DNA from: an uncultured Granulosicoccaceae bacterium
Lineage (GTDB): Bacteria > Pseudomonadota > Gammaproteobacteria > Granulosicoccales > Granulosicoccaceae
DNA: 64,000 nucleotides
NCBI GenBank assembly: GCA_938006335.1
Contig: CALLMF010000035.1
Location: 1-64,000, forward strand
Direction of reading: 5' to 3'
Shown: positions 1 to 64,000 of the stretch, one piece after another
Layout of the letters: each line of letters opens with the position of its first letter
Position numbering within the stretch: the stretch's first letter is position 1
Program-made: the position numbers and the translations under genes
Notes under the pieces: model-generated
Told to the model about the DNA's origin: nothing
Seen by the model: the letters and a program-made list of their open reading frames with translations, nothing else
Databases searched by the model: none

Positions 1-201
1 TGGATTCCTGCACCGGGCAGACCTCTCGTGGTGTCCAGTACATGTGTCGACAGGTGTCCCATGTCAGGTCTCTTCATCCCAAGGTCTGGTATCCGGAAAC
101 CGCATTGTTTCACAGGATGCTTGAATGTTGCGTGCGCTTGCCGGAGAATCCGCGCGGCGCGACGACAGCGTCTGACACGGCGCCTCCGGACGGACCACAC
201 C
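1..201. other. Left-edge region without a supported gene
   Basis: I see no credible coding sequence in these bases. The open frame running into uraD from position 28 is rich in Arg and Cys and does not resemble the family N terminus, so I treat it as an upstream extension rather than protein. The stretch may hold the uraD promoter or the tail of a gene outside the window. Confidence 0.5.
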
Positions 202-759
202 ATGACTGACAAAGCATCTACGCAGGACCGCGCGGCCTTTGTCGCTCGGGTTGGCGGAATATACGAGCATTCACCATGGATTGCGGAACGCGCCTTTGAC
301 TCAGGGGAACTACCGGACTTTCTCGGTGAGAAGAGTCGTACCGCCTTTGGAGAGCTGCGGTCGAACGAGGAGGCGAAGGCCTTGGCCACGGCACTGGCCA
401 CCACGCTGTCAGCGGCGAGCGTCGATGAGAAGCTGGCACTGATTCGTGCCCACCCGGATCTGGTCGGGCGCGCCGCGTTAGCTGGCGAGTTGACCGAGGA
501 ATCCACCACCGAGCAGTCCAGTGCAGGGCTCGATCAGTGCACACCGGAGGAGCTCGAGCGCTTCCAGGTCGCCAATGCGGCCTACCGCGAGCGCTTCGGT
601 TTTCCGTTCATCATGGCGGTGCGCGGAGCAGACAGGCAAACCATCTTGAACGCGTTCGAGCAGCGCTTGCTGAACGATGAGGACACCGAATTCAAGACAG
701 CGCTCGTCGAAATCGACCGAATAGCCCTGCTGCGCCTGGAAGCACTGGTGGCCGAGTAA
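202..759 (+). CDS. uraD: OHCU decarboxylase (ureidoimidazoline decarboxylase)
   Basis: This 185-residue protein matches the 2-oxo-4-hydroxy-4-carboxy-5-ureidoimidazoline decarboxylase family, which completes conversion of urate to (S)-allantoin in the cytoplasm. Family hallmarks are the HPDLVGRAAL segment carrying the catalytic His, the SSAGLDQCTPEE segment, and the FGFPFIMAVRG motif. I chose the ATG at 202 because the upstream in-frame part has no family similarity and the length then fits single-domain UraD (about 165-185 residues). It faces the ABC importer and urease genes convergently. Further allantoin breakdown yields urea, which urease could use, but no other purine-degradation gene is in the window. 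Confidence 0.9.
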   Translation: MTDKASTQDRAAFVARVGGIYEHSPWIAERAFDSGELPDFLGEKSRTAFGELRSNEEAKALATALATTLSAASVDEKLALIRAHPDLVGRAALAGELTEESTTEQSSAGLDQCTPEELERFQVANAAYRERFGFPFIMAVRGADRQTILNAFEQRLLNDEDTEFKTALVEIDRIALLRLEALVAE

Positions 760-783
760 GGTTTCGCGCCGTGTGATCGTCTG

Positions 784-1539
784 CTATCGCAGGTAGTTCG
801 GCTTGAAGCGCATCCGACTCGGCGCGTCATTACCGAGATGACGGATCATGCGCTTGTACACGAGACCCGCGGCCCAGAACACGAGCGCGGATATCACCAG
901 AAAATACCCGGCTGCCACGGAGTAGTGAAGCACGGCGTTGTAGTCACGCTCGAACAGCTCCCCGGCCTTGTTCATCAGGTCCTTTTGTTCGTTGATGACA
1001 GGCAAGGTGAAGTAGACGAGCGCTGTCGCATGAAACAGGAATACCACTTCGTTGGTGTACGCCGGCCATGCGATACGGATCGCATTGGGCCAGGTCACGC
1101 TTCTGAAGATCTGCAAGCGACTCATCCCCACGGCGCGCGCCGCTTCAATCTGGCCCTTGGGTACCGCATGCAAGGCACCGCTGAGGATTTCGGCGCCGTA
1201 GGCTGCGGTGTTGAGCACAAGTACCAGCGGGCCCAGGAACAGCGGGTGCAACACGATGTGGTCGATACCCATCGGCTTCCATGTCGACAGATTGAAGGCG
1301 AGCATGACCGAGTACACCATGAAGAACTGTATGAACAGCGGTGACCCCCGGAACGCATAGATGTAGCTTCGTGACAGCCAGGCCAGCGGGGTGATGCGGC
1401 TGCTTCTGCCGAGTGCGAGCAGCAAGGCGAACGGAAACCCGAGAGGGATGGACGCGAGCGCGAAGTAGATGTTGAACAGCGCAGGTCGCCCGAGTTGGCG
1501 GACCGTGTCGATCAACGTGCCATCTGTGAAGACGCTCAT
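784..1539 (-). CDS. Polar amino-acid ABC transporter permease (HisM-like)
   Basis: A 251-residue inner-membrane permease of the His/Glu/Gln/Arg/opine ABC family. It carries the cytoplasmic EAA loop (GQIEAARAVGMSRLQIFRSV), which docks on the ATPase, and several hydrophobic segments. It is the last gene of the minus-strand run and its ATG overlaps the stop of the preceding permease in an ATGA arrangement, so the two are probably translationally coupled and heterodimerise like HisQ/HisM. The substrate cannot be read from sequence: histidine, arginine, lysine, ornithine or opines are family possibilities. A urea-specific transporter of the Urt type is not supported, as that is a different family. 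Confidence 0.88.
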   Translation of the reverse strand: MSVFTDGTLIDTVRQLGRPALFNIYFALASIPLGFPFALLLALGRSSRITPLAWLSRSYIYAFRGSPLFIQFFMVYSVMLAFNLSTWKPMGIDHIVLHPLFLGPLVLVLNTAAYGAEILSGALHAVPKGQIEAARAVGMSRLQIFRSVTWPNAIRIAWPAYTNEVVFLFHATALVYFTLPVINEQKDLMNKAGELFERDYNAVLHYSVAAGYFLVISALVFWAAGLVYKRMIRHLGNDAPSRMRFKPNYLR

Positions 1540-2390
1540 GTGCTGCTCAGCGCCATGCCGCGGCTTGCGCGCTCACGCAGTCGCCTGAAGATGTATTCCG
1601 AGATCATCGTCAGCAGGATGTAGAACACGAACAGCGCGATGTAATAACGCCAACGCCAGTCTCCGTGCACAGCGCCAACACGTGCGATGTAGTTGGGCGC
1701 GCCGATTCGGTTGGCCCACACCACCATGTCCTGAATCTGCAGCAAGGACAGCAAGGACGTGGCTTTCAACAGGAGCATCCATACGTTGCTGAGACCCGGC
1801 AGCGCATAGATCCACATCTGACGAACCTGAAATCGCCAGAACACCTGCCGGGAAGAAAAACCGTAGGCCTTGGCAGCTTCCAGCTGGCCCCGTGGTACTG
1901 CCGTCATTGCGCCATTGATGACATTGGCGGCGAATGCGCCATACACGATGCCGAGTGAAACACACGCCAGCGCAAGGTACTCGCCCGTGCCGAGATACCA
2001 CTGCGCGGCGGCGCAGGGAGGCCAGGAAGTTGCGTTGGCAAGTGTTGCGGCATCGCATGACCGCTGCGCCATGAACCACTCCACCGATTGTTCGAAGGCG
2101 AGTGGAAAGAACAGAAAAAACAGTACGTCCGGTACGCCGCGGACGATGGTCGTGTAGACCTTGCCCACCCAGCGTAGCGGCGCGATGCGGGAGCGCAGGG
2201 CCGCTGCACCGAGAAGTCCGCAGAGTACGGCGACCGCCGCACCTGCAAACGCCGCTATCAGCGTGAATCGAACACTCGCGTACCACGCGAGGTGCTTGCC
2301 ATTGGTCAGATAGGCAAGTCTGTCACCCCAGGTGTCCCCGAAGGTACCGGTGACCCATTCGGTGGCCCAGACAATCAGCGCGTCGAGCAC
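1536..2390 (-). CDS. Polar amino-acid ABC transporter permease (HisQ-like)
   Basis: A second permease of the same family, 284 residues from a GTG start. It has the EAA loop (GQLEAAKAYGFSSRQVFWRF) and the typical membrane segments. It is about 45-55 residues longer than HisQ. Much of the excess is an insertion near the middle (MAQRSCDAATLANATSWPPC) holding two cysteines, placed in what should be a periplasmic loop. The gene follows the binding-protein gene after 47 bases and overlaps the next permease by four. No strong ribosome-binding site precedes the GTG, so the exact start is uncertain. Confidence 0.85.
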   Translation of the reverse strand: MLDALIVWATEWVTGTFGDTWGDRLAYLTNGKHLAWYASVRFTLIAAFAGAAVAVLCGLLGAAALRSRIAPLRWVGKVYTTIVRGVPDVLFFLFFPLAFEQSVEWFMAQRSCDAATLANATSWPPCAAAQWYLGTGEYLALACVSLGIVYGAFAANVINGAMTAVPRGQLEAAKAYGFSSRQVFWRFQVRQMWIYALPGLSNVWMLLLKATSLLSLLQIQDMVVWANRIGAPNYIARVGAVHGDWRWRYYIALFVFYILLTMISEYIFRRLRERASRGMALSST

Positions 2391-2437
2391 GGTGCTGTGC
2401 GCTCGACGCGCGTGTTACTGATCGAAACGGTGCCAAA

Positions 2438-3187
2438 TTACTCGGGGAATGCGCTCGCTTCGCCGAAGTACTCGATCATCAGTTCTTCCAGCGTGCCGTC
2501 TTCCTTGATGGAAACGAGTGCCGCACTGATGGCAGCACCGAGTTCGCTGTCTTCCTTACGAAGGCCTGCGCCGACACCGTTTCCGATGGAGACATCGGGC
2601 CCGACGAAAACGATCGCACCGTCGCTACCTTCAACGATGGGCTCCAGGTAGGAACCATCGGCAAGCACGACATCGAGGTTGCCAGCGACAAGGTCGGCAA
2701 TCGATTGGTCAGGCAGCTCGTACGTGAGGATGGTGTTGTCTGCGCCGAAAGTGGACTCGGCATAACCTGCCTGAATCGTGGCGCCTTGTGCGCCGATACG
2801 CGTATCCGCCAAGGCATCAAAATCGAACTCACTACCAGCGAGCGCGATATAGCGCGACGGGTCCGGCGGGAAGTAGGGCTCGCTGAAGTCGATCTGCTCC
2901 ATGCGCTCATCGGTAATCGACATGCCGGCCATGATCACGTCGTAGTTACCTGCCTGCAGGTTAGGGATGATCGAATCCCACTCGTTGATGATCCACTCGC
3001 ATTCAACGCCCGCGCGAGCGCAGACTTCGTTGCCAAGATCGATCTCGTAACCGGCGAGTTCGCCGCTGTCATCGAGATAGTTCCAGGGAGCGTAGGCACC
3101 TTCGGTAGCGATGCGTACGTCTGCGGCCGACGCCACGCCGGCAACGGCAAAGCTGGCAGCGGCCAGCAGGGTGTAACAGGTCTTCAT
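2438..3187 (-). CDS. Periplasmic amino-acid-binding protein of ABC importer (HisJ/ArgT-like)
   Basis: A 249-residue family 3 solute-binding protein. An N-terminal signal peptide (MKTCYTLLAAASFAVAGVASA, cleavage near residue 21-22) targets it to the periplasm. The mature start (VRIATEGAYAPWNYLDDSGE) and the segment DVIMAGMSITDERMEQIDFS are classic for lysine/arginine/ornithine/histidine binders. The order ATPase, binding protein, permease, permease continues directly from ureG, so the importer is probably transcribed with urease. A nitrogen-rich substrate such as arginine, histidine or ornithine is an inference from family and context, not proven by binding-site residues. Confidence 0.88.
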   Translation of the reverse strand: MKTCYTLLAAASFAVAGVASAADVRIATEGAYAPWNYLDDSGELAGYEIDLGNEVCARAGVECEWIINEWDSIIPNLQAGNYDVIMAGMSITDERMEQIDFSEPYFPPDPSRYIALAGSEFDFDALADTRIGAQGATIQAGYAESTFGADNTILTYELPDQSIADLVAGNLDVVLADGSYLEPIVEGSDGAIVFVGPDVSIGNGVGAGLRKEDSELGAAISAALVSIKEDGTLEELMIEYFGEASAFPE

Positions 3188-3238
3188 TCAGATCTCCGTG
3201 CATCCAGTGAACCCCGGGTGGGGTACTGGTCGGGAAGG

Positions 3239-4018
3239 TTACAACACGCTGGCAAGAAACTGGCGACAACGGGCAGAACTCGGGTTGCCGAAGACCTCCG
3301 ACGGGGGCCCTTCCTCCTCGATCTGCCCGTCGTGCAGGAAAAGCACTCGTTTGGATACCTCGCGGGCGAAGCCCATCTCATGTGTGACGACGATCATGGT
3401 TTTGCCGGTGCGAGCCAGATCGTGCATGACCTTGAGCACCTCGCCGACGAGCTCCGGGTCGAGGGCGGAGGTCGGCTCGTCGAACAACAACACACGGGGT
3501 TCCATTGCCAGCGCTCGGGCAATGGCTACCCGCTGTTGCTGACCTCCTGACAGGGCGCTGGGGTAGGCATCGGCGCGATTGGCGAGTCCCACCTGATCGA
3601 GCAGGCGCTGGGCGTGTTCGCGGGCCTCGTCGCGGCTTTTGCCGAGCACCCTGATCGGACCTTCGGTGACGTTGTCGATCACCGAAAGGTGTGCCCACAG
3701 ATTGAAGCTCTGGAACACCATGCCGAGTCGGCGTCGCAGTGCCTGAACCTCGCGTCGCGCAGCCGCATTCAGACCGCGATGTCCGGACTTCAGCGTGACC
3801 TCGTGCTCGCCGAGTCGCACGGATCCCTGATCCGGTGTCTCCAGAAAGTTGATGCACCTGAGGAACGTGCTCTTGCCGGAGCCGGAGCTACCGATGATCG
3901 AGATCACCTCGCCTTCGCCGGCATGCAATGACACGCCCTTGAGCACCTTAGTATCGCCAAACGACTTATGGATGTCAGTGACCGAAAGAGCAGCGTGTGT
4001 CGGGATCGACGCGCTCAC
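3239..4018 (-). CDS. Amino-acid ABC transporter ATP-binding protein (HisP-like)
   Basis: A 259-residue ABC ATPase powering the HisJQM-like importer. It has a Walker A (GSSGSGKST), the signature [15 protein letters not shown], a Walker B ([12 protein letters not shown]) and the switch His in VVTHEMGFA. The stretch [17 protein letters not shown] is typical of the polar amino-acid subfamily. I chose a GTG at 4018, which overlaps the ureG stop as GTGA and gives normal family length. The ATG at 4072 would add 18 residues unlike the family. The overlap suggests coupling to ureG translation and a single ureABCEFG-importer transcript. Confidence 0.9.
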
Positions 4019-4668
4019 CGTTGAGTACCTTCCGAAAGAGCCAGACCACCGCTGTCGCAGAGAAAATCGCACAAGGCATCGACCCCGTCACCGTCACGCA
4101 GATTGGTGAACTGGGTCGGTCGATTGGGGCGCGCCGCGATGGCATCGGCACGCATGGTTTCCAGGTCTGCGCCCACATGGGGGGCAAGGTCCATCTTGTT
4201 GATCACAAGCAGGTCCGAGCGTGTGATCGCAGGCCCGCCCTTGCGCGGAATATCTTCGCCCTGGCACACCGAGATCACGTAGATCGAGATGTCTGCCAGT
4301 TCCGGCGAGAAGGTCGCAGCGAGATTGTCACCACCGGATTCGATCAGCACGAGATCGAGGTCCGGATGACGCTCGTTGAGTGTCTCTATGGCACGAAGGT
4401 TGATCGATGCATCTTCGCGAATGGCAGTGTGCGGACATCCGCCGGTTTCCACGCCGAGGATGCGGTCACTTGACAAGGCCTGCAGGCGAACGAGCGCCTC
4501 AGCGTCTTCCCGTGTGTAGATATCGTTGGTAATGACTGCGAGCGAACAGCGCTCGCGCAATCGCTCGCAGAGCCGGGCTGTCAATGTGGTCTTGCCGGAG
4601 CCTACCGGTCCGCCAATACCCACGCGCAGCGGGCCGTGGTCAGAGCGTGTCTTTGTGAGCGCGTGCAT
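4015..4668 (-). CDS. ureG: Urease accessory GTPase UreG
   Basis: A 217-residue SIMIBI GTPase that powers nickel delivery into the urease active site together with UreD, UreE and UreF. The P-loop ([11 protein letters not shown]), the metal-binding CPH motif in [14 protein letters not shown], the [15 protein letters not shown] segment and the guanine-specificity motif INKMDLAP are all present. Length matches the family (about 205-220). It follows ureF after 39 bases and its stop overlaps the GTG of the ATPase gene. Confidence 0.97.
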
Positions 4669-4707
4669 GGGAGTGTTCCAGGGTCTCGGCGACCAGTCTA
4701 CCGGCTG

Positions 4708-5376
4708 TCAGCTCATGCAGACACGCGAGTGCAGGTGTTCATGGCGCATCGAGGCAATATCAGCTCGCGGCGTAGCGCTTCCAAGCTCGTCCAGTCGACC
4801 ACTTGATGTGTCATGGGCGGCTGCCGCAACAACAGGCATCAGCGACGCGATGACCTGCATGGCCTGCTGTTGACCGACAGGCACCAGCCGCGCGCCAATC
4901 CACACGAGGTTGCTGGCAAAGGCCTGAATCGCGGCAATGAGGCTCTGCTCCAGGGGCAGACCCGCGCGTGCGCAAAGCACACCGACGGTGATGGGAAGCA
5001 TCTGGCGGCTGCTGTCCTCGACCGCTACCCAGGGAGCTGCCGCCTGAGCGAACGCGCGTCCTTGAGAGAGGCCCTCTTCGAGGCGTTCGCGGCCTGCAAC
5101 CAGCGCGCGTGCGAGGGAATCGATTTCCGCAACCCTGACCCTGTCGTTCGCTTGTTCTGCCTGAAAGGCCGCGCTCATCAGCAAGGCATCATTGCGACCA
5201 CTTCCGCGCGATACCACGCCGATGACCCAGGCGCCGAGCGATGCCGCGTCGACCACGTCTTCATCGGCGATGGCCTGTTCCAGCCCATGGCTCCAGGCGA
5301 AGGCTCCGGTGGGCATGGCGGACGAAAACCAGACTTGCAGCAAGGACGTGGTGTCCATGGCCTGAACCTCAGCCAT
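4708..5376 (-). CDS. ureF: Urease accessory protein UreF
   Basis: A 222-residue UreF, the scaffold that with UreD (UreH) docks UreG on apo-urease and acts in GTPase fidelity. Family signs are the N-terminal segment LLQVWFSSAMPTGAFAWSHG and the conserved G-rich start of the fold. The open frame begins at 5463, but the first part overlaps ureE and has no family similarity. I chose the ATG at 5376, which overlaps the ureE stop by eight bases. Another ATG at 5358 is possible. The sequence is less conserved than the other accessory genes, as is usual for UreF. Confidence 0.9.
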   Translation of the reverse strand: MAEVQAMDTTSLLQVWFSSAMPTGAFAWSHGLEQAIADEDVVDAASLGAWVIGVVSRGSGRNDALLMSAAFQAEQANDRVRVAEIDSLARALVAGRERLEEGLSQGRAFAQAAAPWVAVEDSSRQMLPITVGVLCARAGLPLEQSLIAAIQAFASNLVWIGARLVPVGQQQAMQVIASLMPVVAAAAHDTSSGRLDELGSATPRADIASMRHEHLHSRVCMS

Positions 5377-5821
5377 GATGATGTCCTTTGGCATCGCCAT
5401 AGGCACCACTTTCGGGGTGAAAGCCTGCGCTGATCTTGCGCACGTCTGCCCCCAGACCTTCAAGCATGGACTTGATCACCGTATCGGCTCGAATACGCAA
5501 GCACCCGTCTTGTATTTCTGTCGGCAAGTGCCGGTTGCCGATGTGCCAGGCGAGGCGAAGGAGCTCATGAGTATCGTTTGCCCGCACTTCATAGAGCGCT
5601 TCTTCCTGGCTGCGCACTGCTATCCGGCGACCGTCTGACAACACCAGCAAGTCGCCATCGGCGAGCAGCCTTGCCTGCGGGAGATCAAGCAGAAATCGAA
5701 TGCCACCATCGCTGTCGAGCGTGATACGGCGGCGGTGTCTGTCGGTCTCGTCGAGCGTGATGGTGTCATTGGCGGTGCCCATGGTGTTCTCGATGACTTC
5801 CGTGCAGGTCAGCATACTCAT
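5369..5821 (-). CDS. ureE: Urease accessory nickel chaperone UreE
   Basis: A 150-residue UreE, which binds nickel and hands it to UreG. It has the UreE N-terminal peptide-binding domain (about 1-75) and the metal-binding C-terminal domain with the AWHIGNRHLP motif. The C terminus ends in a short GHHHG rather than the long His tail of enterobacterial UreE, so bulk nickel storage is unlikely. Its ATG overlaps the ureC stop as ATGA. An in-frame ATG two codons later (5815) is an alternative start. Confidence 0.95.
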   Translation of the reverse strand: MSMLTCTEVIENTMGTANDTITLDETDRHRRRITLDSDGGIRFLLDLPQARLLADGDLLVLSDGRRIAVRSQEEALYEVRANDTHELLRLAWHIGNRHLPTEIQDGCLRIRADTVIKSMLEGLGADVRKISAGFHPESGAYGDAKGHHHG

Positions 5822-7533
5822 CAGAACAGAAAGTAGCGCTGTGCCAGTGGCAGCACCCCGGCCGGCTCGCAGCTCAGCAGTTCGCCGTCGGCGCGTACGT
5901 CGTAGGTTTCCGGGTCAACCTCGACTGTCGGGCGCGCGTCATTCAGTTGCATCGAGCCCTTGCCGATGCCATCGCGTGTGTCGCTCACGGCGACCAGAGA
6001 CTTGGCGAGCCCCAGTGATGTGCCGATATCGGCTTCGAGCGCCGCGCGCGAGACGAACGTGGCAGCACTTGCCGCAAGCGCGCCCCCGAGGGCCCCGAAC
6101 ATGTGGCGGTAGTGCACGGGCTGTGGGGTAGGGATGGAGGCGTTGGGGTCGCCCATGGGAGCTGCCACGATGCAGCCACCGAGCAGCACCATCTCCGGCT
6201 TTGCGCCGAAGAAGGCTGGATTCCACAGGCAGAGATCAGCGCGTTTACCGACCTCGATGCTGCCGATCTCCTGGCTCATGCCGTGAGCGATGGCCGGGTT
6301 GATCGTGTACTTGGCAATGTATCGCCGCACACGAAAGTTGTCGTTGTCGCCGGTCTCTTCGCTGAGGCGGCCGCGCTGTCGTTTCATCTTGTCGGCCGTT
6401 TGCCAGGTACGAATCAATACCTCACCGACACGCCCCATGGCCTGGCTGTCCGAGGCGATGATCGAGAAGGCACCCATGTCGTGCAGGATGTCTTCGGCGG
6501 CGATGGTCTCCTTGCGGATGCGGCTCTCGGCGAAAGCGATGTCTTCAGGAATATTCGCATCGAGGTGGTGGCATACCATCAGCATGTCGAGATGCTCGTC
6601 GATGGTGTTGACCGTGTACGGCCGGGTCGGGTTGGTCGAGGACGGCAGCACGTTGGACTCCCCACATACGGTGATGATGTCCGGTGCGTGTCCGCCGCCC
6701 GCACCTTCGGTGTGGAAGGCGTGAATGGTGCGTCCGGCAATGGCTGCAATGGTGCTCTCGACAAACCCGGACTCATTGAGCGTGTCGGTGTGAATCATGA
6801 CCTGCACATCCATCTCGTCTGCAACGGTCAGGCAGCAGTCGATGGCGGCAGGCGTGGTGCCCCAGTCCTCGTGGAGCTTCAGGGCGCAGGCACCCGCGCG
6901 CACCATTTCCTGCAAGGCGTCGGGACGAGAGGCGTTGCCCTTGCCCGCAAAGGCCAGGTTCATCGGTAGCACGTCCGCAGCCTGCAGCATGCGGCCGAGG
7001 TGCCACGGCCCGGGGGTGCAGGTGGTGGCCAGCGTGCCGTGAGCAGGGCCGGTACCTCCACCGAGCATCGTGGTGACGCCGGACATCAGCGCATCGTCCA
7101 CCTGCTGCGGGCAGATCCAGTGAATATGGCTATCGAAGCCACCAGCGGTGAGAATCTTCCCTTCGCCGGCGATGGCTTCGGTGCCAGGACCCACGACAAT
7201 GTCCACACCCGGCTGCACATCCGGGTTGCCGGCCTTGCCGATGGCGGCGATACGGCCATCTCGCAGGCCGACATCCGCCTTGTAGATGCCAGTGACGTCG
7301 ACAATCAAGGCGTTGGTGATGACGGTGTCAACCGCACCCTCGGCACGGGTTGCCTGCGATTGGCCCATACCGTCACGGATGACCTTGCCACCGCCAAACT
7401 TGACCTCCTCGCCATGGGTGGTGAAGTCCTTCTCCACCTCGATGAAGAGCTCGGTATCCGCAAGCCTGACGCGGTCGCCAGTGGTGGGACCGTACATGTC
7501 CGCATAGGCGCGGCGCGAGATTTCCGTTGCCAT
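5821..7533 (-). CDS. ureC: Urease alpha subunit (catalytic)
   Basis: A full-length 570-residue UreC, hydrolysing urea to ammonia and carbamate in the cytoplasm. All active-site residues appear: nickel ligands His136 and His138 ([12 protein letters not shown]), carbamylated Lys219 and nearby His221 (LKLHEDWG), His248, His274, flap residues Cys321 and His322, and Asp362 ([10 protein letters not shown]). These are offset by +2 from Klebsiella numbering. It ends in the canonical [10 protein letters not shown]. It lies three bases after ureB and overlaps ureE by four. I see no frameshift or lesion, so the enzyme should be active. Confidence 0.99.
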
Positions 7534-7536
7534 CCG

Positions 7537-7848
7537 TCAGTCCTCCAGTGAACCCATGACATCGCCGCGGAAGCCGATAACGCGGCGCTTCCCGGCGTAA
7601 GCCACCAACGAGACGTCTCGTCCCTGGCCGGGTTCGAATCGCACGGCAGTGCCTGCAGCAATATCCAGACGGAAACCGCGAGCCGCATCCCGATCGAATT
7701 TCAGCCCCGGGTTGGCTTCGGCAAAGTGATAGTGACTGCCTACCTGTACCGGACGGTCGCCGGTGTTCTCCACATGGAGGGTGAGCGTGTCACGGTCGGC
7801 GTTGAGGGTGATGCTGCCATCGGCAACAAGAATTTCTCCTGGAATCAT
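7537..7848 (-). CDS. ureB: Urease beta subunit
   Basis: A 103-residue UreB, separate from UreA as in most proteobacteria. It begins with the family signature [19 protein letters not shown] and contains the [17 protein letters not shown] segment. It forms the structural trimer-of-trimers with UreA and UreC. It lies 7 bases after ureA and 3 bases before ureC, consistent with one transcript. Confidence 0.98.
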
Positions 7849-7855
7849 GTGGCAG

Positions 7856-8158
7856 CTATCGAATCGGCTGATGGACGGTGACGAGCTTGGTGCCGTCGGG
7901 AAATGTGGCTTCGACCTGGATCTCGGAGATCATCTCGGCAATACCCTCCATGACCTGGTCCCGGGTCAGGACTTCGGCGCCTGCGCTCATGAGTTCTGCC
8001 ACGCTACGGCCGTCCCTTGCACCCTCGACAACCGCATCGCTGATCAAGGCGATCGACTCGGGATGATTGAGTTTGACGCCCCGCGCAAGACGCTTGCGCG
8101 CGACTTCGGCCGCCATGGCGACGAGCAGCTTGTCTTTTTCTCTCGGCGTGAGTTGCAT
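7856..8158 (-). CDS. ureA: Urease gamma subunit
   Basis: A 100-residue UreA starting [20 protein letters not shown] and containing the [22 protein letters not shown] signature. I chose the ATG at 8158; the open frame continues upstream to 8260, but that part has no similarity to the family. It is the first gene of the minus-strand urease-importer run, so the promoter should lie between 8159 and the divergent lipoprotein gene. ureD is not upstream of it, unlike the common ureDABC order; it is found at 15349-16188. Confidence 0.98.
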
Positions 8159-8332
8159 GATGACTGTGTGAGTGGCCCGGTCCGCTGAGACTATCAGAGC
8201 AACTCGCGTTGAACGGCAGCATCGACGCTTGCGCTCGAATCGCGCACCGTTGCTGTGCATGTCGCGACCACATGCGCCAAATCGGGGCGTGCGTTCCGGT
8301 GTCGACTAGCTATATTTCAAGAGCCCCCTTGC

Positions 8333-9160
8333 GTGAATCCACAGCTCGTGACATCCAGACGAATCAGACGCTTTGCACGTGCCACCGCGAGTGTCGCCAC
8401 GGTGCTTCTGATAACCGCGTGTTCCGAAGGTACCGACACGGTCTCCGAGCAGGAAGACACTGACGATACGCCGAGGTATTCGCAGGGAATACTGGTGCTT
8501 GTCCAGGACTCGAGTCGTGACGCGCTACAGAAGAGATCACCGTACTTCAGCCTCACGACCTTTTCGATTCGCGAGCCCGTGACGCTCGACGAGGTGCGTC
8601 AGCAGTCACTCGCGAGCTACTCGCTGTCCCAGGAGCGGGAAACGTGTGTGAGCGGAACTGATGCGCCGCTGCCCGACGATACTTTTGGTGTGGGCCGCGT
8701 CGACTATATCGATGCAGGTGAAGTCGTCACGGTCTCGAGCGATGGCAATTCGGTACTTGAGATCGCGGCTGCCGATACCGGAGTGTACGTGCTGAATTCC
8801 GGGGACCCGGGTGAGCAGTTCCCGGCGAACATGACCATCGACGTGCCGGGAGGCACTCTACCTGCCACCGCTCGAATCGCGGTCCCGAGTGTTCCTGATA
8901 TCAGTGGTCCGAACGAGGACGGCATGGGTTACGTCGGTGGCAATGTACTCATGTGGAATGCCTACCTTGGCACCACGCTTCCCGCATGGATTTTCGTCAA
9001 TGGCGGCAATACGGTTTGCGTTGTCAACGACGACGGCGAGTTTCTGCTACCCGACGAGGTGACATTCACCGACAGGCTGTCGATGACTCGACACGCACTG
9101 GCAGTAGACGTGATCGACACGACACTGATCGTCGTGCTGCGCACCAAAGTCTGGAACTGA
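8333..9160 (+). CDS. Putative lipoprotein of unknown function
   Basis: About 275 residues. A basic N terminus (RRIRRFARATAS), a hydrophobic stretch and a lipobox-like LLITAC, followed by an Asp/Glu/Thr-rich linker, indicate a lipoprotein anchored through that Cys. The rest is beta-rich and acidic without a motif I recognise. The GTG at 8333 is preceded by AAGAG at a suitable distance. The GTG at 8348 is an alternative, and the ATG at 8255 would place about 55 residues before the lipobox, which is too long. It is divergent from ureA with 174 bases between. No function is assigned. Confidence 0.65.
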   Translation: MNPQLVTSRRIRRFARATASVATVLLITACSEGTDTVSEQEDTDDTPRYSQGILVLVQDSSRDALQKRSPYFSLTTFSIREPVTLDEVRQQSLASYSLSQERETCVSGTDAPLPDDTFGVGRVDYIDAGEVVTVSSDGNSVLEIAAADTGVYVLNSGDPGEQFPANMTIDVPGGTLPATARIAVPSVPDISGPNEDGMGYVGGNVLMWNAYLGTTLPAWIFVNGGNTVCVVNDDGEFLLPDEVTFTDRLSMTRHALAVDVIDTTLIVVLRTKVWN

Positions 9161-9185
9161 GCGCAGTGCTCGTGTACGTCGAGCG

Positions 9186-9746
9186 TCAGCGATTGGCCAT
9201 CGTATAGTTGACGACATCGGATGCGACATTCGACAACATCAGATTATCCCCGATGCCAAAGCCATCGCCATAGGCGCTGGCCTTGCGGTAGTAACCGGGA
9301 TTTGCCAGTTCGGCGCCGGTCGCGCCATCCTGGAAGGCAACGTCCATGACAACAACCGAGCTACCGGCCCAGGCGCCTGCAAAGAATCGCGCGCCACCGC
9401 CGATGAACTTGACCTGCTTGACGTTGGGTCGTACCACCAGTGTGTTACCGGACATGTCCATGCCTTGCGCTTCTTCCGCGGAGACGACGGTCACGTCGTT
9501 GAGGATCGAGGCGAGATCACGAGCAAGGATCTCATCAATCTTGTTGACCGCCTTGATGTTCGCGCCTTGCCCAGCATAGGGAGCTTGGATTGTCGCCTTC
9601 ACGAGGAAGGTACGGTCAAAGGAACCCAATGGAACCGTGGCCGCGGTGACTGCGTTCGGTTGCTCGGTGACCTGGGTAGCGCAGCCAGCCGACATCACGC
9701 TCGCGGCAGCGAGCAGGAAAACCACGGAAAAATGACGGAGTCGCAT
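9186..9746 (-). CDS. Small lipoprotein, DUF4410-like
   Basis: A 186-residue protein with a clear lipoprotein signal: MRLRHFSVVFLLAAASVMSAGC, lipobox SAGC with Cys22. The mature part has an alpha/beta pattern (DEILARDLASILNDVTVV, then NTLVVRPNVKQVKFIGGGARFFAGAWAGSS). The glycine-rich core and overall size recall the DUF4410 family of envelope lipoproteins, though I cannot confirm that by search. It converges with the preceding lipoprotein gene, with 25 bases between the stops. Function is unknown. Confidence 0.75.
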   Translation of the reverse strand: MRLRHFSVVFLLAAASVMSAGCATQVTEQPNAVTAATVPLGSFDRTFLVKATIQAPYAGQGANIKAVNKIDEILARDLASILNDVTVVSAEEAQGMDMSGNTLVVRPNVKQVKFIGGGARFFAGAWAGSSVVVMDVAFQDGATGAELANPGYYRKASAYGDGFGIGDNLMLSNVASDVVNYTMANR

Positions 9747-10033
9747 GATTGCTCTTCAGATTGAACGTGAACGGGTGACAGAGTTACCACATCGCCCATG
9801 GGAGATTCAAATGCCGACCTGAGCGCGCCGATATGGGTTGCACAAGCGCGAGTCGACATCCACCACCCAATCGCACAGCGTGTCAATAGTCGGTCTACCA
9901 CAGGCGCATGCGATTCAATCACGAGCATTTGTGTGGAGTATTACCACCACAAGCGTGTGCCTCATCGCTTCAGCGAGCGACCAAGCCACTAGAATTCAAC
10001 AGGTTCCGCGTGTCGATTTCTCAACGGGTATTT
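9747..10033. other. Intergenic region upstream of the xylanase gene
   Basis: These 287 bases separate two divergent genes and should hold both promoters. The open frame of the xylanase reaches back to 9908, but that part has no signal-peptide or family character. I see no convincing promoter boxes, palindrome or RNA structure. Confidence 0.4.
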
Positions 10034-11725
10034 ATGCACAGATTGCGTGATGTAGCACCATTGCTTGCCTGCCTTTCGGTAGCGGCATTGCTGGCGATTC
10101 CTGCCGCGCACGCACAAGAAGTGGTGCTGGATCTGCCGCACGACTATCCCCCTGCGGGTCAGCGCCTGCGAGAGCTCGCGGACATTGCCGGCCTGCAGTT
10201 CGGGTATGCCGCTCGCACCCAATTCAACGAGGAGGAGCATGCGGCGCGCTACGACGCGATCGTGCGCAACGAATTCAATATCCTCACGCCTGAAAACGCG
10301 AACAAGTGGATCTACATCCACCCGGAACAGGACACCTATTCTTTCGAGAGCATGGATGGACTGGTCGCGTTTGGCGAGGAGACAGGACAGGCCATTCATG
10401 GGCACCCGCTGTTATGGCATCAGCTCAATCCGGCGTGGATCGAGAGCTTGCCGGCCGATCAGGTCGGTGCAGCGCTGGACGACCACATAGCGACCGTCGC
10501 GGGTCGATACGCCGGGCGAATCGACGCCTGGGATGTGGTCAACGAGGCACTCGAAGATACTGAACTCGGGGGCGGCTACCGGCAGAATCTCTGGTTCAAC
10601 GCACTGGGGGACGCGTACATCGCACGAGCATTCGAGCAGGCGAGGATCGCGGATCCGTCAGCCACCTTGATCTACAACGACTACGGCGTGGGATGGTTGT
10701 CACCGAAGTCGGACGCGATGTACTCGATGATCGCGGATCTGCTTGAGCAGGGTGTTCCGATCGATGCGGTCGGATTCCAGATGCACGTGACTACCGCGTT
10801 TGATGCGCTCGAGGATTTCTCGACAAACATGCAGCGCTTCGCGGATCTTGGCGTCGATATCTACATCACCGAGCTCGACGTGCAGATTGCCGATCAGGTA
10901 CCGACCGATGAGCAGCGTGAGAGTGAGTACGCGCTGCAGGCAGACGTCTATCAGCAAGTGCTGGAACGCTGCCTTGCGCAGCCGCGTTGCGTGGCGTTGC
11001 AGGTATGGGGTATCAACGATTACTACTCATGGTTGCCGTGGTTCGACCCCTTGCCATTCGACAATCAGTACAACGCCAAACCGGCATACTTTGGCCTGCA
11101 ACGTGGCTTCTCGACGACTGTCGTCGATGCAGAATTGCCGTCCGCCGCGTCCGGTTGGTCCATGGCCTCGGGTGCGGCTACCGTCAACGCGGGTGGAGAT
11201 ACGTCGCTGTCACCGATGCTCGCGTTCGGGAATGTTGATTTTCGTGCAGCTTATCGGTCTGTCACGCTGCGCTATCGAAACGCTGGGGCAGGTCCGGCAT
11301 CGATTGCCCTCGTCAAGGACGCGGTCAACGGGACGCTCATCGCTGATGTTGAGCTTCCGGTTAGCGGCACGGAATTTCGTGAGATTTCCGTCGACATCAC
11401 CGACGTCAACTCGATCGGAGATTTGTATCTCATCGCAGAGTCAGCTACCGATGGACTCGCGCTCGACTACCTGATCTTCAACGCGCCACGTTACTCCCTG
11501 CAGGCATTACCCGTTGATCTGCCGGCCTTCAGCGGTGAGACCGTCGTGTCGCCGTCTGAGGAATCTGATGACACGGGGCAAGACACCAATGGCTCACAAG
11601 GCAGCAGCGGTGGCGGGGGCGCACTGGGCCCTGCATGGTTGCTGCTTGCGGCAGGGCTTGGCCTTCGAATCAGTGGCCGGCGTGAGCGGAATAGATGCCG
11701 AAGGCACCGACCACGACAAGGCTGA
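10034..11725 (+). CDS. Secreted GH10 endo-1,4-beta-xylanase with CBM6-like module and GlyGly-CTERM-like tail
   Basis: A 563-residue secreted enzyme predicted to cut xylan. A signal peptide (about 1-25, ending AAHA) is followed by a GH10 barrel (about 35-355) with the NANKW substrate motif, acid/base Glu171 in WDVVNEAL and nucleophile Glu280 in YITELDVQI. Residues about 365-485 form a beta-rich module with CBM6-like features (VTLRYRNAGAGPASIALV, ISVDITDVNSIGDLYLI). The C terminus has a Ser/Gly linker (SSGGGGALGPAW), a hydrophobic helix and an Arg-rich end, matching the GlyGly-CTERM pattern processed by rhombosortase. I chose the ATG at 10034 because it directly precedes the signal peptide. The end overlaps a convergent gene by 56 bases and the tail runs about 13 residues longer than usual. 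Confidence 0.92.
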   Translation: MHRLRDVAPLLACLSVAALLAIPAAHAQEVVLDLPHDYPPAGQRLRELADIAGLQFGYAARTQFNEEEHAARYDAIVRNEFNILTPENANKWIYIHPEQDTYSFESMDGLVAFGEETGQAIHGHPLLWHQLNPAWIESLPADQVGAALDDHIATVAGRYAGRIDAWDVVNEALEDTELGGGYRQNLWFNALGDAYIARAFEQARIADPSATLIYNDYGVGWLSPKSDAMYSMIADLLEQGVPIDAVGFQMHVTTAFDALEDFSTNMQRFADLGVDIYITELDVQIADQVPTDEQRESEYALQADVYQQVLERCLAQPRCVALQVWGINDYYSWLPWFDPLPFDNQYNAKPAYFGLQRGFSTTVVDAELPSAASGWSMASGAATVNAGGDTSLSPMLAFGNVDFRAAYRSVTLRYRNAGAGPASIALVKDAVNGTLIADVELPVSGTEFREISVDITDVNSIGDLYLIAESATDGLALDYLIFNAPRYSLQALPVDLPAFSGETVVSPSEESDDTGQDTNGSQGSSGGGGALGPAWLLLAAGLGLRISGRRERNRCRRHRPRQG

Positions 11726-12353
11726 GCGCCCAGAAGATATCGAGGTTGAACCACGAGCGGGAGATGAACTTCAGTCCGAGCCAGCGGTGCACGGCAACGG
11801 CGAGTACAGCACCTGATACCGTCATCGCAACCGTATGCACAAGCGCAACGGTAAACGCCGTCATCACGCTGCTGTCGATCAGCGCTTGAGCCGCGGCGTG
11901 GCCATGCCCCATGACCGTTGTCTGCGGGCCGACGTAACGGCAGAGCTCGAGATAGATCGGAACCAGCATCAGTCCGGCGCCATGGGCCATCGCTGCGAGA
12001 AAAGACCACCAGGCAAGGCGCGCAGGGTGCACTCGGGAGAGAAATCGTGGGTGCTTGCGATTGATCAGCAGGTAGATGCCCATTCCGATGACGATGATGC
12101 CGGCACCCATCCGGATCTCTGTTTCCCGCTGTACGAGAAACACCATCATCGAGAACGGCAACAGGATTGCGAGCATCGCCAGGAAGTGCCCGAGACCGAG
12201 CATCGCGATGGCCTTGGTCATCGCTCCACGTTTGCGGTCCATCAGGGCTGCGGATACGGCGAGGGGCCAACCCATGCCCGGGTTGACCCCATGGTAGACA
12301 CCCGCGACAACAACTGCCCACCACAGTGTCGTCACGGTGCTCGCATCAAACAT
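11670..12353 (-). CDS. Polytopic membrane protein of unknown function, linked to methanethiol oxidase
   Basis: A 227-residue protein with about six membrane segments. I do not recognise the family with confidence. Conserved-looking elements are YHGVNPGMGWPLAV in the first segment, LGLGHFLAM in the second, MAHGAGLMLVPI in the middle and LVHTVAM later, giving two HG...GH-like pairs that hint at an internal duplication and at metal or substrate binding by histidines. It lies 23 bases downstream of the SBP56/methanethiol oxidase gene on the same strand, so the two are probably co-transcribed. A role in metal supply or export for that enzyme is only an inference. Its 3' end overlaps the xylanase gene. 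Confidence 0.75.
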   Translation of the reverse strand: MFDASTVTTLWWAVVVAGVYHGVNPGMGWPLAVSAALMDRKRGAMTKAIAMLGLGHFLAMLAILLPFSMMVFLVQRETEIRMGAGIIVIGMGIYLLINRKHPRFLSRVHPARLAWWSFLAAMAHGAGLMLVPIYLELCRYVGPQTTVMGHGHAAAQALIDSSVMTAFTVALVHTVAMTVSGAVLAVAVHRWLGLKFISRSWFNLDIFWALSLVVVGAFGIYSAHAGH

Positions 12354-12376
12354 CTAGCGCACGTGCGTGGCGGATG

Positions 12377-13783
12377 TCAGACCGACGGATAACAGAAACT
12401 ATCCGTCGAGCAGTCACCACCCTCCAGGCGGATCTGATGCGCGCGTAGACCTTTCGGGAAGTCGATGTAGAAGTCCGGGTCCAATGCAAAGCTGCCGTCG
12501 TCGCCCACTCGTGCCATCACCATCTGACCACCTTCCTCATCGGGATAGAACTGATCATCCCAGGTCGAGTACAAGGAGTTGGTCCAGTAGACACGCTTGC
12601 CATCTCTACTGATTTCCACCATCTGCGGACCGTACACGACAGGTTTGCCATTGGGATGCCTGGCCCCTTTGGCGATGCCCCCGAGCTCCACCTTGCCGTT
12701 GAGAACAGGATTGAATGGATCCGACACGTCGTACTGATGCATCTCACCGAGGCCCCAGCACGCGACGTAGAGATACTTGTCGTCAAGGCTCAGATCGATA
12801 TCGGTCACCAGCGGCGGCACGGCACTGAAGCCCTTGAGAAGCTCCGGCAGGTTTTCAGGATCTTCCGGGCGCGGATCAATGGTGATGACCTTCTTGGACT
12901 GCCAATTGCCATCATCATCACGCCACCAGGTAAAGATGGCGCCTTGCAGATTGGTCGTGTCGACAACCACACCGCAGAATCCGTAGGTTCTGGTCGGATC
13001 GTGGGCAGGACGAATCTCGAGAGCCATCTGGTACTGCTCCCCAAAATCCATGGTGTGGACGTTCTTGCGTGCCCGCAAATCCCAGAAGTGAATCGAGTGA
13101 CCGTACTTGTTACTCAACAGATCTTCAGGGACAACCCCGTTTTCGAATTGCGGGGGCAGGCCCCACTCCGAGCTGACCATGTAGTCCTGCGGCAGGTTCC
13201 ACCAGAAATCGTAGTGCTTGTCCTGCTTGCCGCGATCCATCTCGTAACGACCGATGATCTCGAAGGTCTGGCAATCCATGATGAAGATGCCGGGCGGACC
13301 ATCGGTACCGTCAGCGCCGCCACCGCCAAGGGTGGACACGTAGATGCCTTCCGGTCCGCAGTGGATGGTGTGAGGACGCGAGTAACCGGTCTTCTCGAAC
13401 ACTTCTTCCGGCTCGATGATCTTGTGGATCTTTGCCTTGAGTGGCTCCTTCACGTCGATGACGTACACGCGTGATGAACGTATCCCGGGAACGATGAGGT
13501 AACGACGCTCGAGAAAGGCATGCCCGGACAGTGGTGATAGCGATGACGAACAGGCATTCCAACCGAAGTGATGAAACTCATCGCCCTTGTATGGCGTGGT
13601 CACGGTGTGCACGATCTCACCGTAGGTATCAGAACCGGTACGAAGGTCCACGACCGCTATGCCGTCCGATTGGCTGCCGTCCGGACTCAACATCACGGTA
13701 AAGGCAAAGTTCTCTATCGGGGCTTCCATCGCAATCCGTGGCGATGGATAGAAGGTCGGGTCCGGCTTCAGATTGGCGCTCAT
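12377..13783 (-). CDS. SBP56 family selenium-binding protein / methanethiol oxidase
   Basis: A 468-residue SELENBP1/SBP56-family protein. Bacterial MtoX members are copper-dependent and oxidise methanethiol to formaldehyde, H2S and H2O2. Clear family blocks are YSRPHTIHCGPEGIYVSTLG, YDFWWNLPQDYMVSSEWGLP, YGHSIHFWDLRARKNVHTMD, DIDLSLDDKYLYVACWGLGE and the HQIRLEGGDCSTD end. The His residues in these blocks are the presumed metal ligands. I chose the ATG at 13783, preceded by GAGGAAG, rather than the far upstream start at 13876. With that start there is no obvious signal peptide, whereas characterised MtoX is periplasmic. The neighbouring divergent gene is glutathione-dependent formaldehyde dehydrogenase, which fits formaldehyde production. 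Confidence 0.9.
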   Translation of the reverse strand: MSANLKPDPTFYPSPRIAMEAPIENFAFTVMLSPDGSQSDGIAVVDLRTGSDTYGEIVHTVTTPYKGDEFHHFGWNACSSSLSPLSGHAFLERRYLIVPGIRSSRVYVIDVKEPLKAKIHKIIEPEEVFEKTGYSRPHTIHCGPEGIYVSTLGGGGADGTDGPPGIFIMDCQTFEIIGRYEMDRGKQDKHYDFWWNLPQDYMVSSEWGLPPQFENGVVPEDLLSNKYGHSIHFWDLRARKNVHTMDFGEQYQMALEIRPAHDPTRTYGFCGVVVDTTNLQGAIFTWWRDDDGNWQSKKVITIDPRPEDPENLPELLKGFSAVPPLVTDIDLSLDDKYLYVACWGLGEMHQYDVSDPFNPVLNGKVELGGIAKGARHPNGKPVVYGPQMVEISRDGKRVYWTNSLYSTWDDQFYPDEEGGQMVMARVGDDGSFALDPDFYIDFPKGLRAHQIRLEGGDCSTDSFCYPSV

Positions 13784-14174
13784 TGACTTCCTCGAGTTCT
13801 CCAAGTGGATGTCCCCTTGTGTGGGGGCCTGTTGTTCTGTCAGTCCTGCATGCACCACCGATATGCCCAACGACAACAGGCGCTACAACCTTCGCCACAC
13901 CAGGATTGATCTCCTGATCACACTCGGTTGCAAGCCTCTATCTCGAATCAGCTCGATATTCGCGTCCAGCTCCGAGCGACGGGTGCATGTCAGATCGGTT
14001 CAGCGGGTTGGCGTACCGTCAAGAATCGCTGCTGAAATTCAACCTCCGCAAAGGCAGCGACAGGCGTGAAAAACGGCCACGCATGACAAGACGATGTACC
14101 ATGATTCGAGACGCGAACGCAACGAGTTTGGGGTGCGGTAGCACCGTGGCCCCCGCTACACACAGGAGATCATC
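13784..14174. promoter_or_regulatory. Divergent promoter region between methanethiol oxidase and formaldehyde dehydrogenase genes
   Basis: These 391 bases lie between two divergent genes and must hold both promoters, but no ORF here is convincing. Close to frmA, at 14132-14145, a small hairpin (GGTGC, loop GGTA, GCACC) sits in the leader about 30 bases before the start. The frmA ribosome-binding site AGGAG is at 14164-14168. I see no recognisable FrmR-type operator. Confidence 0.45.
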
Positions 14175-15287
14175 GTGAGAACACGCGCAGCAGTTGCGGT
14201 GGCCGCAGGCCAGCCGCTGGAAGTCATGGAAGTCGAGCTCGATGGCCCCCGCGCGGGTGAGGTGCTGGTCGAAATCAAGGCGACCGGCCTGTGTCACACC
14301 GATGAATTCACACGCTCCGGAGATGATCCGGAAGGCATCTTCCCTGCCATCCTCGGGCATGAGGGGGCCGGTGTCGTCATCGAAGTCGGGGCGGGCGTGA
14401 CCTCACTGGAAGTCGGTGATCATGTGATTCCGCTGTACACCCCTGAGTGCCGGGAGTGCGAGTACTGTCTGCATCCCAAGACCAACCTGTGCCAGAAGAT
14501 TCGATCGACTCAGGGACAAGGCCTGCTGCCGGATGGCTCGACACGCTTCTCGATGCTCGATGGCACGCCGATCCATCACTACATGGGGTGCTCGACATTT
14601 GCCAATCACACGGTTGTACCCGAGATTGCACTGGCCAAGGTGCGCAAGGACGCCCCTTTCGACAAGATCTGCTACATCGGGTGTGGCGTGACCACGGGTA
14701 TCGGCGCCGTCATCAACACCGCCAAGGTGGAGATTGGTTCAAGGGGTGTCGTTTTCGGACTCGGGGGGATCGGGCTCAACGTCATTCAAGGCTTGCGGCT
14801 CGCAGGGGCAGACCAGATCGTCGGTGTTGACCTCAACGACGGCAAGGTCGAGATGGCGAAGCATTTTGGCATGACCGACTTCGTCAATCCATCCAGGATC
14901 GACGGGGATCTTGTCGCCCACCTGGTCGAGCTCACCGGTGGCGGCGCTGACTACACCTTTGACGCGACCGGCAACGTCGATGTCATGCGTACCGCACTCG
15001 AATGTGCCCACAAGGGTTGGGGGGAGAGCATCATCATCGGCGTAGCGCCGGCAGGTGCCGAGATCAGTACTCGACCGTTCCAACTGGTGACCGGGCGATC
15101 ATGGCGCGGTACGGCTTTTGGTGGCGCAAAGGGACGTACCGATGTGCCCAGGATCGTTGATTGGTACATGGATGGCAAGATCGAGATCGACCCGATGATC
15201 ACGCACAAGCTGACACTCGACGAGATCAATCACGGGTTTGATCTGATGCACGAAGGGAAATCCATCCGTGCCGTGGTCGAGTTCTAG
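14175..15287 (+). CDS. frmA: S-(hydroxymethyl)glutathione dehydrogenase / class III alcohol dehydrogenase
   Basis: A 370-residue zinc-dependent class III ADH that oxidises the formaldehyde-glutathione adduct with NAD+. It has the catalytic zinc site (TGLCHTDEF, LGHEGAGVV, ICYIGCGVTTG), the structural zinc cysteines (PECRECEYCLHPKTNLC), the Rossmann motif GLGGIGLNVIQG and the class III signature GGAKGRTDVPRIVDWYMDGK. The start is a GTG with AGGAG seven bases upstream. It is divergent from the methanethiol oxidase gene and would detoxify the formaldehyde that enzyme makes. Confidence 0.96.
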   Translation: MRTRAAVAVAAGQPLEVMEVELDGPRAGEVLVEIKATGLCHTDEFTRSGDDPEGIFPAILGHEGAGVVIEVGAGVTSLEVGDHVIPLYTPECRECEYCLHPKTNLCQKIRSTQGQGLLPDGSTRFSMLDGTPIHHYMGCSTFANHTVVPEIALAKVRKDAPFDKICYIGCGVTTGIGAVINTAKVEIGSRGVVFGLGGIGLNVIQGLRLAGADQIVGVDLNDGKVEMAKHFGMTDFVNPSRIDGDLVAHLVELTGGGADYTFDATGNVDVMRTALECAHKGWGESIIIGVAPAGAEISTRPFQLVTGRSWRGTAFGGAKGRTDVPRIVDWYMDGKIEIDPMITHKLTLDEINHGFDLMHEGKSIRAVVEF

Positions 15288-15308
15288 GTCAGCCGGAACA
15301 CGGACCCC

Positions 15309-15348
15309 GCGGTGGTGCAGTCGTCAGTGTTTGCAACCGCACCACCGC
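15309..15348. terminator. Strong hairpin between convergent frmA and ureD
   Basis: A perfect 10-base-pair stem: GCGGTGGTGC at 15309-15318 pairs with GCACCACCGC at 15339-15348 across a 20-base loop. It directly abuts the ureD stop codon and lies 22 bases past the frmA stop. There is no long T tract on either strand, so it may act as a bidirectional terminator or a 3' end stabiliser rather than a classic intrinsic terminator. Confidence 0.55.
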
Positions 15349-16188
15349 TTACACGTACCACACGCGTGGTACGTCTTGCCCACGGTTCAGCAGCGACAGC
15401 ATCGGAATGATGCAAGCGCGGAGGCGGACCGAATCAGGGGCGACCACGCGTATCAGCAAGCGTCCCGGCAAGACACTGACTCCGCAGTACCGCATCGCCT
15501 GTTGATCCAGGGTCTGCTTGACTCGTTGCGCGGATCGCGATAGCTGCTCATCGTCCAGCGACGCACACCACACGATGGTGGCAATGGCACGGCAACCCTC
15601 GGCGCCACCCAGTCCTGCGACATTGCTCGGATCACCCAGGTCGGTAGCGGCGTTGATATCGAGCGCTTCAGCATGAACCAGCGCGCCATCGCGCCGTATT
15701 CTCCACTGATCGCGCACACGCCCATGACGGACCTGTTCGCCCGATGCGCCACGGCCAAAGACCAGCGCTTCGCATAGCAGGCAGGTCGCATCGCCGTGCA
15801 GGTCAACGTCAAGTGTGCGTGACAACATTGCGCCATCGAACACGATGGTCTCCTGCGGTAACCACGCAAGCGTCGCGCCATTCGCGGCCGAAAGGCGGGT
15901 GTCTTGACGAGCAAACGGCCCATGGCTGCGGTACGCCTTTTCAGAGGCCGCTGTGCTGACCGTCAACGCCGCGTTATCGTCCACGACGCAGGTCCATTCG
16001 ACAGCATCGTCGCCGGTGAGCCCACCTGCGGTATTGATCAGTACCGCGTCGAGAGCGGCGCCCATTGCTCTCGGCAAGCGCACCTTGGCGCCGCCTCGCT
16101 GATCGAGGCGCGCGAGCACGGACCGCCCATCGCGATCACGTGCATCAACCCGCGCGCTCGAATCCACGCGCTGTCTGACGACGTCCAC
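15349..16188 (-). CDS. ureD: Urease accessory protein UreD
   Basis: A 279-residue UreD (UreH), the accessory protein that binds apo-urease with UreF and UreG and channels nickel. Family blocks include RGGAKVRLPRAMG, AVLINTAGGLTGDDAVEW, ALTVSTAASEKAYRS, ATLAWLPQETIVFDGA and LCEALVFGRGASGE. The start is a GTG at 16188 with a weak ribosome-binding site. It is about 7.2 kb from ureA. It sits 21 bases after the large transglutaminase gene on the same strand, so it appears to be the last gene of that operon. Since ureABCEFG lacks a local ureD, this copy probably serves that urease. Confidence 0.93.
   Translation of the reverse strand: MDVVRQRVDSSARVDARDRDGRSVLARLDQRGGAKVRLPRAMGAALDAVLINTAGGLTGDDAVEWTCVVDDNAALTVSTAASEKAYRSHGPFARQDTRLSAANGATLAWLPQETIVFDGAMLSRTLDVDLHGDATCLLCEALVFGRGASGEQVRHGRVRDQWRIRRDGALVHAEALDINAATDLGDPSNVAGLGGAEGCRAIATIVWCASLDDEQLSRSAQRVKQTLDQQAMRYCGVSVLPGRLLIRVVAPDSVRLRACIIPMLSLLNRGQDVPRVWYV
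15353..15374. repeat. Second hairpin inside the ureD 3' end
   Basis: ACGTACCAC at 15353-15361 and GTGGTACGT at 15366-15374 form a perfect 9-base-pair stem with a four-base loop (ACGC). It lies within the last codons of ureD, next to the stronger hairpin at 15309-15348. Together they make a tandem stem-loop between two convergent genes. Confidence 0.5.
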
Positions 16189-16209
16189 GACGCTCGCTAG
16201 CCGGACGGT

Positions 16210-19200
16210 TCAGCCGCCTCGCTGAAACGAGCGGTGTCGTCGCAAGTCTGCCGTCATCGGAAACTCTTCTGATGTGGTCAGTGGCTCAGCGTGTACCACG
16301 CGCTCGGCCGCTGGCATCTCTTCAAAACGCACACCGCTCTCATGAACAGGAGTGGTGATGTGCGCGGCTTCCACGGTGTGGCGGTCTGCCTCAAAGCGTG
16401 CCAGGCGGCGCGACTCGGCGACGTTGGCATTGACCGGCACGTCGTCGTAGCTGCGCCCACCGGGATCTGACACATGGTAGGCACAGCCGCCGAGACTGCG
16501 GTTACTCCACGTGTCGACGATATCGAAGATCAGTGGTACGTCGACCGGCAGGTCAGGATGCAGGCAGTGCGGTGGCTGCCATGCCCGGTAGCGAACACCC
16601 ACCACGTATTCACCAGCTTTGCCGGTTGACTTCAAGGGCAATCGGCTGCCGTTGCATCGGATTTCGTGTCGGCCATCCACCATACCGCTGACCTTCACTT
16701 GTATGCGCTCCATTGAGGAGTCCACGTACCGCGCCATACCACTGCCTGATGCTTCCTCGCCAAGCACATGCCAGGGTTCGATCGCGGCGCGCACTTCAAG
16801 ACTGACACCGTCTATCACGCGCGTGCCGAACACGGGAAAGCGGAATTCGACAAACGCATCGAACCACGAGGCATCGAAGGGGAGGCCGTGGCGTTGCAGG
16901 TCGGCCACAACGTCGGCAAGATCCGCTTCGAGGTAGTGCGGCAGCATGAAGCGATCGTGTAATTCAGTTCCCCAGCGGATCAATCGCCCCTTGTAGGGGT
17001 TCTCGGCAAAGCGAAGCACCAATGCGCGCACCAGCAGCGCTTGTACGATCGCCATGCGCGCATGCGGCGCCATCTCGAAAGCTCGTAGCTCGACGATACC
17101 GAGGCGCCCGGCAGGTCCGTCTGGAGAGTAGAGCTTGTCAATACAGATCTCGGCACGGTGCGTGTTGCCCGTCAGATCGATCAACAGATTGCGTAACAGT
17201 CGATCAACCAACCAGGGTTTCCCTTCGTTGCCTTCGGGCAAGCGCGACAGCGCAAGCTCGAGCTCGAACAAGGTCTCGACACGTGCTTCGTCGACGCGGG
17301 GCGCCTGGCTGGTCGGCCCAACGAACATGCCTGAAAACAGGTAGGACATGCACGGATGATGTTGCCACCAGGTGATCAGGCTTCCGATCATGTCCGGGCG
17401 ATTGAGAAACGGGCTGAGTTCTCTGCTCGGACCGCCAAGGGTGACGTGGTTGCCACCGCCCGTACCCGTGTGTCGCCCGTCCACCATGAACTTTTCTGCT
17501 GTCAGGCGACAGTGCGCTGCAGCCTCGTACAAGGTTTCGGTGCGTTCGACCAACTCGGCAAACCGCTTGCTCGGGTGTATGTTGACTTCGACCACGCCGG
17601 GGTCAGGCGTGATACGAAAAGAGGTAAGGCGCGGGTCGTGCGGTGGCTCATAGCCCTCGAGGATGGGTCGTAGACCGGTCTTCGAGGCAGATTCTGCAAG
17701 GACGTTGATCAGCTCGACCCATGCGCCTGCACTGCGCAGCGGCGGCAAGAACACATACAAGGCCTTGTCGCGCACTTCGACGCACAAGGTAGAACGGATG
17801 ACGCGTTCGGCAGGCTCGGCCTGTGCGCTGAGCGAGGTTCTTGCGTCAGGGAACGGCGCGTCACGCGCATCGTCCTCTTCGGGGAACTGACGAGCGTCTG
17901 CATCGGCCTCGTCCTGATCGGGCAGACTGTCGAGGGGAAGTCGAAGCCCGGCCGGAGAATCACCCGGAACCAGGAACACCTCGTCGCGACGCAGGGGCCA
18001 GACACCCGAGCGCCAATGCCCTGCGTCCTTTTCCAGCGGCAGCATGTAGCCGACGGCCCGGCCAAGCCCACGTTCGAGCATCTCGACCAGACGACGTCGT
18101 GAGCGACTGTCATCAAGATCCAAACCATCAAGTGACTCTGCGGGAGGCAACAGACTTTCCAGATGCAAGGCGTGCAATGGATCCTCGTACAATCCACGTC
18201 GCCCATCGCTGGATACGCCGAATGCTTCGATGACCGTATCGATCAGACGTCTTGCATCATCCTCAGTCGCATCGGCGTGGACTTCTCCGGGCAGGGCAAA
18301 GGCATCGGCATGTGAGGTGATGGCCTCACCGTCGGTGCGCCAATGACAGATGAGTGCCCATCGTGGTGTGGGTTCACCGGGGTACCACTTGCCCTGAGCG
18401 AAGCTTGCAACCCCGTTGGGAGCAAAGGCATCGCGCAAGCGCGAGTGAAGCGCTACCGAACGGTCGAGCTTGTGTTCTCCGAGCGCGGCCTCGTTCCATT
18501 CAGCCGACTCGAAATCCTCGCTCGACACGAAGGTAGGCTCGCCGCCCATCGTCAGGTGTACACCCGCAGCGTCGAGTCGCTGATCCACCGTCTCGCCCAG
18601 TGCCAATACGCGCTGCCAGGTGAGGTCATCATAGGGCAGGGTGACGCGCGGTCGCTCGTCAAAACGCGTGACGCGATTGTAGAAGTCAAAGTCGGTGGCC
18701 GGCGCGCTGGCTATCCCCGATATGGGAGCAGCACTTGATGGCAGCGGCGTGCATGCCAGCGGGATATGACCCTCACCAGCAAACAAACCGGACGTCGGAT
18801 CGAGGCCCACCCAACCCGCACCGGGTACGTACACCTCAGCCCAGGCATGCAGGTCGGTAAAGTCTGCCTCGGGACCGCCTGGACCTTCGACAGATTTGAT
18901 GTCGGGTACCAGCTGCACGAGATATCCGGACACGAAGCGCGCGGCAAGGCCGTAGTGGCGCAGAATCTCAACCAGCAACCAGCCCGAATCGCGGCAGGAC
19001 CCACTGCACAGTTCCAGAGTGGTTTCGCTGTCCTGCACACCGGGCTCCATGCGCACGCGATAATCGATATCGGCTTCCAGCGCGCGATTGATCGCGACCA
19101 GCGCGTCGATGATGTGTTCATCACCTGGCTTGTTGGCATCGAGCCAGGCTTGCAAGCGTGTACCGGGAGGTGACGTCTCGCGGTATGGCGCAAGCTCACG

Positions 19201-19533
19201 GGCAAGTTCAGGGGTGTAGCTGAATCCGAAATGTTCAGCGTAGTCCTCGACAAAGAAATCGAAGGGGTTGATGACAGTGAGTTCGCAGACGAGGTCGACC
19301 GCGACTTTCAGTTCCTTCACCGGCTCCGGGAAGACCAACCGTGCCAGCCAGTTGCCAAAGGGGTCCTGCTGCCAGTTGATGAAATGCCCGGCCGGCTGGA
19401 TGTCCAGGGAGTAGCTAAGGACCGGTGTGCGGCAGTGCGGGGCGGGACGTAAGCGCACAACGTGAGGCGCAAGCGTAACGGGTGCGTCGTATCGATAGTG
19501 CGTTACATGGTCTAGGGCGACCTTGATGCTCAT
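16210..19533 (-). CDS. Transglutaminase-like protein fused to DUF2126
   Basis: A 1107-residue protein. Residues about 1-90 are the bacterial transglutaminase-like N-terminal domain. Residues about 140-260 hold a papain-fold transglutaminase core with a complete triad: Cys180 (CSGSCRDSGW), His229 (LHAWAEVYVPG) and Asp245 (GLDPTSGLF). The rest is the DUF2126 region (for example YPGEPTPRWAL, LGGPSRELSPFLNRPD, GLDPTSG-distal blocks and RAAIEPWHVLGEE). No signal peptide is seen, so it is probably cytoplasmic. The family is thought to be a peptidase or amidotransferase acting with ATP-grasp partners. Its ATG overlaps the preceding gene by ATGA. Substrate is unknown. Confidence 0.9.
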   Translation of the reverse strand: MSIKVALDHVTHYRYDAPVTLAPHVVRLRPAPHCRTPVLSYSLDIQPAGHFINWQQDPFGNWLARLVFPEPVKELKVAVDLVCELTVINPFDFFVEDYAEHFGFSYTPELARELAPYRETSPPGTRLQAWLDANKPGDEHIIDALVAINRALEADIDYRVRMEPGVQDSETTLELCSGSCRDSGWLLVEILRHYGLAARFVSGYLVQLVPDIKSVEGPGGPEADFTDLHAWAEVYVPGAGWVGLDPTSGLFAGEGHIPLACTPLPSSAAPISGIASAPATDFDFYNRVTRFDERPRVTLPYDDLTWQRVLALGETVDQRLDAAGVHLTMGGEPTFVSSEDFESAEWNEAALGEHKLDRSVALHSRLRDAFAPNGVASFAQGKWYPGEPTPRWALICHWRTDGEAITSHADAFALPGEVHADATEDDARRLIDTVIEAFGVSSDGRRGLYEDPLHALHLESLLPPAESLDGLDLDDSRSRRRLVEMLERGLGRAVGYMLPLEKDAGHWRSGVWPLRRDEVFLVPGDSPAGLRLPLDSLPDQDEADADARQFPEEDDARDAPFPDARTSLSAQAEPAERVIRSTLCVEVRDKALYVFLPPLRSAGAWVELINVLAESASKTGLRPILEGYEPPHDPRLTSFRITPDPGVVEVNIHPSKRFAELVERTETLYEAAAHCRLTAEKFMVDGRHTGTGGGNHVTLGGPSRELSPFLNRPDMIGSLITWWQHHPCMSYLFSGMFVGPTSQAPRVDEARVETLFELELALSRLPEGNEGKPWLVDRLLRNLLIDLTGNTHRAEICIDKLYSPDGPAGRLGIVELRAFEMAPHARMAIVQALLVRALVLRFAENPYKGRLIRWGTELHDRFMLPHYLEADLADVVADLQRHGLPFDASWFDAFVEFRFPVFGTRVIDGVSLEVRAAIEPWHVLGEEASGSGMARYVDSSMERIQVKVSGMVDGRHEIRCNGSRLPLKSTGKAGEYVVGVRYRAWQPPHCLHPDLPVDVPLIFDIVDTWSNRSLGGCAYHVSDPGGRSYDDVPVNANVAESRRLARFEADRHTVEAAHITTPVHESGVRFEEMPAAERVVHAEPLTTSEEFPMTADLRRHRSFQRGG

Positions 19534-22076
19534 GTGTCCGAAAGTTCTCTGTCATCTTTGCTGGCGTGAGCATCGGCACCCAGGTCCGTCGCTTCGGACT
19601 GGCGCGGGGGGAAATACGCATCCGCGATTGCATCGCCGACCGCATACAGCCGAAGTTGCAACTCATCGATATAGTTGTGCAAGGCAAACCGGTCTTCGGC
19701 GAGTTCGTCAAGATCGGCGTCATCAATAGCGGCCATGACTTCGTCGAGAGCCGCATTCGGAACATCGGCATTACCAAGCTGCCGCAGGCAGGAACGGATG
19801 CGCTCCATGCAGTATCGCCACGATCGTGGCAGGTGCGGGTCATCGAGCAGGTAGTGCAGTACCGGCACGCCATCTATCGGATGGTTGACGTGCAAGCGAT
19901 ACATTCGCAGTGCTCTCAGCGAGGACAATACCGCGATCCACTCTCGCTCGGCGATGCTGGCAGGTAGCTTTTGCTCGCTACCCATCAGACTCTGGGAGCG
20001 AACATCGAGCACGCGCGATGTCATGTCGGCGCGCTCGAGGTGAATACCGAGTCGCATGGTCAGCCAGCCGGCACCGCGGCTGAGACTACCGTCAATCTGA
20101 CCGGCCAGAGCCAACAGGCTTTGCTCGACGGAGGCAAGAAATCGGGCACGCCTCGGATCGGCTGCTGCCGTCGGTGCCTCCACGCGTATCACACGGCACA
20201 GTGAATTGAATGACTCGTAAACACTGGCAGGCAGAAATTCACGAGTGCTGCGCAGCGTCACGTGCATCGACCTTGCGAGATTCAGCAAGGACCCTGGGTT
20301 GTCTTCCTCACCGATCAGAAAGTGACACACACCACGTTCGTCAGGGCTGGCCCCGGTACGCTCGAAGTCGGCCTCACTGCCGCTGATCAATACCAGAGAG
20401 GACCAATCAATGCCGCGGTGATCGTTGCCAAGATCCATCATCAAGCGACCATGTTCTCCGATCAGCTTGACGGTGCATTCCGCGCGCTCCAGGTAGCGAC
20501 CCAGCCAGAAGAGATCTTCGGCGTTGCGTGACAGCAGCCGATTGCTGTAGAGCTTCAGATCGCTGTCCGCTGCCCGTTGACGTTGTGGGCTATTCGCAGA
20601 CGGGCGCCGTCGGCTCCGTCGCTCGTGAGCGGTATCAACCGGTCCATTCGGGTACTCAACGTCGACCACCCAGGTGTCCTTGCTGCCCCCACCCTGGGAA
20701 GAGTTGACGACCAGTGATCCCTCACGGAGCGCAACACGGGTCAGCCCTCCGGTCGACACCGAAAGGTTTTCTCCTTGCAGCACGAAAGGACGAAGATCCA
20801 CATGCCGCGGACCGATCTGATCGTCGACCACGGTCGGTGTGGTGGAAATTGCAAGCGTGGGCTGCGCAATCCAGTTGCGTGGCTCCTTGCGTATGGCACT
20901 GGCCGTCGCCTCACGTTCCTGCTCGGATGCGTGAGGGCCAATCATCAGGCCGTAGCCGCCCGATTCGTTGGCCGGCTTAACGACCAGTTGATCGAGGTGA
21001 TTCAACACATATTCACGCTGCTCGGTATCGTCGCAGCGGTAGGTAGGCACGTTGTTGAGCAGTGGTTCCTCATCAAGGTAGTAGCGGATGATGTCGGGCA
21101 CGTAGGCGTACACCACCTTGTCATCGGCAACGCCCGAGCCTGGAGCATTGGCTATGGCGACACGCCCGGCTTTCCATGCCCGCATCAGTCCCGCCACACC
21201 GAGCATCGAGTCGGGATTGAATACTTCCGGATCGATGAAGGCATCATCAACGCGGCGGTAGAGAACGTCGATGCGATGCAGGCCGTCGACATTGCGTACG
21301 CAAAGCTCGTCATCGTCGGTGACGACAAGATCACGCCCCTCGACCAGCTCGGCGCCAATTTGCTGCGCAAGAAACACGTGCTCGAAATAGGCGCTGTTGT
21401 AGATGCCCGGCGTGAGCAAGGCGAGTTGCGGCTCACTTTGATCACTCAGCGAGCGTAGTGTGCGTTGCAGCAAGCTTGGGTAACCGTCGACAGGACGTAC
21501 ACGGCAAGCGCCAAACACCTCGGGTAGGCAACGCTTCATGATCTCGCGGTTTTCGATCATGTACGACACACCGGATGGTACGCGCAAATTGTCCTCGAGC
21601 ACGTACAGCTCGCCGCCCTCGTCCCGCACCAGATCGGAGCCGCAGATGTGCGCCCATACACCATGGGGTGGGCTGATGCCGCGGCAGGCTTGGAGGTAGT
21701 TGGATGAGCTGTCGATGATGGCGGCCGGAACAATGCCATCTCGAATGATGTCCCGATCGTGGTAGAGATCATCGATGAACATGTTCAGTGCCTCGAGGCG
21801 CTGAGTAAGACCCGTACTGATGTCGTTCCACTCAGCGCCGTCGATGATGCGCGGGATGATGTCGAAGGGCCACTCGCGGTCGATGTTTCCTTCCGATGAA
21901 TAGACCGTGAAGGTAATTCCCATCTGCCGAATGGCACGTTCCGCATCGGCTCGCCGCTCGTCCCTCCCATCGGCGCCGAGCGCACTCATGAGCTTTACCA
22001 GCTCCTCGGCTGCTTGCCTCGGTATACCGTCGTTACCGATCAGTTCATCCCAGGTCGAACTTTGGTAACCGTCCAT
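19530..22076 (-). CDS. Circularly permuted ATP-grasp / alpha-E domain fusion (canonical copy)
   Basis: An 848-residue fusion. Residues about 1-480 form a circularly permuted type 2 ATP-grasp domain (DUF404/DUF407) with the expected motifs: YVLEDNLRVPSGVSYMIENR near 158-177, IANAPGSGVADDK, VVKPANESGGYG with Lys367, and VNSSQGGGSKDTWV. Residues about 505-835 are an alpha-E (DUF403) helical domain beginning LLSRNAEDLFWLGRYLERAE. In other genomes these domains can be separate genes; here they are fused. ATP-grasp enzymes activate carboxylates for amide or peptide bond formation, but the substrate of this family is unknown. The motifs look intact. It is preceded by the smaller transglutaminase gene after 10 bases. 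Confidence 0.9.
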   Translation of the reverse strand: MDGYQSSTWDELIGNDGIPRQAAEELVKLMSALGADGRDERRADAERAIRQMGITFTVYSSEGNIDREWPFDIIPRIIDGAEWNDISTGLTQRLEALNMFIDDLYHDRDIIRDGIVPAAIIDSSSNYLQACRGISPPHGVWAHICGSDLVRDEGGELYVLEDNLRVPSGVSYMIENREIMKRCLPEVFGACRVRPVDGYPSLLQRTLRSLSDQSEPQLALLTPGIYNSAYFEHVFLAQQIGAELVEGRDLVVTDDDELCVRNVDGLHRIDVLYRRVDDAFIDPEVFNPDSMLGVAGLMRAWKAGRVAIANAPGSGVADDKVVYAYVPDIIRYYLDEEPLLNNVPTYRCDDTEQREYVLNHLDQLVVKPANESGGYGLMIGPHASEQEREATASAIRKEPRNWIAQPTLAISTTPTVVDDQIGPRHVDLRPFVLQGENLSVSTGGLTRVALREGSLVVNSSQGGGSKDTWVVDVEYPNGPVDTAHERRSRRRPSANSPQRQRAADSDLKLYSNRLLSRNAEDLFWLGRYLERAECTVKLIGEHGRLMMDLGNDHRGIDWSSLVLISGSEADFERTGASPDERGVCHFLIGEEDNPGSLLNLARSMHVTLRSTREFLPASVYESFNSLCRVIRVEAPTAAADPRRARFLASVEQSLLALAGQIDGSLSRGAGWLTMRLGIHLERADMTSRVLDVRSQSLMGSEQKLPASIAEREWIAVLSSLRALRMYRLHVNHPIDGVPVLHYLLDDPHLPRSWRYCMERIRSCLRQLGNADVPNAALDEVMAAIDDADLDELAEDRFALHNYIDELQLRLYAVGDAIADAYFPPRQSEATDLGADAHASKDDRELSDT

Positions 22077-22086
22077 CGTGAGAACG

Positions 22087-23007
22087 TTAGCGTGGTGTCA
22101 GTGTTGAAATACGGAAATCGTCGCTGGACTCTGGTAAGCGGTCCACATCGACAGCAACCGCCAGCTCCTGCTTGCCTCCACCGTACACTACGCCGCGCAG
22201 TGGAGCCACATCGCCATAGTCGCGTCCCCACGCGGTAGTGACGTACTGCTCGTCGGGTCGCTTGTTGTTGGTGGGGTCGAAATCGACCCAATGACCATCA
22301 CCGTTGTAGACCGAGAACCACGCGTGTGACGCATCAGCGCCGCGTAGTTTTTCGACACCTGGCGGGGGCAGTGTCTCGAGATAGCCACTGACGTAGCGCG
22401 CGGGAATTCCGAGTTTTCTGCACGCAAGGATTGCCACGTGCGCAAAGTCCTGGCACACCCCGCGACGAGCATCAAGTACGTCGTCCAGAGGGGTCGCGAC
22501 ATTGGAATAGCCGGGGTCATACTTGAACGTGCTGAAGATGTGATTGGTCAGGCGCTCTGCAAATGCCAGTACCCCATGGCTGGATTCAGCGTTGACGTCG
22601 AGTTCATGCAGCAAGGCAGCGGGGTCAGATGACGCGGTCACCAGCCGAGAAAACAGACGAAACTCCTCAGCAAGCAACATGTCCTGTCCGTGGCGCGCAG
22701 CCAGTACCGCTGCGAGTTCAACGATCGAGCAATCTGCCGGCAAGGGTGGCGGTGGCAGGGTATTGACCTGAGATACGGCAACGATCTCGGCACGATCGTG
22801 TGGCACTGCAAAGTCGAACAGGACGATGTGGTTGCCGTAGCGATCCACAACGGACTGTTCATCATCCGGCTCCGGGTGGATGGACAAGCGCGATGACAGA
22901 CAGGTCTGTTGAGGCGTGTCCCGGGGCGTAAGGCACGCCCGAGTGACCGCCTGGGTTGCGTGAGCGTCGTAGGTAAATCGTGTTCTATGGGAGACGGCAA
23001 GCTTCAT
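22087..23007 (-). CDS. Transglutaminase-like cysteine protease family protein
   Basis: A 306-residue protein with an N-terminal transglutaminase-like beta domain (about 1-80, VSHRTRFTYDAHATQAVTRA) and a papain-fold core. The triad is complete: Cys185 in RRGVCQDFAHVAI, His228 in DASHAWFSVYNG and Asp244 in VDFDPTNNKRP. It lacks a signal peptide. The ATG overlaps the preceding ATP-grasp gene as ATGA. Family members are predicted to be peptidases or amidases and recur next to ATP-grasp/alpha-E genes. Which bond it cuts or makes is not known. Confidence 0.92.
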   Translation of the reverse strand: MKLAVSHRTRFTYDAHATQAVTRACLTPRDTPQQTCLSSRLSIHPEPDDEQSVVDRYGNHIVLFDFAVPHDRAEIVAVSQVNTLPPPPLPADCSIVELAAVLAARHGQDMLLAEEFRLFSRLVTASSDPAALLHELDVNAESSHGVLAFAERLTNHIFSTFKYDPGYSNVATPLDDVLDARRGVCQDFAHVAILACRKLGIPARYVSGYLETLPPPGVEKLRGADASHAWFSVYNGDGHWVDFDPTNNKRPDEQYVTTAWGRDYGDVAPLRGVVYGGGKQELAVAVDVDRLPESSDDFRISTLTPR

Positions 23008-25637
23008 GTGCCATCCAGTTTGGTCACCGTACCCTGGCCCAACTCGCTGCGCGACTCCACATGTGTAAAAAATCGCGTCGTCAGTTCCGTGGACAACTGG
23101 TCGGGCAGGGTTTCAAGCACACCGAGAAAGCGGTTGAGTGACTGACGTTGGCTACGATCGGTGTTGACCAGTGACGATGCCTCGGCAAGACGCACGCGAC
23201 TGAGTCCTGCAGCCGCCAGCCTCGTCATGGCATTGCTCGGTCGATGCGCGCTGGCGGAACCCGCAAGCAAGGCGACGAGTCTGTCGATCTCCTGAAACTG
23301 GAATGCCAACGATCGTGGATTAGCCTCGTCAAGCACGAGCAGGTGAATGCTGAAGTGCGGCTCGATGCGGCTGCGATAGCGCGAACGGTAGGTCATGACG
23401 CTATCAAACAACTTGAGTGCAGCCTCCAGCACGCGACTGTCATGCAACTCGTGTTCGGTGAGACTTCTCAGTGCGCGCGAGCTGAGTGCCGCGCGCGCCA
23501 CACGACGCCCGAGCATGAGAAAGTGCCAACCCTCACCGTGCGTGAGATTTTCGTGCATCAGGCCTGTGAGCGCTGCCATGCGGCCGAGGACGTTGTCGAG
23601 CTGCAAGGCGCGTTTTTCCAGCGTGTCAGGATCCCTTGCCGGTTCCAGTCGGGCAGGCTCCATCCCGTTGGTTACGGCACTGAGCTCGTTGAGCACGAGA
23701 AGCTGTTCGGGTGAAATGCGATCACGCAAGGTGCGCGCGTTGAAGTCGAGCTGACGCAGTGCTGCAGGCAGGGAGCCTGGCTGAGCAGGATCGTTGAACA
23801 GCCGACTGAGTTCGCGGTCAGGCTTGCGCAAACGGCTTGCGGCACCACGGCCTACAAAACCTGGAACAGCTCCGCAGGCAACGCTGGTCGCTCGTAGTAA
23901 CGCTGCGAGGGACGCAGAGGGTGCCTGCTCGACCTGCGGGCGGTCCTCGTCCTGCATTTCGTGAATGACACCGCGTAGCAGTCGTGCCGTGAATTCGAGG
24001 CGCTCTGCGTTGCGTCCGAACCAGAAGAGGTTCTCGGCGACTCGGCTCGGCAACTCACCCTCGATGAGCGCGTAGTCTGCTTCGGTCGGTGTATTGACCA
24101 GCAGACTGTCGTTGTCCACCGCGGTATCCGAGAGCACCCAGACATCCTTGCTACCGTCGACTTCAGCAAAGCTCTGGCGACGCCCGCCGCGATCGTTGTC
24201 GAGCAGCCCGAGCCCACCGGTCAGCACTTCGGCAGGACGTGCGGTGCTGGTGCCGAGGCATTCATTGACAGCGTGCAGGCGAACCGTCAGTTGGCGACGC
24301 CGAAACCCATTCGCATCCAGCACGGGCACCACCGAGCGGTCCACGCGCTCCTGGGCCACGTAGCGCATCGGATCGAGCGCCATGCTGGCGATCAGTTGCT
24401 GTCGCGCACGGGTATCGAGCAACGTCGGATCCAGAAGGGCTCCATGTGTGCGTATGTCGCGAAACAACAGTTCGTCCACTCTCTGGCTGACGTGTTCATA
24501 GTGCTCGGCTTCACCCAGCCAGTAGGTCGGTGCTCCGCTGAGGATCAGAGGCTCGCCCAGCAAGCGCTGCGACAGGGCGGGCAAGTACGCGTTGAGCGCC
24601 GGATTGCCCACGACTGAAGCGCCTGGGGGATTGATGACCCGCACCGTGCCTTCACGCACTGCGTGCATCAAGCCGGGGAGACCACGGCTACCATCGGCGT
24701 CGCTGGTCAGCGAGTCCAGCATGGAATCGGGCAGAAACCGCAGGATGACGTCGACGCGCTGCAAGCCTGACACCGTGCGCAGGAAAACACGCCCACTCCG
24801 CACGGTCAGGTCCCCGAGCTCCACCAGCGTGTAACCGAGGTACTTGGCAAGCCAGGCGACCTCGAACGGATGCGGATCGCTGGCGCCACGACCTAACAGG
24901 ACACAACGTGCATCGCGATCCACGCTGTCGGCAACCAGGGCCTGCAGCGCTCGAAAGTAGCCCGCGAGCCGCTCGACGCGGCCTTGCCGAAATAACCGCG
25001 GGAGTACCCGCGACAACACCAGCCGATTTTCCAGGGTGTAGCCAAGCCCCTCCGGGAAGGCGGTGACGTCGTCGGCGACATACCAGTCGCCGGACGGCGA
25101 GCGCGACACATCCATGCCGTAGAGAGGCAGGTGCCGACAAGCCTCTACACCGACAGCATCGCGCAGATAGCCCGGATGCGAGAACACCAGCGACGGTGGC
25201 AGCACACGATCAGCCAACAGATGTTGATCACCGTAGATGTCGGCGAGGAGCTTCTGCATCAGCCGTCCACGTTGAACAAGGCCTTCACTCAAGCGCTGCC
25301 AATCGGCAGGTTCGATGACCATCGGCACCAGATCCAATGGCCACGGTCGTGCCTCGTCGTCGACCCCGGATGCGGGACTGCGTGGATCAGCGGTGCCGCC
25401 CGGGCCGTTGAAGCCGATGCCATTGGCGCGCAACAAGCGCTCGATTTCCGCCCGGCGTGATGCCTGGCCCGTGTCGCCCAGCGATTCCAGGCGCTCGAGC
25501 ACGAAGGCCCATCCAGCTCTCGGCGAACCGTCAGCGTCCAGCGTTTCATCGAATCGCTGATGATCGGACTCATCAAACGATCGACCGTCAGGTGACGGTA
25601 CGGGCGGGGTCGTCATACTCATCAAGTGATCTTGCAC
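23004..25637 (-). CDS. Circularly permuted ATP-grasp / alpha-E domain fusion (divergent copy)
   Basis: An 877-residue paralogue of the protein at 19530-22076, with the same order: ATP-grasp-like region (about 40-520) then alpha-E (about 535-860, [20 protein letters not shown]). Key ATP-grasp motifs have changed. The ED-N-LRVPSG block reads [14 protein letters not shown] (187-200), and the KPANESGGYG loop aligns with [15 protein letters not shown] (about 391-405), losing the Lys and glycine pair. It may not bind ATP as usual and could be a partner or regulator of the canonical copy. It is the first gene of the operon. ATGs at 25637, 25622 and 25616 are all possible starts. Confidence 0.85.
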
Positions 25638-25856
25638 CGTGAGCGGCGCGAACTGGCGGACTCTGAATTATCCGCCACGAATGAGGCCTGTCGGCACGCC
25701 AGGCATCAGCGACACGGAACGGCCGGAAGGTGGAGCGCGACGTCGAGGCATCTGCGGCGTATCATACGGCTCCTTCGGATTGAACGCGACGCGTGCCCTG
25801 GTCGCGCCGCGTCCCACCTTCAACATGACTTGAGCCATCTACGGACACGATATCGC

Positions 25857-27164
25857 ATGAGCATTGCCGACCTCGCCAGAGTTGACGGCGTTTCAAACGA
25901 GTTTTTCCTGAGTGATCTGGCCGAGTCGGATCCCGCTGTTCAAGCCGCCATAGACGCTGAACTGGGCCGGCAGCGCCACGAAATCGAGCTGATTGCATCC
26001 GAGAACATCGTGAGCCGCGCGGTAATGCAGGCGCAGGGCTCGGTCATGACCAACAAGTACGCTGAGGGTTACCCTGGCAAGCGCTACTACGCCGGTTGCG
26101 AACATGTCGACGTCGCCGAATCCCTGGCCATCGAGCGGGCGTGTTCGTTGTACGACTGCGCGTTTGCCAATGTGCAGCCCCATTCGGGTGCCCAGGCCAA
26201 CCAGGCGGTGTTCCTTGCGCTCCTGCAGCCTGGCGATACCTTCATGGGAATGGACCTCGCCGCGGGTGGTCACCTGACGCATGGCTCACCGGTCAATCTG
26301 TCCGGCAAGTGGTTCAATGCGGTGACCTATGGCGTTGATCGCGAATCGCATCTCATCGACTACGACGCGCTTGAAGCGACTGCGCGCGAGTGCAAGCCCA
26401 AGCTCATTCTGGCGGGCGGCTCGGCCTATCCCCGTACCATCGATTTTGCGCGTTTTCGAGCCATAGCCGATGCGGTGGGTGCCTATTTCATGGTCGACAT
26501 GGCGCATTTCTCCGGACTGGTCGCTGGCGCTGAGCACCCGAATCCGCTCAAGCATGCGCACGTGGTGACCACCACCACCCACAAGACACTGCGCGGCCCG
26601 CGAGGCGGGATGATCCTCAGCAACGACGCCGATCTCGGCAAGAAGTTCAACTCCGCGGTATTCCCGGGCTTGCAAGGCGGTCCGCTGATGCATGTGATCG
26701 CTGCCAAGGCGGTCGCGTTTGGCGAAGCTCAGCGCCCCGAATTTCAACAATACGTGGCGTCGGTCATTGCCAACGCCAAGGCGCTGGCGAGCACGCTGGT
26801 TGCAGGCGGGCTCGATATCGTCTCTGGTGGTACCGACACCCACCTGGTCCTGCTCGATCTTCAAACCAGGGGCGTCACCGGCAAGGCCACCGAAGCGGCA
26901 CTGACCCGCGCTGGTATTACCTGCAACAAGAATGCGGTTCCGTTTGATCCGCAATCGCCGTTCGTGACCTCTGGCGTACGTCTCGGAACGCCAGCGGCGA
27001 CCACTCGCGGCTTCGGCGCAGCCGAGTTCGAGCAGGTTGGCAAGATGGTTCTCGACGTGGTCGACGGTCTCGCCAGCAGCGGCGAAGAAGGCAATGCCGC
27101 CGTCGAGCAAGCTGTGCACAAGCGCGTCGTCCAACTGACTGACCGGTTTCCGATCTACGCATGA
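25857..27164 (+). CDS. glyA: Serine hydroxymethyltransferase
   Basis: A 435-residue PLP enzyme interconverting serine and glycine with tetrahydrofolate. It has the [11 protein letters not shown]-terminal motif, [29 protein letters not shown], the [19 protein letters not shown] block with the PLP lysine, and [11 protein letters not shown]. The frame extends upstream to 25626, but the ATG at 25857 gives the family length. The 219 bases between it and the divergent ATP-grasp operon show no glycine or THF riboswitch that I can recognise. A short-chain dehydrogenase gene overlaps its stop by four bases. Confidence 0.97.
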
Positions 27165-27931
27165 GCACGCATGCCGGCCCGGTCATCGTGACTGGTGCGC
27201 AACAGGGAATAGGGCTTGCCATTGCCGAGTGTTTCGCCCGGGCGGGGCGACGTGTGGTTATCGCCGATACCGTCGAACGAGAAGTTGGATCGGCACTTGC
27301 GCTCAAGTGGCAGGTACCGGTATCGGTCGATACATACGTGTGTGACATCACCGACGCTGACTCCGTGGAGTCGATGCTTGATGCCGTGCAGACAGGTTGT
27401 GGTGTTGCTGCCGACACCTTGATCAACAATGCCGCACAACAGGTGTGGGGGGACTTCCTTGATGCCGATGTTGCGGACCTCAAGCGGGTACTCGATACGA
27501 ACCTCTTCGGCAGCATGTTGATGACCCAGCGCTTTGCCCGTCGCCTTGTTGCGGCCGGGGCAAGTGGGGCTATTGTCAACATCGGCTCGGCATGCAACAG
27601 CATCGCCTTTCCGAAGCTTGCGAGCTACGTGGCCTCCAAAGGGGGCATCGAGACCTTTACAAAAAGCGCTGCACTCGAGCTTGGTGCTCATGGCATCCGC
27701 GTCAACTGCATCGCTCCCGGTGCGATAGAAACCGAGCGCACACGGGCTGAAACTGACGGCTATGCAGCGCGATGGTCACCGCTGACCCCGATGGGCCGCA
27801 TCGGCACCGTGGAAGACGTCGCAAGAGCCACTGTTGCGTTATGCAACGAGGACTTCGGGTTTGTGAGTGGGCAGACGCTCGGTGTGGACGGTGGGCTGTT
27901 CTCGCGCGCGGTGTGGCCTGACGCATACTAA
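27161..27931 (+). CDS. SDR family NAD(P)-dependent oxidoreductase
   Basis: A 256-residue classical short-chain dehydrogenase. The cofactor motif TGAQQGIG, the NNAA motif (INNAAQ), the catalytic Ser region (NIGSACNS), the YVASKGG active site and the [12 protein letters not shown] end are present. Asp at the end of the second strand (VVIAD) suggests preference for NAD over NADP. Its ATG overlaps the glyA stop as ATGA, indicating co-translation. The substrate is unknown, and its link to serine/glycine metabolism rests on this overlap only. Confidence 0.88.
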
Positions 27932-27955
27932 TGGTCGATCGCGCTGGCAGAACAG

Positions 27956-28504
27956 CTAGCGCTGCCTGCTCATGAAGATCGTCACCTCCGCAAAGGTAAT
28001 CCCGAACTTGGTGATGTACGAGCGGTTCATGATGGTGTCTTCATCAAAGGCCCAGATCCAGTCATCGAAATTGACGACATAGCTCGTATCGTCGACCGGC
28101 AAGTCCATCTGATAGGTCCAGTTGAAGGCATTGCCGTAGGTCGCACCGGATGCCTGCCCGAGAATGTCGCCCGCGCCACCTTGCCATTCGCCGTTCGCAT
28201 CGCGTGAGATCGTCCATACCCGTTCGGTCACGCCGTCGCCAACGAGGTATTCGAATGTCTCATCGAGGGTGAGCGTCTCGCCGTCCCAGGTGCCGTCGAT
28301 ATCGGCGATGAAACGCTGAGTGATGTTGCCACTGCGATCCTGCACGATGCCCCAGGCGCGCACGTCGCCATCAAAGAATTCGGTCAGTTTGAACTCGGGA
28401 CTCGTGTCCAGATAGGCGCTGCCGGCGATGTCTCTGGAACCACAAGCTGTGAGCCCGAGAAACAGCAAAGCCACAAGGCCGGTCCGCAAAGTCGATGAAC
28501 GCAT
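27956..28504 (-). CDS. DUF3833 family lipoprotein
   Basis: A 182-residue lipoprotein: MRSSTLRTGLVALLFLGLTAC with lipobox LTAC. The mature protein matches DUF3833 in pattern: PEFKLTEFFDGDVRAWGIVQDRSG, then FDETFEYLVGDG-like strands and a closing FAEVTIFMSRQ. It resembles a lipocalin-like beta barrel. It lies 25 bases after the last Mn-importer permease on the same strand and may be read through from it. Function is unknown. Confidence 0.85.
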   Translation of the reverse strand: MRSSTLRTGLVALLFLGLTACGSRDIAGSAYLDTSPEFKLTEFFDGDVRAWGIVQDRSGNITQRFIADIDGTWDGETLTLDETFEYLVGDGVTERVWTISRDANGEWQGGAGDILGQASGATYGNAFNWTYQMDLPVDDTSYVVNFDDWIWAFDEDTIMNRSYITKFGITFAEVTIFMSRQR

Positions 28505-28529
28505 GAAAACAAGTGCTCGGATGAAGGGC

Positions 28530-29390
28530 TCAGACGACGTGCCGATGCTTGGTCACCAGCAACCCGCGGCCGGGTGCAAGAAGAAACGCGATCACAAACA
28601 GCAGACTCATCAGCACGACGATGGTGGGCGCAGGTGCGCTGTCAATGTGATAGCTCGCGATCACTCCAATGGTGGTGCTGAGCACGGCAGTGGTCAATGC
28701 CACGAGTAACATCGTCTCGAATCGTGAAGTCAACAGCCAGGCGGTTGCTCCAGGGGCGATAAGCATCGCGATGACAAGGATGATGCCGACCGCTTCGATC
28801 GCCGCGACGATCACCAGGGAGAGCAGAGCGAGCAGGCCGTAGTGGAGCACCCGGGTGTTGAGACCGATCACGCCGGCGTGTTGCGGGTCGAAGGCAAACA
28901 GCATGAGATCGCGGCGAAACATCACGATGATGACAAACGCGGGCACAAGCATCACAGCTGCCGCCGCCACGTCGCTCCAGAGAACCCCGAGCATATCGCC
29001 GAACAGCACGTGATCGAGGTGCATGCCGGTCTCGATCTTCGTGAACAGGAAGACGCCGAGCGCAAACAGGCCACTGAACACGATACCCATGACCGTGTCT
29101 TCCTTGAGACGACTGTTTTCAGTCAGCCAGCCGGTAGATACTGCACACAACAAGCCCGTCAGGAAGGCGCCAATGACCAGAGGTATGCCGGCCAGCCATG
29201 CGAGGACAATGCCGGGTAGTACCGCGTGAGATACCGCGTCTCCCATCAAAGACCATCCCTTCAGGACAAGCAGACACGACAACACTGCCGCGCTGGCAGC
29301 GACCAGGAGCCCGATAGCCAGGGCTTGCTGCATGAAGTCGAAGGTCAGCGGCTCGACAATGAGCATCAGCGTGTCCATGACCTGATTCAC
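28530..29390 (-). CDS. Metal ABC transporter permease (MntB/SitD type), second copy
   Basis: A 286-residue ABC-3 family permease with about eight membrane segments. It has the family block LKGWSLMGDAVSHAVLPGIVLAW and the later AIEAVGIILVIAMLIAPGATAWLLT. It works as the partner of the permease at 29387-30241, whose stop it overlaps by ATGA. Together with the ATPase and the periplasmic binder it forms a four-gene SitABCD-like importer, probably for manganese. Confidence 0.93.
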   Translation of the reverse strand: MNQVMDTLMLIVEPLTFDFMQQALAIGLLVAASAAVLSCLLVLKGWSLMGDAVSHAVLPGIVLAWLAGIPLVIGAFLTGLLCAVSTGWLTENSRLKEDTVMGIVFSGLFALGVFLFTKIETGMHLDHVLFGDMLGVLWSDVAAAAVMLVPAFVIIVMFRRDLMLFAFDPQHAGVIGLNTRVLHYGLLALLSLVIVAAIEAVGIILVIAMLIAPGATAWLLTSRFETMLLVALTTAVLSTTIGVIASYHIDSAPAPTIVVLMSLLFVIAFLLAPGRGLLVTKHRHVV

Positions 29391-30241
29391 GACAGCTTGA
29401 GACGCGCAGCCGCGCGGCGACGGCCAGCCAACACACCATGGACCGGAGCAAACGCGAAGGCGAGCAGGAACAACGCTGTTTGCAGTAGCACAATGACTGC
29501 ACCGGTTGCCCCGTCGATGAAGTAGCTGAGGTATGCACCGACGGCACTGGTCATGACGCCCAGACTCACGGCGATGCTGACCAAGCGGCCAAAGCGGTCG
29601 GTCAGCAGGTAGGCCGTAGCGCCGGGAGTGACCACCATGGCGATGACCAGAAACGCGCCGACCGTTTGGAGAGCAGCCACCGTACTGGCAGACAACAAGG
29701 TGAAGAACAACAATTTCAGCGCATCCACGCGCAAGCCGATCGAGCGAGCATGCGATTCGTCAAAGAACACGGCGAGCAGGTCCTTCCAGAAGATCAGCAA
29801 GGCGATCAACGATACAACACCGATGATCAGTAACTGCAGCGAGTCGAACGGGGTGATCGCGAGCACGTTGCCGAACACGATGGTGCGGATGTCTACCGAG
29901 GTTGGAGCCAGGGACACCATGAACAGGCCAAGACCGAAAAATCCTGTGAATATCAGCCCGATCACCGCGTCATTGCGCAGCGCACTGCGAGAACTGATAA
30001 ACAGCATCGCGCCTGCTGCGAGGCCGCCGGAGATAAATGCGCCGAGAGAGTAGGGAAGACCCAACATGTAGGCGCCGGCGACACCGGGCACGACCGAATG
30101 TGACAAGGCGTCGCCGATCAGCGACCAGCCCTTGAGCATCAGATAACACGATAGAAAGGCGCAAATGCCACCGACAAGCGCACTGGCCCAGATCGCATTG
30201 ACCATATAGCCGTACTGAAAGGGCGCCAGCAGCTGCTCCAT
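29387..30241 (-). CDS. Metal ABC transporter permease (MntB/SitC type), first copy
   Basis: A 284-residue ABC-3 permease (MEQLLAPFQYGYMVNAIWAS start), with LKGWSLIGDALSHSVVPGVAGAY and LQTVGAFLVIAMVVTPGATAYLLT. The open frame extends to 30511, but that part lies antisense-like within the ATPase gene and has no membrane character. The ATG at 30241 comes 16 bases after the ATPase stop and restores family length. It pairs with the second permease to form the channel. Confidence 0.93.
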   Translation of the reverse strand: MEQLLAPFQYGYMVNAIWASALVGGICAFLSCYLMLKGWSLIGDALSHSVVPGVAGAYMLGLPYSLGAFISGGLAAGAMLFISSRSALRNDAVIGLIFTGFFGLGLFMVSLAPTSVDIRTIVFGNVLAITPFDSLQLLIIGVVSLIALLIFWKDLLAVFFDESHARSIGLRVDALKLLFFTLLSASTVAALQTVGAFLVIAMVVTPGATAYLLTDRFGRLVSIAVSLGVMTSAVGAYLSYFIDGATGAVIVLLQTALFLLAFAFAPVHGVLAGRRRAAARLKLS

Positions 30242-30257
30242 TTCCAGGAATACCGTG

Positions 30258-31241
30258 TCAGGACTTGCCGTCGTCGTAAACGACGAATGGTCGCTCGTCG
30301 TCGGTAATGACCGTGACCTGGCGTCGGTCGTCGTCTTCGTGAAGATCGGCGCCGCCAAGCACATGGAAGCGCAAAGTACCGCCGAACGCCTCCTGCAGGT
30401 TCTTCTGCGTGAACACGCGCTCGGTCTCTCCATGGTCGAGCACCGTCCCGTTGAGCAGCACCACCTGATCACAGAAGTGCGGAACGCTACCCAGGTTGTG
30501 GGTAGACACAAGAATCACACAACCTTCATCACGCAACTCGCGCAGCAAGGCAATGATGGCGTCTTCAGTGGTGACATCGACGCCCGTAAAGGGCTCGTCG
30601 AGCAATATCACTCGGCCCTGTTGGGCCAATGCACGTGCGAGGAAGACACGCTTTTTCTGGCCACCGGAAAGCTCGCCGATCTGCCGCTTGCGGTACTCGA
30701 GCAGATTCACCCGCTCGAGCGCCTGATTCACCATGGAGTGATCCTCGGTACTCGGCCTACGAAGCAAGCCCATGTGTCCGTACCTACCCATCATCACGAC
30801 ATCTTCGACCAGCACGGGAAAATTCCAGTCCACCTCCTCGCTCTGCGGAACGTAGGCGACGGTGTTCTTGCCAAGCGATCTCCCGGCCGGATGTCCAAGG
30901 ATCGACACGCTGCCACGAGCCAACGGCACCAGCCCCATGATGGACTTGAACAGGGTGGATTTACCGGAGCCGTTGACGCCGACCAGTGCGGCGATGGTCG
31001 ATGTCGGAATACAGAAACTGGCATCCTCGAGTGCCACATTGCCGTTGCGATACACCACCGACACCGCGTCGGCGACAAGTCCGTTACAGCCACCAGCGGC
31101 GTGCTGTGCGTCGCGTACGCGCTGGCGGTCTTCTACCGAATCGGCGACGCCACTGCCGTCTGCCGGAGACGCGCCCGCATCGCCGCTCGCTGCCGTGTAG
31201 TCTGCCGCTGCATCATGAACGGCGCTGGTGTCATCCCGCAT
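30258..31241 (-). CDS. Metal ABC transporter ATP-binding protein (MntA/SitB type)
   Basis: About 327 residues from the ATG at 31241. The ABC domain begins near residue 55 ([17 protein letters not shown]) and holds Walker [10 protein letters not shown], the signature [15 protein letters not shown], Walker [13 protein letters not shown] and the switch His in LVSTHNLGS. The first 50 or so residues are acidic and Ala-rich and absent from typical SitB proteins. The ATG overlaps the binding-protein stop by 11 bases, which supports translation from there, but a later GTG is possible. Confidence 0.92.
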
Positions 31242-32187
31242 CGTTGATATTCGCACTATCGACAAGACCCGAGACGATCGTCTCGACCGTTACCCGCAGC
31301 AGATCCAGGTAGGTGGGCACCGGTCCGTCCGGTTCGCTCAACGAGTCGACGTACAGCACGCCGCCGTAGCTCGCGCCGGTTTCGCGGGCCACTTGCTGTG
31401 CCGCCTTTGGCGACACGGTACTTTCGCTGAACACAACTGGAATGGCGTTTTCCCTGACGGTATCGATCACACGGCGAACCTGCTGCGGCGTGCCTTGAGC
31501 ATCGGCATTGATGGGCCAGAGGTAGAGCTCGCGTAGTCCGAGATCGCGCGCAAGATAACTGAACGCGCCTTCACTACTGACCAACCAGCGGGACTGCTCG
31601 GGCACCGTTGCAATAAGGGCCAGCAAGGGATCGAGCGCGGCGGCGATCTCGTCCTTGTAGGCGTCGGCGTTGGTGTTGATCTGATCGGCCGACTCAGGCG
31701 CAATGTCGATGAATGCGTCTCGAATGTTGTCGACGTAGACCATCGCCGACAGCGGGCTCATCCATGCGTGAGGGTTGGGTTTGCCGTCATAGGGACCGGA
31801 GCCGATGCTGATCGGCTCGACACCGTCCGACAAGGTGACAGACGGTACGCCGTCCAGCCGCGAGAGAAACCGGTCGAACCACAGCTCAAGCCCCATGCCG
31901 TTGCGAATCACGAGGTCTGCATCGCGCGACCGGCCGATGTCGCGCGGCGTCGGCTGGTAGTTGTGGATTTCCGCACCCGGTCGGGTCACCGAGACCACCT
32001 CGACTGCATCGCCTCCGACCCGTTCGGCCATGTCGGCAAGCACGGTAAACGTGGTGACGACACGAGGCACATCAGCGGCGCCGAGCACACCAGAGAACGC
32101 GCAGGCAAGCGCGACCAACACAGCGCGGCAGGCCTGCCGCAACACACGTGAGCGCATGAATTCGAGTTCGAGCCTGAATTTAGCCAT
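31231..32187 (-). CDS. Manganese-type ABC transporter periplasmic binding protein (SitA/MntC-like)
   Basis: A 318-residue cluster A-I metal-binding protein with an N-terminal signal region (hydrophobic about 20-37, cleavage near GVLGAAD). The four metal ligands line up as His75 (AEIHNYQPT), His140 (NPHAWMSP), Glu206 (SSEGAFSY) and Asp281 (YVDSLSEPD). This His-His-Glu-Asp set is typical of Mn/Fe binders such as SitA and PsaA; zinc binders carry a third His and a His-rich loop, which are missing. It is divergent from mntR, which supports manganese. The ATG at 32157 is an alternative start. Confidence 0.92.
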
Positions 32188-32203
32188 GGCTCATCTTATA
32201 CGA

Positions 32204-32221
32204 CTTGTTTAAAAAAACAAG
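32204..32221. promoter_or_regulatory. Putative MntR operator in the divergent importer/mntR promoter region
   Basis: A perfect inverted repeat CTTGTTT (32204-32210), spacer AAAA, AAACAAG (32215-32221). It lies 16 bases from the importer start and 44 bases from mntR. Its TTGTTT arms could also serve as -35 elements on both strands. For mntR, CATAAT at 32229-32234 lies 18 bases further. For the importer, a TATAAG-like box is at 32195-32200. A dyad overlapping both promoters is what a Mn-responsive repressor site would look like, but it does not match the E. coli MntR consensus. Confidence 0.55.
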
Positions 32222-32265
32222 AATCAGGCATAATTCGACCCGCTTCTATTACGAGACGGCGTCGC

Positions 32266-32718
32266 TTGACCGATCCCAACCCAGTCGACCGGCTTCCCCA
32301 GCATGCCGAATCACAAGCTGAGGTGTTTGATCACGTGCGCCAGGCGCACTCAATGGAGAGCACCGAGGACTACGTCGAACTGATTGATGACCTGATACGC
32401 ACCCAGGGAGAAGCACGGCTGGTCGACCTGGCGGAGCGCCTCGGAGTGTCGCAACCCACCGCTGGCAAGACGGTGGCACGGCTGCAGCGCGATGGATTTG
32501 TCACCAGCGAGCCTTATCGCTCCATTTTTCTGACCGAGCGTGGCAAGTCGCTGGCGGACGCTGCCCGCGAACGTCACGATCTGGTATACCGCTTTCTGCT
32601 CGCTATCGGTGTCTCGCAAGACACCGCAGAGCGCGACTCGGAGGGCGTTGAACACCACGTCTCCGAAGAAACCCTGCAAGCCTTTCAGCGCATCATCAAC
32701 TCCAGCGACAAGGCATGA
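32266..32718 (+). CDS. mntR: Manganese-responsive transcriptional regulator MntR
   Basis: A 150-residue DtxR/MntR-family repressor closely matching E. coli MntR: the [36 protein letters not shown] winged helix (seen in parts) and the metal-binding block [17 protein letters not shown] with the Glu/Glu/His ligands. The start is taken as TTG at 32266 because the leader VFDHVRQAH aligns with the MntR N terminus. An internal start near SMESTEDY is less likely. It should repress the divergent importer when manganese is ample. Its stop overlaps pyrC by four bases, an unusual partner. Confidence 0.92.
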
Positions 32719-33764
32719 CCACTCGTTTGACGTTAGCCAGGCCCGACGACTGGCACCTGCACCTGCGCGACGGCGCAACACTGGAATCTGTCGTTGCCGC
32801 CAGCGCACGGGATTTCCACCGTTGTCTCATCATGCCCAATCTGGTGCCGCCGGTCGTGACATCGACAGACGCTCAGGCGTACAAGGAGCGTATCCTCGCG
32901 GCGGTTGCCCGGAGCGGGGTCGACAGTGACTTCACACCAATGATGACGCTCTATCTCACGGAGAGCACCAACCCTTCAGATGTTGTGGACGCGGCGGCAA
33001 CGGGCTTGATTCAAGCGGTAAAACTGTATCCCGCTGGCGCAACCACCAACAGTGACTCCGGCGTCACCAGCATGGACCGCGTCATGCCGGTGCTCGAAGC
33101 CATGGCAGCCAACGACATCGTGCTCTGTGTCCACGGAGAGGTGACGACACCAGAGGTCGACATCTTTGATCGGGAAGCGCGATTCATCGAGACGGTGCTG
33201 CATCCACTGCGACAACGCCTGCCTGAGCTCCGTGTCACGTTGGAGCACATCACGACGGCCGATGGCGTACAGGCCGTCAGGGACGGTGATGGTCAGGTAG
33301 CAGGTTCCATCACGCCTCACCACCTCATGATCAACCGCAACCACATGCTGGTCGGTGGTATTCGACCGCATTACTATTGCTTGCCGATCGTGAAGAGAGA
33401 AGCGCACCGTCAGGCCCTCGTACAGGCGGCGACCAGCGGCGAAGCGCGCTTTTTTCTGGGTACTGACAGCGCACCGCACGCACGCGGAGCAAAAGAATCC
33501 GCATGTGGTTGCGCAGGGGTATTCAATGCACCGAACACCTTGTCGTGCGTAGCGACGGTGTTTGAGCAGGCGGAGGCCCTGGACAAGATGGAAGGCTTCG
33601 TGTCCGTTCACGGTGCGCGTTGGTACGGACATGAGGTATCCGATGCGACCATCACGCTGGAGCGTCGAGAAGACGCTCGGTCGCTGGACCCTTGCGTCGC
33701 TCTCGAGCAAGACGACATTCAACCCTTTGACCCCGGCGTGCCCTTGTACTGGCACGTTGTCTGA
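32715..33764 (+). CDS. pyrC: Dihydroorotase (PyrC type)
   Basis: A 349-residue class II dihydroorotase catalysing cyclisation of carbamoyl aspartate in pyrimidine synthesis. It shows the zinc ligands in [10 protein letters not shown], the carbamylated Lys in [15 protein letters not shown], the His in VHGEVT and LEHITT, and the catalytic Asp in [15 protein letters not shown]. Length fits E. coli PyrC (348). It starts inside the mntR stop (ATGA) and is followed by pyrE after 19 bases. Confidence 0.97.
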
Positions 33765-33783
33765 CCCCGGACTACCCGACATC

Positions 33784-34485
33784 ATGAACACCGCCTGTTT
33801 CATCCCTGACGAAGAAGCGGCCCGCCAGACAGCGCGCATGCTGCTCGAGATCAAGGCGGTGCACTTTCGGCGCGATGAGCCCTATATCTTTACCTCTGGC
33901 CTCGCAAGTCCTGTCTACATCGATTGCCGCAAACTGATCTCGTATCCGCGCATCCGTTCATGCCTGATGGACTGGGCGGTCGGCAAGCTGGTACGCAACG
34001 CGGGCTACGAAGCCTTTGATGCCGTGGCGGGTGGCGAAACCGCCGGCATTCCGTTCGCCGCCTGGATCGCCGAGCGCTTGTCACTACCGATGCAGTACGT
34101 ACGCAAGAAGCCCAAGGGCTTCGGGCGTGACGCACGCATCGAAGGCGACATTCATGAAGGTCAGCGCGTTCTGCTGGTGGAGGATCTCACCACCGACGGC
34201 GGCAGCAAGGTCGGCTTTGCAGATGCCATTCGTGAAGCCGGTGCGACCGTCGATCATACCCTGGTCGTTTTCTACTACGACATCTTTGCGCATGCTCAGG
34301 ACACCTTGAACAATGCAGGCTTGTCACTGACGTATCTGGCCACCTGGCACGACGTACTAGCCGAAAGCCGCGCAGGCGGACACTTCGATGAGGACACGCA
34401 CAAGGCCGTCGAGGCTTTCTTGAATGACCCCATCGCCTGGTCGGCAAGCCATGGTGGCAAGTATCAGATTCCTCAGACGAGCTAG
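33784..34485 (+). CDS. pyrE: Orotate phosphoribosyltransferase
   Basis: A 233-residue OPRTase that joins orotate to PRPP. It has the orotate-loop segment [18 protein letters not shown], the catalytic-loop Lys cluster [17 protein letters not shown] and the PRPP-binding motif [15 protein letters not shown] chose the ATG at 33784 since the frame upstream lies inside pyrC. Its stop codon interlocks with that of the convergent decarboxylase gene, sharing two bases. Confidence 0.96.
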
Positions 34486-35900
34486 GCCGGCTGCCTCGCC
34501 AATTCGGTAATCGTCGCGAAGGCAATATCGAAGTCCGCTTCGGTAGTATCAAATTGCCCGGCTTGAAACCGGATCGCGATGCCATCGTCGTGGCGTGTCT
34601 GGGTCAGGTAGATGCGCCCGTCGTCGTTGATGCGATTGACCAGCGCCAGGTTATGAGCATCAAGGTCTGCAATCTGACCGTCGCCAACATGGCGAAAGCT
34701 GAACAGCGACAGCACCGGGTCAGTCACGATCTGCATGTCTGCCTCGGCGCGAAGGCGCTCGCACAGCGCCTGCGCCCAATCGACATGGTTACGGATCATC
34801 GTGCGTAGCCCCTCGATGCCATAGGCGCGCAGAAGAAACCAGACTTTCAGCGCCCGAAAGCGACGACCTAACTGGACAGACCATTCGCTGAAGTTGATGA
34901 CGCCATCGGCACCGCGAGTTTTCAGGTACTCCGGTTGTATCGACAGGGTTCTGACCAGCGACTCGGGGTCTCGGACAAAGTGGGCTGAACACTCCATGCC
35001 CGTGCCCAGCCACTTGTGCGGGTTGAGGACAATGCTATCGGCGTCCTCAACACCTGACCATAGCTCGCGATACTCGGGGCAGATCATCGCAGCTCCTGCC
35101 CAGGCTGCATCGACGTGACAATAGAGTCCCTCACGCCTTGCTACGTCGATGACGGCTTTGGCATTGTCGGTAGCACCGGTAGACGTACCACCAATGCACA
35201 CCACCACACCCGCCGGTAGACGACCTGCTGAGCGATCATCGGCGATGGCCTTGGCGAGGGCGTCGCTATCCATCGGATAGAGTGGGGCTTCGCCCGTCGG
35301 GATTTTCACGAGGTTGTCTTGCCCGAGGCCCGCGATCCACAGTGCCTTGTCAACGGAACTGTGTGTGCGGCCGGACGCATAGATGCGTAGACAGGGCTGC
35401 CCGCTCAAGCCTTCGGCGTTGCCGCGATAATCGAGCGCCTTTTCGCGCATGACCAGTACCGCCGACAAGGTGCTTGTCGATGCGGTGTCCTGAAAGCTTC
35501 CCGAAAACGCCTCCGGTAACCCAACCGCCTGGCGCAGCCAATCGACCATACGGATCTCTAGCTCAGTGGCGGCAGGCGATGTCTGCCAGAGCATGCACTG
35601 CGCTGCCATGGTTGCCGCCAACTGCTCTGCAACGACGGCCGCTGGGGCTGCATTGCTCGGAAAGTATGCAAAGAACCGCGGATGCTGCCAATGCGTCATT
35701 GCACCGGGAATCAGTGCTTCGAAATCCTCGAAGATCCTGTCCATCGGCTCGGCCACTTCGGGCGGGGACTGAGGCAGTGTGGCAAGCAGCTGCCCTGGTG
35801 ACACCGCCGGACGTACCGGCTGGTCAGCGAGCGTCGCCCGATATTGCGTTGACCAGGCCGCGGCGGCGTGTGACCATCGCTCGAAATCGTTGTTGTCCAT
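34482..35900 (-). CDS. Group II PLP-dependent decarboxylase (aromatic-L-amino-acid decarboxylase-like)
   Basis: A 472-residue fold type I PLP enzyme of the DDC/glutamate decarboxylase group. Hallmarks are the [16 protein letters not shown] segment, [14 protein letters not shown], the cofactor-binding [15 protein letters not shown] and the PLP lysine in [14 protein letters not shown]. Overall pattern is closest to aromatic amino-acid decarboxylases (tyrosine, DOPA, tryptophan). Substrate cannot be fixed from the sequence. The gene stands alone, convergent with pyrE and divergent from the amidohydrolase gene. Confidence 0.9.
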
Positions 35901-35968
35901 CGTGCCCCCTGACGGCGTGATCCTCGATGGTAAACCGATCCCGCCATACTCACTGAACGTAATCTCTC

Positions 35969-37141
35969 ATGCGCGACACCGATGCACTGGATAACCTGAT
36001 CCCCGAGATCACCGAATGGAGACGGGACATCCACCAGAATCCGGAACTCGGTTACGACGTCCATCGAACCGCAGCGATGGTCGCCGAAAAACTCCGCGAG
36101 TTTGGAGTCGATGAGGTTGTCGAGGGCGTCGGCAGGACCGGTGTGGTTGGCGTGATCAAGGGTCGTGCTGCGGGTCGCACCGTAGGCATGCGTGCCGACA
36201 TGGACGCGCTACCGATCGTTGAAGCAAGCGGGGCAGAGTGGTCCTCTACCGTCACGGGAAAGATGCACGCCTGCGGCCACGATGGGCACACCGCCATGCT
36301 ACTCGGCGCAGCGAGAGCACTTGCTGACAGCCGCGACTTCGACGGTAACGTCGTCGTCGTTTTTCAACCCGCCGAAGAAGGCGGCGCCGGTGGCAAGGCG
36401 ATGGTTGATGACGGCATGATGGACCGCTTCGGGATAGACGAGATCTACGGCATGCACAACATGCCGGGCATGCCAGTCGGTGACTTTGCCTTGCGCCCGG
36501 GTCCGCTGATGGCGTGTGCTGATCAGTTCGACATCACGATTGAAGGACTTGGCGGCCATGCGGCGATGCCCGACATGTGTATCGACACGGTTGTCGTGGC
36601 GAGTCAGCTGGTTCTTGCCCTGCAGTCGATCGTGTCGAGAAACGTACAACCTACAGCGCCGATGGTCGTGTCCGTGACCTCCGTAGACACAGGTGAGGCG
36701 TCCTACAACGTGATCCCTCAGGTCGTGCACATCATGGGCACCTTGCGCGCCTACGAAGAAGACGTACGTCTGATGGGCAAACGTCGCTTGCATGAGATCG
36801 TCGAGCACACTGTCGCAGCGTATGGTGCAAGCGCGAAGGTCGTGTATGACGACGGCTATCCAGCCACCGTCAACGATGCTGAAAAAGCCGAGTTCTGCGC
36901 GAAGGTGGCACGCACCGTCGTCGGTGATGCTCGCGTCGATGACGACCGTACACCCACCATGGGTGCCGAGGACTTCTCGTACATGCTGAACGAGCGTCCT
37001 GGCGCTTTCATCTTTGTCGGCAATGGCGACTCTGCCGCGCTACACCACCCCGAGTATGACTTCAATGATGACGCGATCCGGAATGGCTGCCGTTACTGGC
37101 TGTCGCTGGTAGATCATGCGCTGGGAAGCCAGCGCGCCTGA
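35969..37141 (+). CDS. M20 family amidohydrolase (hippurate hydrolase-like)
   Basis: A 390-residue M20D amidohydrolase. Metal and catalytic blocks are MRADMDALPI, the Cys/His site MHACGHDGHTAML, QPAEEGGAGGKAM, the His in YGMHNMPGMPVG and the late HHPEYDFND. A lid dimerisation domain lies between residues about 180 and 295. Members cleave N-acyl amino acids, hippurate or indole-amino acid conjugates. The exact substrate is unknown. It has its own promoter, probably in the 68 bases after the divergent decarboxylase gene. Confidence 0.93.
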   Translation: MRDTDALDNLIPEITEWRRDIHQNPELGYDVHRTAAMVAEKLREFGVDEVVEGVGRTGVVGVIKGRAAGRTVGMRADMDALPIVEASGAEWSSTVTGKMHACGHDGHTAMLLGAARALADSRDFDGNVVVVFQPAEEGGAGGKAMVDDGMMDRFGIDEIYGMHNMPGMPVGDFALRPGPLMACADQFDITIEGLGGHAAMPDMCIDTVVVASQLVLALQSIVSRNVQPTAPMVVSVTSVDTGEASYNVIPQVVHIMGTLRAYEEDVRLMGKRRLHEIVEHTVAAYGASAKVVYDDGYPATVNDAEKAEFCAKVARTVVGDARVDDDRTPTMGAEDFSYMLNERPGAFIFVGNGDSAALHHPEYDFNDDAIRNGCRYWLSLVDHALGSQRA

Positions 37142-37158
37142 GACACCGCCGGAAGGGA

Positions 37159-38019
37159 TCAATCGCCCAACCAGAGTTCGACCATCGCCGAGTCTGCCCG
37201 CTCGAGATCATCAATGACGTCAAAGTGATGCTTTCCCGCTTCGACATGCGTGTGTACCCGCGCCTCGCCCCAAGCGTCGCGTAACAGTGCGGTCTGCCTG
37301 AGAAACTCCGGCCGTTCTTCCCCGCCCACCCACGCGGTGATCTTCACACCATCAACGATCCTCTGGTGTGTCGGACTCTCCTGTGTGGCGTCGCTTTCAG
37401 TCAGTGCGAAGTGCGCGTTCATGCTCGTGTTGCGCAGCGGGTGCAGATCGTGGACGCCGCTGATGCTGAGCACGCGATCCACACGAGCCTGCACCGAGGG
37501 ATCGAGTGGCGCATCCGTGCATATCTGGCGGGTGACAAGGTGACCGCCGGCTGAATGTCCGGCCAGCCTGATCGGGCCGTCTGCCAGCTTCGCTGCGACA
37601 GACACTGCGCGAGCAATGCTTGCAGTGATTTCCGCGATGCGAACGTCAGGGCACAGTGGGTAGCTTGGCATCGCAACGACCCAGTTGCGTTCCAGCGCAC
37701 CACGTGCAAGCTGCGCAAACGTGTCGGCGTCAAATCTCAACCAGTAACCCCCATGCACGATCACCGCGACGCCTTGCGGCCGGCCTGTCGGCCGATACAC
37801 ATGCATGACTTCGCGCGGGTGATCACCATAGGATTCAGCAATCTCGTGCTTCTGTTGTGAGTGCAAGCTGTCGCGAAATTCACGAGCACGTCGCGGCCAG
37901 TCTTCCAGCCAACGGGCCGCGTCCACGATATGGGCCGCATTGGCGTAGGCGTCATCCCAATCAGTGACTGCCTGATCGGAATCGTCACACTGCGACACGT
38001 GGCTGTCCGTAGTAACCAT
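37159..38019 (-). CDS. Alpha/beta hydrolase, kynurenine formamidase/esterase-like
   Basis: A 286-residue alpha/beta hydrolase. It has the oxyanion motif VIVHGGYWLRF, the nucleophile elbow RLAGHSAGGHLV and a late His in GKHHFDVIDDL. The HGGYW motif and the N-terminal segment WDDAYANAAHI are shared with arylformamidase (kynurenine formamidase, AFMID-type) and related carboxylesterases. No tryptophan-degradation gene is nearby, so esterase is an equally good reading. It converges with the amidohydrolase gene with 17 bases between stops. Confidence 0.85.
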   Translation of the reverse strand: MVTTDSHVSQCDDSDQAVTDWDDAYANAAHIVDAARWLEDWPRRAREFRDSLHSQQKHEIAESYGDHPREVMHVYRPTGRPQGVAVIVHGGYWLRFDADTFAQLARGALERNWVVAMPSYPLCPDVRIAEITASIARAVSVAAKLADGPIRLAGHSAGGHLVTRQICTDAPLDPSVQARVDRVLSISGVHDLHPLRNTSMNAHFALTESDATQESPTHQRIVDGVKITAWVGGEERPEFLRQTALLRDAWGEARVHTHVEAGKHHFDVIDDLERADSAMVELWLGD

Positions 38020-38107
38020 TGACCTATGGGATATAGTCGTTGAAGTCGGATACGTTGATGATTGATCGTGTCCGCGTCAATCTCACTATCACACGAGGAA
38101 TCATCTG

Positions 38108-38518
38108 ATGGATTTTGCGAAAATGGGCAAGGATCTTCTCGCCGACAAGCTTGGCGGCGCCGGTGCGGGCGGTCTCATGGAGAGCCTTTCCAAGCTTACC
38201 GGTGGCGGCGAAGGCGCGCTCGACCTTGGCGAACTGACCAGCAAGCTGCAAGCCGGTGGCCTGGGAGACAAGGTGCAATCCTGGCTCGGCGATGGCGACA
38301 ATGCTGAGGTGTCTGCCGAAGAGCTGACCAGCGCTCTCGGTGAAGACAAGGTTGCCGAGATGGCATCCAGCATGGGTGTTGATTCTGGCGAAGCCGCCAA
38401 CCAGCTCAAGGACATGCTGCCGTCTCTGATGGACAAGGCAAGTTCTGGTGGCTCGCTGCTCGATCAGTTCAGCGGCGCGACCAGCGCAATGGACATGGCA
38501 AAGGGCCTGTTCAAGTAA
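38108..38518 (+). CDS. YidB-like (DUF937) small protein
   Basis: A 136-residue protein rich in Gly, Leu, Ser and Asp, with the YidB/DUF937 pattern: GGLGDKVQSWLGDGDNAEVS (Q-SWLG-G-N) and EELTSALGEDKVAEMASSMG, then LKDMLPSLMDKAS. It has no signal peptide. An AGGA lies eight bases before the ATG. The biochemical role of the family is unknown. It stands alone between divergent and convergent neighbours. Confidence 0.88.
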   Translation: MDFAKMGKDLLADKLGGAGAGGLMESLSKLTGGGEGALDLGELTSKLQAGGLGDKVQSWLGDGDNAEVSAEELTSALGEDKVAEMASSMGVDSGEAANQLKDMLPSLMDKASSGGSLLDQFSGATSAMDMAKGLFK

Positions 38519-38584
38519 TCACTGCGTGACGGCTCTGTATCAACCGTGTTGGTGCAGCGCTGGTTTTTTTGATCAGTACTCGTG

Positions 38585-38618
38585 AAGTCGCGGCAAGGTC
38601 ACACGCTTGCCGCGACTT
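38585..38618. terminator. Strong inverted repeat between convergent genes
   Basis: AAGTCGCGGCAAG at 38585-38597 and CTTGCCGCGACTT at 38606-38618 form a perfect 13-base-pair stem with an eight-base loop. It extends by three more pairs if one base is bulged. It lies 66 bases after the yidB-like stop and 57 before the SDR stop, so it fits a bidirectional terminator. The T runs are short. Confidence 0.65.
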
Positions 38619-38675
38619 TCACACTTTGCAGGGCACAGCGGCCACTGACGATGTGCAGTGGCGCTGAAACGCGGG

Positions 38676-39425
38676 CTAGCCGCGACCGATATACGGCATA
38701 CCGCTCGCCATCACGGTCACAAACTGCACATTGGCCGAAAGCGGCAACGACGCCATGTGCAACAAGGTGCTCGACACGTTGGACACGTCCATCACAGCCT
38801 CTGGCTTCATGCTGCCGTCCGCTTGTGGTACGCCCTTGAGCATCTGCTCGGTCATGTCCGAGGCGGTATTGCCGATGTCGATCTGACCACAGGCGATATT
38901 GAAGGGCCGACCATCGAGCGACAGGGTGCGAGTCAGGCCGGTGATCGCATGTTTCGACATCGTGTAAGGCGTCGATCCAGGCCTCGGCACATGCGCCGAA
39001 ATGGAGCCGTTGTTGATGATGCGACCGCCTTGAGGGTCCTGGGCACGCATCGTCGCGAACGCGGCACGCGCAACCAGAAAGGCACCGTGAACGTTGACGT
39101 TGAGCACCTTCTGCCAATCCTCGACGGCGATTTGATCGATGGTGCCTGGCGGCACGTTGTTTCCCGCGTTGTTGAACACCACGTCAACGTGCCCGAACGC
39201 CTCAGTGGCCTTGGCGAACAGCGCATCTACTGCAATGGTATCGCTAACATTCGTCGGCACGCACAGTAGATTTTCGGCCTGATTGCCCGCCGCTGCACGC
39301 GTCTCTTCAAGAGACGCAAGCGTACGGCCAGCGAGAACGACCTTCCAGCCGGCTTCTGCCAATGCGAGCGTACAAGCGCGCCCGATGCCGGAACCGGCGC
39401 CGGTGACTACAACCACTTGACTCAT
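38676..39425 (-). CDS. SDR family oxidoreductase
   Basis: A 249-residue classical SDR: cofactor motif TGAGSGIG, FNNAGNN, catalytic Ser in INNGSISAH and YTMSKHA. Arg in the AGRT motif after the second strand points to NADP. The C terminus (FVTVMASGMPYIGRG) is typical of a group of uncharacterised SDRs. It follows the 2OG oxygenase gene by 63 bases on the same strand and may act in the same pathway. Substrate unknown. Confidence 0.9.
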   Translation of the reverse strand: MSQVVVVTGAGSGIGRACTLALAEAGWKVVLAGRTLASLEETRAAAGNQAENLLCVPTNVSDTIAVDALFAKATEAFGHVDVVFNNAGNNVPPGTIDQIAVEDWQKVLNVNVHGAFLVARAAFATMRAQDPQGGRIINNGSISAHVPRPGSTPYTMSKHAITGLTRTLSLDGRPFNIACGQIDIGNTASDMTEQMLKGVPQADGSMKPEAVMDVSNVSSTLLHMASLPLSANVQFVTVMASGMPYIGRG

Positions 39426-39488
39426 TCATTATCTCCTTGGGTGTTGATGTGCAGGCGACAAGCCCGCCAGGGAACTGATTCGGGTCTT

Positions 39489-40358
39489 CTAGCTTGATGA
39501 GGTCTCGCCACGTAATTGAGCGAGACGCTCTTGCAGGTAACTACCCGCCGTGTGCCGTTGCGACAACACCACTTCCGGGCGCGGGTGCAGGAACAACGGC
39601 AGGCTGATACGCCCACGTGAGTCAGCAGGGCCGGGGTCGGACAGCTCGTCCGGATTGACGACGCGGTGCGTCGTGGATGGGTAGAACCCGCCAGAGGCCT
39701 CTTGCAACATGTCACCGACATTGATGATCAGATTGCCGAAGTCACACGGCACGTCTATCCAGCTGCCATCTCGCGCGCGGGCCTGCAGACCAGGCTCGTT
39801 GGACGATGGCAGCACCGTCAGCAGGTTGATGTCCTCGTGAGCCGCGGCGCGCACGGCGCCAGGCTCCACCGGTCCGGAGATCGGTGGGTAATGCAGGATC
39901 CGGAGGAGTGATTGGCCACTGTCCTTGATCATCGCTGACAGCGGCTCGGAAAATCCTGCCGACACATCGGCAGGCGTATGTTTTTCTACCCAGCCGAGCA
40001 GTTTTGCGGCAAATGCCACAGTGCTCTCGTAGTAGTCGTTGATCTCTTGCTTGAGCGCATCAGGGCAACGTCCCCAGGGGTAGTAGTGGAAATACTCCTT
40101 GAGATCTCGCGCCGCGTGCCCCTTTGCGATTTCCGCCTCGCGCGCGGGAAAGAATCCGTCGAAGCGCTCCGCATCGTAGAGGTGATCCTCTTTTTCGGCG
40201 CTGTTGAAGAATTCGCGCCAGCGGTCGTAGATTGACGTGACGACCGCTTCGTCGAGCGGATGGTTGGACAGCACGCCAAATCCGGTTTGCCGTAGGGACT
40301 CGACAAAGCGGGCCTCGGCATCTGGCGAGTGGTAGTCAACAGCCTCGAGCACGGCCAT
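39489..40358 (-). CDS. 2-oxoglutarate/Fe(II) oxygenase, isopenicillin N synthase-like family
   Basis: A 289-residue non-haem iron oxygenase of the IPNS/gibberellin-oxidase fold. The iron facial triad is His and Asp in AAAHEDINLLTVLP plus His in STTHRVVNP, and the 2-oxoglutarate Arg/Ser pair is in GRISLPLFLHP. The N-terminal DIOX_N-like part (FVESLRQTGFGVLSNHPLD) is present. The physiological substrate is unknown; no beta-lactam genes are nearby. It is divergent from the cyclase-FHA gene. Confidence 0.9.
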   Translation of the reverse strand: MAVLEAVDYHSPDAEARFVESLRQTGFGVLSNHPLDEAVVTSIYDRWREFFNSAEKEDHLYDAERFDGFFPAREAEIAKGHAARDLKEYFHYYPWGRCPDALKQEINDYYESTVAFAAKLLGWVEKHTPADVSAGFSEPLSAMIKDSGQSLLRILHYPPISGPVEPGAVRAAAHEDINLLTVLPSSNEPGLQARARDGSWIDVPCDFGNLIINVGDMLQEASGGFYPSTTHRVVNPDELSDPGPADSRGRISLPLFLHPRPEVVLSQRHTAGSYLQERLAQLRGETSSS

Positions 40359-40497
40359 GGGGTTCGGTACAGGCGGATCGGAGAGGTGCAGGATAACAGC
40401 CGGCGGATTTTACTCGACACAGGCGTTGTGAGCGGCGGCGCGGGGTACCATGGCCCATCCGCGGAAATCCCGCTTGCTGCCGAGGTGATCACGCTCA

Positions 40498-41484
40498 ATG
40501 AAAGCCGCAGTCCGCGAGCTTGTCATACTGTTTGCCGACATCGGCGACAGCACCGCCTTGTATGAACGTGTGGGCGATGTCGAGGCTCACCGCCTCGTGG
40601 CGGACAGTCTTGCGCTCATGCGCGACTGTGTCGAAGCGAACGGCGGTGTCCTGCTGCGTACCGTGGGCGACGCATCGCTCGCAAGCTTCGAGTCGGCGGA
40701 TGATGCGCTGGAGGCGGCCTGCGACATGCAAAACGCCCACGAATCCATGCCTCTATCGGTGCGTGTCGGCTTTCATGTCGGAGACGTCATCCCTGACGGC
40801 GGAGATGTGTACGGCCACGCCGTCAACGTAGCGGCGCGTATTGCGTCATTCGCGCGGATTGACGAAATCACGGCCACGGCAGAATGCGTGAATCATCTGT
40901 CTCCCGAGGCACGGTCGCTTGCCTCCTACCTCGATAGCATTCCGGTAAAAGGTGTCAGTGCTCCTGTTGAGGTGTGGCGAATTGATTGGATGCCTCCGTC
41001 GGAGCAACAAACGGCGATTGCCATCGATTGCCCGGCAGCCGCGATCACCCCTGTGGTGCACGGGCGTATCGAGTTGCGACAAGGCAAGCGGCGGTATCAG
41101 ATAACCACCGAGTGCAAGGCAGCGGTGCTCGGGCGTTCCGCCGAGTGCGATGTTCCGGTCGAGAATGACGAGGCCAGTCGACGCCACGCGGTCATCGAAT
41201 TCAGCCAGGGACAATGCCTGTTGACCGATACCAGTACCAACGGCACGTGGCTGTGCCGTCCCAAGACCCACCCGGTGTTGATTCGCCGCGACACGGTCGT
41301 GCTCGAAGGTCGAGGCGAGTTGGGACTGGGCACACTACCCGGCGAGGAGGGTGCCTCACCGCTCGCGTTCCGTGTCAGTGCAGACACGACCGAAGGCGCC
41401 CAGTCGGGCTCTGGACACGACCAGGCGTCCAAAGCATCTGTCGTACAGCCATTTGACCAGGCGGCAGGGCAGCGCCGCCGCTGA
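40498..41484 (+). CDS. Class III nucleotide cyclase domain fused to an FHA domain
   Basis: A 328-residue cytoplasmic protein. Residues about 5-160 form an adenylate/guanylate cyclase domain with metal-binding Asp14 (LFADIGDST) and Asp58 (RTVGDASLASF) and transition-state Asn110 and Arg114 (VNVAARI). The base-recognition residues differ from the usual Lys and Asp: Arg54 stands at the Lys position and His107 at the Asp position (YGHAVN). Residues about 190-285 are an FHA domain with GRS, SRRHA and TSTNGTW, which binds phosphothreonine. The design suggests cyclase activity or scaffolding linked to Ser/Thr kinase signalling; no kinase is nearby. Confidence 0.92.
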   Translation: MKAAVRELVILFADIGDSTALYERVGDVEAHRLVADSLALMRDCVEANGGVLLRTVGDASLASFESADDALEAACDMQNAHESMPLSVRVGFHVGDVIPDGGDVYGHAVNVAARIASFARIDEITATAECVNHLSPEARSLASYLDSIPVKGVSAPVEVWRIDWMPPSEQQTAIAIDCPAAAITPVVHGRIELRQGKRRYQITTECKAAVLGRSAECDVPVENDEASRRHAVIEFSQGQCLLTDTSTNGTWLCRPKTHPVLIRRDTVVLEGRGELGLGTLPGEEGASPLAFRVSADTTEGAQSGSGHDQASKASVVQPFDQAAGQRRR

Positions 41485-41487
41485 CGC

Positions 41488-42102
41488 TCAGATCAACTGG
41501 ACGCCTGCAGTACGGAGTGCCTGTCTGGCCGCGTCGTTTGAGCCATCAAGGTCTATGCCGCGACACGCGGACTCTACGACAGCCGTGTCAAAACCGCGAG
41601 CTCGCGCGTCCTCGGCCGAGTAACGGACGCAGTAGTCAAGCGCAAGCCCGCAACACACCACGCGATCGACGCCAAGACCTCGCAACCAGTGATCAAGGCC
41701 GGTGCTGGTCTGGCGGTCGTTCTCGACGAACGCCGAATACGAGTCGACCGCTTTTCGGAACCCCTTGCGCACGATGAGTTGAGCACGCTCGACGTCGAGA
41801 TCCGGGTGGAACTCACCCCCATGTGTTCCCTGAACGCAATGGTCCGGCCATAGGGTCTGTGCGCCGTAGGCCACGTCGATGGTGTCAAACGGCCTGGCCC
41901 CTTCGTGCTCGCTTGCAAATGACGTGTGACCGCGAGGATGCCAGTCCTGAGTCAGCACAACGACTGGAAACTGCGCCATCAGGCGATTGATGGGTGTGAC
42001 GACGGCGTCACCGTCAGGTACGGCCAATGCCCCGCCAGCGCAGAAGTCGTTTTGCACATCAATGACGATGAGCGCGTCATTGGCTTGTACAGACACTGTC
42101 AT
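41488..42102 (-). CDS. pncA: Nicotinamidase
   Basis: A 204-residue cysteine hydrolase converting nicotinamide to nicotinate for NAD salvage. The catalytic Asp (IVIDVQNDFCAGG), Lys (IVRKGF) and Cys (CGLALDYCVRYS) are present, as is the metal-binding DWHPRGHTSFAS. The open frame reaches 42234 but the ATG at 42102 gives the family start. It follows the OmpA-like gene by 10 bases and is convergent with the cyclase gene, with three bases between. Confidence 0.95.
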   Translation of the reverse strand: MTVSVQANDALIVIDVQNDFCAGGALAVPDGDAVVTPINRLMAQFPVVVLTQDWHPRGHTSFASEHEGARPFDTIDVAYGAQTLWPDHCVQGTHGGEFHPDLDVERAQLIVRKGFRKAVDSYSAFVENDRQTSTGLDHWLRGLGVDRVVCCGLALDYCVRYSAEDARARGFDTAVVESACRGIDLDGSNDAARQALRTAGVQLI

Positions 42103-42112
42103 GCCCAGACCA

Positions 42113-43723
42113 CTAGCGCTGCGCGGCGTACAGTACGACCACTCGCTGCTGCGCATCCTCTTGCTCGTCTTCCAGCAAGGATGCCGCTGCGTCCTCGCCG
42201 AGACCAGCGACGTTGCCGATCTTGGTGTAGTCAAACCCGTTCTGGATCAGGTAGGACCTGACGGCTTCAGCGCGTCGCTGTGCCAGTTGCTGGTTGTACA
42301 AGGCCGGGCCAGCGCGATCGGTAAAGCCGAAAATCGCAACGCCTGTGGTGCGATTGGTTTCTTGAGCGACGAAAGAGTCGAGCACTTGCGCAGCTTCGGA
42401 AGAGATGGCGACGCTGTTCTTGTCAAAGTAGATCTTGTACTCGACGTTCTCGCCTTCGGTCTGCGCGCGTAGTTCTTCCTGAGTCACGAAATCCTGTGTA
42501 CTGAGCTCGTTGACCTGTTGACGTACTTCCGAGATCGAGTTGACCAGAGCTGGATCGGCGCTGGTGGCGGGAAGTGTTTCCACACGACGTTCAAGCGCGG
42601 CAATCTGAGCCTCTAGTGCACTCTGCGTCTGCTGGGCATCACCGGCTTCCGACGACGAGGCCGGCAGGTTCTGTACTCGTGCTTCAAGGGTCTGGATACG
42701 CTGGCGCGTCGCCTCAAGCGAATCGTTGAGCGCGACGACGTCGGGTGGGCCTTCGTTACCCACTTCGGCATCCAGGCTCGCGAGCTGCTCGCGAATTTCC
42801 TGCTGCACATTATCTATGGACAGCGCATCAGCGCGCGTGGCCATGGCGGCGACCTGCTCCTCGAGCGACGCCACGGTCTGTCGTAGATCAGACTCTGATC
42901 CCGCGTCGGCGTCGAGCTGCTCGCTAAGCGACTCGAAGCGTTCGTCGAGCGCTTCAACGCGCAAGGCACTCGCTCGCGCGGTCTCCAGATTGGTCTCAAG
43001 CGCTGCGATACGTTGTTCCATGACTTCATCCAGCGGCTGTACCGGTAGCGCGTCGCCATCCGCGCCGGATGCAGCACCACTGGCGGCCAGGGCGGCAACA
43101 CGCGTGTCGCTCGTGTTAAGCCTCTCCTCAAGCGTGACCAGGGTTGCAGCGGTGTCCTCGGAGGCTTCGGCAGTTGAGCTACTGAGTTCCTGGATCACTT
43201 CGGCGAGGCCGGTGACCTTGGCGTCCAGCTCATCGATGCGTGGCGACGGATCTGACTCCTCCTGCCGACGCGTGAGCAGATCGAGCCTGCCTTCAAGCGC
43301 CTCCATTCGCTGCATTGCCGCATCCAGATCGGTGTTTGATGATGCCGATGCGCCGCCAGCCGTCGATGCGGCTGAACGGCCTTGTTCGAGTTTTTCGAGG
43401 CGGCTCTCGACGATGCCGGCTTCAGCCGCTGTCATGGTGCCGGTCAATTGATTCTCGATGGCATCGATACGCGCGTTGAGCCGCGTGTCCAAGGCGTCGA
43501 TGTTGCCTTCCGCAGCGGCGATGAGCCCTTGCGTCGACCCGGCGCCATCGGCAGACGCGTCGGTACCCCCGTTTCGCACGGCGGCAACGCCATCACCGAG
43601 GCGACCCGCGGCCGCTTGCAGGTCTGCACGCAGCGCGTCGAGGCCTTCTCCGGGGCGCTGCGTCTTCCAGTAGGCAGCGCCGATTCCGGCAGCTACCAGC
43701 AGCAGGACGAGGAGTGTTTTCAT
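42113..43723 (-). CDS. Coiled-coil protein with C-terminal OmpA peptidoglycan-binding domain
   Basis: A 536-residue protein. An N-terminal hydrophobic segment (MKTLLVLLLVAAGIGAAYW) is a signal anchor or signal peptide. Residues about 25-405 are a long heptad-rich coiled coil with repeated EERL/EEQVA/LEARVQ blocks. Residues about 420-536 form an OmpA-like domain (YKIYFDKNSVAIS, GFTDRAGPALYNQQLAQRRAEAVRSYLI) with the Asp and Arg that bind meso-diaminopimelate. It may span part of the periplasm and tether the membrane to peptidoglycan. No beta barrel is present. It is probably co-transcribed with pncA. Confidence 0.88.
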   Translation of the reverse strand: MKTLLVLLLVAAGIGAAYWKTQRPGEGLDALRADLQAAAGRLGDGVAAVRNGGTDASADGAGSTQGLIAAAEGNIDALDTRLNARIDAIENQLTGTMTAAEAGIVESRLEKLEQGRSAASTAGGASASSNTDLDAAMQRMEALEGRLDLLTRRQEESDPSPRIDELDAKVTGLAEVIQELSSSTAEASEDTAATLVTLEERLNTSDTRVAALAASGAASGADGDALPVQPLDEVMEQRIAALETNLETARASALRVEALDERFESLSEQLDADAGSESDLRQTVASLEEQVAAMATRADALSIDNVQQEIREQLASLDAEVGNEGPPDVVALNDSLEATRQRIQTLEARVQNLPASSSEAGDAQQTQSALEAQIAALERRVETLPATSADPALVNSISEVRQQVNELSTQDFVTQEELRAQTEGENVEYKIYFDKNSVAISSEAAQVLDSFVAQETNRTTGVAIFGFTDRAGPALYNQQLAQRRAEAVRSYLIQNGFDYTKIGNVAGLGEDAAASLLEDEQEDAQQRVVVLYAAQR

Positions 43724-43835
43724 GCAGGCAACAAGCTAGCGAAGGTGCGCGAGAGTGTATCTCAGGCGCCGTCGCAGGCGCCAGCACGACGCTCGCGTCG
43801 GCTCACTGGCGTTACGCAAGCCCGGGACCGAAGAC

Positions 43836-46034
43836 TCAGTCGTCTGCCGGTCCGAGTATCAGCGCGGACAACGGCGGTAGCAACAGATTGAGCGAGCTCG
43901 CGCGACCGTGAGCACCGATATCGCCCGCCAGCAAACGTTCCTCACTGTTGCGCTGACCGCTGCCTCCGAAGCGCTGCTCATCAGTGTTGATCAACTCTCG
44001 GTAACGCCCGGGTGTATCGACACCGATGCGATAGTCGCTTCGGATGACCGGTGTGAGGTTCAGGACGACCACCGTTGGAGACTCGCCTTCCGCTCGCCGG
44101 TACCAGCTGATCACACTATGGTCCGCGTCCGCGCAGTCGATCCACTCGAAACCCGAATGGTCGCAATCGTTGACATGCAACGAACGTCGGCTTTTATAGA
44201 GGGTGTTGAGTTCGTCGACCAGCGTGAGAACCCCCTGGTGCGCGGGATATTCGAGCAAGTGCCAGTCGAGGGAGTGATCGTGCTGCCACTCCTGCCACTG
44301 GGCAAACTCGCCTCCCATGAAATTGAGCTTCTTGCCGGGGTAGGCCCACATCATTCCGTAGAGGGTTCGCAGATTGGCAAAGCGCTGCCAATCGTCGCCG
44401 GGCATTTTCTGGATCATCGAACCCTTGCCATGCACCACTTCATCATGGCTCAACGGCAGTACGAAGTTCTCGCTGAACGCGTAGAGCATGCCGAAGGTCA
44501 GGCTGTCCTGGTGATATCGACGAAACGCCGGATCCTTCTTCATGTACTCGAGCGTGTCGTGCATCCAGCCCATGTTCCACTTGAAAGTGAATCCGAGACC
44601 ACCGTCGTAGGTAGGTCGGCTGACCTGCGGGAAAGAGGTTGATTCCTCGGCAAAGGTCAAGCCGCCCTCAACGTGGACCAGCTCGTTCATGCGTTTGAGA
44701 AACTCGATTGCCTCGAGGTTTTCACGCCCACCATGTTCGTTGGGGATCCATTCGCCGTCCTCTCGCGAGTAGTCGAGATACAACATGGAGGCCACCGCAT
44801 CGACGCGCAGTCCGTCGAGGTGGAACTCACGGATCCAGTAGACCGCGTTGGACAACAGATAGTTGGCGACCTCACGGCGACCGTAGTTGAAGATCAGCGT
44901 GTTCCAGTCCTGGTGGAATCCCTGGCGAGGATCCGCGTGTTCATACAGATGCGTGCCGTCGAAATTCGCAAGGCCATGATCGTCGCTCGGGAAGTGTGCC
45001 GGCACCCAATCCATGATCACGCCCATCCCGGCACGATGGCAGCGGTCGACGAAGTGGCGAAAGTCATCCGGGCTGCCGAAGCGTGAGGTCGGCGCGTACA
45101 TGCCCACCGGTTGATATCCCCACGATCCATCGAACGGGTGTTCGGTCACGGGCATCAACTCGATATGCGTGAACCCGCGCTGCTGCGCATACGGCAACAA
45201 TTCATCAGCGAGCTCAATCCACGACAGCACCTGAGTTCCACCCTTGCGCTTCCACGAACCGGGATGGACTTCGTAGATCGAGATGGGTTTTTCGCGCGGA
45301 ACACCCTCACGACTGTGCTCCATCCAGTCCTCGTCCTGCCACAGGAACTGGCTCTCGAAAACAATCGACGCATTGCCGGGCGCCTGCTCGAAGTAGGTCG
45401 CATACGGGTCATTTTTCAGCGGCAGTACATTGCCTTCGGGCCCGACGATCTCGTACTTGTACAAGGTGCCGTTGCCAAGCTCAGGCAGGAAGATGTCCCA
45501 GATGCCGCTGGCGGGGTGCCTGCGCATGACGTGACATCGGCCATCCCAATCGTTGAACGGTCCAACCACACTGACACGCTGCGCATTGGGTGCCCAGATC
45601 GCGAAGCTCGTACCGGCGACACCGTTGAGCGCAAGAACCCGTGAGCCGAGCAGACGATACAGTTGCTGGTGCGTGCCTTCGCCAAACAGATGCCGATCGA
45701 GCTCTCCGACCGAACTCGACAGACTGTAGGGATCAATGTGCTGACTGCGCGCTCGATGGCTGTCATGCCACTCGATGTCGAGCTTGTACCTGCCGGCGGC
45801 CGGGTCGACGTGAGCGGCAAACACGCCCTTGTCGCCGACGCGCTCGAGCTCCACGCGGCGACCATCTTCGGTGACCACGCAAACCGCTTTTGCCTTCGGC
45901 TGGAAGGTGCGAACCACCGACGCATCGCCATCAGCATGCTGCCCGAGTACCGCGAATGGCTCGGTGCAACGGCCGGCTCCGATATCGTCGCAGACCGCCG
46001 GTTCAATCAGCTCTAGAGTGGGCATTGGATTCAC
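43836..46034 (-). CDS. glgB: 1,4-alpha-glucan branching enzyme
   Basis: A 732-residue GH13 enzyme making alpha-1,6 branches in glycogen. It has an N-terminal CBM48-type module, the block [11 protein letters not shown], the nucleophile in [19 protein letters not shown], the acid/base Glu in [15 protein letters not shown] and the stabilising Asp in [14 protein letters not shown]. The extra N1 beta-module gives it E. coli-like length (728). It is the third gene of glgC-glgA-glgB, 57 bases after glgA. ATG at 46025 is an alternative start. Confidence 0.97.
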
Positions 46035-46091
46035 GAGATCACCGAGGTGTGGGACACAGAGTCGAAAATGTTGATCGAACGGACTGACAGA

Positions 46092-47729
46092 TTAAAGCGA
46101 GTCATATAACTCTTGCCGGTAGCGGGTTGCGGCGGTGCTCCAATCAAAACGTCTGGAGGCTGCTGTGTTACAGATGGTCTGCCAGCGCTTGGCGTCGCTG
46201 TGCTTCATCTTGAGCGCGGCATCCAGCTGATGCAACATCGCCTGAGCTTGAGATTCCAGCGACGTGCCGGAAAAATGAAACCCGTCGGTCCCGTCCTGCA
46301 CGGTGTCGACAAGACCCCCGACCGCATGAACCAGGCAGGGTTGCCCGTGCGTCATGGCCATCATCTGACTGATTCCGCAGGGCTCAAAGGAGCTGGGCAT
46401 CAGAAACAGATCGCCGGAAGAATAAGCGATGGCGGCAAGTTCGGCTGAATAGCGGTTGATGAACAGAAGGTTAGGGCAGCGCGACGCGACCTGACGACAG
46501 ACGGTTTCCAGGGCCTTGTCTCCCGTGCCGACCAGGATCAGCACCGCGTCCTCATGTTGCCGGAGCAGCTTTTCCAGAGCGGTGCACGCTGGCTCGACAT
46601 CCGCCGCAAGGATCGACGCCTTCTGTTGAACGAGGCGGCCCACGCTGGTCAACACATGTCTTGGACGCGCTTCCTGACTCCACTTCAGGGCGCGCTGGTG
46701 GGCAAGCCAATCAACCGAGCGGACCTGCTCCGAGGCACCGATAGCGCGCTCCAGCGTGCTGGCAACGGTAGTCATCCATTGTTGCCAGAAGGCATCACGA
46801 TGTGATCGGGACGCGGTATCGCGTGCCCGCAGATCCTTGTCGGATGATTCCGTGTATTCGACCCCATTGAGAATTCCGAGCAATCGCCCTTCGTCAGCGA
46901 TGCGAGCGAGGTCTTGCTCGAGACCTTCACCGCCGTGAAAGCCACGGTTCGGATCATTTGACTGGACGACTTCCCGTGCATAGGTCGGGGACACGGTGTG
47001 CACACGATGGGCGAGACGGATACCGGCGGCCATCGGGTTCACACAATCGGTCCAACGTGGATCCGCGAGGATGGCAGGACGATTCGGCAACCAGGGGAAC
47101 CACGACGAAAACGACGAGACATGGCCATCGAAGGGCCGGACGCCCTGCAGCGCCAGGTTATGAATGCTGTACACCCGGCGACGATCGAAGAACGCCCGGT
47201 AGCGAGGATCCATCGCGACAAGCACACTGACAAAGGCGGCATGCCAATCGTGCAGATGGAAGACGTCAAAGGTGCCGAAGTGCCCAGCGGATGCAGCCTC
47301 CAGCACCGCTGCGCCGAACAGGGCGTACTTGGTGGCATCGGTCGCAAACGGTGCATCGGCAGGATCATCGCAGTACACACGCCCGACACCACACGGCGAG
47401 AAGTGCTCACTGTGCAGAATGTAGGTCTGGGGCGCACCGGGAGACGCACCGTACACGCCACTCAAACGGTAGGCGTCGACCAGCATCTGGCCGTGCCCGA
47501 AGCGCACCGGTAGGGATGCGACATGGGTGGCCTGCGCCGCTTTGTGCAGCACACCGTAGCTCGGTAGCACCACCGTGACATCGACGCCGCTATCAGCGAT
47601 AGCGGGCGGGAGGTCGCGCATCACATCCCCGATGCCACCAACCTTGGCTCCAGGCAGAGCGTCGCTTTCAGCAGCAACGAAGAGGACGTGCAGGCGCCTG
47701 GAATGTCCTCGGTCTTCGGCAGAGCTCAT
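46092..47729 (-). CDS. glgA: Glycogen synthase (GT5)
   Basis: A 545-residue GT5 enzyme that elongates alpha-1,4-glucan from ADP-glucose. It has the donor-binding AKVGGIGDVMRDLPPAI, HLHDWHAAF, YSIHNLALQG and the C-terminal SSFEPCGISQMMAMTHGQPC block with the catalytic Glu. It is about 65 residues longer than E. coli GlgA, with extra sequence in loops, and is fairly divergent. Its ATG overlaps the glgC stop by one base (TAATG arrangement). Context with glgC and glgB makes the assignment firm. Confidence 0.93.
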   Translation of the reverse strand: MSSAEDRGHSRRLHVLFVAAESDALPGAKVGGIGDVMRDLPPAIADSGVDVTVVLPSYGVLHKAAQATHVASLPVRFGHGQMLVDAYRLSGVYGASPGAPQTYILHSEHFSPCGVGRVYCDDPADAPFATDATKYALFGAAVLEAASAGHFGTFDVFHLHDWHAAFVSVLVAMDPRYRAFFDRRRVYSIHNLALQGVRPFDGHVSSFSSWFPWLPNRPAILADPRWTDCVNPMAAGIRLAHRVHTVSPTYAREVVQSNDPNRGFHGGEGLEQDLARIADEGRLLGILNGVEYTESSDKDLRARDTASRSHRDAFWQQWMTTVASTLERAIGASEQVRSVDWLAHQRALKWSQEARPRHVLTSVGRLVQQKASILAADVEPACTALEKLLRQHEDAVLILVGTGDKALETVCRQVASRCPNLLFINRYSAELAAIAYSSGDLFLMPSSFEPCGISQMMAMTHGQPCLVHAVGGLVDTVQDGTDGFHFSGTSLESQAQAMLHQLDAALKMKHSDAKRWQTICNTAASRRFDWSTAATRYRQELYDSL

Positions 47730-49018
47730 TAACGCACGCGATGTATCTTTTGATTGAAGTGATCCGGAGTGACCAGGGTGACGCCCTTGGGAGAGACGTA
47801 AAAACCCCGAGCTTCATCAGCCGCGCGATCGATACCGATTTCGGTGCCGTCCTCGATGACGGTGCCGGAGTCGATGACCGCCTTGCGGATCTTGACGTTA
47901 CGGCCGATTTTCACGTTGGGGAGGATCACAGACTTGAACACTTCCGAGAAGGAACGCACATGCACATTGGAAAACAACAGCGATTGGCTGATTTCTGCGC
48001 CCGACACGATGCAGCCCCCGGAGATCAGGCAGTTCAATGCCATACCCCGGCGATTTTCCTCATCGTGGACGAACTTGGCTGATGCGAGTTGCTCCTGGTG
48101 CGTGTACACGGGCCAGGTCCGATCCCAGAGATCGAGTTCCGGCGAGAAGTCCACAAGCTCCAGATTGGCTTCCCAGTACGCATCGACCGTGCCGACATCG
48201 CGCCAGTAGGCAGTACCACTGGGTTGATCATCCCCCAGCCGGAAGGCAAACACCTGATTCTTGCCGACCATGCGCGGCAAGATGTTCTTGCCGAAGTCAT
48301 ATTCACTCTCCGTGTCATCCGCGTCCTTGATGAGTTGCTCGTAGAGCACCTCGCGGTTGAACACATAATTGCCCATTGAGGCGAGCACACGGCCGGGCTT
48401 GCCGGGGATTTCAGCGGGTTCCGCCGGTTTTTCCTGGAATTCCAGAACGCGGCCTTCCTCATCGATCTTCAGTACGCCAAACGAGTTGGCTGCCTCCTCG
48501 GCGTCCACCTCGATGCAGCAGACCGTCAAATCCGCGCCTTTTCGATCGTGTTGGAGCATCAGCGGGCCGTAGTCCATCTTGTAGACATGGTCCCCGCCGA
48601 GGATCATCACGAATTCCGGCTCGTGGGTTCGGATGATGTCCAGATTCTGGTAGACGGCGTCAGCCGTGCCCTTGTACCAGCTGTCGTTGCCCATCCTCAT
48701 CGAGGCCGGCAATACCTCCACGAACTCGTTGAACTCGGTCTTGAATCCCGACCAGCCGCGCACCAGATGGCGCACCAGGGAATGAGACTTGTACTGCGTT
48801 GCCACACCGATCCGGCGTATATTCGAGTTGATGCAGTTTGACAACGCAAAATCAATGATTCGGAACTTGCCGCCGAACGGCACTGCGGGTTTCGCGCGCC
48901 AACTGGTCAGATCGTGCAAGCGACTGCCTTGGCCCCCGGCCAATATGAGTGCGAGGGTCTGGCTGGTGAGTTGCCTTATTTGGCGAGATTCGTCACGGCT
49001 CATGAGAATGATTGTCAA
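47729..49018 (-). CDS. glgC: Glucose-1-phosphate adenylyltransferase
   Basis: A 429-residue ADP-glucose pyrophosphorylase, the committed step of bacterial glycogen synthesis. It has the nucleotide-binding LILAGGQGSRLHDLT with WRAKPAVPFGGKFRIIDF, GTADAVYQNLD, MILGGDHVYKMDYG and a C-terminal left-handed beta-helix (IGRNVKIRKAVIDSGTVIEDG). The effector-binding residues of the N terminus look conserved, so fructose bisphosphate activation and AMP inhibition are likely by family. It heads the glgCAB operon, divergent from glgPX. Confidence 0.97.
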   Translation of the reverse strand: MTIILMSRDESRQIRQLTSQTLALILAGGQGSRLHDLTSWRAKPAVPFGGKFRIIDFALSNCINSNIRRIGVATQYKSHSLVRHLVRGWSGFKTEFNEFVEVLPASMRMGNDSWYKGTADAVYQNLDIIRTHEPEFVMILGGDHVYKMDYGPLMLQHDRKGADLTVCCIEVDAEEAANSFGVLKIDEEGRVLEFQEKPAEPAEIPGKPGRVLASMGNYVFNREVLYEQLIKDADDTESEYDFGKNILPRMVGKNQVFAFRLGDDQPSGTAYWRDVGTVDAYWEANLELVDFSPELDLWDRTWPVYTHQEQLASAKFVHDEENRRGMALNCLISGGCIVSGAEISQSLLFSNVHVRSFSEVFKSVILPNVKIGRNVKIRKAVIDSGTVIEDGTEIGIDRAADEARGFYVSPKGVTLVTPDHFNQKIHRVR

Positions 49019-49152
49019 TTATCGTTACGCAAGCCTAGCGCAAGTCGGCCTGTCAGCACGGCTATTGCAGGGATACTCTTTCTCGGCACCCGAAATTTCC
49101 AAGCCGATCACGCTTTGAGTGCCCCCCCGGTCGGTCAGCTATAACACTTCCA
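49019..49152. promoter_or_regulatory. Divergent glgC / glgP promoter region
   Basis: These 134 bases separate the synthesis and breakdown operons. TATAAC at 49140-49145 with TTGAGT about 19 bases upstream is a plausible promoter for glgP, and it would put the transcript start at or very near the glgP ATG. No Shine-Dalgarno sequence precedes that ATG. The leftward glgC promoter is not clear to me. Confidence 0.4.
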
Positions 49153-51753
49153 ATGATCTCTTCAAACGATTCGAGCCACACTGGTGGCTCAAGCGAGCGC
49201 CCACGCGCGAGTGCACTGCTACGCGATCAGGCCGCCGGCTGGAAGGCCCATAGTCAGCCACCGTCCCGGTCTCCGGACGAGCTGGCGCGATCGATCGTCA
49301 GCCATTTTTCGGGCACGTTGGGTCGTGATCTTGACGTGGGCGACTCCCAGGCCCTCTACAGTGCCGTTGCGCTTGCCGTCCGCGACCGGCTGATGCAGGA
49401 CTGGCGAGCGACCCGACACGCGACGGTCGATGGGGCAACCCGCCGCACCTGCTACCTCTCGCTGGAGTTCCTCATGGGGCGTGCTCTGGGGAATGCGGTA
49501 CTCAATCTCGGCCTCGGGCCTGCCGTCGACAGCGCACTGCAGTCGCTCGGCCTGTCGTTTAGCGATATCGAGGCCCTGGAGCCTGACGCGGGGCTGGGCA
49601 ACGGCGGCCTCGGCCGGCTGGCGGCCTGCTTTCTGGATAGTTGTGCAGCGCTGGCCTTGCCGGTGACCGGCTACGGCCTGCGCTACCGCTACGGCATGTT
49701 TCGACAGGAAATCGACGGCGGCCATCAGATCGAACATCCCGATGACTGGCTGGCCGGAGGCCATCCCTGGGAAGTCGCCCGTCCGGAACTGTCTCGGGTG
49801 ATTCGCTTTGGCGGCCATGTGCAAGCACTCAAGGGCGACACGCGTGAGCGAAGGCGCTGGATCGATACCTACGACATCATCGCGATGCCGTACGACGTAC
49901 CGGTGCCCGGGGCGGAGAACGGCGTGGTCAATACCTTGCGCTTGTGGTCTGCACACGCCACCGATTCGTTTGACCTGGAGGAATTCAACGCAGGCGGCTA
50001 CGCCGAAGCCGTCGCAGCGAAAACCCTGGCTGAAAACATCACCATGGTGCTGTACCCCAACGATGCGAGCGAGAACGGCAAGATTCTGCGGCTGCGTCAG
50101 CAGTACTTTCTGGTCTCTGCCAGCTTGCAGGACGCCATCGCCACGTGGCTCGAGAAGAACGAGGGCTTCGCTGGGTTCGCTGACGCGCACTGCTTCCAGC
50201 TCAATGACACACACCCCAGTCTCGCCGTCGCCGAGCTGATGCGCCTGCTCGTTGACGAACACGACCTTGAGTGGGACGCCGCCTGGGCCATGACCCGTCG
50301 CACCATGGCGTACACCAACCACACACTGCTGCCCGAGGCGCTGGAGCGTTGGTCGTTGCCGATGATCGAAGCCTTGTTGCCACGGCCGGTCGAGATCTGT
50401 CACGAAATCAACCGCCGGTTCCTTGCCGAGGTGGATGCCCGCTGGCCGGGTGATGAGGAGCGCCAGCGCTCGATGAGCATCATTGACGACGGCGGTGGCC
50501 ACCATGAGCCGATGATGCGCATGGCACACCTCGCGATTGTCGGCAGCTTTTCGGTCAATGGGGTCGCGGCGCTGCACTCCGAGCTGCTGCGCACCGGGCT
50601 ATTCCAGCAGTTTGCCGAGTTGTGGCCCGAGCGTTTCAACAACAAGACGAACGGCGTCACTCAGCGACGCTGGATGAAACACTGCAATCCGGAACTGACC
50701 GCCTTGCTCGACAAGACCGTGGGCTCGCACTGGGTGGCCGACATGTCTGCGCTCGAAGCGCTTGCACCACTCGCGGACGATCCTGACTTTCAAGCCCAGT
50801 GGCAGGACGTCAAGCGCAAGAACCGGCAGGTTCTCGCTGATCTGGTGCTCGACCGCACTGGCGTACGGCTGTCCGACGACATGCTCATGGATGTGCAGGT
50901 CAAGCGGATTCACGAGTACAAGCGCCAATTGCTCTGTGTGCTGCATGTCGTGCACAGCTGGCTGGAGCAGGGTGGTGGGGGCTATCACAAGGCCTCGGCG
51001 ACCCGACCAGCGCGTTGCGTGATCATCGCAGGCAAGGCGGCGCCCGGCTATCGCATGGCCAAGGCGATCATCCGACTCGCCAACGCCGTTGCGGACGTCG
51101 TCAACGCAGACACGCGGACCAACGACAGATTGAAGTTCGTGTTTCTGCCCGACTACAACGTATCCGCCATGGAGCGTATCTGTCCGGGCACAGACCTGTC
51201 AGAGCAGATCTCGACTGCAGGCAAGGAAGCGTCCGGCACCGGAAACATGAAGTTCATGATGAACGGCGCGCTGACCATCGGCACGCTCGACGGTGCCAAC
51301 GTCGAAATTCTGGAGGCCGTAGGCGAAGACAATTTCTTCCGCTTCGGTCTTGATGTGGACGGTGTGGAGGCGGCGCGAGCGGCGTACGATCCTGCGGCCG
51401 TGGTCGCCGGGGACACCCGCCTTGGACGTATTCTCGATGCGTTTGACCAGGGCGCATTCGACCCGGTTGACGATCCGCAAGGTGTCGAAGCCATCCGTGA
51501 GGCCATCGCGGCCATTCGAAATCCCGGGGATCCGTGGATGACACTTGCAGATCTGCCGTCCTACCTCGATACGCAGCATGCGGTTGACGAGACATGGAAC
51601 GATCCAGCCAAGTGGACCCGTCAGAGCATCATCAATACGGCATTCAGTGGCCGGTTTTCCACCGACCGCACGATGCACGACTACAACCGGGACATCTGGC
51701 GTCTTGAGCCCATCGATGTCATGCACGACGCACAGGTCCTCAAGCTCGGGTAA
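49153..51753 (+). CDS. glgP: Glycogen phosphorylase
   Basis: An 866-residue GT35 enzyme releasing glucose 1-phosphate from glycogen. It shows TCYLSLEFLMGRALGNAV, the LGNGGLGRLAACF block, CFQLNDTHPSLAVAE, FNNKTNGVTQRRW and the PLP lysine site ASGTGNMKFMMNGALTIGT. The first 35 or so residues are a variable leader. It is followed by glgX with a one-base stop/start overlap (TAATG), so the two are coupled. Confidence 0.97.
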   Translation: MISSNDSSHTGGSSERPRASALLRDQAAGWKAHSQPPSRSPDELARSIVSHFSGTLGRDLDVGDSQALYSAVALAVRDRLMQDWRATRHATVDGATRRTCYLSLEFLMGRALGNAVLNLGLGPAVDSALQSLGLSFSDIEALEPDAGLGNGGLGRLAACFLDSCAALALPVTGYGLRYRYGMFRQEIDGGHQIEHPDDWLAGGHPWEVARPELSRVIRFGGHVQALKGDTRERRRWIDTYDIIAMPYDVPVPGAENGVVNTLRLWSAHATDSFDLEEFNAGGYAEAVAAKTLAENITMVLYPNDASENGKILRLRQQYFLVSASLQDAIATWLEKNEGFAGFADAHCFQLNDTHPSLAVAELMRLLVDEHDLEWDAAWAMTRRTMAYTNHTLLPEALERWSLPMIEALLPRPVEICHEINRRFLAEVDARWPGDEERQRSMSIIDDGGGHHEPMMRMAHLAIVGSFSVNGVAALHSELLRTGLFQQFAELWPERFNNKTNGVTQRRWMKHCNPELTALLDKTVGSHWVADMSALEALAPLADDPDFQAQWQDVKRKNRQVLADLVLDRTGVRLSDDMLMDVQVKRIHEYKRQLLCVLHVVHSWLEQGGGGYHKASATRPARCVIIAGKAAPGYRMAKAIIRLANAVADVVNADTRTNDRLKFVFLPDYNVSAMERICPGTDLSEQISTAGKEASGTGNMKFMMNGALTIGTLDGANVEILEAVGEDNFFRFGLDVDGVEAARAAYDPAAVVAGDTRLGRILDAFDQGAFDPVDDPQGVEAIREAIAAIRNPGDPWMTLADLPSYLDTQHAVDETWNDPAKWTRQSIINTAFSGRFSTDRTMHDYNRDIWRLEPIDVMHDAQVLKLG

Positions 51754-53864
51754 TGGCACTGCTACAGCAGGGCCTGGTCGCTCCGCTGGGAGCGACGCCC
51801 CTTAACGGGGGAGTCAACTTTGCGCTGTTCAGTGAACATGCGGCCGCCGTCGAGTTGTGTCTGTTCGATGAAAACGGCAAGGAGAGGGCCCGCTTGTCCA
51901 TGCCGGGGCGCACGGGCGATATCTTTCACGGCTTCCTGCCCGATGCGCGGCCCGGGCTTCTGTACGGATACCGCGTTCATGGAGCCTGGCAACCGCTGGC
52001 TGGTGATCGCTTCAATGCCAACAAGCTGCTGATAGACCCTTACGCGCGCGAGCTCAACGGACGCATCATCTGGAACGACGCTCTGTACGGCTACGAACGC
52101 GGACACGCAGACGCAGACCTGTCCTTCGACACACGCGACAGCGCGCCCTTCATCCCGAAGTGTGTGGTCAGGGAGCCGCAATCCTCGCGCACTCGGACTG
52201 AGCGGCCGCGAGTTCCACCGGCAGAGCGCATCATCTACGAAGGGCACGTCAAGGGGCTGACCCGTCGCATGAAGGGCATGCCATCGAAACGCCAGGGCAG
52301 CTACGCCGCACTGGGTTCGAAGCAGCTCGTCAACCACCTCAAGGATCTCGGGGTCACGACGCTTGAGCTACTGCCCATCCACGGATTCGTCGATGACGAG
52401 TTTCTGGTCGAAAAAGGACTGGTCAACTACTGGGGCTATCAGACACTGACGTTCATGGCGCCTGAAGGACGCTATGCCATGGGTGGCGACGCAGTTCGTG
52501 AACTGTCCGAGGCCATCAAGACCCTTCACCGCCAGGGTATCGAGGTGTTCCTGGATGTGGTCTACAACCACACCTGCGAAGGTAACGAGTTGGGGCCACA
52601 CTTGAGTTTTCGGGGTATCGACAATCGCAGTTACTACCGACTTGGCCCTGAGCAACGCTACTACATCAACGACACCGGTACGGGCAATACACTCGCGGTC
52701 GAGCACCCTAGGGTCTTGCAACTGATCACGGACAGCTTGCGTTTCTGGTATGGCGAAATGCAGGTTGACGGCTTTCGATTTGATCTCGCGACCATTCTGG
52801 GTCGTGAGGAGCATGGCTTCGACCGCGGAGCGGGCTTTTTCGATGCCCTGCATCAGGACCCGGCACTGGCCGAGGCACAATTGATTGCAGAGCCCTGGGA
52901 TATAGGCCCGGGTGGCTATCAGCTCGGGCAATACCCCACACGCTGGGCCGAGTGGAACGACAAGTTTCGAGATACTGCGCGTCGTTTCTGGATACGTCAT
53001 GACCTGGAGCTTGCCGGTCTTGCTGATTGCCTGCTCGGCTCAGGCCAGATGTTCGACGATCGCCGGCGTGACCCTCAGGCCAGCATCAATTTTGTCACCG
53101 CGCACGATGGCTCGACGCTCGCGGACCTCGTCAGCTACGACTCACGCCACAACGAAGCAAACGGCGAGGGTAATCGCGACGGTCACGGCCATGAGTACAG
53201 CTGGAACCACGGGGTCGAAGGCAGCACCACCGACGCGGACATCGTAAGTCAGCGAGAGCGTACCCGTCGCAATCTGATGGCCACGCTGATGATCTCTCAA
53301 GGCGTACCGATGATGGTCGCGGGGGACGAGTTTGGACGGAGCCAGCAGGGCAACAACAACGGTTATTGCCAGGACGGCGAACTCACCTGGTTGAACTGGC
53401 AACTGGCCAAAAGCGACGAAAAGCACTTCCTGGCCTTTGTTCAGCGACTGATCAAGGCGCGACAGACGCTCCAGCCCCTGCGACAGACAAGCTGGCTGCA
53501 CGGCAGGCGGGAGTCCAAGCGGTTTGGTCTGCCAGAGACGACGTGGTTGAACGAAAACGGACTCGGCATGACCGACGGCGACTGGCATGGTGCCGATGCC
53601 CGGGCAGTCTGTTTGCAGCTGCTTACCGACACCGGCAGGAAGTCCATCGAGTCCGACTGCGCTGGTGTGCTGATCCTGATCAACGGGCTCAAGCGTGACT
53701 GGTCGCTGGACCTCTCGACGAGCGCGGTAGCGGATGTCGAATGGACCCCGGTGGTAGACACTGCCGTTCGCGACGGCAACCCGGCACAAGGGGCTTCTAC
53801 TTCTCAAAGCGGACGATTGACCGCCGCCGCAGAATCTGTTCTTTTGGCGCGCTGCTACAATTGA
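51753..53864 (+). CDS. glgX: Glycogen debranching enzyme (isoamylase-type)
   Basis: A 703-residue GH13 debranching enzyme that removes the limit branches left by phosphorylase. It has a CBM48 N terminus (GGVNFALFSEHAAAVELCLF), IYEGHVKGLTRRMKG, VFLDVVYNHTCEGNE, the nucleophile in GFRFDLATILGRE, the acid/base Glu in LIAEPWDIGPGGYQLGQ and FVTAHDGSTLADLVSY. It fits E. coli GlgX in length (657) with a modest extension. It ends 25 bases before a membrane protein gene. Confidence 0.96.
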   Translation: MALLQQGLVAPLGATPLNGGVNFALFSEHAAAVELCLFDENGKERARLSMPGRTGDIFHGFLPDARPGLLYGYRVHGAWQPLAGDRFNANKLLIDPYARELNGRIIWNDALYGYERGHADADLSFDTRDSAPFIPKCVVREPQSSRTRTERPRVPPAERIIYEGHVKGLTRRMKGMPSKRQGSYAALGSKQLVNHLKDLGVTTLELLPIHGFVDDEFLVEKGLVNYWGYQTLTFMAPEGRYAMGGDAVRELSEAIKTLHRQGIEVFLDVVYNHTCEGNELGPHLSFRGIDNRSYYRLGPEQRYYINDTGTGNTLAVEHPRVLQLITDSLRFWYGEMQVDGFRFDLATILGREEHGFDRGAGFFDALHQDPALAEAQLIAEPWDIGPGGYQLGQYPTRWAEWNDKFRDTARRFWIRHDLELAGLADCLLGSGQMFDDRRRDPQASINFVTAHDGSTLADLVSYDSRHNEANGEGNRDGHGHEYSWNHGVEGSTTDADIVSQRERTRRNLMATLMISQGVPMMVAGDEFGRSQQGNNNGYCQDGELTWLNWQLAKSDEKHFLAFVQRLIKARQTLQPLRQTSWLHGRRESKRFGLPETTWLNENGLGMTDGDWHGADARAVCLQLLTDTGRKSIESDCAGVLILINGLKRDWSLDLSTSAVADVEWTPVVDTAVRDGNPAQGASTSQSGRLTAAAESVLLARCYN

Positions 53865-53889
53865 TCGCTCACGCTACTGGAATACGGCA

Positions 53890-54624
53890 ATGAGCGCGGT
53901 CCTGCCAGCAACACACCTACTGCGGCGATACCTGTTATTCGCATTGACCGTTGTGTTTTTGCTCACGACAGTCAGGGCGGGTTACGTGTTGTGGCAGTTT
54001 CAGGCCGTGGCGGACGCAGGGGCCCTTGTGTCCGTATTCGTGCAGGGGTTGAGGTTTGACCTCGCACTCGTCGGCATGCTGCTGATCGTGCCGACTGCAT
54101 TGTTCAGCCTTTTGTCGATGCTCAAGGTCACGCGTGGGCTGACCAAATTCCTTACCGCAGCCTGGCTCATGGTGGCGCTCCTTTTTGTCACCGTGGCAGA
54201 GCTGGTGTCCGTCTGGTTCATGGCCTTTCAATCCTCGCGGCCCGGACCCGCCGAATGGGCGGCTCTCGAAGATCCGTTGGGAACCTTGGTGCAGGTACTC
54301 AAGGACCACCCAGCGCCTGCCCTGATTGGCGGCGCGCTGTGTCTGCTCATTCTGATTGCGTTTGCGCGCCGACTCGAGCTCAGTCGCCTGATGACCTTCC
54401 GCGTCGGTGTGATCGGCGCTTTTGCCCTCGCCATCCTCGGAAGTATCGCCTGCTTGTTCGCCATCTGGTCCGGGCCGGTCGTCGGACAAAAACCCCTGTC
54501 GGTCGCTGATGCATCCGTATCGAGTAACCCGACGGTCAACAACATCGCGTTGAATACCGGCTTCAAGCTGTTGTCATCGACTGTCGACGGCGTCGTATCC
54601 CGGGTTGTGCCGGCCTCGGACTGA
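53890..54624 (+). CDS. Membrane-only protein resembling the N-terminal domain of LtaS/OpgB-type synthases
   Basis: A 244-residue protein with about five membrane segments. The segment VFVQGLRFDLALVGMLLIVP and the tail SVADASVSSNPTVNNIALNTGFKLLSS resemble the membrane region and linker of LTA synthase/phosphoglycerol transferase-family proteins, where a sulfatase-fold catalytic domain normally follows. Here the protein stops after the linker and the next gene runs convergently five bases away. It could be a truncated gene or a genuine short membrane protein. It lies just downstream of glgX on the same strand. Function is not assigned. Confidence 0.7.
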   Translation: MSAVLPATHLLRRYLLFALTVVFLLTTVRAGYVLWQFQAVADAGALVSVFVQGLRFDLALVGMLLIVPTALFSLLSMLKVTRGLTKFLTAAWLMVALLFVTVAELVSVWFMAFQSSRPGPAEWAALEDPLGTLVQVLKDHPAPALIGGALCLLILIAFARRLELSRLMTFRVGVIGAFALAILGSIACLFAIWSGPVVGQKPLSVADASVSSNPTVNNIALNTGFKLLSSTVDGVVSRVVPASD

Positions 54625-54629
54625 CGACC

Positions 54630-55490
54630 TCAGCAGGAGCCGTTGTCTTCCCACGCGGTGACTGAATCCACCTGCAGACGCGCAGGAAAGCGCGTTCGCG
54701 AGTCCGGGTTGCCGGGCCAGCTTCCACCTACGGCCAGGTTCAGCAGGAAGTGCACCGGTCGCGTGTAGTCGTCCGGCGTCGGGTGGGACACCAGATGCTC
54801 CCGGTCCAGGTACCAGTGCACCTGGTCCTCTGTCCACACAACGCTGTATCGGTGAAAGCGCGCCGACAGATCGTCCCTGGTGCGATGGTCGAAGGTGTGA
54901 GACTCGAGCGGACCGTTCTGGTTGGTGTGCAAGGTCGTGTGCACGGTCCGCACCTCATGGCCAAGAAATTCCATGACGTCGATTTCCGGAAGTACCGCCA
55001 CGCCATCGGGCCATTGATCAAAGCTCGGCAGCAACCAGAAAGCGGACCATAGCCCGCGACCGGCTGGCACCTTGATGTTCGCCTCAAAGCGCCCCCAGCG
55101 CTGGCTGAAATCATTCTCTGTAGTCAGCACTCCCGAGACATACGGTTGAGACGCGACCTCCGAAGCAATTTCAGGTGGCGTGGGACGAGCTTCTATCGTG
55201 AGTATTCCATCATCGATGCTGAACGGCGAGTAGCGATCATCGAATTGCGCGGGATCGATGTAGTACTGCAACTCCTGGTTGATGATGACATCGGAGCTCC
55301 AGATATAACCCGGCTTCCAACGCCCGTCCGGGGTGTCGGAGGAGTACAGGTCCAGCGTATCGAAGTCCTCGACGAAGGTCTGGTCCCAGCAACGGTCGTC
55401 CAGCGGTGCGGTGTGGTCGATAGCTGCCATTGCTACGCCAGGCAATAGCCACAGTCCACTGGCAAGGAACACAGCTGCATGAGGGCGCAT
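54630..55490 (-). CDS. Secreted GH16 beta-glucanase-like enzyme
   Basis: A 286-residue GH16 enzyme with a signal peptide (about 1-22, ending VAMAA). The catalytic ExDxxE motif is clear (PEIDVMEFLGHE), and the jelly-roll segments GRFEANIKVPAGRGLWSAFWLLP and YSVVWTEDQVHWYLDRE match laminarinase/lichenase types. It is the last gene of the exopolysaccharide run, three bases after galE. As with ExoK-type GH16 enzymes in other polysaccharide clusters, it may trim the secreted polymer. It could instead use external beta-1,3-glucans. Confidence 0.93.
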   Translation of the reverse strand: MRPHAAVFLASGLWLLPGVAMAAIDHTAPLDDRCWDQTFVEDFDTLDLYSSDTPDGRWKPGYIWSSDVIINQELQYYIDPAQFDDRYSPFSIDDGILTIEARPTPPEIASEVASQPYVSGVLTTENDFSQRWGRFEANIKVPAGRGLWSAFWLLPSFDQWPDGVAVLPEIDVMEFLGHEVRTVHTTLHTNQNGPLESHTFDHRTRDDLSARFHRYSVVWTEDQVHWYLDREHLVSHPTPDDYTRPVHFLLNLAVGGSWPGNPDSRTRFPARLQVDSVTAWEDNGSC

Positions 55491-55493
55491 CTG

Positions 55494-56543
55494 TCAGGCC
55501 ACCTGTTTCAGCACGGCAGGGGGATTTTCGAGGTACCAGTTCCACGCGTGCTGGATGCTGTCGCGGACGTTCGGCCATCGTGGCGACCAGTCGAGTTCAC
55601 GCATTGCGAGGGAAGCATCAGCAACCAGCTCGGGCGGATCTCCGGCACGCGGCTCATCTGCGTGGAACTGGATGTCGACACCAGTAACGTCTCGGCAGGC
55701 GTCGATGACTTCGAGCACCGTGCTACCTCGATTGGTGCCAAGATTGTATTGCAACGCGCCAACACCCGGTTCGGCAAAGAGCTTGTCGAGGGCTTTGACG
55801 TGGGCGCTGCACAAGTCCTCGACATGGATGTAGTCACGGACACAGGTGCCATCCCGAGTAGGGAGATCCTTGCCAAAGACACGTAATCCCGTACCCGCGG
55901 GATCACCGCCGTTCTTGATCCTCAGTGCTTCAAACAGTATCAGCGGAAGCAGGTGTGTTTCCGGATCGTGACGCTCACCGAGCGATCCGTCCGACGCACA
56001 ACCCGCTGCGTTGAAGTATCGCAATGCGACGCTGTCGAGTGAATGCGGTTTGGCCATGTCCATCAGGATTTTCTCGACCATCAACTTGGATTGGCCGTAG
56101 GGATTGATCGGGTTCTGCGGCGTACGCTCGGTTATGGGCAATGACTCCGGCACACCATAGGTCGCACAGGTAGAACTGAACACGAGCTTGCGGACGTCAT
56201 GCTCATGCATGGACTCCAACAGCGACAGCGTGCCGGCCACATTGTTGCGGTAGTAGGTCGCAGGCTCATTGACAGACTCACCGACGTAGGCGAGCGCGGC
56301 AAAATGCACCACCGCGTCTACACCGCTTGAGAGAACGCCGCCCATCGCCGCCTTGTCGGCCAGATCTGCAACGATCAACTCGGCCGTTCCCGGACCAGCT
56401 TTTGATGCCTGTTCGACGGCATCGGCGTTGCCACGATCGAGCTTGTCGACAACGCTGACCTTGTGGCCATCGGCAACCAGCTGTCGCACCATGTGAGAGC
56501 CAATGAATCCGGCGCCGCCGGTCACGAGTAGGTGTCGCTTCAA
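55494..56543 (-). CDS. galE: UDP-glucose 4-epimerase
   Basis: A 349-residue extended SDR converting UDP-glucose to UDP-galactose, or the N-acetyl forms. It has TGGAGFIGSHM, the FAALAYVGESV block, catalytic Ser/Thr in FSSTCATYG and the PYGQSKLMVEK active site. The segment RYFNAAGCASDGSLGERHDPETHLLPL is typical of GalE. Its ATG overlaps the stop of the polymerase/ligase gene, so it should supply precursor for the polysaccharide. Confidence 0.95.
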   Translation of the reverse strand: MKRHLLVTGGAGFIGSHMVRQLVADGHKVSVVDKLDRGNADAVEQASKAGPGTAELIVADLADKAAMGGVLSSGVDAVVHFAALAYVGESVNEPATYYRNNVAGTLSLLESMHEHDVRKLVFSSTCATYGVPESLPITERTPQNPINPYGQSKLMVEKILMDMAKPHSLDSVALRYFNAAGCASDGSLGERHDPETHLLPLILFEALRIKNGGDPAGTGLRVFGKDLPTRDGTCVRDYIHVEDLCSAHVKALDKLFAEPGVGALQYNLGTNRGSTVLEVIDACRDVTGVDIQFHADEPRAGDPPELVADASLAMRELDWSPRWPNVRDSIQHAWNWYLENPPAVLKQVA

Positions 56544-58099
56544 GGTGATCTCCGGTGAAAGTTCGTGTCTGGCTTGCCGCCACGACGATGTGATTGTCTC
56601 TTCTTGATCTGCCGGCGGTCGAGTTTCGTCGGCACCTCGCTTTCACGCACTGCAGGGTCGGTGTGGACCTCCAGGCTCGGTACCGCCGCGCGCCCATCAG
56701 TCACGTTTCTCGGCAACAAGCGCTTCTTGAGTTCGGCTCGGCTTCGGACCTTGTGCCGGCGTCTTGCCAGCTCGTTGCGTACGGTCGGACTCAATCGCCG
56801 CAACAGGGCCGTGCGCGACGGTCCTGCCGGCACCACGATGATCTGCCGCATCAGGCTGATGGGAAGTGCGACAAAAAAGATCCAGTACAGCTCCCGGTTT
56901 ACCAGCAAACGGGCTTCTGAATAGTTACTGACCAGAAGGGCCACACAAAAACCAAGCACGAACAACGCGCCGACAGGTTGCGAACGATAGTAGCTGTAGA
57001 CCACCTCGACCAACTGTTGCAGCGAGAACACGGCCACCAGGATCATCAGCGGCAGGCCAAGTTCCGAGGCGACCTGTAGCAGACCATTGTGTGCGTGGAA
57101 GCTTGTCCATGTCAGATCAAGCCACGTCTCCTGAATCCACAGACTGTCGGCGGTCGGGTACCAGATGGTGCCGTAGCCAAAACCACCCAAGGGACGATCA
57201 GCAACCAGGTTCCAGACTTGCGTCCACAACTCGCCTCGACCGGTCAGATCCCCCGATCGCCCGATCAGCTCGGCGGTATTGATATAGCGAAAGGCCAGCG
57301 CCGAAAGGGCGAGTACAAACAATCCGAGGCAGGTGCTGGCGACAAGCCCAAGCGACAGTGATCGCGAGCTGTGCAAGTACAACATCACCAACCCACCCAC
57401 GATCATCGCAAGCAATGAGGTAGCGGACGCGCTTTGCACGACATTCAGTAGCGACAATGCAACGATCAGCAGCGATATGCCACGGACCAGCAACCGGGTT
57501 TCAGTGAAAAACCTCGCAGAAAACAAGAGCCCCGTCATGGCCGCCCAGAAGCCGAGGTTGTTTTTCGATGCGAGTACCCCGCGCCACACCTGCTGACCTT
57601 CATAGTTCTCGATACCGAGCGCCGGAAGGGACACGGACACGAGAATGCTGATCACCATCAGTGCGCCCAGTAGCCAGGCGGTCACGTCCAGAATCCTCGA
57701 CAGCGGCAAGGTAAATCCGATGGCGATGGCAACGAGAGTGCTGCCTGCCAGATGGATGGATCGTTCGGCCGACAAGCCGGGATCCACGGACCAGAGTGTC
57801 GAGGCAAGGGCACCGACGATCAACAACAGCAGTGGCAGGCGAAAACGCGTCAACCAGACCACCCACGATATGCCGTGACGGGTCAACAATGCATGCCCTG
57901 CCAGCACGTAGGCAATCAACCACACCAGTGTTACCAGTGCCACGGCAGGCCCACCTGGCGCGAAGTGCATGGCGAGGGTCAGTATGACCGCCGATCCCTG
58001 CAGAACGGCGATCGTCAGCAGCAGCACGGGTACCCACTCGATGCGGACGTTCGCATCGATCGTCGGTACATGAGGTGCCATGGGAGCGACTGAGTTCAC
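56540..58099 (-). CDS. O-antigen ligase/polymerase family membrane protein
   Basis: About 519 residues with 10 or more membrane segments and a long periplasmic loop containing GGFGYGTIWYPTADSLWIQ and SFHAHNGLLQVASELGLPLM, which is the Wzy_C/WaaL signature. A basic tail of about 110 residues follows the last helix. I prefer the GTG at 58099, eight bases past the flippase stop and preceded by GAGG; the ATG at 58081 is an alternative. In this cluster it is more likely the exopolysaccharide polymerase (Wzy) than a lipid A ligase. Confidence 0.87.
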   Translation of the reverse strand: MNSVAPMAPHVPTIDANVRIEWVPVLLLTIAVLQGSAVILTLAMHFAPGGPAVALVTLVWLIAYVLAGHALLTRHGISWVVWLTRFRLPLLLLIVGALASTLWSVDPGLSAERSIHLAGSTLVAIAIGFTLPLSRILDVTAWLLGALMVISILVSVSLPALGIENYEGQQVWRGVLASKNNLGFWAAMTGLLFSARFFTETRLLVRGISLLIVALSLLNVVQSASATSLLAMIVGGLVMLYLHSSRSLSLGLVASTCLGLFVLALSALAFRYINTAELIGRSGDLTGRGELWTQVWNLVADRPLGGFGYGTIWYPTADSLWIQETWLDLTWTSFHAHNGLLQVASELGLPLMILVAVFSLQQLVEVVYSYYRSQPVGALFVLGFCVALLVSNYSEARLLVNRELYWIFFVALPISLMRQIIVVPAGPSRTALLRRLSPTVRNELARRRHKVRSRAELKKRLLPRNVTDGRAAVPSLEVHTDPAVRESEVPTKLDRRQIKKRQSHRRGGKPDTNFHRRSP

Positions 58100-58106
58100 A
58101 CGGGCC

Positions 58107-59492
58107 TCACGCAGCCGAACCTTCGGCCGGTGCGAGTGCCTCGACTCGATCTGCATCGAGGCGCTGCTTTAGCCGGGCGTTGAGCAACCACATCAACCAG
58201 ACGGCCATGAATGCCTCGGCTACAAGCACCCCGAACAAGGTTTGCACGGCACCCAGCTGCCAAAGAAGCAACACCACAAGCACGGCACTCAGGACGGCGC
58301 CGTATATGCTCGCCATGGCAAGGCTCCTGAACTGCTTCAAGGCCTGTAGTGCCGCGCTTGGCGCATTGTAGGAAGCGGCAAAGAATGTGGTGACTGCCCA
58401 CAACGACACGATCAGTCCCATCGGGGCATTGCCGTACTGGGCTGCGTACAAGCTCGAATGAATCAGCGGCCAGCAAAGAAACATGATGCCGGCCAGTACG
58501 CCTACGGCAACCGCCGTCTTGATGGTGGTCAGCTTGAGCTGACGGCGTACGGCGGCAACACGTCCGTCCGCCAGCGCCATGGCCAACTCGGGCTTCACCA
58601 TGTTCTGCCAGGTCAACAGGGCAATACGCACGGGCCCGAACAGTACGAAACCGGCCGCCAGAGGCGCAAAGGCTTCAGGTCCCAATTGCCAGGTCACCAC
58701 AAGACTGTGGGCCTGCGCGAGGAACAAGGTCGTGAGCGAGCCGATCAGTGCCCAGCGTGTCTCCGCCCAGATCGCACGATAGTTGCCGAGTGACCCCATG
58801 CCGGCGAAGAACCGGGGCCATTGCAGCTTTCCATTGAGACTCGTGCTCTCGACCAGCATCGCCATCGCATTCGAGGCCGCCAGCGCCATCAGAACGAGGC
58901 CAATCGGAGGGAGGCCAAAACGCCACAACAGCGCGCCGACAAGAACCACTCCGGTAACCACGTAGCTGATGTCACCAGCAGCCGGAACCAGGGGACGAAG
59001 GCGAGCATAGCCCGTGGTTCGACTGTATTGGCGTGCGGCGTAGACGGCAACGAACATGGCAACGCCGAAGAGCGTGAGCCGTGTATCGCCAGCGTCACCC
59101 ATGAACAAGGCATAGGCACCGCCAACAGCGCAGAGCGCAAGAAACAGCAGGCTGTTCAAGGTGCTGAACATCGACTCGCTGTTGCGCCTTTCGTCGGGGT
59201 CCTTGATGACAGGCGTCCAGACCGTCAACGGGGTCGCGATGAGCGCGTTATTCACGGCGGATGCAAACATCGCCAGCACGAACGCGAAGGCATAGATGCC
59301 GAATTCCTCGCGCGTGACCATCCGCACGAGCACCAGATTCAGCGCAAAGTGAAAGCCGCTGACCAGCCCCTGGGCGCCAACCGACCACAGGTAGCGGGAG
59401 CGAATGGCGCTGCCCAGACGAGCAACAATACCCGTCGCAGGCGCGTTCACCAGGCCCGCGCCTGAAGCGTCACCGGTGTCGTTGTCAGCCAT
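58107..59492 (-). CDS. Polysaccharide flippase (Wzx-like)
   Basis: A 461-residue polytopic protein of the polysaccharide transport/MOP superfamily, with about 12-14 membrane segments. It has the LVLVRMVTREEFGIYAFAF start typical of oligosaccharide flippases and the mid-protein RWALIGSLTTLFLAQAHSLV. It should move lipid-linked repeat units across the inner membrane. It lies six bases after the WecG-type glycosyltransferase gene and seven before the polymerase gene. Confidence 0.9.
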   Translation of the reverse strand: MADNDTGDASGAGLVNAPATGIVARLGSAIRSRYLWSVGAQGLVSGFHFALNLVLVRMVTREEFGIYAFAFVLAMFASAVNNALIATPLTVWTPVIKDPDERRNSESMFSTLNSLLFLALCAVGGAYALFMGDAGDTRLTLFGVAMFVAVYAARQYSRTTGYARLRPLVPAAGDISYVVTGVVLVGALLWRFGLPPIGLVLMALAASNAMAMLVESTSLNGKLQWPRFFAGMGSLGNYRAIWAETRWALIGSLTTLFLAQAHSLVVTWQLGPEAFAPLAAGFVLFGPVRIALLTWQNMVKPELAMALADGRVAAVRRQLKLTTIKTAVAVGVLAGIMFLCWPLIHSSLYAAQYGNAPMGLIVSLWAVTTFFAASYNAPSAALQALKQFRSLAMASIYGAVLSAVLVVLLLWQLGAVQTLFGVLVAEAFMAVWLMWLLNARLKQRLDADRVEALAPAEGSAA

Positions 59493-59498
59493 ACCGTT

Positions 59499-60296
59499 TC
59501 AGGGCTCGGCGGTGCGGCCAGACTGACGTTGGGCAAACCATCCGCGCGCCAGGTACCCGGCGAGCAACAGGGGTTCTACGCAGTAGCGAAACGCGAATCG
59601 ACGCGGGTTTTCAAGCAGCCTGAACAACCACTCCAGGCCAAAACGCCCCATCCAGCGCGGCGGAGTAGCGACTGCTCCAGCCACATATTCCATGCAGGCA
59701 CCGCAGGCGTAGACCGCAGCTGCATTGATTTTCTCGCGGTTAGCATGCAACCAGGCCTCCTGGACCGGGGTGCCGAAACCGACGAGGACCAGATCAGCTC
59801 CAAAGTCGTTCATGTCGGCGATGACCGCGTCGGAATCCTGCGATGCGTCAGACTTGTCGAAGTATCCGTCGTGCCCCCGGATATCGATGCCCGGAACCGC
59901 CTCACGCACTTTTTCCAGCGCCTGTTGCTGAACCTCAGCCGCCTGACCGACGTGGTACACCCGCAAGCCATTGTCGCGAGCCATTGTCAGCAGCGGCATG
60001 ATCAGATCGACGTAGGTGACGCGGTGGCTGCGTGTCACGTTCTTGCCGGCCGCGCGCAGCAGCCCGATCAGCGGCATCCCATCCACGAGGACCGTGGCAC
60101 CGGCGTAGTGCTCGCGCAGGGTGTCTGACCGAAACCAGCAATAGAGGGAGTGGAGATTGTGGTACAGCACCGTACAAGGGTTGCTGTCAGCCACCGCAGC
60201 GCGTCCAAGCTCCACATAGTCCTCGCAGGTTCCGGGATGAACCGTGAACCCGCATATCCGATGCGCAGGGAGATGATGAGAATCGGTGGTCTTCAC
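59499..60296 (-). CDS. WecG/TagA/CpsF family glycosyltransferase
   Basis: A 265-residue GT26 enzyme. Family blocks are VDGMPLIGLLRAAGKN, RVTYVDLIMPLLTMARDNGLRVYHVG, ADLVLVGFGTPVQEAWLHAN and the C-terminal PPRWMGRFGLEWLFRLLENP with a basic, hydrophobic tail that binds the membrane. It adds a sugar, typically ManNAc or an N-acetylmannosaminuronate-type residue, to a lipid-linked intermediate. The exact donor is unknown. A hairpin-bearing gap of 188 bases separates it from the upstream sugar transferase. Confidence 0.93.
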   Translation of the reverse strand: MKTTDSHHLPAHRICGFTVHPGTCEDYVELGRAAVADSNPCTVLYHNLHSLYCWFRSDTLREHYAGATVLVDGMPLIGLLRAAGKNVTRSHRVTYVDLIMPLLTMARDNGLRVYHVGQAAEVQQQALEKVREAVPGIDIRGHDGYFDKSDASQDSDAVIADMNDFGADLVLVGFGTPVQEAWLHANREKINAAAVYACGACMEYVAGAVATPPRWMGRFGLEWLFRLLENPRRFAFRYCVEPLLLAGYLARGWFAQRQSGRTAEP

Positions 60297-60395
60297 AGGT
60301 GCGTCTGCCGTTGTCGCCGATGACCCGCGTCAGAGCCTAGACGAAGATTCTGCACGTGCAGCTTCGCCATCCACTCTAACCGGTTGTCATATCAG

Positions 60396-60413
60396 CGGCG
60401 CGATCACGCGCCG
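60396..60413. repeat. Hairpin between sugar transferase and WecG-type genes
   Basis: CGGCGCG at 60396-60402 and CGCGCCG at 60407-60413 form a perfect 7-base-pair stem with loop ATCA. A nearby AACCGGTT palindrome at 60378-60385 can pair alternatively with the flanking CCGGTT at 60411-60416. It could be an attenuator or processing site within the operon. There is no T tract. Confidence 0.4.
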
Positions 60414-60484
60414 GTTCAATCAAGGACGCATTGTTTACGACACCAAGGCCAAAAGGCCGCTCTGGTGCGCGTAACTGCTGTGAA

Positions 60485-61267
60485 TCAGTACGCGTTCTTG
60501 TGGGTCCAGCCCTTGAAGACTGTCATTGCCAGAATCTTGAGGTCCATCCACAAGCTCCAGTTGTAGATGTAGAACCGGTCGTGCTCGATCCGACCGACCA
60601 TGTCGCTTACACGACGGGTCTCACCTCGAAAGCCGTTGATCTGTGCCCAGCCGGTGATGCCTGGCTTGACGCAGTAGCGCGAATTGAGCGCCGGGATCAC
60701 GTACTTGAAGTCGTCATCGAGCTTCAGCGGGTGAGGGCGCGGCCCTACCAGGCTCATCGAGCCCTGGAGCACGTTGAACAGCTGCGGCAGCTCATCGAGG
60801 CTGGTGCGGCGCAGGAAGGCACCCACACGGGTAATGCGTGGATCGTTCTTGCTGGCCTGTCGGAACTCCGCGCTACCGCTCTGGTACATCGTGCGGAACT
60901 TGTACACCTTGATGACTTCGCGGTTACGTCCACTCCGTGCCTGGCAGAACAGTGCCGGGCCCGTGCTGTCGAGCTTGATGATCACGGAGATCACGGCAAG
61001 CAGTGGGAACACCAGAACCAGCGCGATGGAGGCGAACACGAAGTCTTCGAGGCGCTTGAGTGCCGCCCCGATGCCCGACAAGGGCTCGAGCACGTGATTG
61101 TCGATGGTGACCAACGACGGCCACGGGGTGGTGACATCGGCGAGCTCATCGTTGAGGCTCGGCGCGTTTGCGCTTTGCATGTCGATGGCCAGACTGTCGG
61201 TCTTGTTCAGATTTACTTGCGACACCGGGTTCTGATCTCCTGCCAGTTCGGGTGTGATAACCGTCAA
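60485..61267 (-). CDS. Initiating sugar transferase (bacterial phosphoglycosyl transferase)
   Basis: A 260-residue polyprenyl phosphoglycosyl transferase that puts the first sugar phosphate on undecaprenyl phosphate. One reentrant/membrane helix (FVFASIALVLVFPLLAVISV) is followed by the catalytic core with YKFRTMY, TSLDELPQLFNVL, VGPRPHPLKLDDD and KPGITGWAQING. It lacks the four-helix N-terminal domain of full-length WbaP/WcaJ and instead carries a polar leader of about 70 residues. It should start repeat-unit synthesis for this cluster. Confidence 0.93.
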   Translation of the reverse strand: MTVITPELAGDQNPVSQVNLNKTDSLAIDMQSANAPSLNDELADVTTPWPSLVTIDNHVLEPLSGIGAALKRLEDFVFASIALVLVFPLLAVISVIIKLDSTGPALFCQARSGRNREVIKVYKFRTMYQSGSAEFRQASKNDPRITRVGAFLRRTSLDELPQLFNVLQGSMSLVGPRPHPLKLDDDFKYVIPALNSRYCVKPGITGWAQINGFRGETRRVSDMVGRIEHDRFYIYNWSLWMDLKILAMTVFKGWTHKNAY

Positions 61268-61517
61268 AACCCCGTCAGTGTAACGAGATGTTTGGCTGGG
61301 TTACGTGACCTAGCAGGGATTCTAGTCGGCTGGACTGGACTTGCTATGTTTCCATCGCGGTAAAGAAACCGTAAATCCATGTATTTTCGGCAGTTTTTGC
61401 CGTTTCGTATAGGTTCCAGCGACCGCCGTACAACTGTGAACTATCGTGCCCGATGACCGATCCGGACGTGGCTGACGCGTCGGATCGATCCGACACGCCA
61501 GCTGCGGCGCAAGGGAC
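61268..61517. other. Intergenic region between Wzc-like and sugar transferase genes
   Basis: These 250 bases have no gene. They include the 16-base palindrome at 61479-61494 and an AT-rich middle part with a small hairpin (CGGCA, TGCCG around 61391-61405). The sugar transferase gene may have its own promoter here, since the part near 61340-61400 is markedly AT-richer than the surroundings. Confidence 0.4.
61479..61494. repeat. Perfect 16-base palindrome downstream of the Wzc-like gene
   Basis: GTCGGATC at 61479-61486 followed at once by GATCCGAC at 61487-61494 gives a perfect palindrome with no spacer. It starts 23 bases beyond the Wzc-like stop. A spacerless dyad is a poor RNA hairpin and more like a binding site for a dimeric protein, perhaps controlling the sugar transferase gene. 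Confidence 0.5.
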
Positions 61518-63797
61518 TCAGTCCAGTTGCTCTCGATAGTAGGCGTAGTGCTTGGGAGTCGGGGCCGAGGAGCCGTTGAGAATACAGCCGCTGACCCGCA
61601 CGCCCGAGAACATCAGTCGCTTGATCGATTCGTTGAGCTGCGGCTCCTTAACCTCGCCCTCCTTGACGACCATGATGGTCGAGCCCGCATGTCGGCCCAG
61701 TGAGGCCGCAGTGGCGACGCTCAGCACGGGCGGGGTGTCGATGATCGCAATATCGAATCGCGGAGCAACCACTTGCATGAAGGCGGCGAACTCCTTGTCA
61801 CTCGGCATCTGCACACTGCCGGCGTCGCCACTGAAGCCACGTGGGATGCAGTACAGGTTCTGCACGGCGGTGGCACGGACGGTTTCGCGCAGTTCAGACT
61901 TCCCGCGGACTACCTCAGGCAGACCGGGGCCGACCTGCAGGCCGAGCGACTTGTGCATCTGCCCACGCTGATAGTCCGCATCGATCAGGAGCACCCGACG
62001 ACCGGCCTGCGCGAGCAATACCGCCAGGTTGAGGCTGACGAAAGACTTGCCCATGCTCGGCAAGGGGCTCGTCACCATCAGCACGTTGTTGTCCGCGCCG
62101 GCCATGACGTCCTCGAGCATGGAACGCAAGCCACGCAGGTTCTCGACCGAATAGTCGTCCGGCTTGGCAATGGCCAGAACGCGACTGCTGACCACGTCTT
62201 CGCTATCGCTGCTGCCAGGCAGCAGTCGTCGCGGATCGACCACCGCAGGGCCATTGGCGATGCGCTTTTGCGCAGCGCTCTTGGGGATATTCATGTAGAC
62301 CGGAAGCCCGGACGCGCGTTCGAGCGACTCCTGGTCGGTGATCTTGGTGGTAAGAGCAGAGCGCAGGGTCAGCCACAGCAGATACAAGAACAGCGTACCG
62401 AGCGTCGCGCCGACGATGGCGAGCGGACCGTTCGGCGATATGGGCTTTCGCGGAGCGAGCGCCGGGTCGTAGATGTCCACGCTGCCGACGTTGCCAGCCT
62501 GGGCGACGCGAAGTTTCTGGAGCTTCTCACTCATCTCCGTGAACAGTGAGAGCTTGGTAGCGACTTGCTGCTCAAGCACCGAGAGTTCGCGCTGTGTATC
62601 CGGACGTGTCCGGATGGAGCCGGCAATCGTGTTGATGGCACGCTGGACGACGGCAATTTCCTTGTTCTGCTTGCGCAGACTCGGGTGGACATCCGTGTAG
62701 CGCTCTCGCAGCTCGTCGCGTGCAATCTGCAGGTCGATCAGCTGAGTTTCGAGCTTGTTCAGCTGACCGATCTTGGCGCGCGTCTGCGCGTCTTCGTCAT
62801 AGCTCTGGCTGTTGCGACGGAATTCGGACAGGGCGACCTCGGCCTCACGGAGCTCCTGCTCGACGCGCGGCAGATCCTCCTCGTAGAGTTCGAGTTCCGT
62901 ACGAGTGGCGAGGTTTTCCGATCCCAGACGAACCGCCTGGTATTCGGTAACGATCGCGTTGGTGATCCGCGCGATCTGGTCGGGATCACGGCCTGCGAGC
63001 TTGACCGTGATCATTCGCGACTTGGTGTCACTGGTTTCGGTGGACAGTCGGTCGCGAAGCTGAGTGATGGTTTCCTCGAGCGAGTGCTGCACAACGTCAA
63101 ATTCAACACCGTCACGGGCGTCCAGGCTATCCACCGCGATCGTGATGGTCTCGGCGTTGCCAAGATCGATTTGCATTCGCTGACCCACGGAGGCGCTGTC
63201 CAGCAGTACGCGATCCGCGAGCGCCAGACTGTACTGCCCGTCGCCAAGCGCGGTCAGCGTGAGCGCAGAATCCTCGAGACGCCGCGGCACAGCAAGCTCA
63301 GCCAGGGTCAGTTCGGTCTCTGCCCATGCGTAGGGACGAGCAGCATCGAGACCGGAAATGGTGTTGCCGATAAACGGGATGCGCGCGGCAAGATCAGACA
63401 GTACCGGCACGCGACGCGCGCTGACCGACGTGCGCAGGTCGTAATTGTCCACGACGGGTTGCAGCACCCGACGTGATCGAAGTCGGTTGGCTTCTTCCTT
63501 GATGGTCGGGGCGTTCCAGTCGGTGGCAGAGCCACCATCGTCGTCGAACAGATTGCCGCGTTCCACGACTTCAACCAGCGCAGACGTCTCGTAGACAGGC
63601 TTGGTGCTGATCAGGTACAACCACGCAAGGCCGAGACCCAGCAGCAGGGTGAGTACGAGCCCCAGCTTGTGGGACAACAGCAACTTCAGGTATGCCTTGG
63701 CATCGCTGGTGGCGGGCACCGTCGCGTAGCCTTGCATCGGCATGTTGCCGTACCCGGGAGCGGCGGCTCCTGTGTAGGCCTCAGTAAATGTTTTCAT
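61518..63797 (-). CDS. Wzc-like polysaccharide co-polymerase with BY-kinase domain
   Basis: A 759-residue inner-membrane protein. It has two membrane segments (HKLGLVLTLLLGLGLAWLYLI near 48-68 and GPLAIVGATLGTLFLYLLWL near 460) flanking a Wzz domain and a coiled coil. The cytoplasmic C-terminal kinase has a P-loop (TSPLPSMGKSFVSLNLA), Walker A' (LLIDADYQRG) and Walker B (IAIIDTPPVL). The tail holds only a few tyrosines (KHYAYYREQLD), fewer than the E. coli Wzc cluster. It controls polymer length and export. It is the first gene of the cluster inside this window. Confidence 0.94.
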   Translation of the reverse strand: MKTFTEAYTGAAAPGYGNMPMQGYATVPATSDAKAYLKLLLSHKLGLVLTLLLGLGLAWLYLISTKPVYETSALVEVVERGNLFDDDGGSATDWNAPTIKEEANRLRSRRVLQPVVDNYDLRTSVSARRVPVLSDLAARIPFIGNTISGLDAARPYAWAETELTLAELAVPRRLEDSALTLTALGDGQYSLALADRVLLDSASVGQRMQIDLGNAETITIAVDSLDARDGVEFDVVQHSLEETITQLRDRLSTETSDTKSRMITVKLAGRDPDQIARITNAIVTEYQAVRLGSENLATRTELELYEEDLPRVEQELREAEVALSEFRRNSQSYDEDAQTRAKIGQLNKLETQLIDLQIARDELRERYTDVHPSLRKQNKEIAVVQRAINTIAGSIRTRPDTQRELSVLEQQVATKLSLFTEMSEKLQKLRVAQAGNVGSVDIYDPALAPRKPISPNGPLAIVGATLGTLFLYLLWLTLRSALTTKITDQESLERASGLPVYMNIPKSAAQKRIANGPAVVDPRRLLPGSSDSEDVVSSRVLAIAKPDDYSVENLRGLRSMLEDVMAGADNNVLMVTSPLPSMGKSFVSLNLAVLLAQAGRRVLLIDADYQRGQMHKSLGLQVGPGLPEVVRGKSELRETVRATAVQNLYCIPRGFSGDAGSVQMPSDKEFAAFMQVVAPRFDIAIIDTPPVLSVATAASLGRHAGSTIMVVKEGEVKEPQLNESIKRLMFSGVRVSGCILNGSSAPTPKHYAYYREQLD

Positions 63798-64000
63798 CGC
63801 TGCCAGTACCTTCGCTGGTCTGAGGATCTTCGATCAAGACGTACGCGTACCGTCGTTGTAGTCCATTGAAACTCACTTGCCCTGCCACCGAAGACCTGTT
63901 AAAGGCGAGCAGCGGCGCATTCTAACAACCAGAGACGGCGGAATCGTGACGGTGTCACAAGATCCTCTGATGAAGTGGCACGGATGAGGCAGTCGATCTC
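63798..64000. other. Right-edge region upstream of the Wzc-like gene
   Basis: No gene is supported here. The bases precede the Wzc-like start and may hold its promoter or the tail of another polysaccharide gene. GTGAC and GTCAC flank three bases around 63947-63959, a small dyad that I do not assign. Confidence 0.4.

Follow-up and report, generated by a model that had tools for sequence, protein, structure and literature searches.

What does a tight row of ATP-grasp, alpha-E and transglutaminase genes do in an uncultured Granulosicoccaceae bacterium, and where does that row end? The window, the whole 64,000-nucleotide stretch of DNA analysed here, carries four large open reading frames, all on the minus strand: AG1 (23004–25637), TG1 (22087–23007), AG2 (19530–22076) and TG2126 (16210–19533). 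AG1 and TG1 share a 4-base ATGA overlap, TG1 and AG2 are separated by 10 bases, and AG2 and TG2126 again overlap by ATGA, so the alternating arrangement described in an initial annotation was borne out by the coordinates in the ORF list and by Pfam analysis. That annotation was right about the four genes and incomplete in stopping there, as it overlooked a fifth, ureD, which lies within the annotated span and follows TG2126 after 21 bases on the same strand, and the main functional clue was lost with it. From this spacing, we infer a single transcript for the four-gene module and ureD. By gene content, the locus falls among the DUF403/DUF404/DUF407/transglutaminase peptide-ligase systems, in that genes for alpha-E, transglutaminase and a circularly permuted ATP-grasp are tightly clustered. 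The annotation was also correct that a role in forming and cleaving amide bonds has been predicted for these families (Iyer et al. 2009, as cited in the accessible parts of PMC6376114 and PMC5666114); neither the families nor the prediction of peptide ligation is new.

The two ATP-grasp proteins are each fused to an alpha-E domain (CP_ATPgrasp_2 5.9e-105 and Alpha-E 1.2e-62 in AG1; 7.8e-162 and 1.6e-67 in AG2), and AG2 additionally matches 3n6x at 2.8e-156. As first noted, a single one has an intact nucleotide site: AG2 keeps the K-P-A-N-E-S-G-G-Y-G loop together with the metal residues of a catalytic ATP-grasp, whereas AG1 is degenerate and lacks the GGYG loop and the LEDN, DLRP and VNSSQ motifs. 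Across 75 rows of the AG1 family, including that of the window, GG[YH]G, the LEDN-type motif and VNSSQ occur in none and [DE]LRP in one; KDxW (75/75), R453 (75/75) and D190 (74/75) are kept. The loop is present in 55 of the 59 AG2-family rows; judged by eye, one of the four misses (L009) is AG1-like and the other three (L011, L033 and L053) look like frames of alpha-E alone. Because the nucleotide loop is missing from every sampled AG1-family member, AG1 and AG2 are not equal copies, and the earlier suggestion that duplication implies a two-step or heteromeric process needs to be modified; the conservation pattern favours a scaffold or regulatory partner for AG1. Fold searches with a model of AG2 returned glutathione synthetases and glutathionylspermidine synthetases, with E of about 5e-8 to 4e-5 against glutathionylspermidine synthetase/amidase and trypanothione synthetase/amidase. 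This model was poor across the alpha-E part, so no claim is made for the alpha-E fold.

The catalytic triad of transglutaminase-type enzymes is Cys-His-Asp, and both transglutaminase cores carry it in full, as had been proposed, with the residues assigned by pattern and conserved across the family rows. In TG1, a stand-alone protein with Bact_transglu_N and Transglut_core domains (Pfam), C185, H228 and D244 are conserved at at least 95% of 80 rows, and a phmmer match was obtained to 3isr, a 'putative cysteine protease' (1.1e-15). TG2126 combines the same two domains, in which C180, H229 and D245 are conserved at at least 98% of 96 rows, with DUF2126 (Pfam E = 0, 1135 bits), a putative second amide ligase. 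No relative of DUF2126 was found among PDB sequences at E 0.01 and no publication on it surfaced in our literature search; Foldseek gave 5dm3 as the best glutamine synthetase hit to its model (mean pLDDT 68.6), a weak match with E 8.5e-3, probability 0.99 and TM by target of 0.33. Inspection by eye revealed no signal peptides in the row, in agreement with the initial annotation. The domain content would fit its central idea of a combined ligation-and-cleavage system: there is one intact ATP-grasp with a glutathione-synthetase fold match, DUF2126 has its weak likeness to glutamine synthetase, and both triads are complete.

UreD (15349–16188, minus strand), a urease accessory (maturation) protein, was identified by PF01774 (6.5e-48), the only such match in the genome, and is encoded by the last gene of the row. 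Directly 3′ of its stop codon, between convergent genes, an inverted repeat at 15309–15348 with 13-base arms (92% complementary) and no run of T is a possible transcription end. An insert of approximately 7 kb (8159–15308) follows, with six frames including a GH10 xylanase, SBP56 and a class III alcohol dehydrogenase. The remaining urease genes lie beyond it at 4015–8260, on the same strand as ureD. The first, at 7856–8158, we take to be UreA (urease gamma) from its position and a motif in its translation, with the start set at the MQLTPREK codon. UreB (urease beta, 7537–7848) was named from its position between UreA and UreC, while UreE (5369–5821) and UreG (4015–4668) were named from position and sequence; the neighbourhood is backed by profile matches for UreC (urease alpha, 5821–7533; PF00449 5.4e-57, the only match to this family in the genome) and UreF (4708–5463; PF01730 5.8e-26). 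None of the other eight linked genomes in the genus has such an insert between ureD and ureA, and in them ureD is contiguous with ureABCEFG on one strand; in the window it is not. Four genes at 784–4072 on the minus strand encode an ABC importer of the lysine/arginine/ornithine/histidine type, which scores below the NCBIfam equivalog and subfamily cut-offs, and an importer of this type also follows ureG in L003 (= L087). At the other end, a serine hydroxymethyltransferase gene on the plus strand (25857–27164; PF00464, start estimated) is the divergent neighbour of AG1. The same gene flanks AG1 in seven of the other eight linked loci (the L084 sequence stops short of it), and we do not count it as a component of the system; an element resembling TCTATTATGCC is conserved before AG1 and may serve this divergent gene.

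A comparison of gene neighbourhoods, the check proposed in the initial annotation, confirmed the tight module and showed that in relatives it continues into ureDABCEFG. Seven genomes of the genus have an uninterrupted same-strand row of AG1, TG1, ATP-grasp and alpha-E, TG2126 and ureDABCEFG, and two more have altered rows: the window, where it is split, and G024, where the module is mostly deleted and ureD to ureG are in place. Outside the genus, tight linkage was found in one genome, G358, which belongs to another class; here (L098) an Anbu-type module (ATP-grasp, alpha-E, transglutaminase and Anbu) directly precedes ureD with a gap of 2 bases. In a UreC tree, the urease of the linked genus genomes forms a lineage separate from the family's other urease type, and the G358 urease falls within that lineage. 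Upstream of ureD in 18 fetched family loci of the other type are two permease-size and two ABC-ATPase-like frames on the same strand, which are UrtB, UrtC, UrtD and UrtE by NCBIfam in the one locus scanned (L116). The hypothesis that the linked state is a single clade on the TG2126 tree was rejected (p-AU 8e-58), and on these sequences one old fusion with losses and several gains both fit; the partial row of G024 formed a very long branch in the first TG2126 tree and was excluded from the second. Looser associations were set aside: alpha-E/UreD pairs 9 and 11 kb apart (G774 and G342) are at about chance level by rough estimate, those about 29–31 kb apart (G138, G117 and G643) are within chance on the same footing, and L104 to L107 were inspected and not counted as linked. 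In a plasmid collection, among the matches listed (60 of 117 AG2 records and 60 of 77 UreD records), five records were common to both and AG2 and UreD were never close.

Could the module and urease simply be chance neighbours, brought together when two operons merged long ago in a single genus and an unrelated cytoplasmic module came under a urease promoter, with no shared biochemistry? Several observations would suit such a merger. Ten fetched family clusters (L091–L097 and L099–L101) have no adjoining urease in the part seen, which in L092 comprises only TG2126 and alpha-E and in L097 ends 224 bases past TG2126. Of the 23 family genomes that carry both families, 14 gave no detectable link, although contig ends may hide some; G026 carries the same urease type as the linked genomes away from its module; and G024 retains its urease genes after losing most of the module. 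However, the row has persisted through deep divergence, with 61–76% (TG2126) and 42–54% (UreD) identity between the linked loci and the window, a different version of the module sits at the same junction in another class, and co-occurrence and published co-expression concur independently of linkage. We regard chance adjacency as a serious alternative that is nonetheless rather unlikely.

In a class-level set of 276 genomes, 46 have both alpha-E and UreD against 22.5 expected (odds ratio 7.1, p 3e-11, uncorrected for kinship), and in a phylum-level set of 348 genomes 118 have both against 84.3 expected (odds ratio 6.0, likewise uncorrected). Catalase, used as a control in the class set, gave odds ratios of 1.7 with UreD (p 0.07) and 1.1 with alpha-E (p 0.77). 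Exceptions in the class set run both ways: UreD is absent from 38 of the 84 alpha-E genomes, which indicates that the module can do without urease, and alpha-E is absent from 28 of the 74 UreD genomes.

Expression data in the accessible sections of published studies place module and urease genes together, and they show that nitrogen governs such genes in Pseudomonas and Burkholderia. In Pseudomonas putida, PP_2685 (Anbu), PP_2688 (CP ATP-grasp), ureD and urtA show log2 increases of 4.0 to 4.4 with nitrate relative to ammonium (PMC8050072), and nitrogen limitation raises PP2685-2687 and urease genes (PMC3325844); in a further study PP_2686-2688 rise 11- to 15-fold in the wild type, where the Anbu gene PP_2685 is uninduced at 1.12-fold (PMC7801951). 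An ntrC mutant of B. cenocepacia has I35_5080-83 lowered by log2 6.0 to 9.4, with urease lowered as well (PMC5491218), transglutaminases and urease are raised together in P. pseudoalcaligenes (PMC8567248), and the Anbu operon is described as unchanged under various other conditions (PMC5666114). When ten upstream regions were scanned with a simple GG-N8-10-GC pattern, no convincing sigma-54 (-24/-12) site emerged before AG1; the scan yielded just two sites that match at 8 of 12, one in the window and one in L093. Among the listed matches of our literature search, no printed report of a module-urease fusion was found beyond shared expression and a correlation of DUF403/404/407 with urea domains in marine metagenomes (PMC3597751, accessible part); the part of PMC12542648 available holds nothing bearing on such a link.

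The position of the module before ureD hints that it serves nitrogen scavenging, and we lean towards reading the four genes as a cytoplasmic amide-bond-making and -breaking module for nitrogen shortage that in this genus has become the front half of the urease operon. This reading draws on the seven uninterrupted and two altered rows, the Anbu-type junction in G358, the co-occurrence of alpha-E and UreD, the published expression, the metagenome correlation, the phosphate release from ATP by the ATP-grasp of the Y. bercovieri Anbu operon (PMC6376114) and the AG2 fold matches. Counted against it are the alpha-E genomes lacking UreD, the single linkage outside the genus with a urease of the same lineage, the 9 and 11 kb pairs at about chance level, the lack of kinship correction in the co-occurrence figures, the weak DUF2126 match, the lack of a convincing sigma-54 site in our scan, the uninduced PP_2685, the Anbu operon's constancy under various other conditions and the insert in the window. 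AG2 would convert a carboxylate to an acyl phosphate and join it to an amine, like glutathione synthetase or glutathionylspermidine synthetase, with AG1 as a non-catalytic partner and alpha-E perhaps helping to hold the substrate or a partner. DUF2126 may form a second amide bond at a glutamine-synthetase-like site, and the TG1 and TG2126 cores would hydrolyse or transfer the amide again, such that an amine or peptide would be carried as an amide and then freed for use. A similar logic of carriage and release operates in the E. coli glutathionylspermidine synthetase/amidase and the gamma-glutamylamine pathways. If ureD shares the module's transcript, urease would be matured when the module is made, and conjugate processing and urea hydrolysis could supply nitrogen jointly.

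Known systems resemble this arrangement in part. E. coli glutathionylspermidine synthetase/amidase and trypanothione synthetase/amidase likewise pair an ATP-grasp ligase with a cysteine amidase; theirs is CHAP-type, whereas here the putative amidase is transglutaminase-type, the ATP-grasp is circularly permuted, and alpha-E and DUF2126 are extra. The DUF403/DUF404/DUF407/transglutaminase systems, as far as the citing papers relay Iyer et al. 2009, agree in domains, tight gene order and predicted chemistry, but here there are two ATP-grasp/alpha-E fusions, one of a loop-less family, and the row runs into urease. The urt-ureDABCEFG operon has the same ureDABCEFG order, but the linked genomes have the ligase module in place of the urea transporter and a urease of separate lineage. 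In a more specific proposal, which we consider distinctly unlikely, the module would be an unrecognised nitrogen-salvage pathway feeding urease internally: an imported basic amino acid, or an amine related to one, would be conjugated and the conjugate then cleaved, with release of urea or a precursor. A module supplying urease from within would occupy the urea importer's usual place before ureD, which the double ATP-grasp/DUF2126 and Anbu versions seemingly hold independently. Weighing against salvage, a kelp study reports, in its accessible part, urease in 8/8 Granulosicoccus genomes and a urea transporter in 6/8, also in G. antarcticus (PMC9238374).

The Anbu operon of Pseudomonas and Yersinia shares ATP-grasp, alpha-E and transglutaminase genes with the row, and its published response to nitrogen limitation, in the excerpts cited above, together with a published hypothesis for this operon (PMC6376114 and PMC5666114, accessible parts), would suit a system that tags and turns over proteins during nitrogen starvation, in which the transglutaminase-like proteins (or Anbu elsewhere) act as proteases. 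The row differs in having TG2126 and a second ATP-grasp/alpha-E fusion and no Anbu gene in or near it; no Anbu was found in the window's genome (assembly 93.75% complete), where the sole PF00227 match is HslV-like and beside an HslU-like frame (names by eye). In the accessible part of PMC6376114, Anbu proteins lacked amidase activity towards the substrates tested, and they were not seen to interact specifically with the proteins of the operon; we hold tagging and turnover to be distinctly unlikely. A direct role of the module in maturing or modifying urease, such as attaching a peptide tag or altering UreD or UreC, is very improbable: two module versions directly adjoin the maturation gene, but each of alpha-E and UreD often occurs without the other in the class set and G024 keeps ureD to ureG with the module mostly deleted.

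Alpha-E genes are widespread, being present in 201 of the 348 sampled phylum genomes, and the systems that contain them have so far had a computational prediction, with no substrate found in print. Reconstitution also calls for a different approach, since the other type of ATP-grasp in these operons is conserved yet lacks the nucleotide loop. With a physical row joining two versions of the module to urease, a vague prediction becomes a definite test: a nitrogen-starvation metabolite that would depend on the module.

The initial annotation had described four genes alternating between ATP-grasp/alpha-E fusions and transglutaminases, and ORF, Pfam and junction checks found all four on the minus strand: AG1 and AG2 (the first and second circularly permuted ATP-grasp/alpha-E fusions), TG1 (a stand-alone transglutaminase-like protein) and TG2126 (a transglutaminase core fused to DUF2126), hereafter the module. 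The same stretch also includes a fifth gene, 21 bases past the fourth, which encodes UreD (15349-16188, minus strand; PF01774, 6.5e-48). UreC (5821-7533) and UreF (4708-5463) were identified by profile matches, while UreA, UreB, UreE and UreG were assigned by order and sequence, with blastp partners in the rows of relatives. All urease genes lie on the ureD strand, with 7 kb of other genes separating ureD from ureA, and the source genome (3.8 Mb, completeness 93.75%) yielded a single UreC match and a single UreD match. This insert (8159-15308) encodes a GH10 xylanase (9908-11725), an SBP56 protein (12377-13876), a class III alcohol/formaldehyde dehydrogenase that scores over its NCBIfam cut-off (14175-15287) and three further frames with no Pfam match; third-position GC is low (0.49) in the frame at 11491-12324, compared with 0.63-0.78 in 19 other measured frames. 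An inverted repeat after ureD, together with the insert, suggests that ureD, and hence urease activation, may depend on the module's promoter in the window. Elsewhere, the window carries two consecutive ABC permease genes of the metal (zinc/manganese) type (28530-30511), a diaminobutyrate-decarboxylase-like PLP enzyme adjoining an M20 peptidase (34482-37141), a glycogen cluster (43836-53864; branching enzyme, synthase, GlgC-like, phosphorylase and debranching-like genes) and an exopolysaccharide cluster with Wzy- and Wzc-like genes (55494-63797).

A DUF2126 scan identified Granulosicoccaceae metagenome genomes as the closest named relatives (loci L003, L004 and L005, with 77%, 67% and 62% identity). 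Profile searches of 48 family genomes detected alpha-E (PF04168) in 30, one of which (G003) scored under the family cut-off, UreD in 34 and both in 23. In nine of these 23 the two genes are linked (no more than 5 kb apart on one contig), which may be an undercount as contig ends can conceal further links, and the window's genus, with 15 such two-gene genomes, accounts for all nine. Seven fetched regions (G020, G021, G025, G027, G043, G044 and G045, where G027 and L003, like G044 and L004, are judged by length to be one contig and counted once) feature an uninterrupted same-strand row in the order AG1, TG1, AG2, TG2126, ureD, ureA, ureB, ureC, ureE, ureF, ureG, although the G021 contig stops within AG1. 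The alpha-E part of AG2 is fused in G027 and a separate next frame in the other six. The eighth linked genome, G024, retains ureD-ureG with partial AG1 and partial TG2126 but neither TG1 nor AG2, and is either a natural deletion that kept the urease genes without the module or an assembly fault; its TG2126 and AG1 remnants lie at 9750-12053 of L085 (G024:C44:21001-40000), beside the serine hydroxymethyltransferase (SHMT) gene. The ninth is the window, whose row is divided by the insert. L003 and the window also share divergent SHMT and SDR genes and a four-gene importer after ureG, so the window corresponds to the continuous 15-gene run of L003 cut between ureD and ureA. This basic-amino-acid-type ABC importer (784-4072) occurs among linked rows elsewhere only in L003/L087. 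The interval between SHMT and AG1 (25638-25856) and its counterpart in relatives hold a TCTATTATGCC-like element that is conserved in the genus and could read in either direction. Ten other fetched family clusters (L091-L097 and L099-L101) feature the module with no adjoining urease in the part covered, where L092 covers TG2126 and alpha-E only and L097 stops 224 bases past TG2126; L102 has just an ATP-grasp and alpha-E pair.

A second type of junction was found in a sample of 348 genomes from the phylum, in which alpha-E and UreD positions were compared by eye and counts of close pairs are lower bounds. At least one further genome, G358, assigned to another class by its kinship label, has alpha-E 2.4 kb from UreD, start to start. 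Its row (L098) encodes, on one strand, an ATP-grasp protein, alpha-E, a transglutaminase and Anbu, then ureD, ureA, ureB, ureC, two other frames, ureE, ureF and ureG, with two bases between the called Anbu and ureD frames. Sequence comparison makes the Anbu identity firm, with matches to Anbu chains in the PDB at E-values of 6.6e-77 or lower and a PF00227 hit. Two different versions of the module therefore stand directly before ureD. No other tight pair was found among the matches listed for 150 searched genomes of G358's order, where alpha-E and UreD lie ~9 kb apart in G774 and ~11 kb apart in G342.

To place these ureases, the UreD region was fetched for 19 (L110-L128) of the family's 25 unlinked UreD genomes. 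A midpoint-rooted UreC tree (31 rows, including one duplicate) divided the family ureases into two groups. One clade (support 100/100) unites the linked genomes with G026 (a partial row), G358 and its genus mate G756, so the two junctions join related ureases to different modules. The second group comprises the 18 other fetched family ureases, and in 18/18 of these loci ureD is preceded by two permease-size and two ABC-ATPase-like frames, identified by NCBIfam as UrtB, UrtC, UrtD and UrtE in L116, the single locus scanned. In G756, urtABCDE adjoins ureD on the opposite strand. A single clade of linked genomes was rejected on the TG2126 tree (23 rows; p-AU 8e-58), which implies either one old fusion followed by losses or several gains. 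The unlinked members within that TG2126 clade are G022, G023 and G034, with the other urease type, G006, with no UreD found, and G026, with the same urease type located elsewhere.

Among 276 class genomes, evenly drawn with completeness of at least 90% requested, UreD was present in 74, alpha-E in 84 and both in 46, compared with 22.5 expected (odds ratio 7.1, Fisher p 3e-11, kinship ignored). With kinship likewise ignored, the association persisted without the two genomes of the window's genus (both in 44/274, odds ratio 6.8) and in the phylum sample (of 348 genomes, 146 with UreD, 201 with alpha-E and 118 with both; odds ratio 6.0, p 7e-14), while for a catalase control (81/276) the odds ratio was 1.7 when paired with UreD (p 0.07) and 1.1 when paired with alpha-E (p 0.77). 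Each is nevertheless dispensable to the other, as 38/84 alpha-E genomes of the class sample lack UreD and 28/74 UreD genomes lack alpha-E.

AG2 is a close relative of solved structure 3n6x (2.8e-156); its structural model (mean pLDDT 67.4), good across the ATP-grasp part, next matched eukaryotic glutathione synthetases (~1e-13) and also glutathionylspermidine synthetase/amidase (~5e-8 to 4e-5). In a published study, an ATP-grasp relative from Y. bercovieri released phosphate from ATP (PMC6376114). Besides the window's own, the alignments for the models used 20/36 available rows for ATP-grasp, 20/32 for alpha-E and 23/50 for TG2126. Motif alignments of 75 AG1 and 59 AG2 rows, leaving out loci L001, L002, L087 and L089, frames with stops and frames <700 or <420 residues, located the glycine-rich loop in 55/59 AG2 and 0/75 AG1 rows, while K-D-x-W and one arginine are kept in 75/75 AG1 rows. 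This argues that AG1 is non-catalytic or re-purposed across the sample and not the product of a local loss; judged by these motifs, the AG1 family is a widespread, conserved, predicted ATP-grasp/alpha-E pseudo-ligase. The TG2126 model (mean pLDDT 68.6) matched 3isr, a putative cysteine protease, at 1e-9; its similarity to glutamine synthetases was weak, with a best value of 8.5e-3.

Passages of published work associate both systems with nitrogen. In B. cenocepacia, NtrC dependence is common to urease and a DUF403, DUF404/407 and transglutaminase cluster (PMC5491218). In P. putida, PP_2685 (Anbu), PP_2688 (circularly permuted ATP-grasp), ureD and urt genes increased on nitrate versus ammonium (PMC8050072), and nitrogen limitation raised PP2685-2687 with urease genes (PMC3325844) or PP_2686-2688 with urtA-D, with PP_2685 hardly raised in the wild type (1.12-fold; PMC7801951). 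Urease and transglutaminases go up together in P. pseudoalcaligenes (PMC8567248), and urea domains correlate with DUF403/404/407 in marine metagenomes (PMC3597751). On the contrary side, one paper describes the Anbu operon as unchanged under various other conditions (PMC5666114). No printed fusion of module and urease operons appeared among the matches listed, which is weak evidence of absence as subscription literature is mostly outside their coverage.

On a bolder reading, the module may supply urease with urea made within the cell. Two observations weaken this reading: many alpha-E genomes lack UreD, and most Granulosicoccus genomes are reported to have urea transporters (PMC9238374). Best supported, given the anatomy, gene order, active-site state and co-occurrence observed here and the nitrogen control published for other genera, is that the module is a nitrogen-stress amide ligase plus amidase whose gene row now includes urease maturation. 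Amide ligation and amidase chemistry would then be divided among the module proteins, and ureD would share their transcript. The substrate of the importer after ureG could point to what the module acts on.
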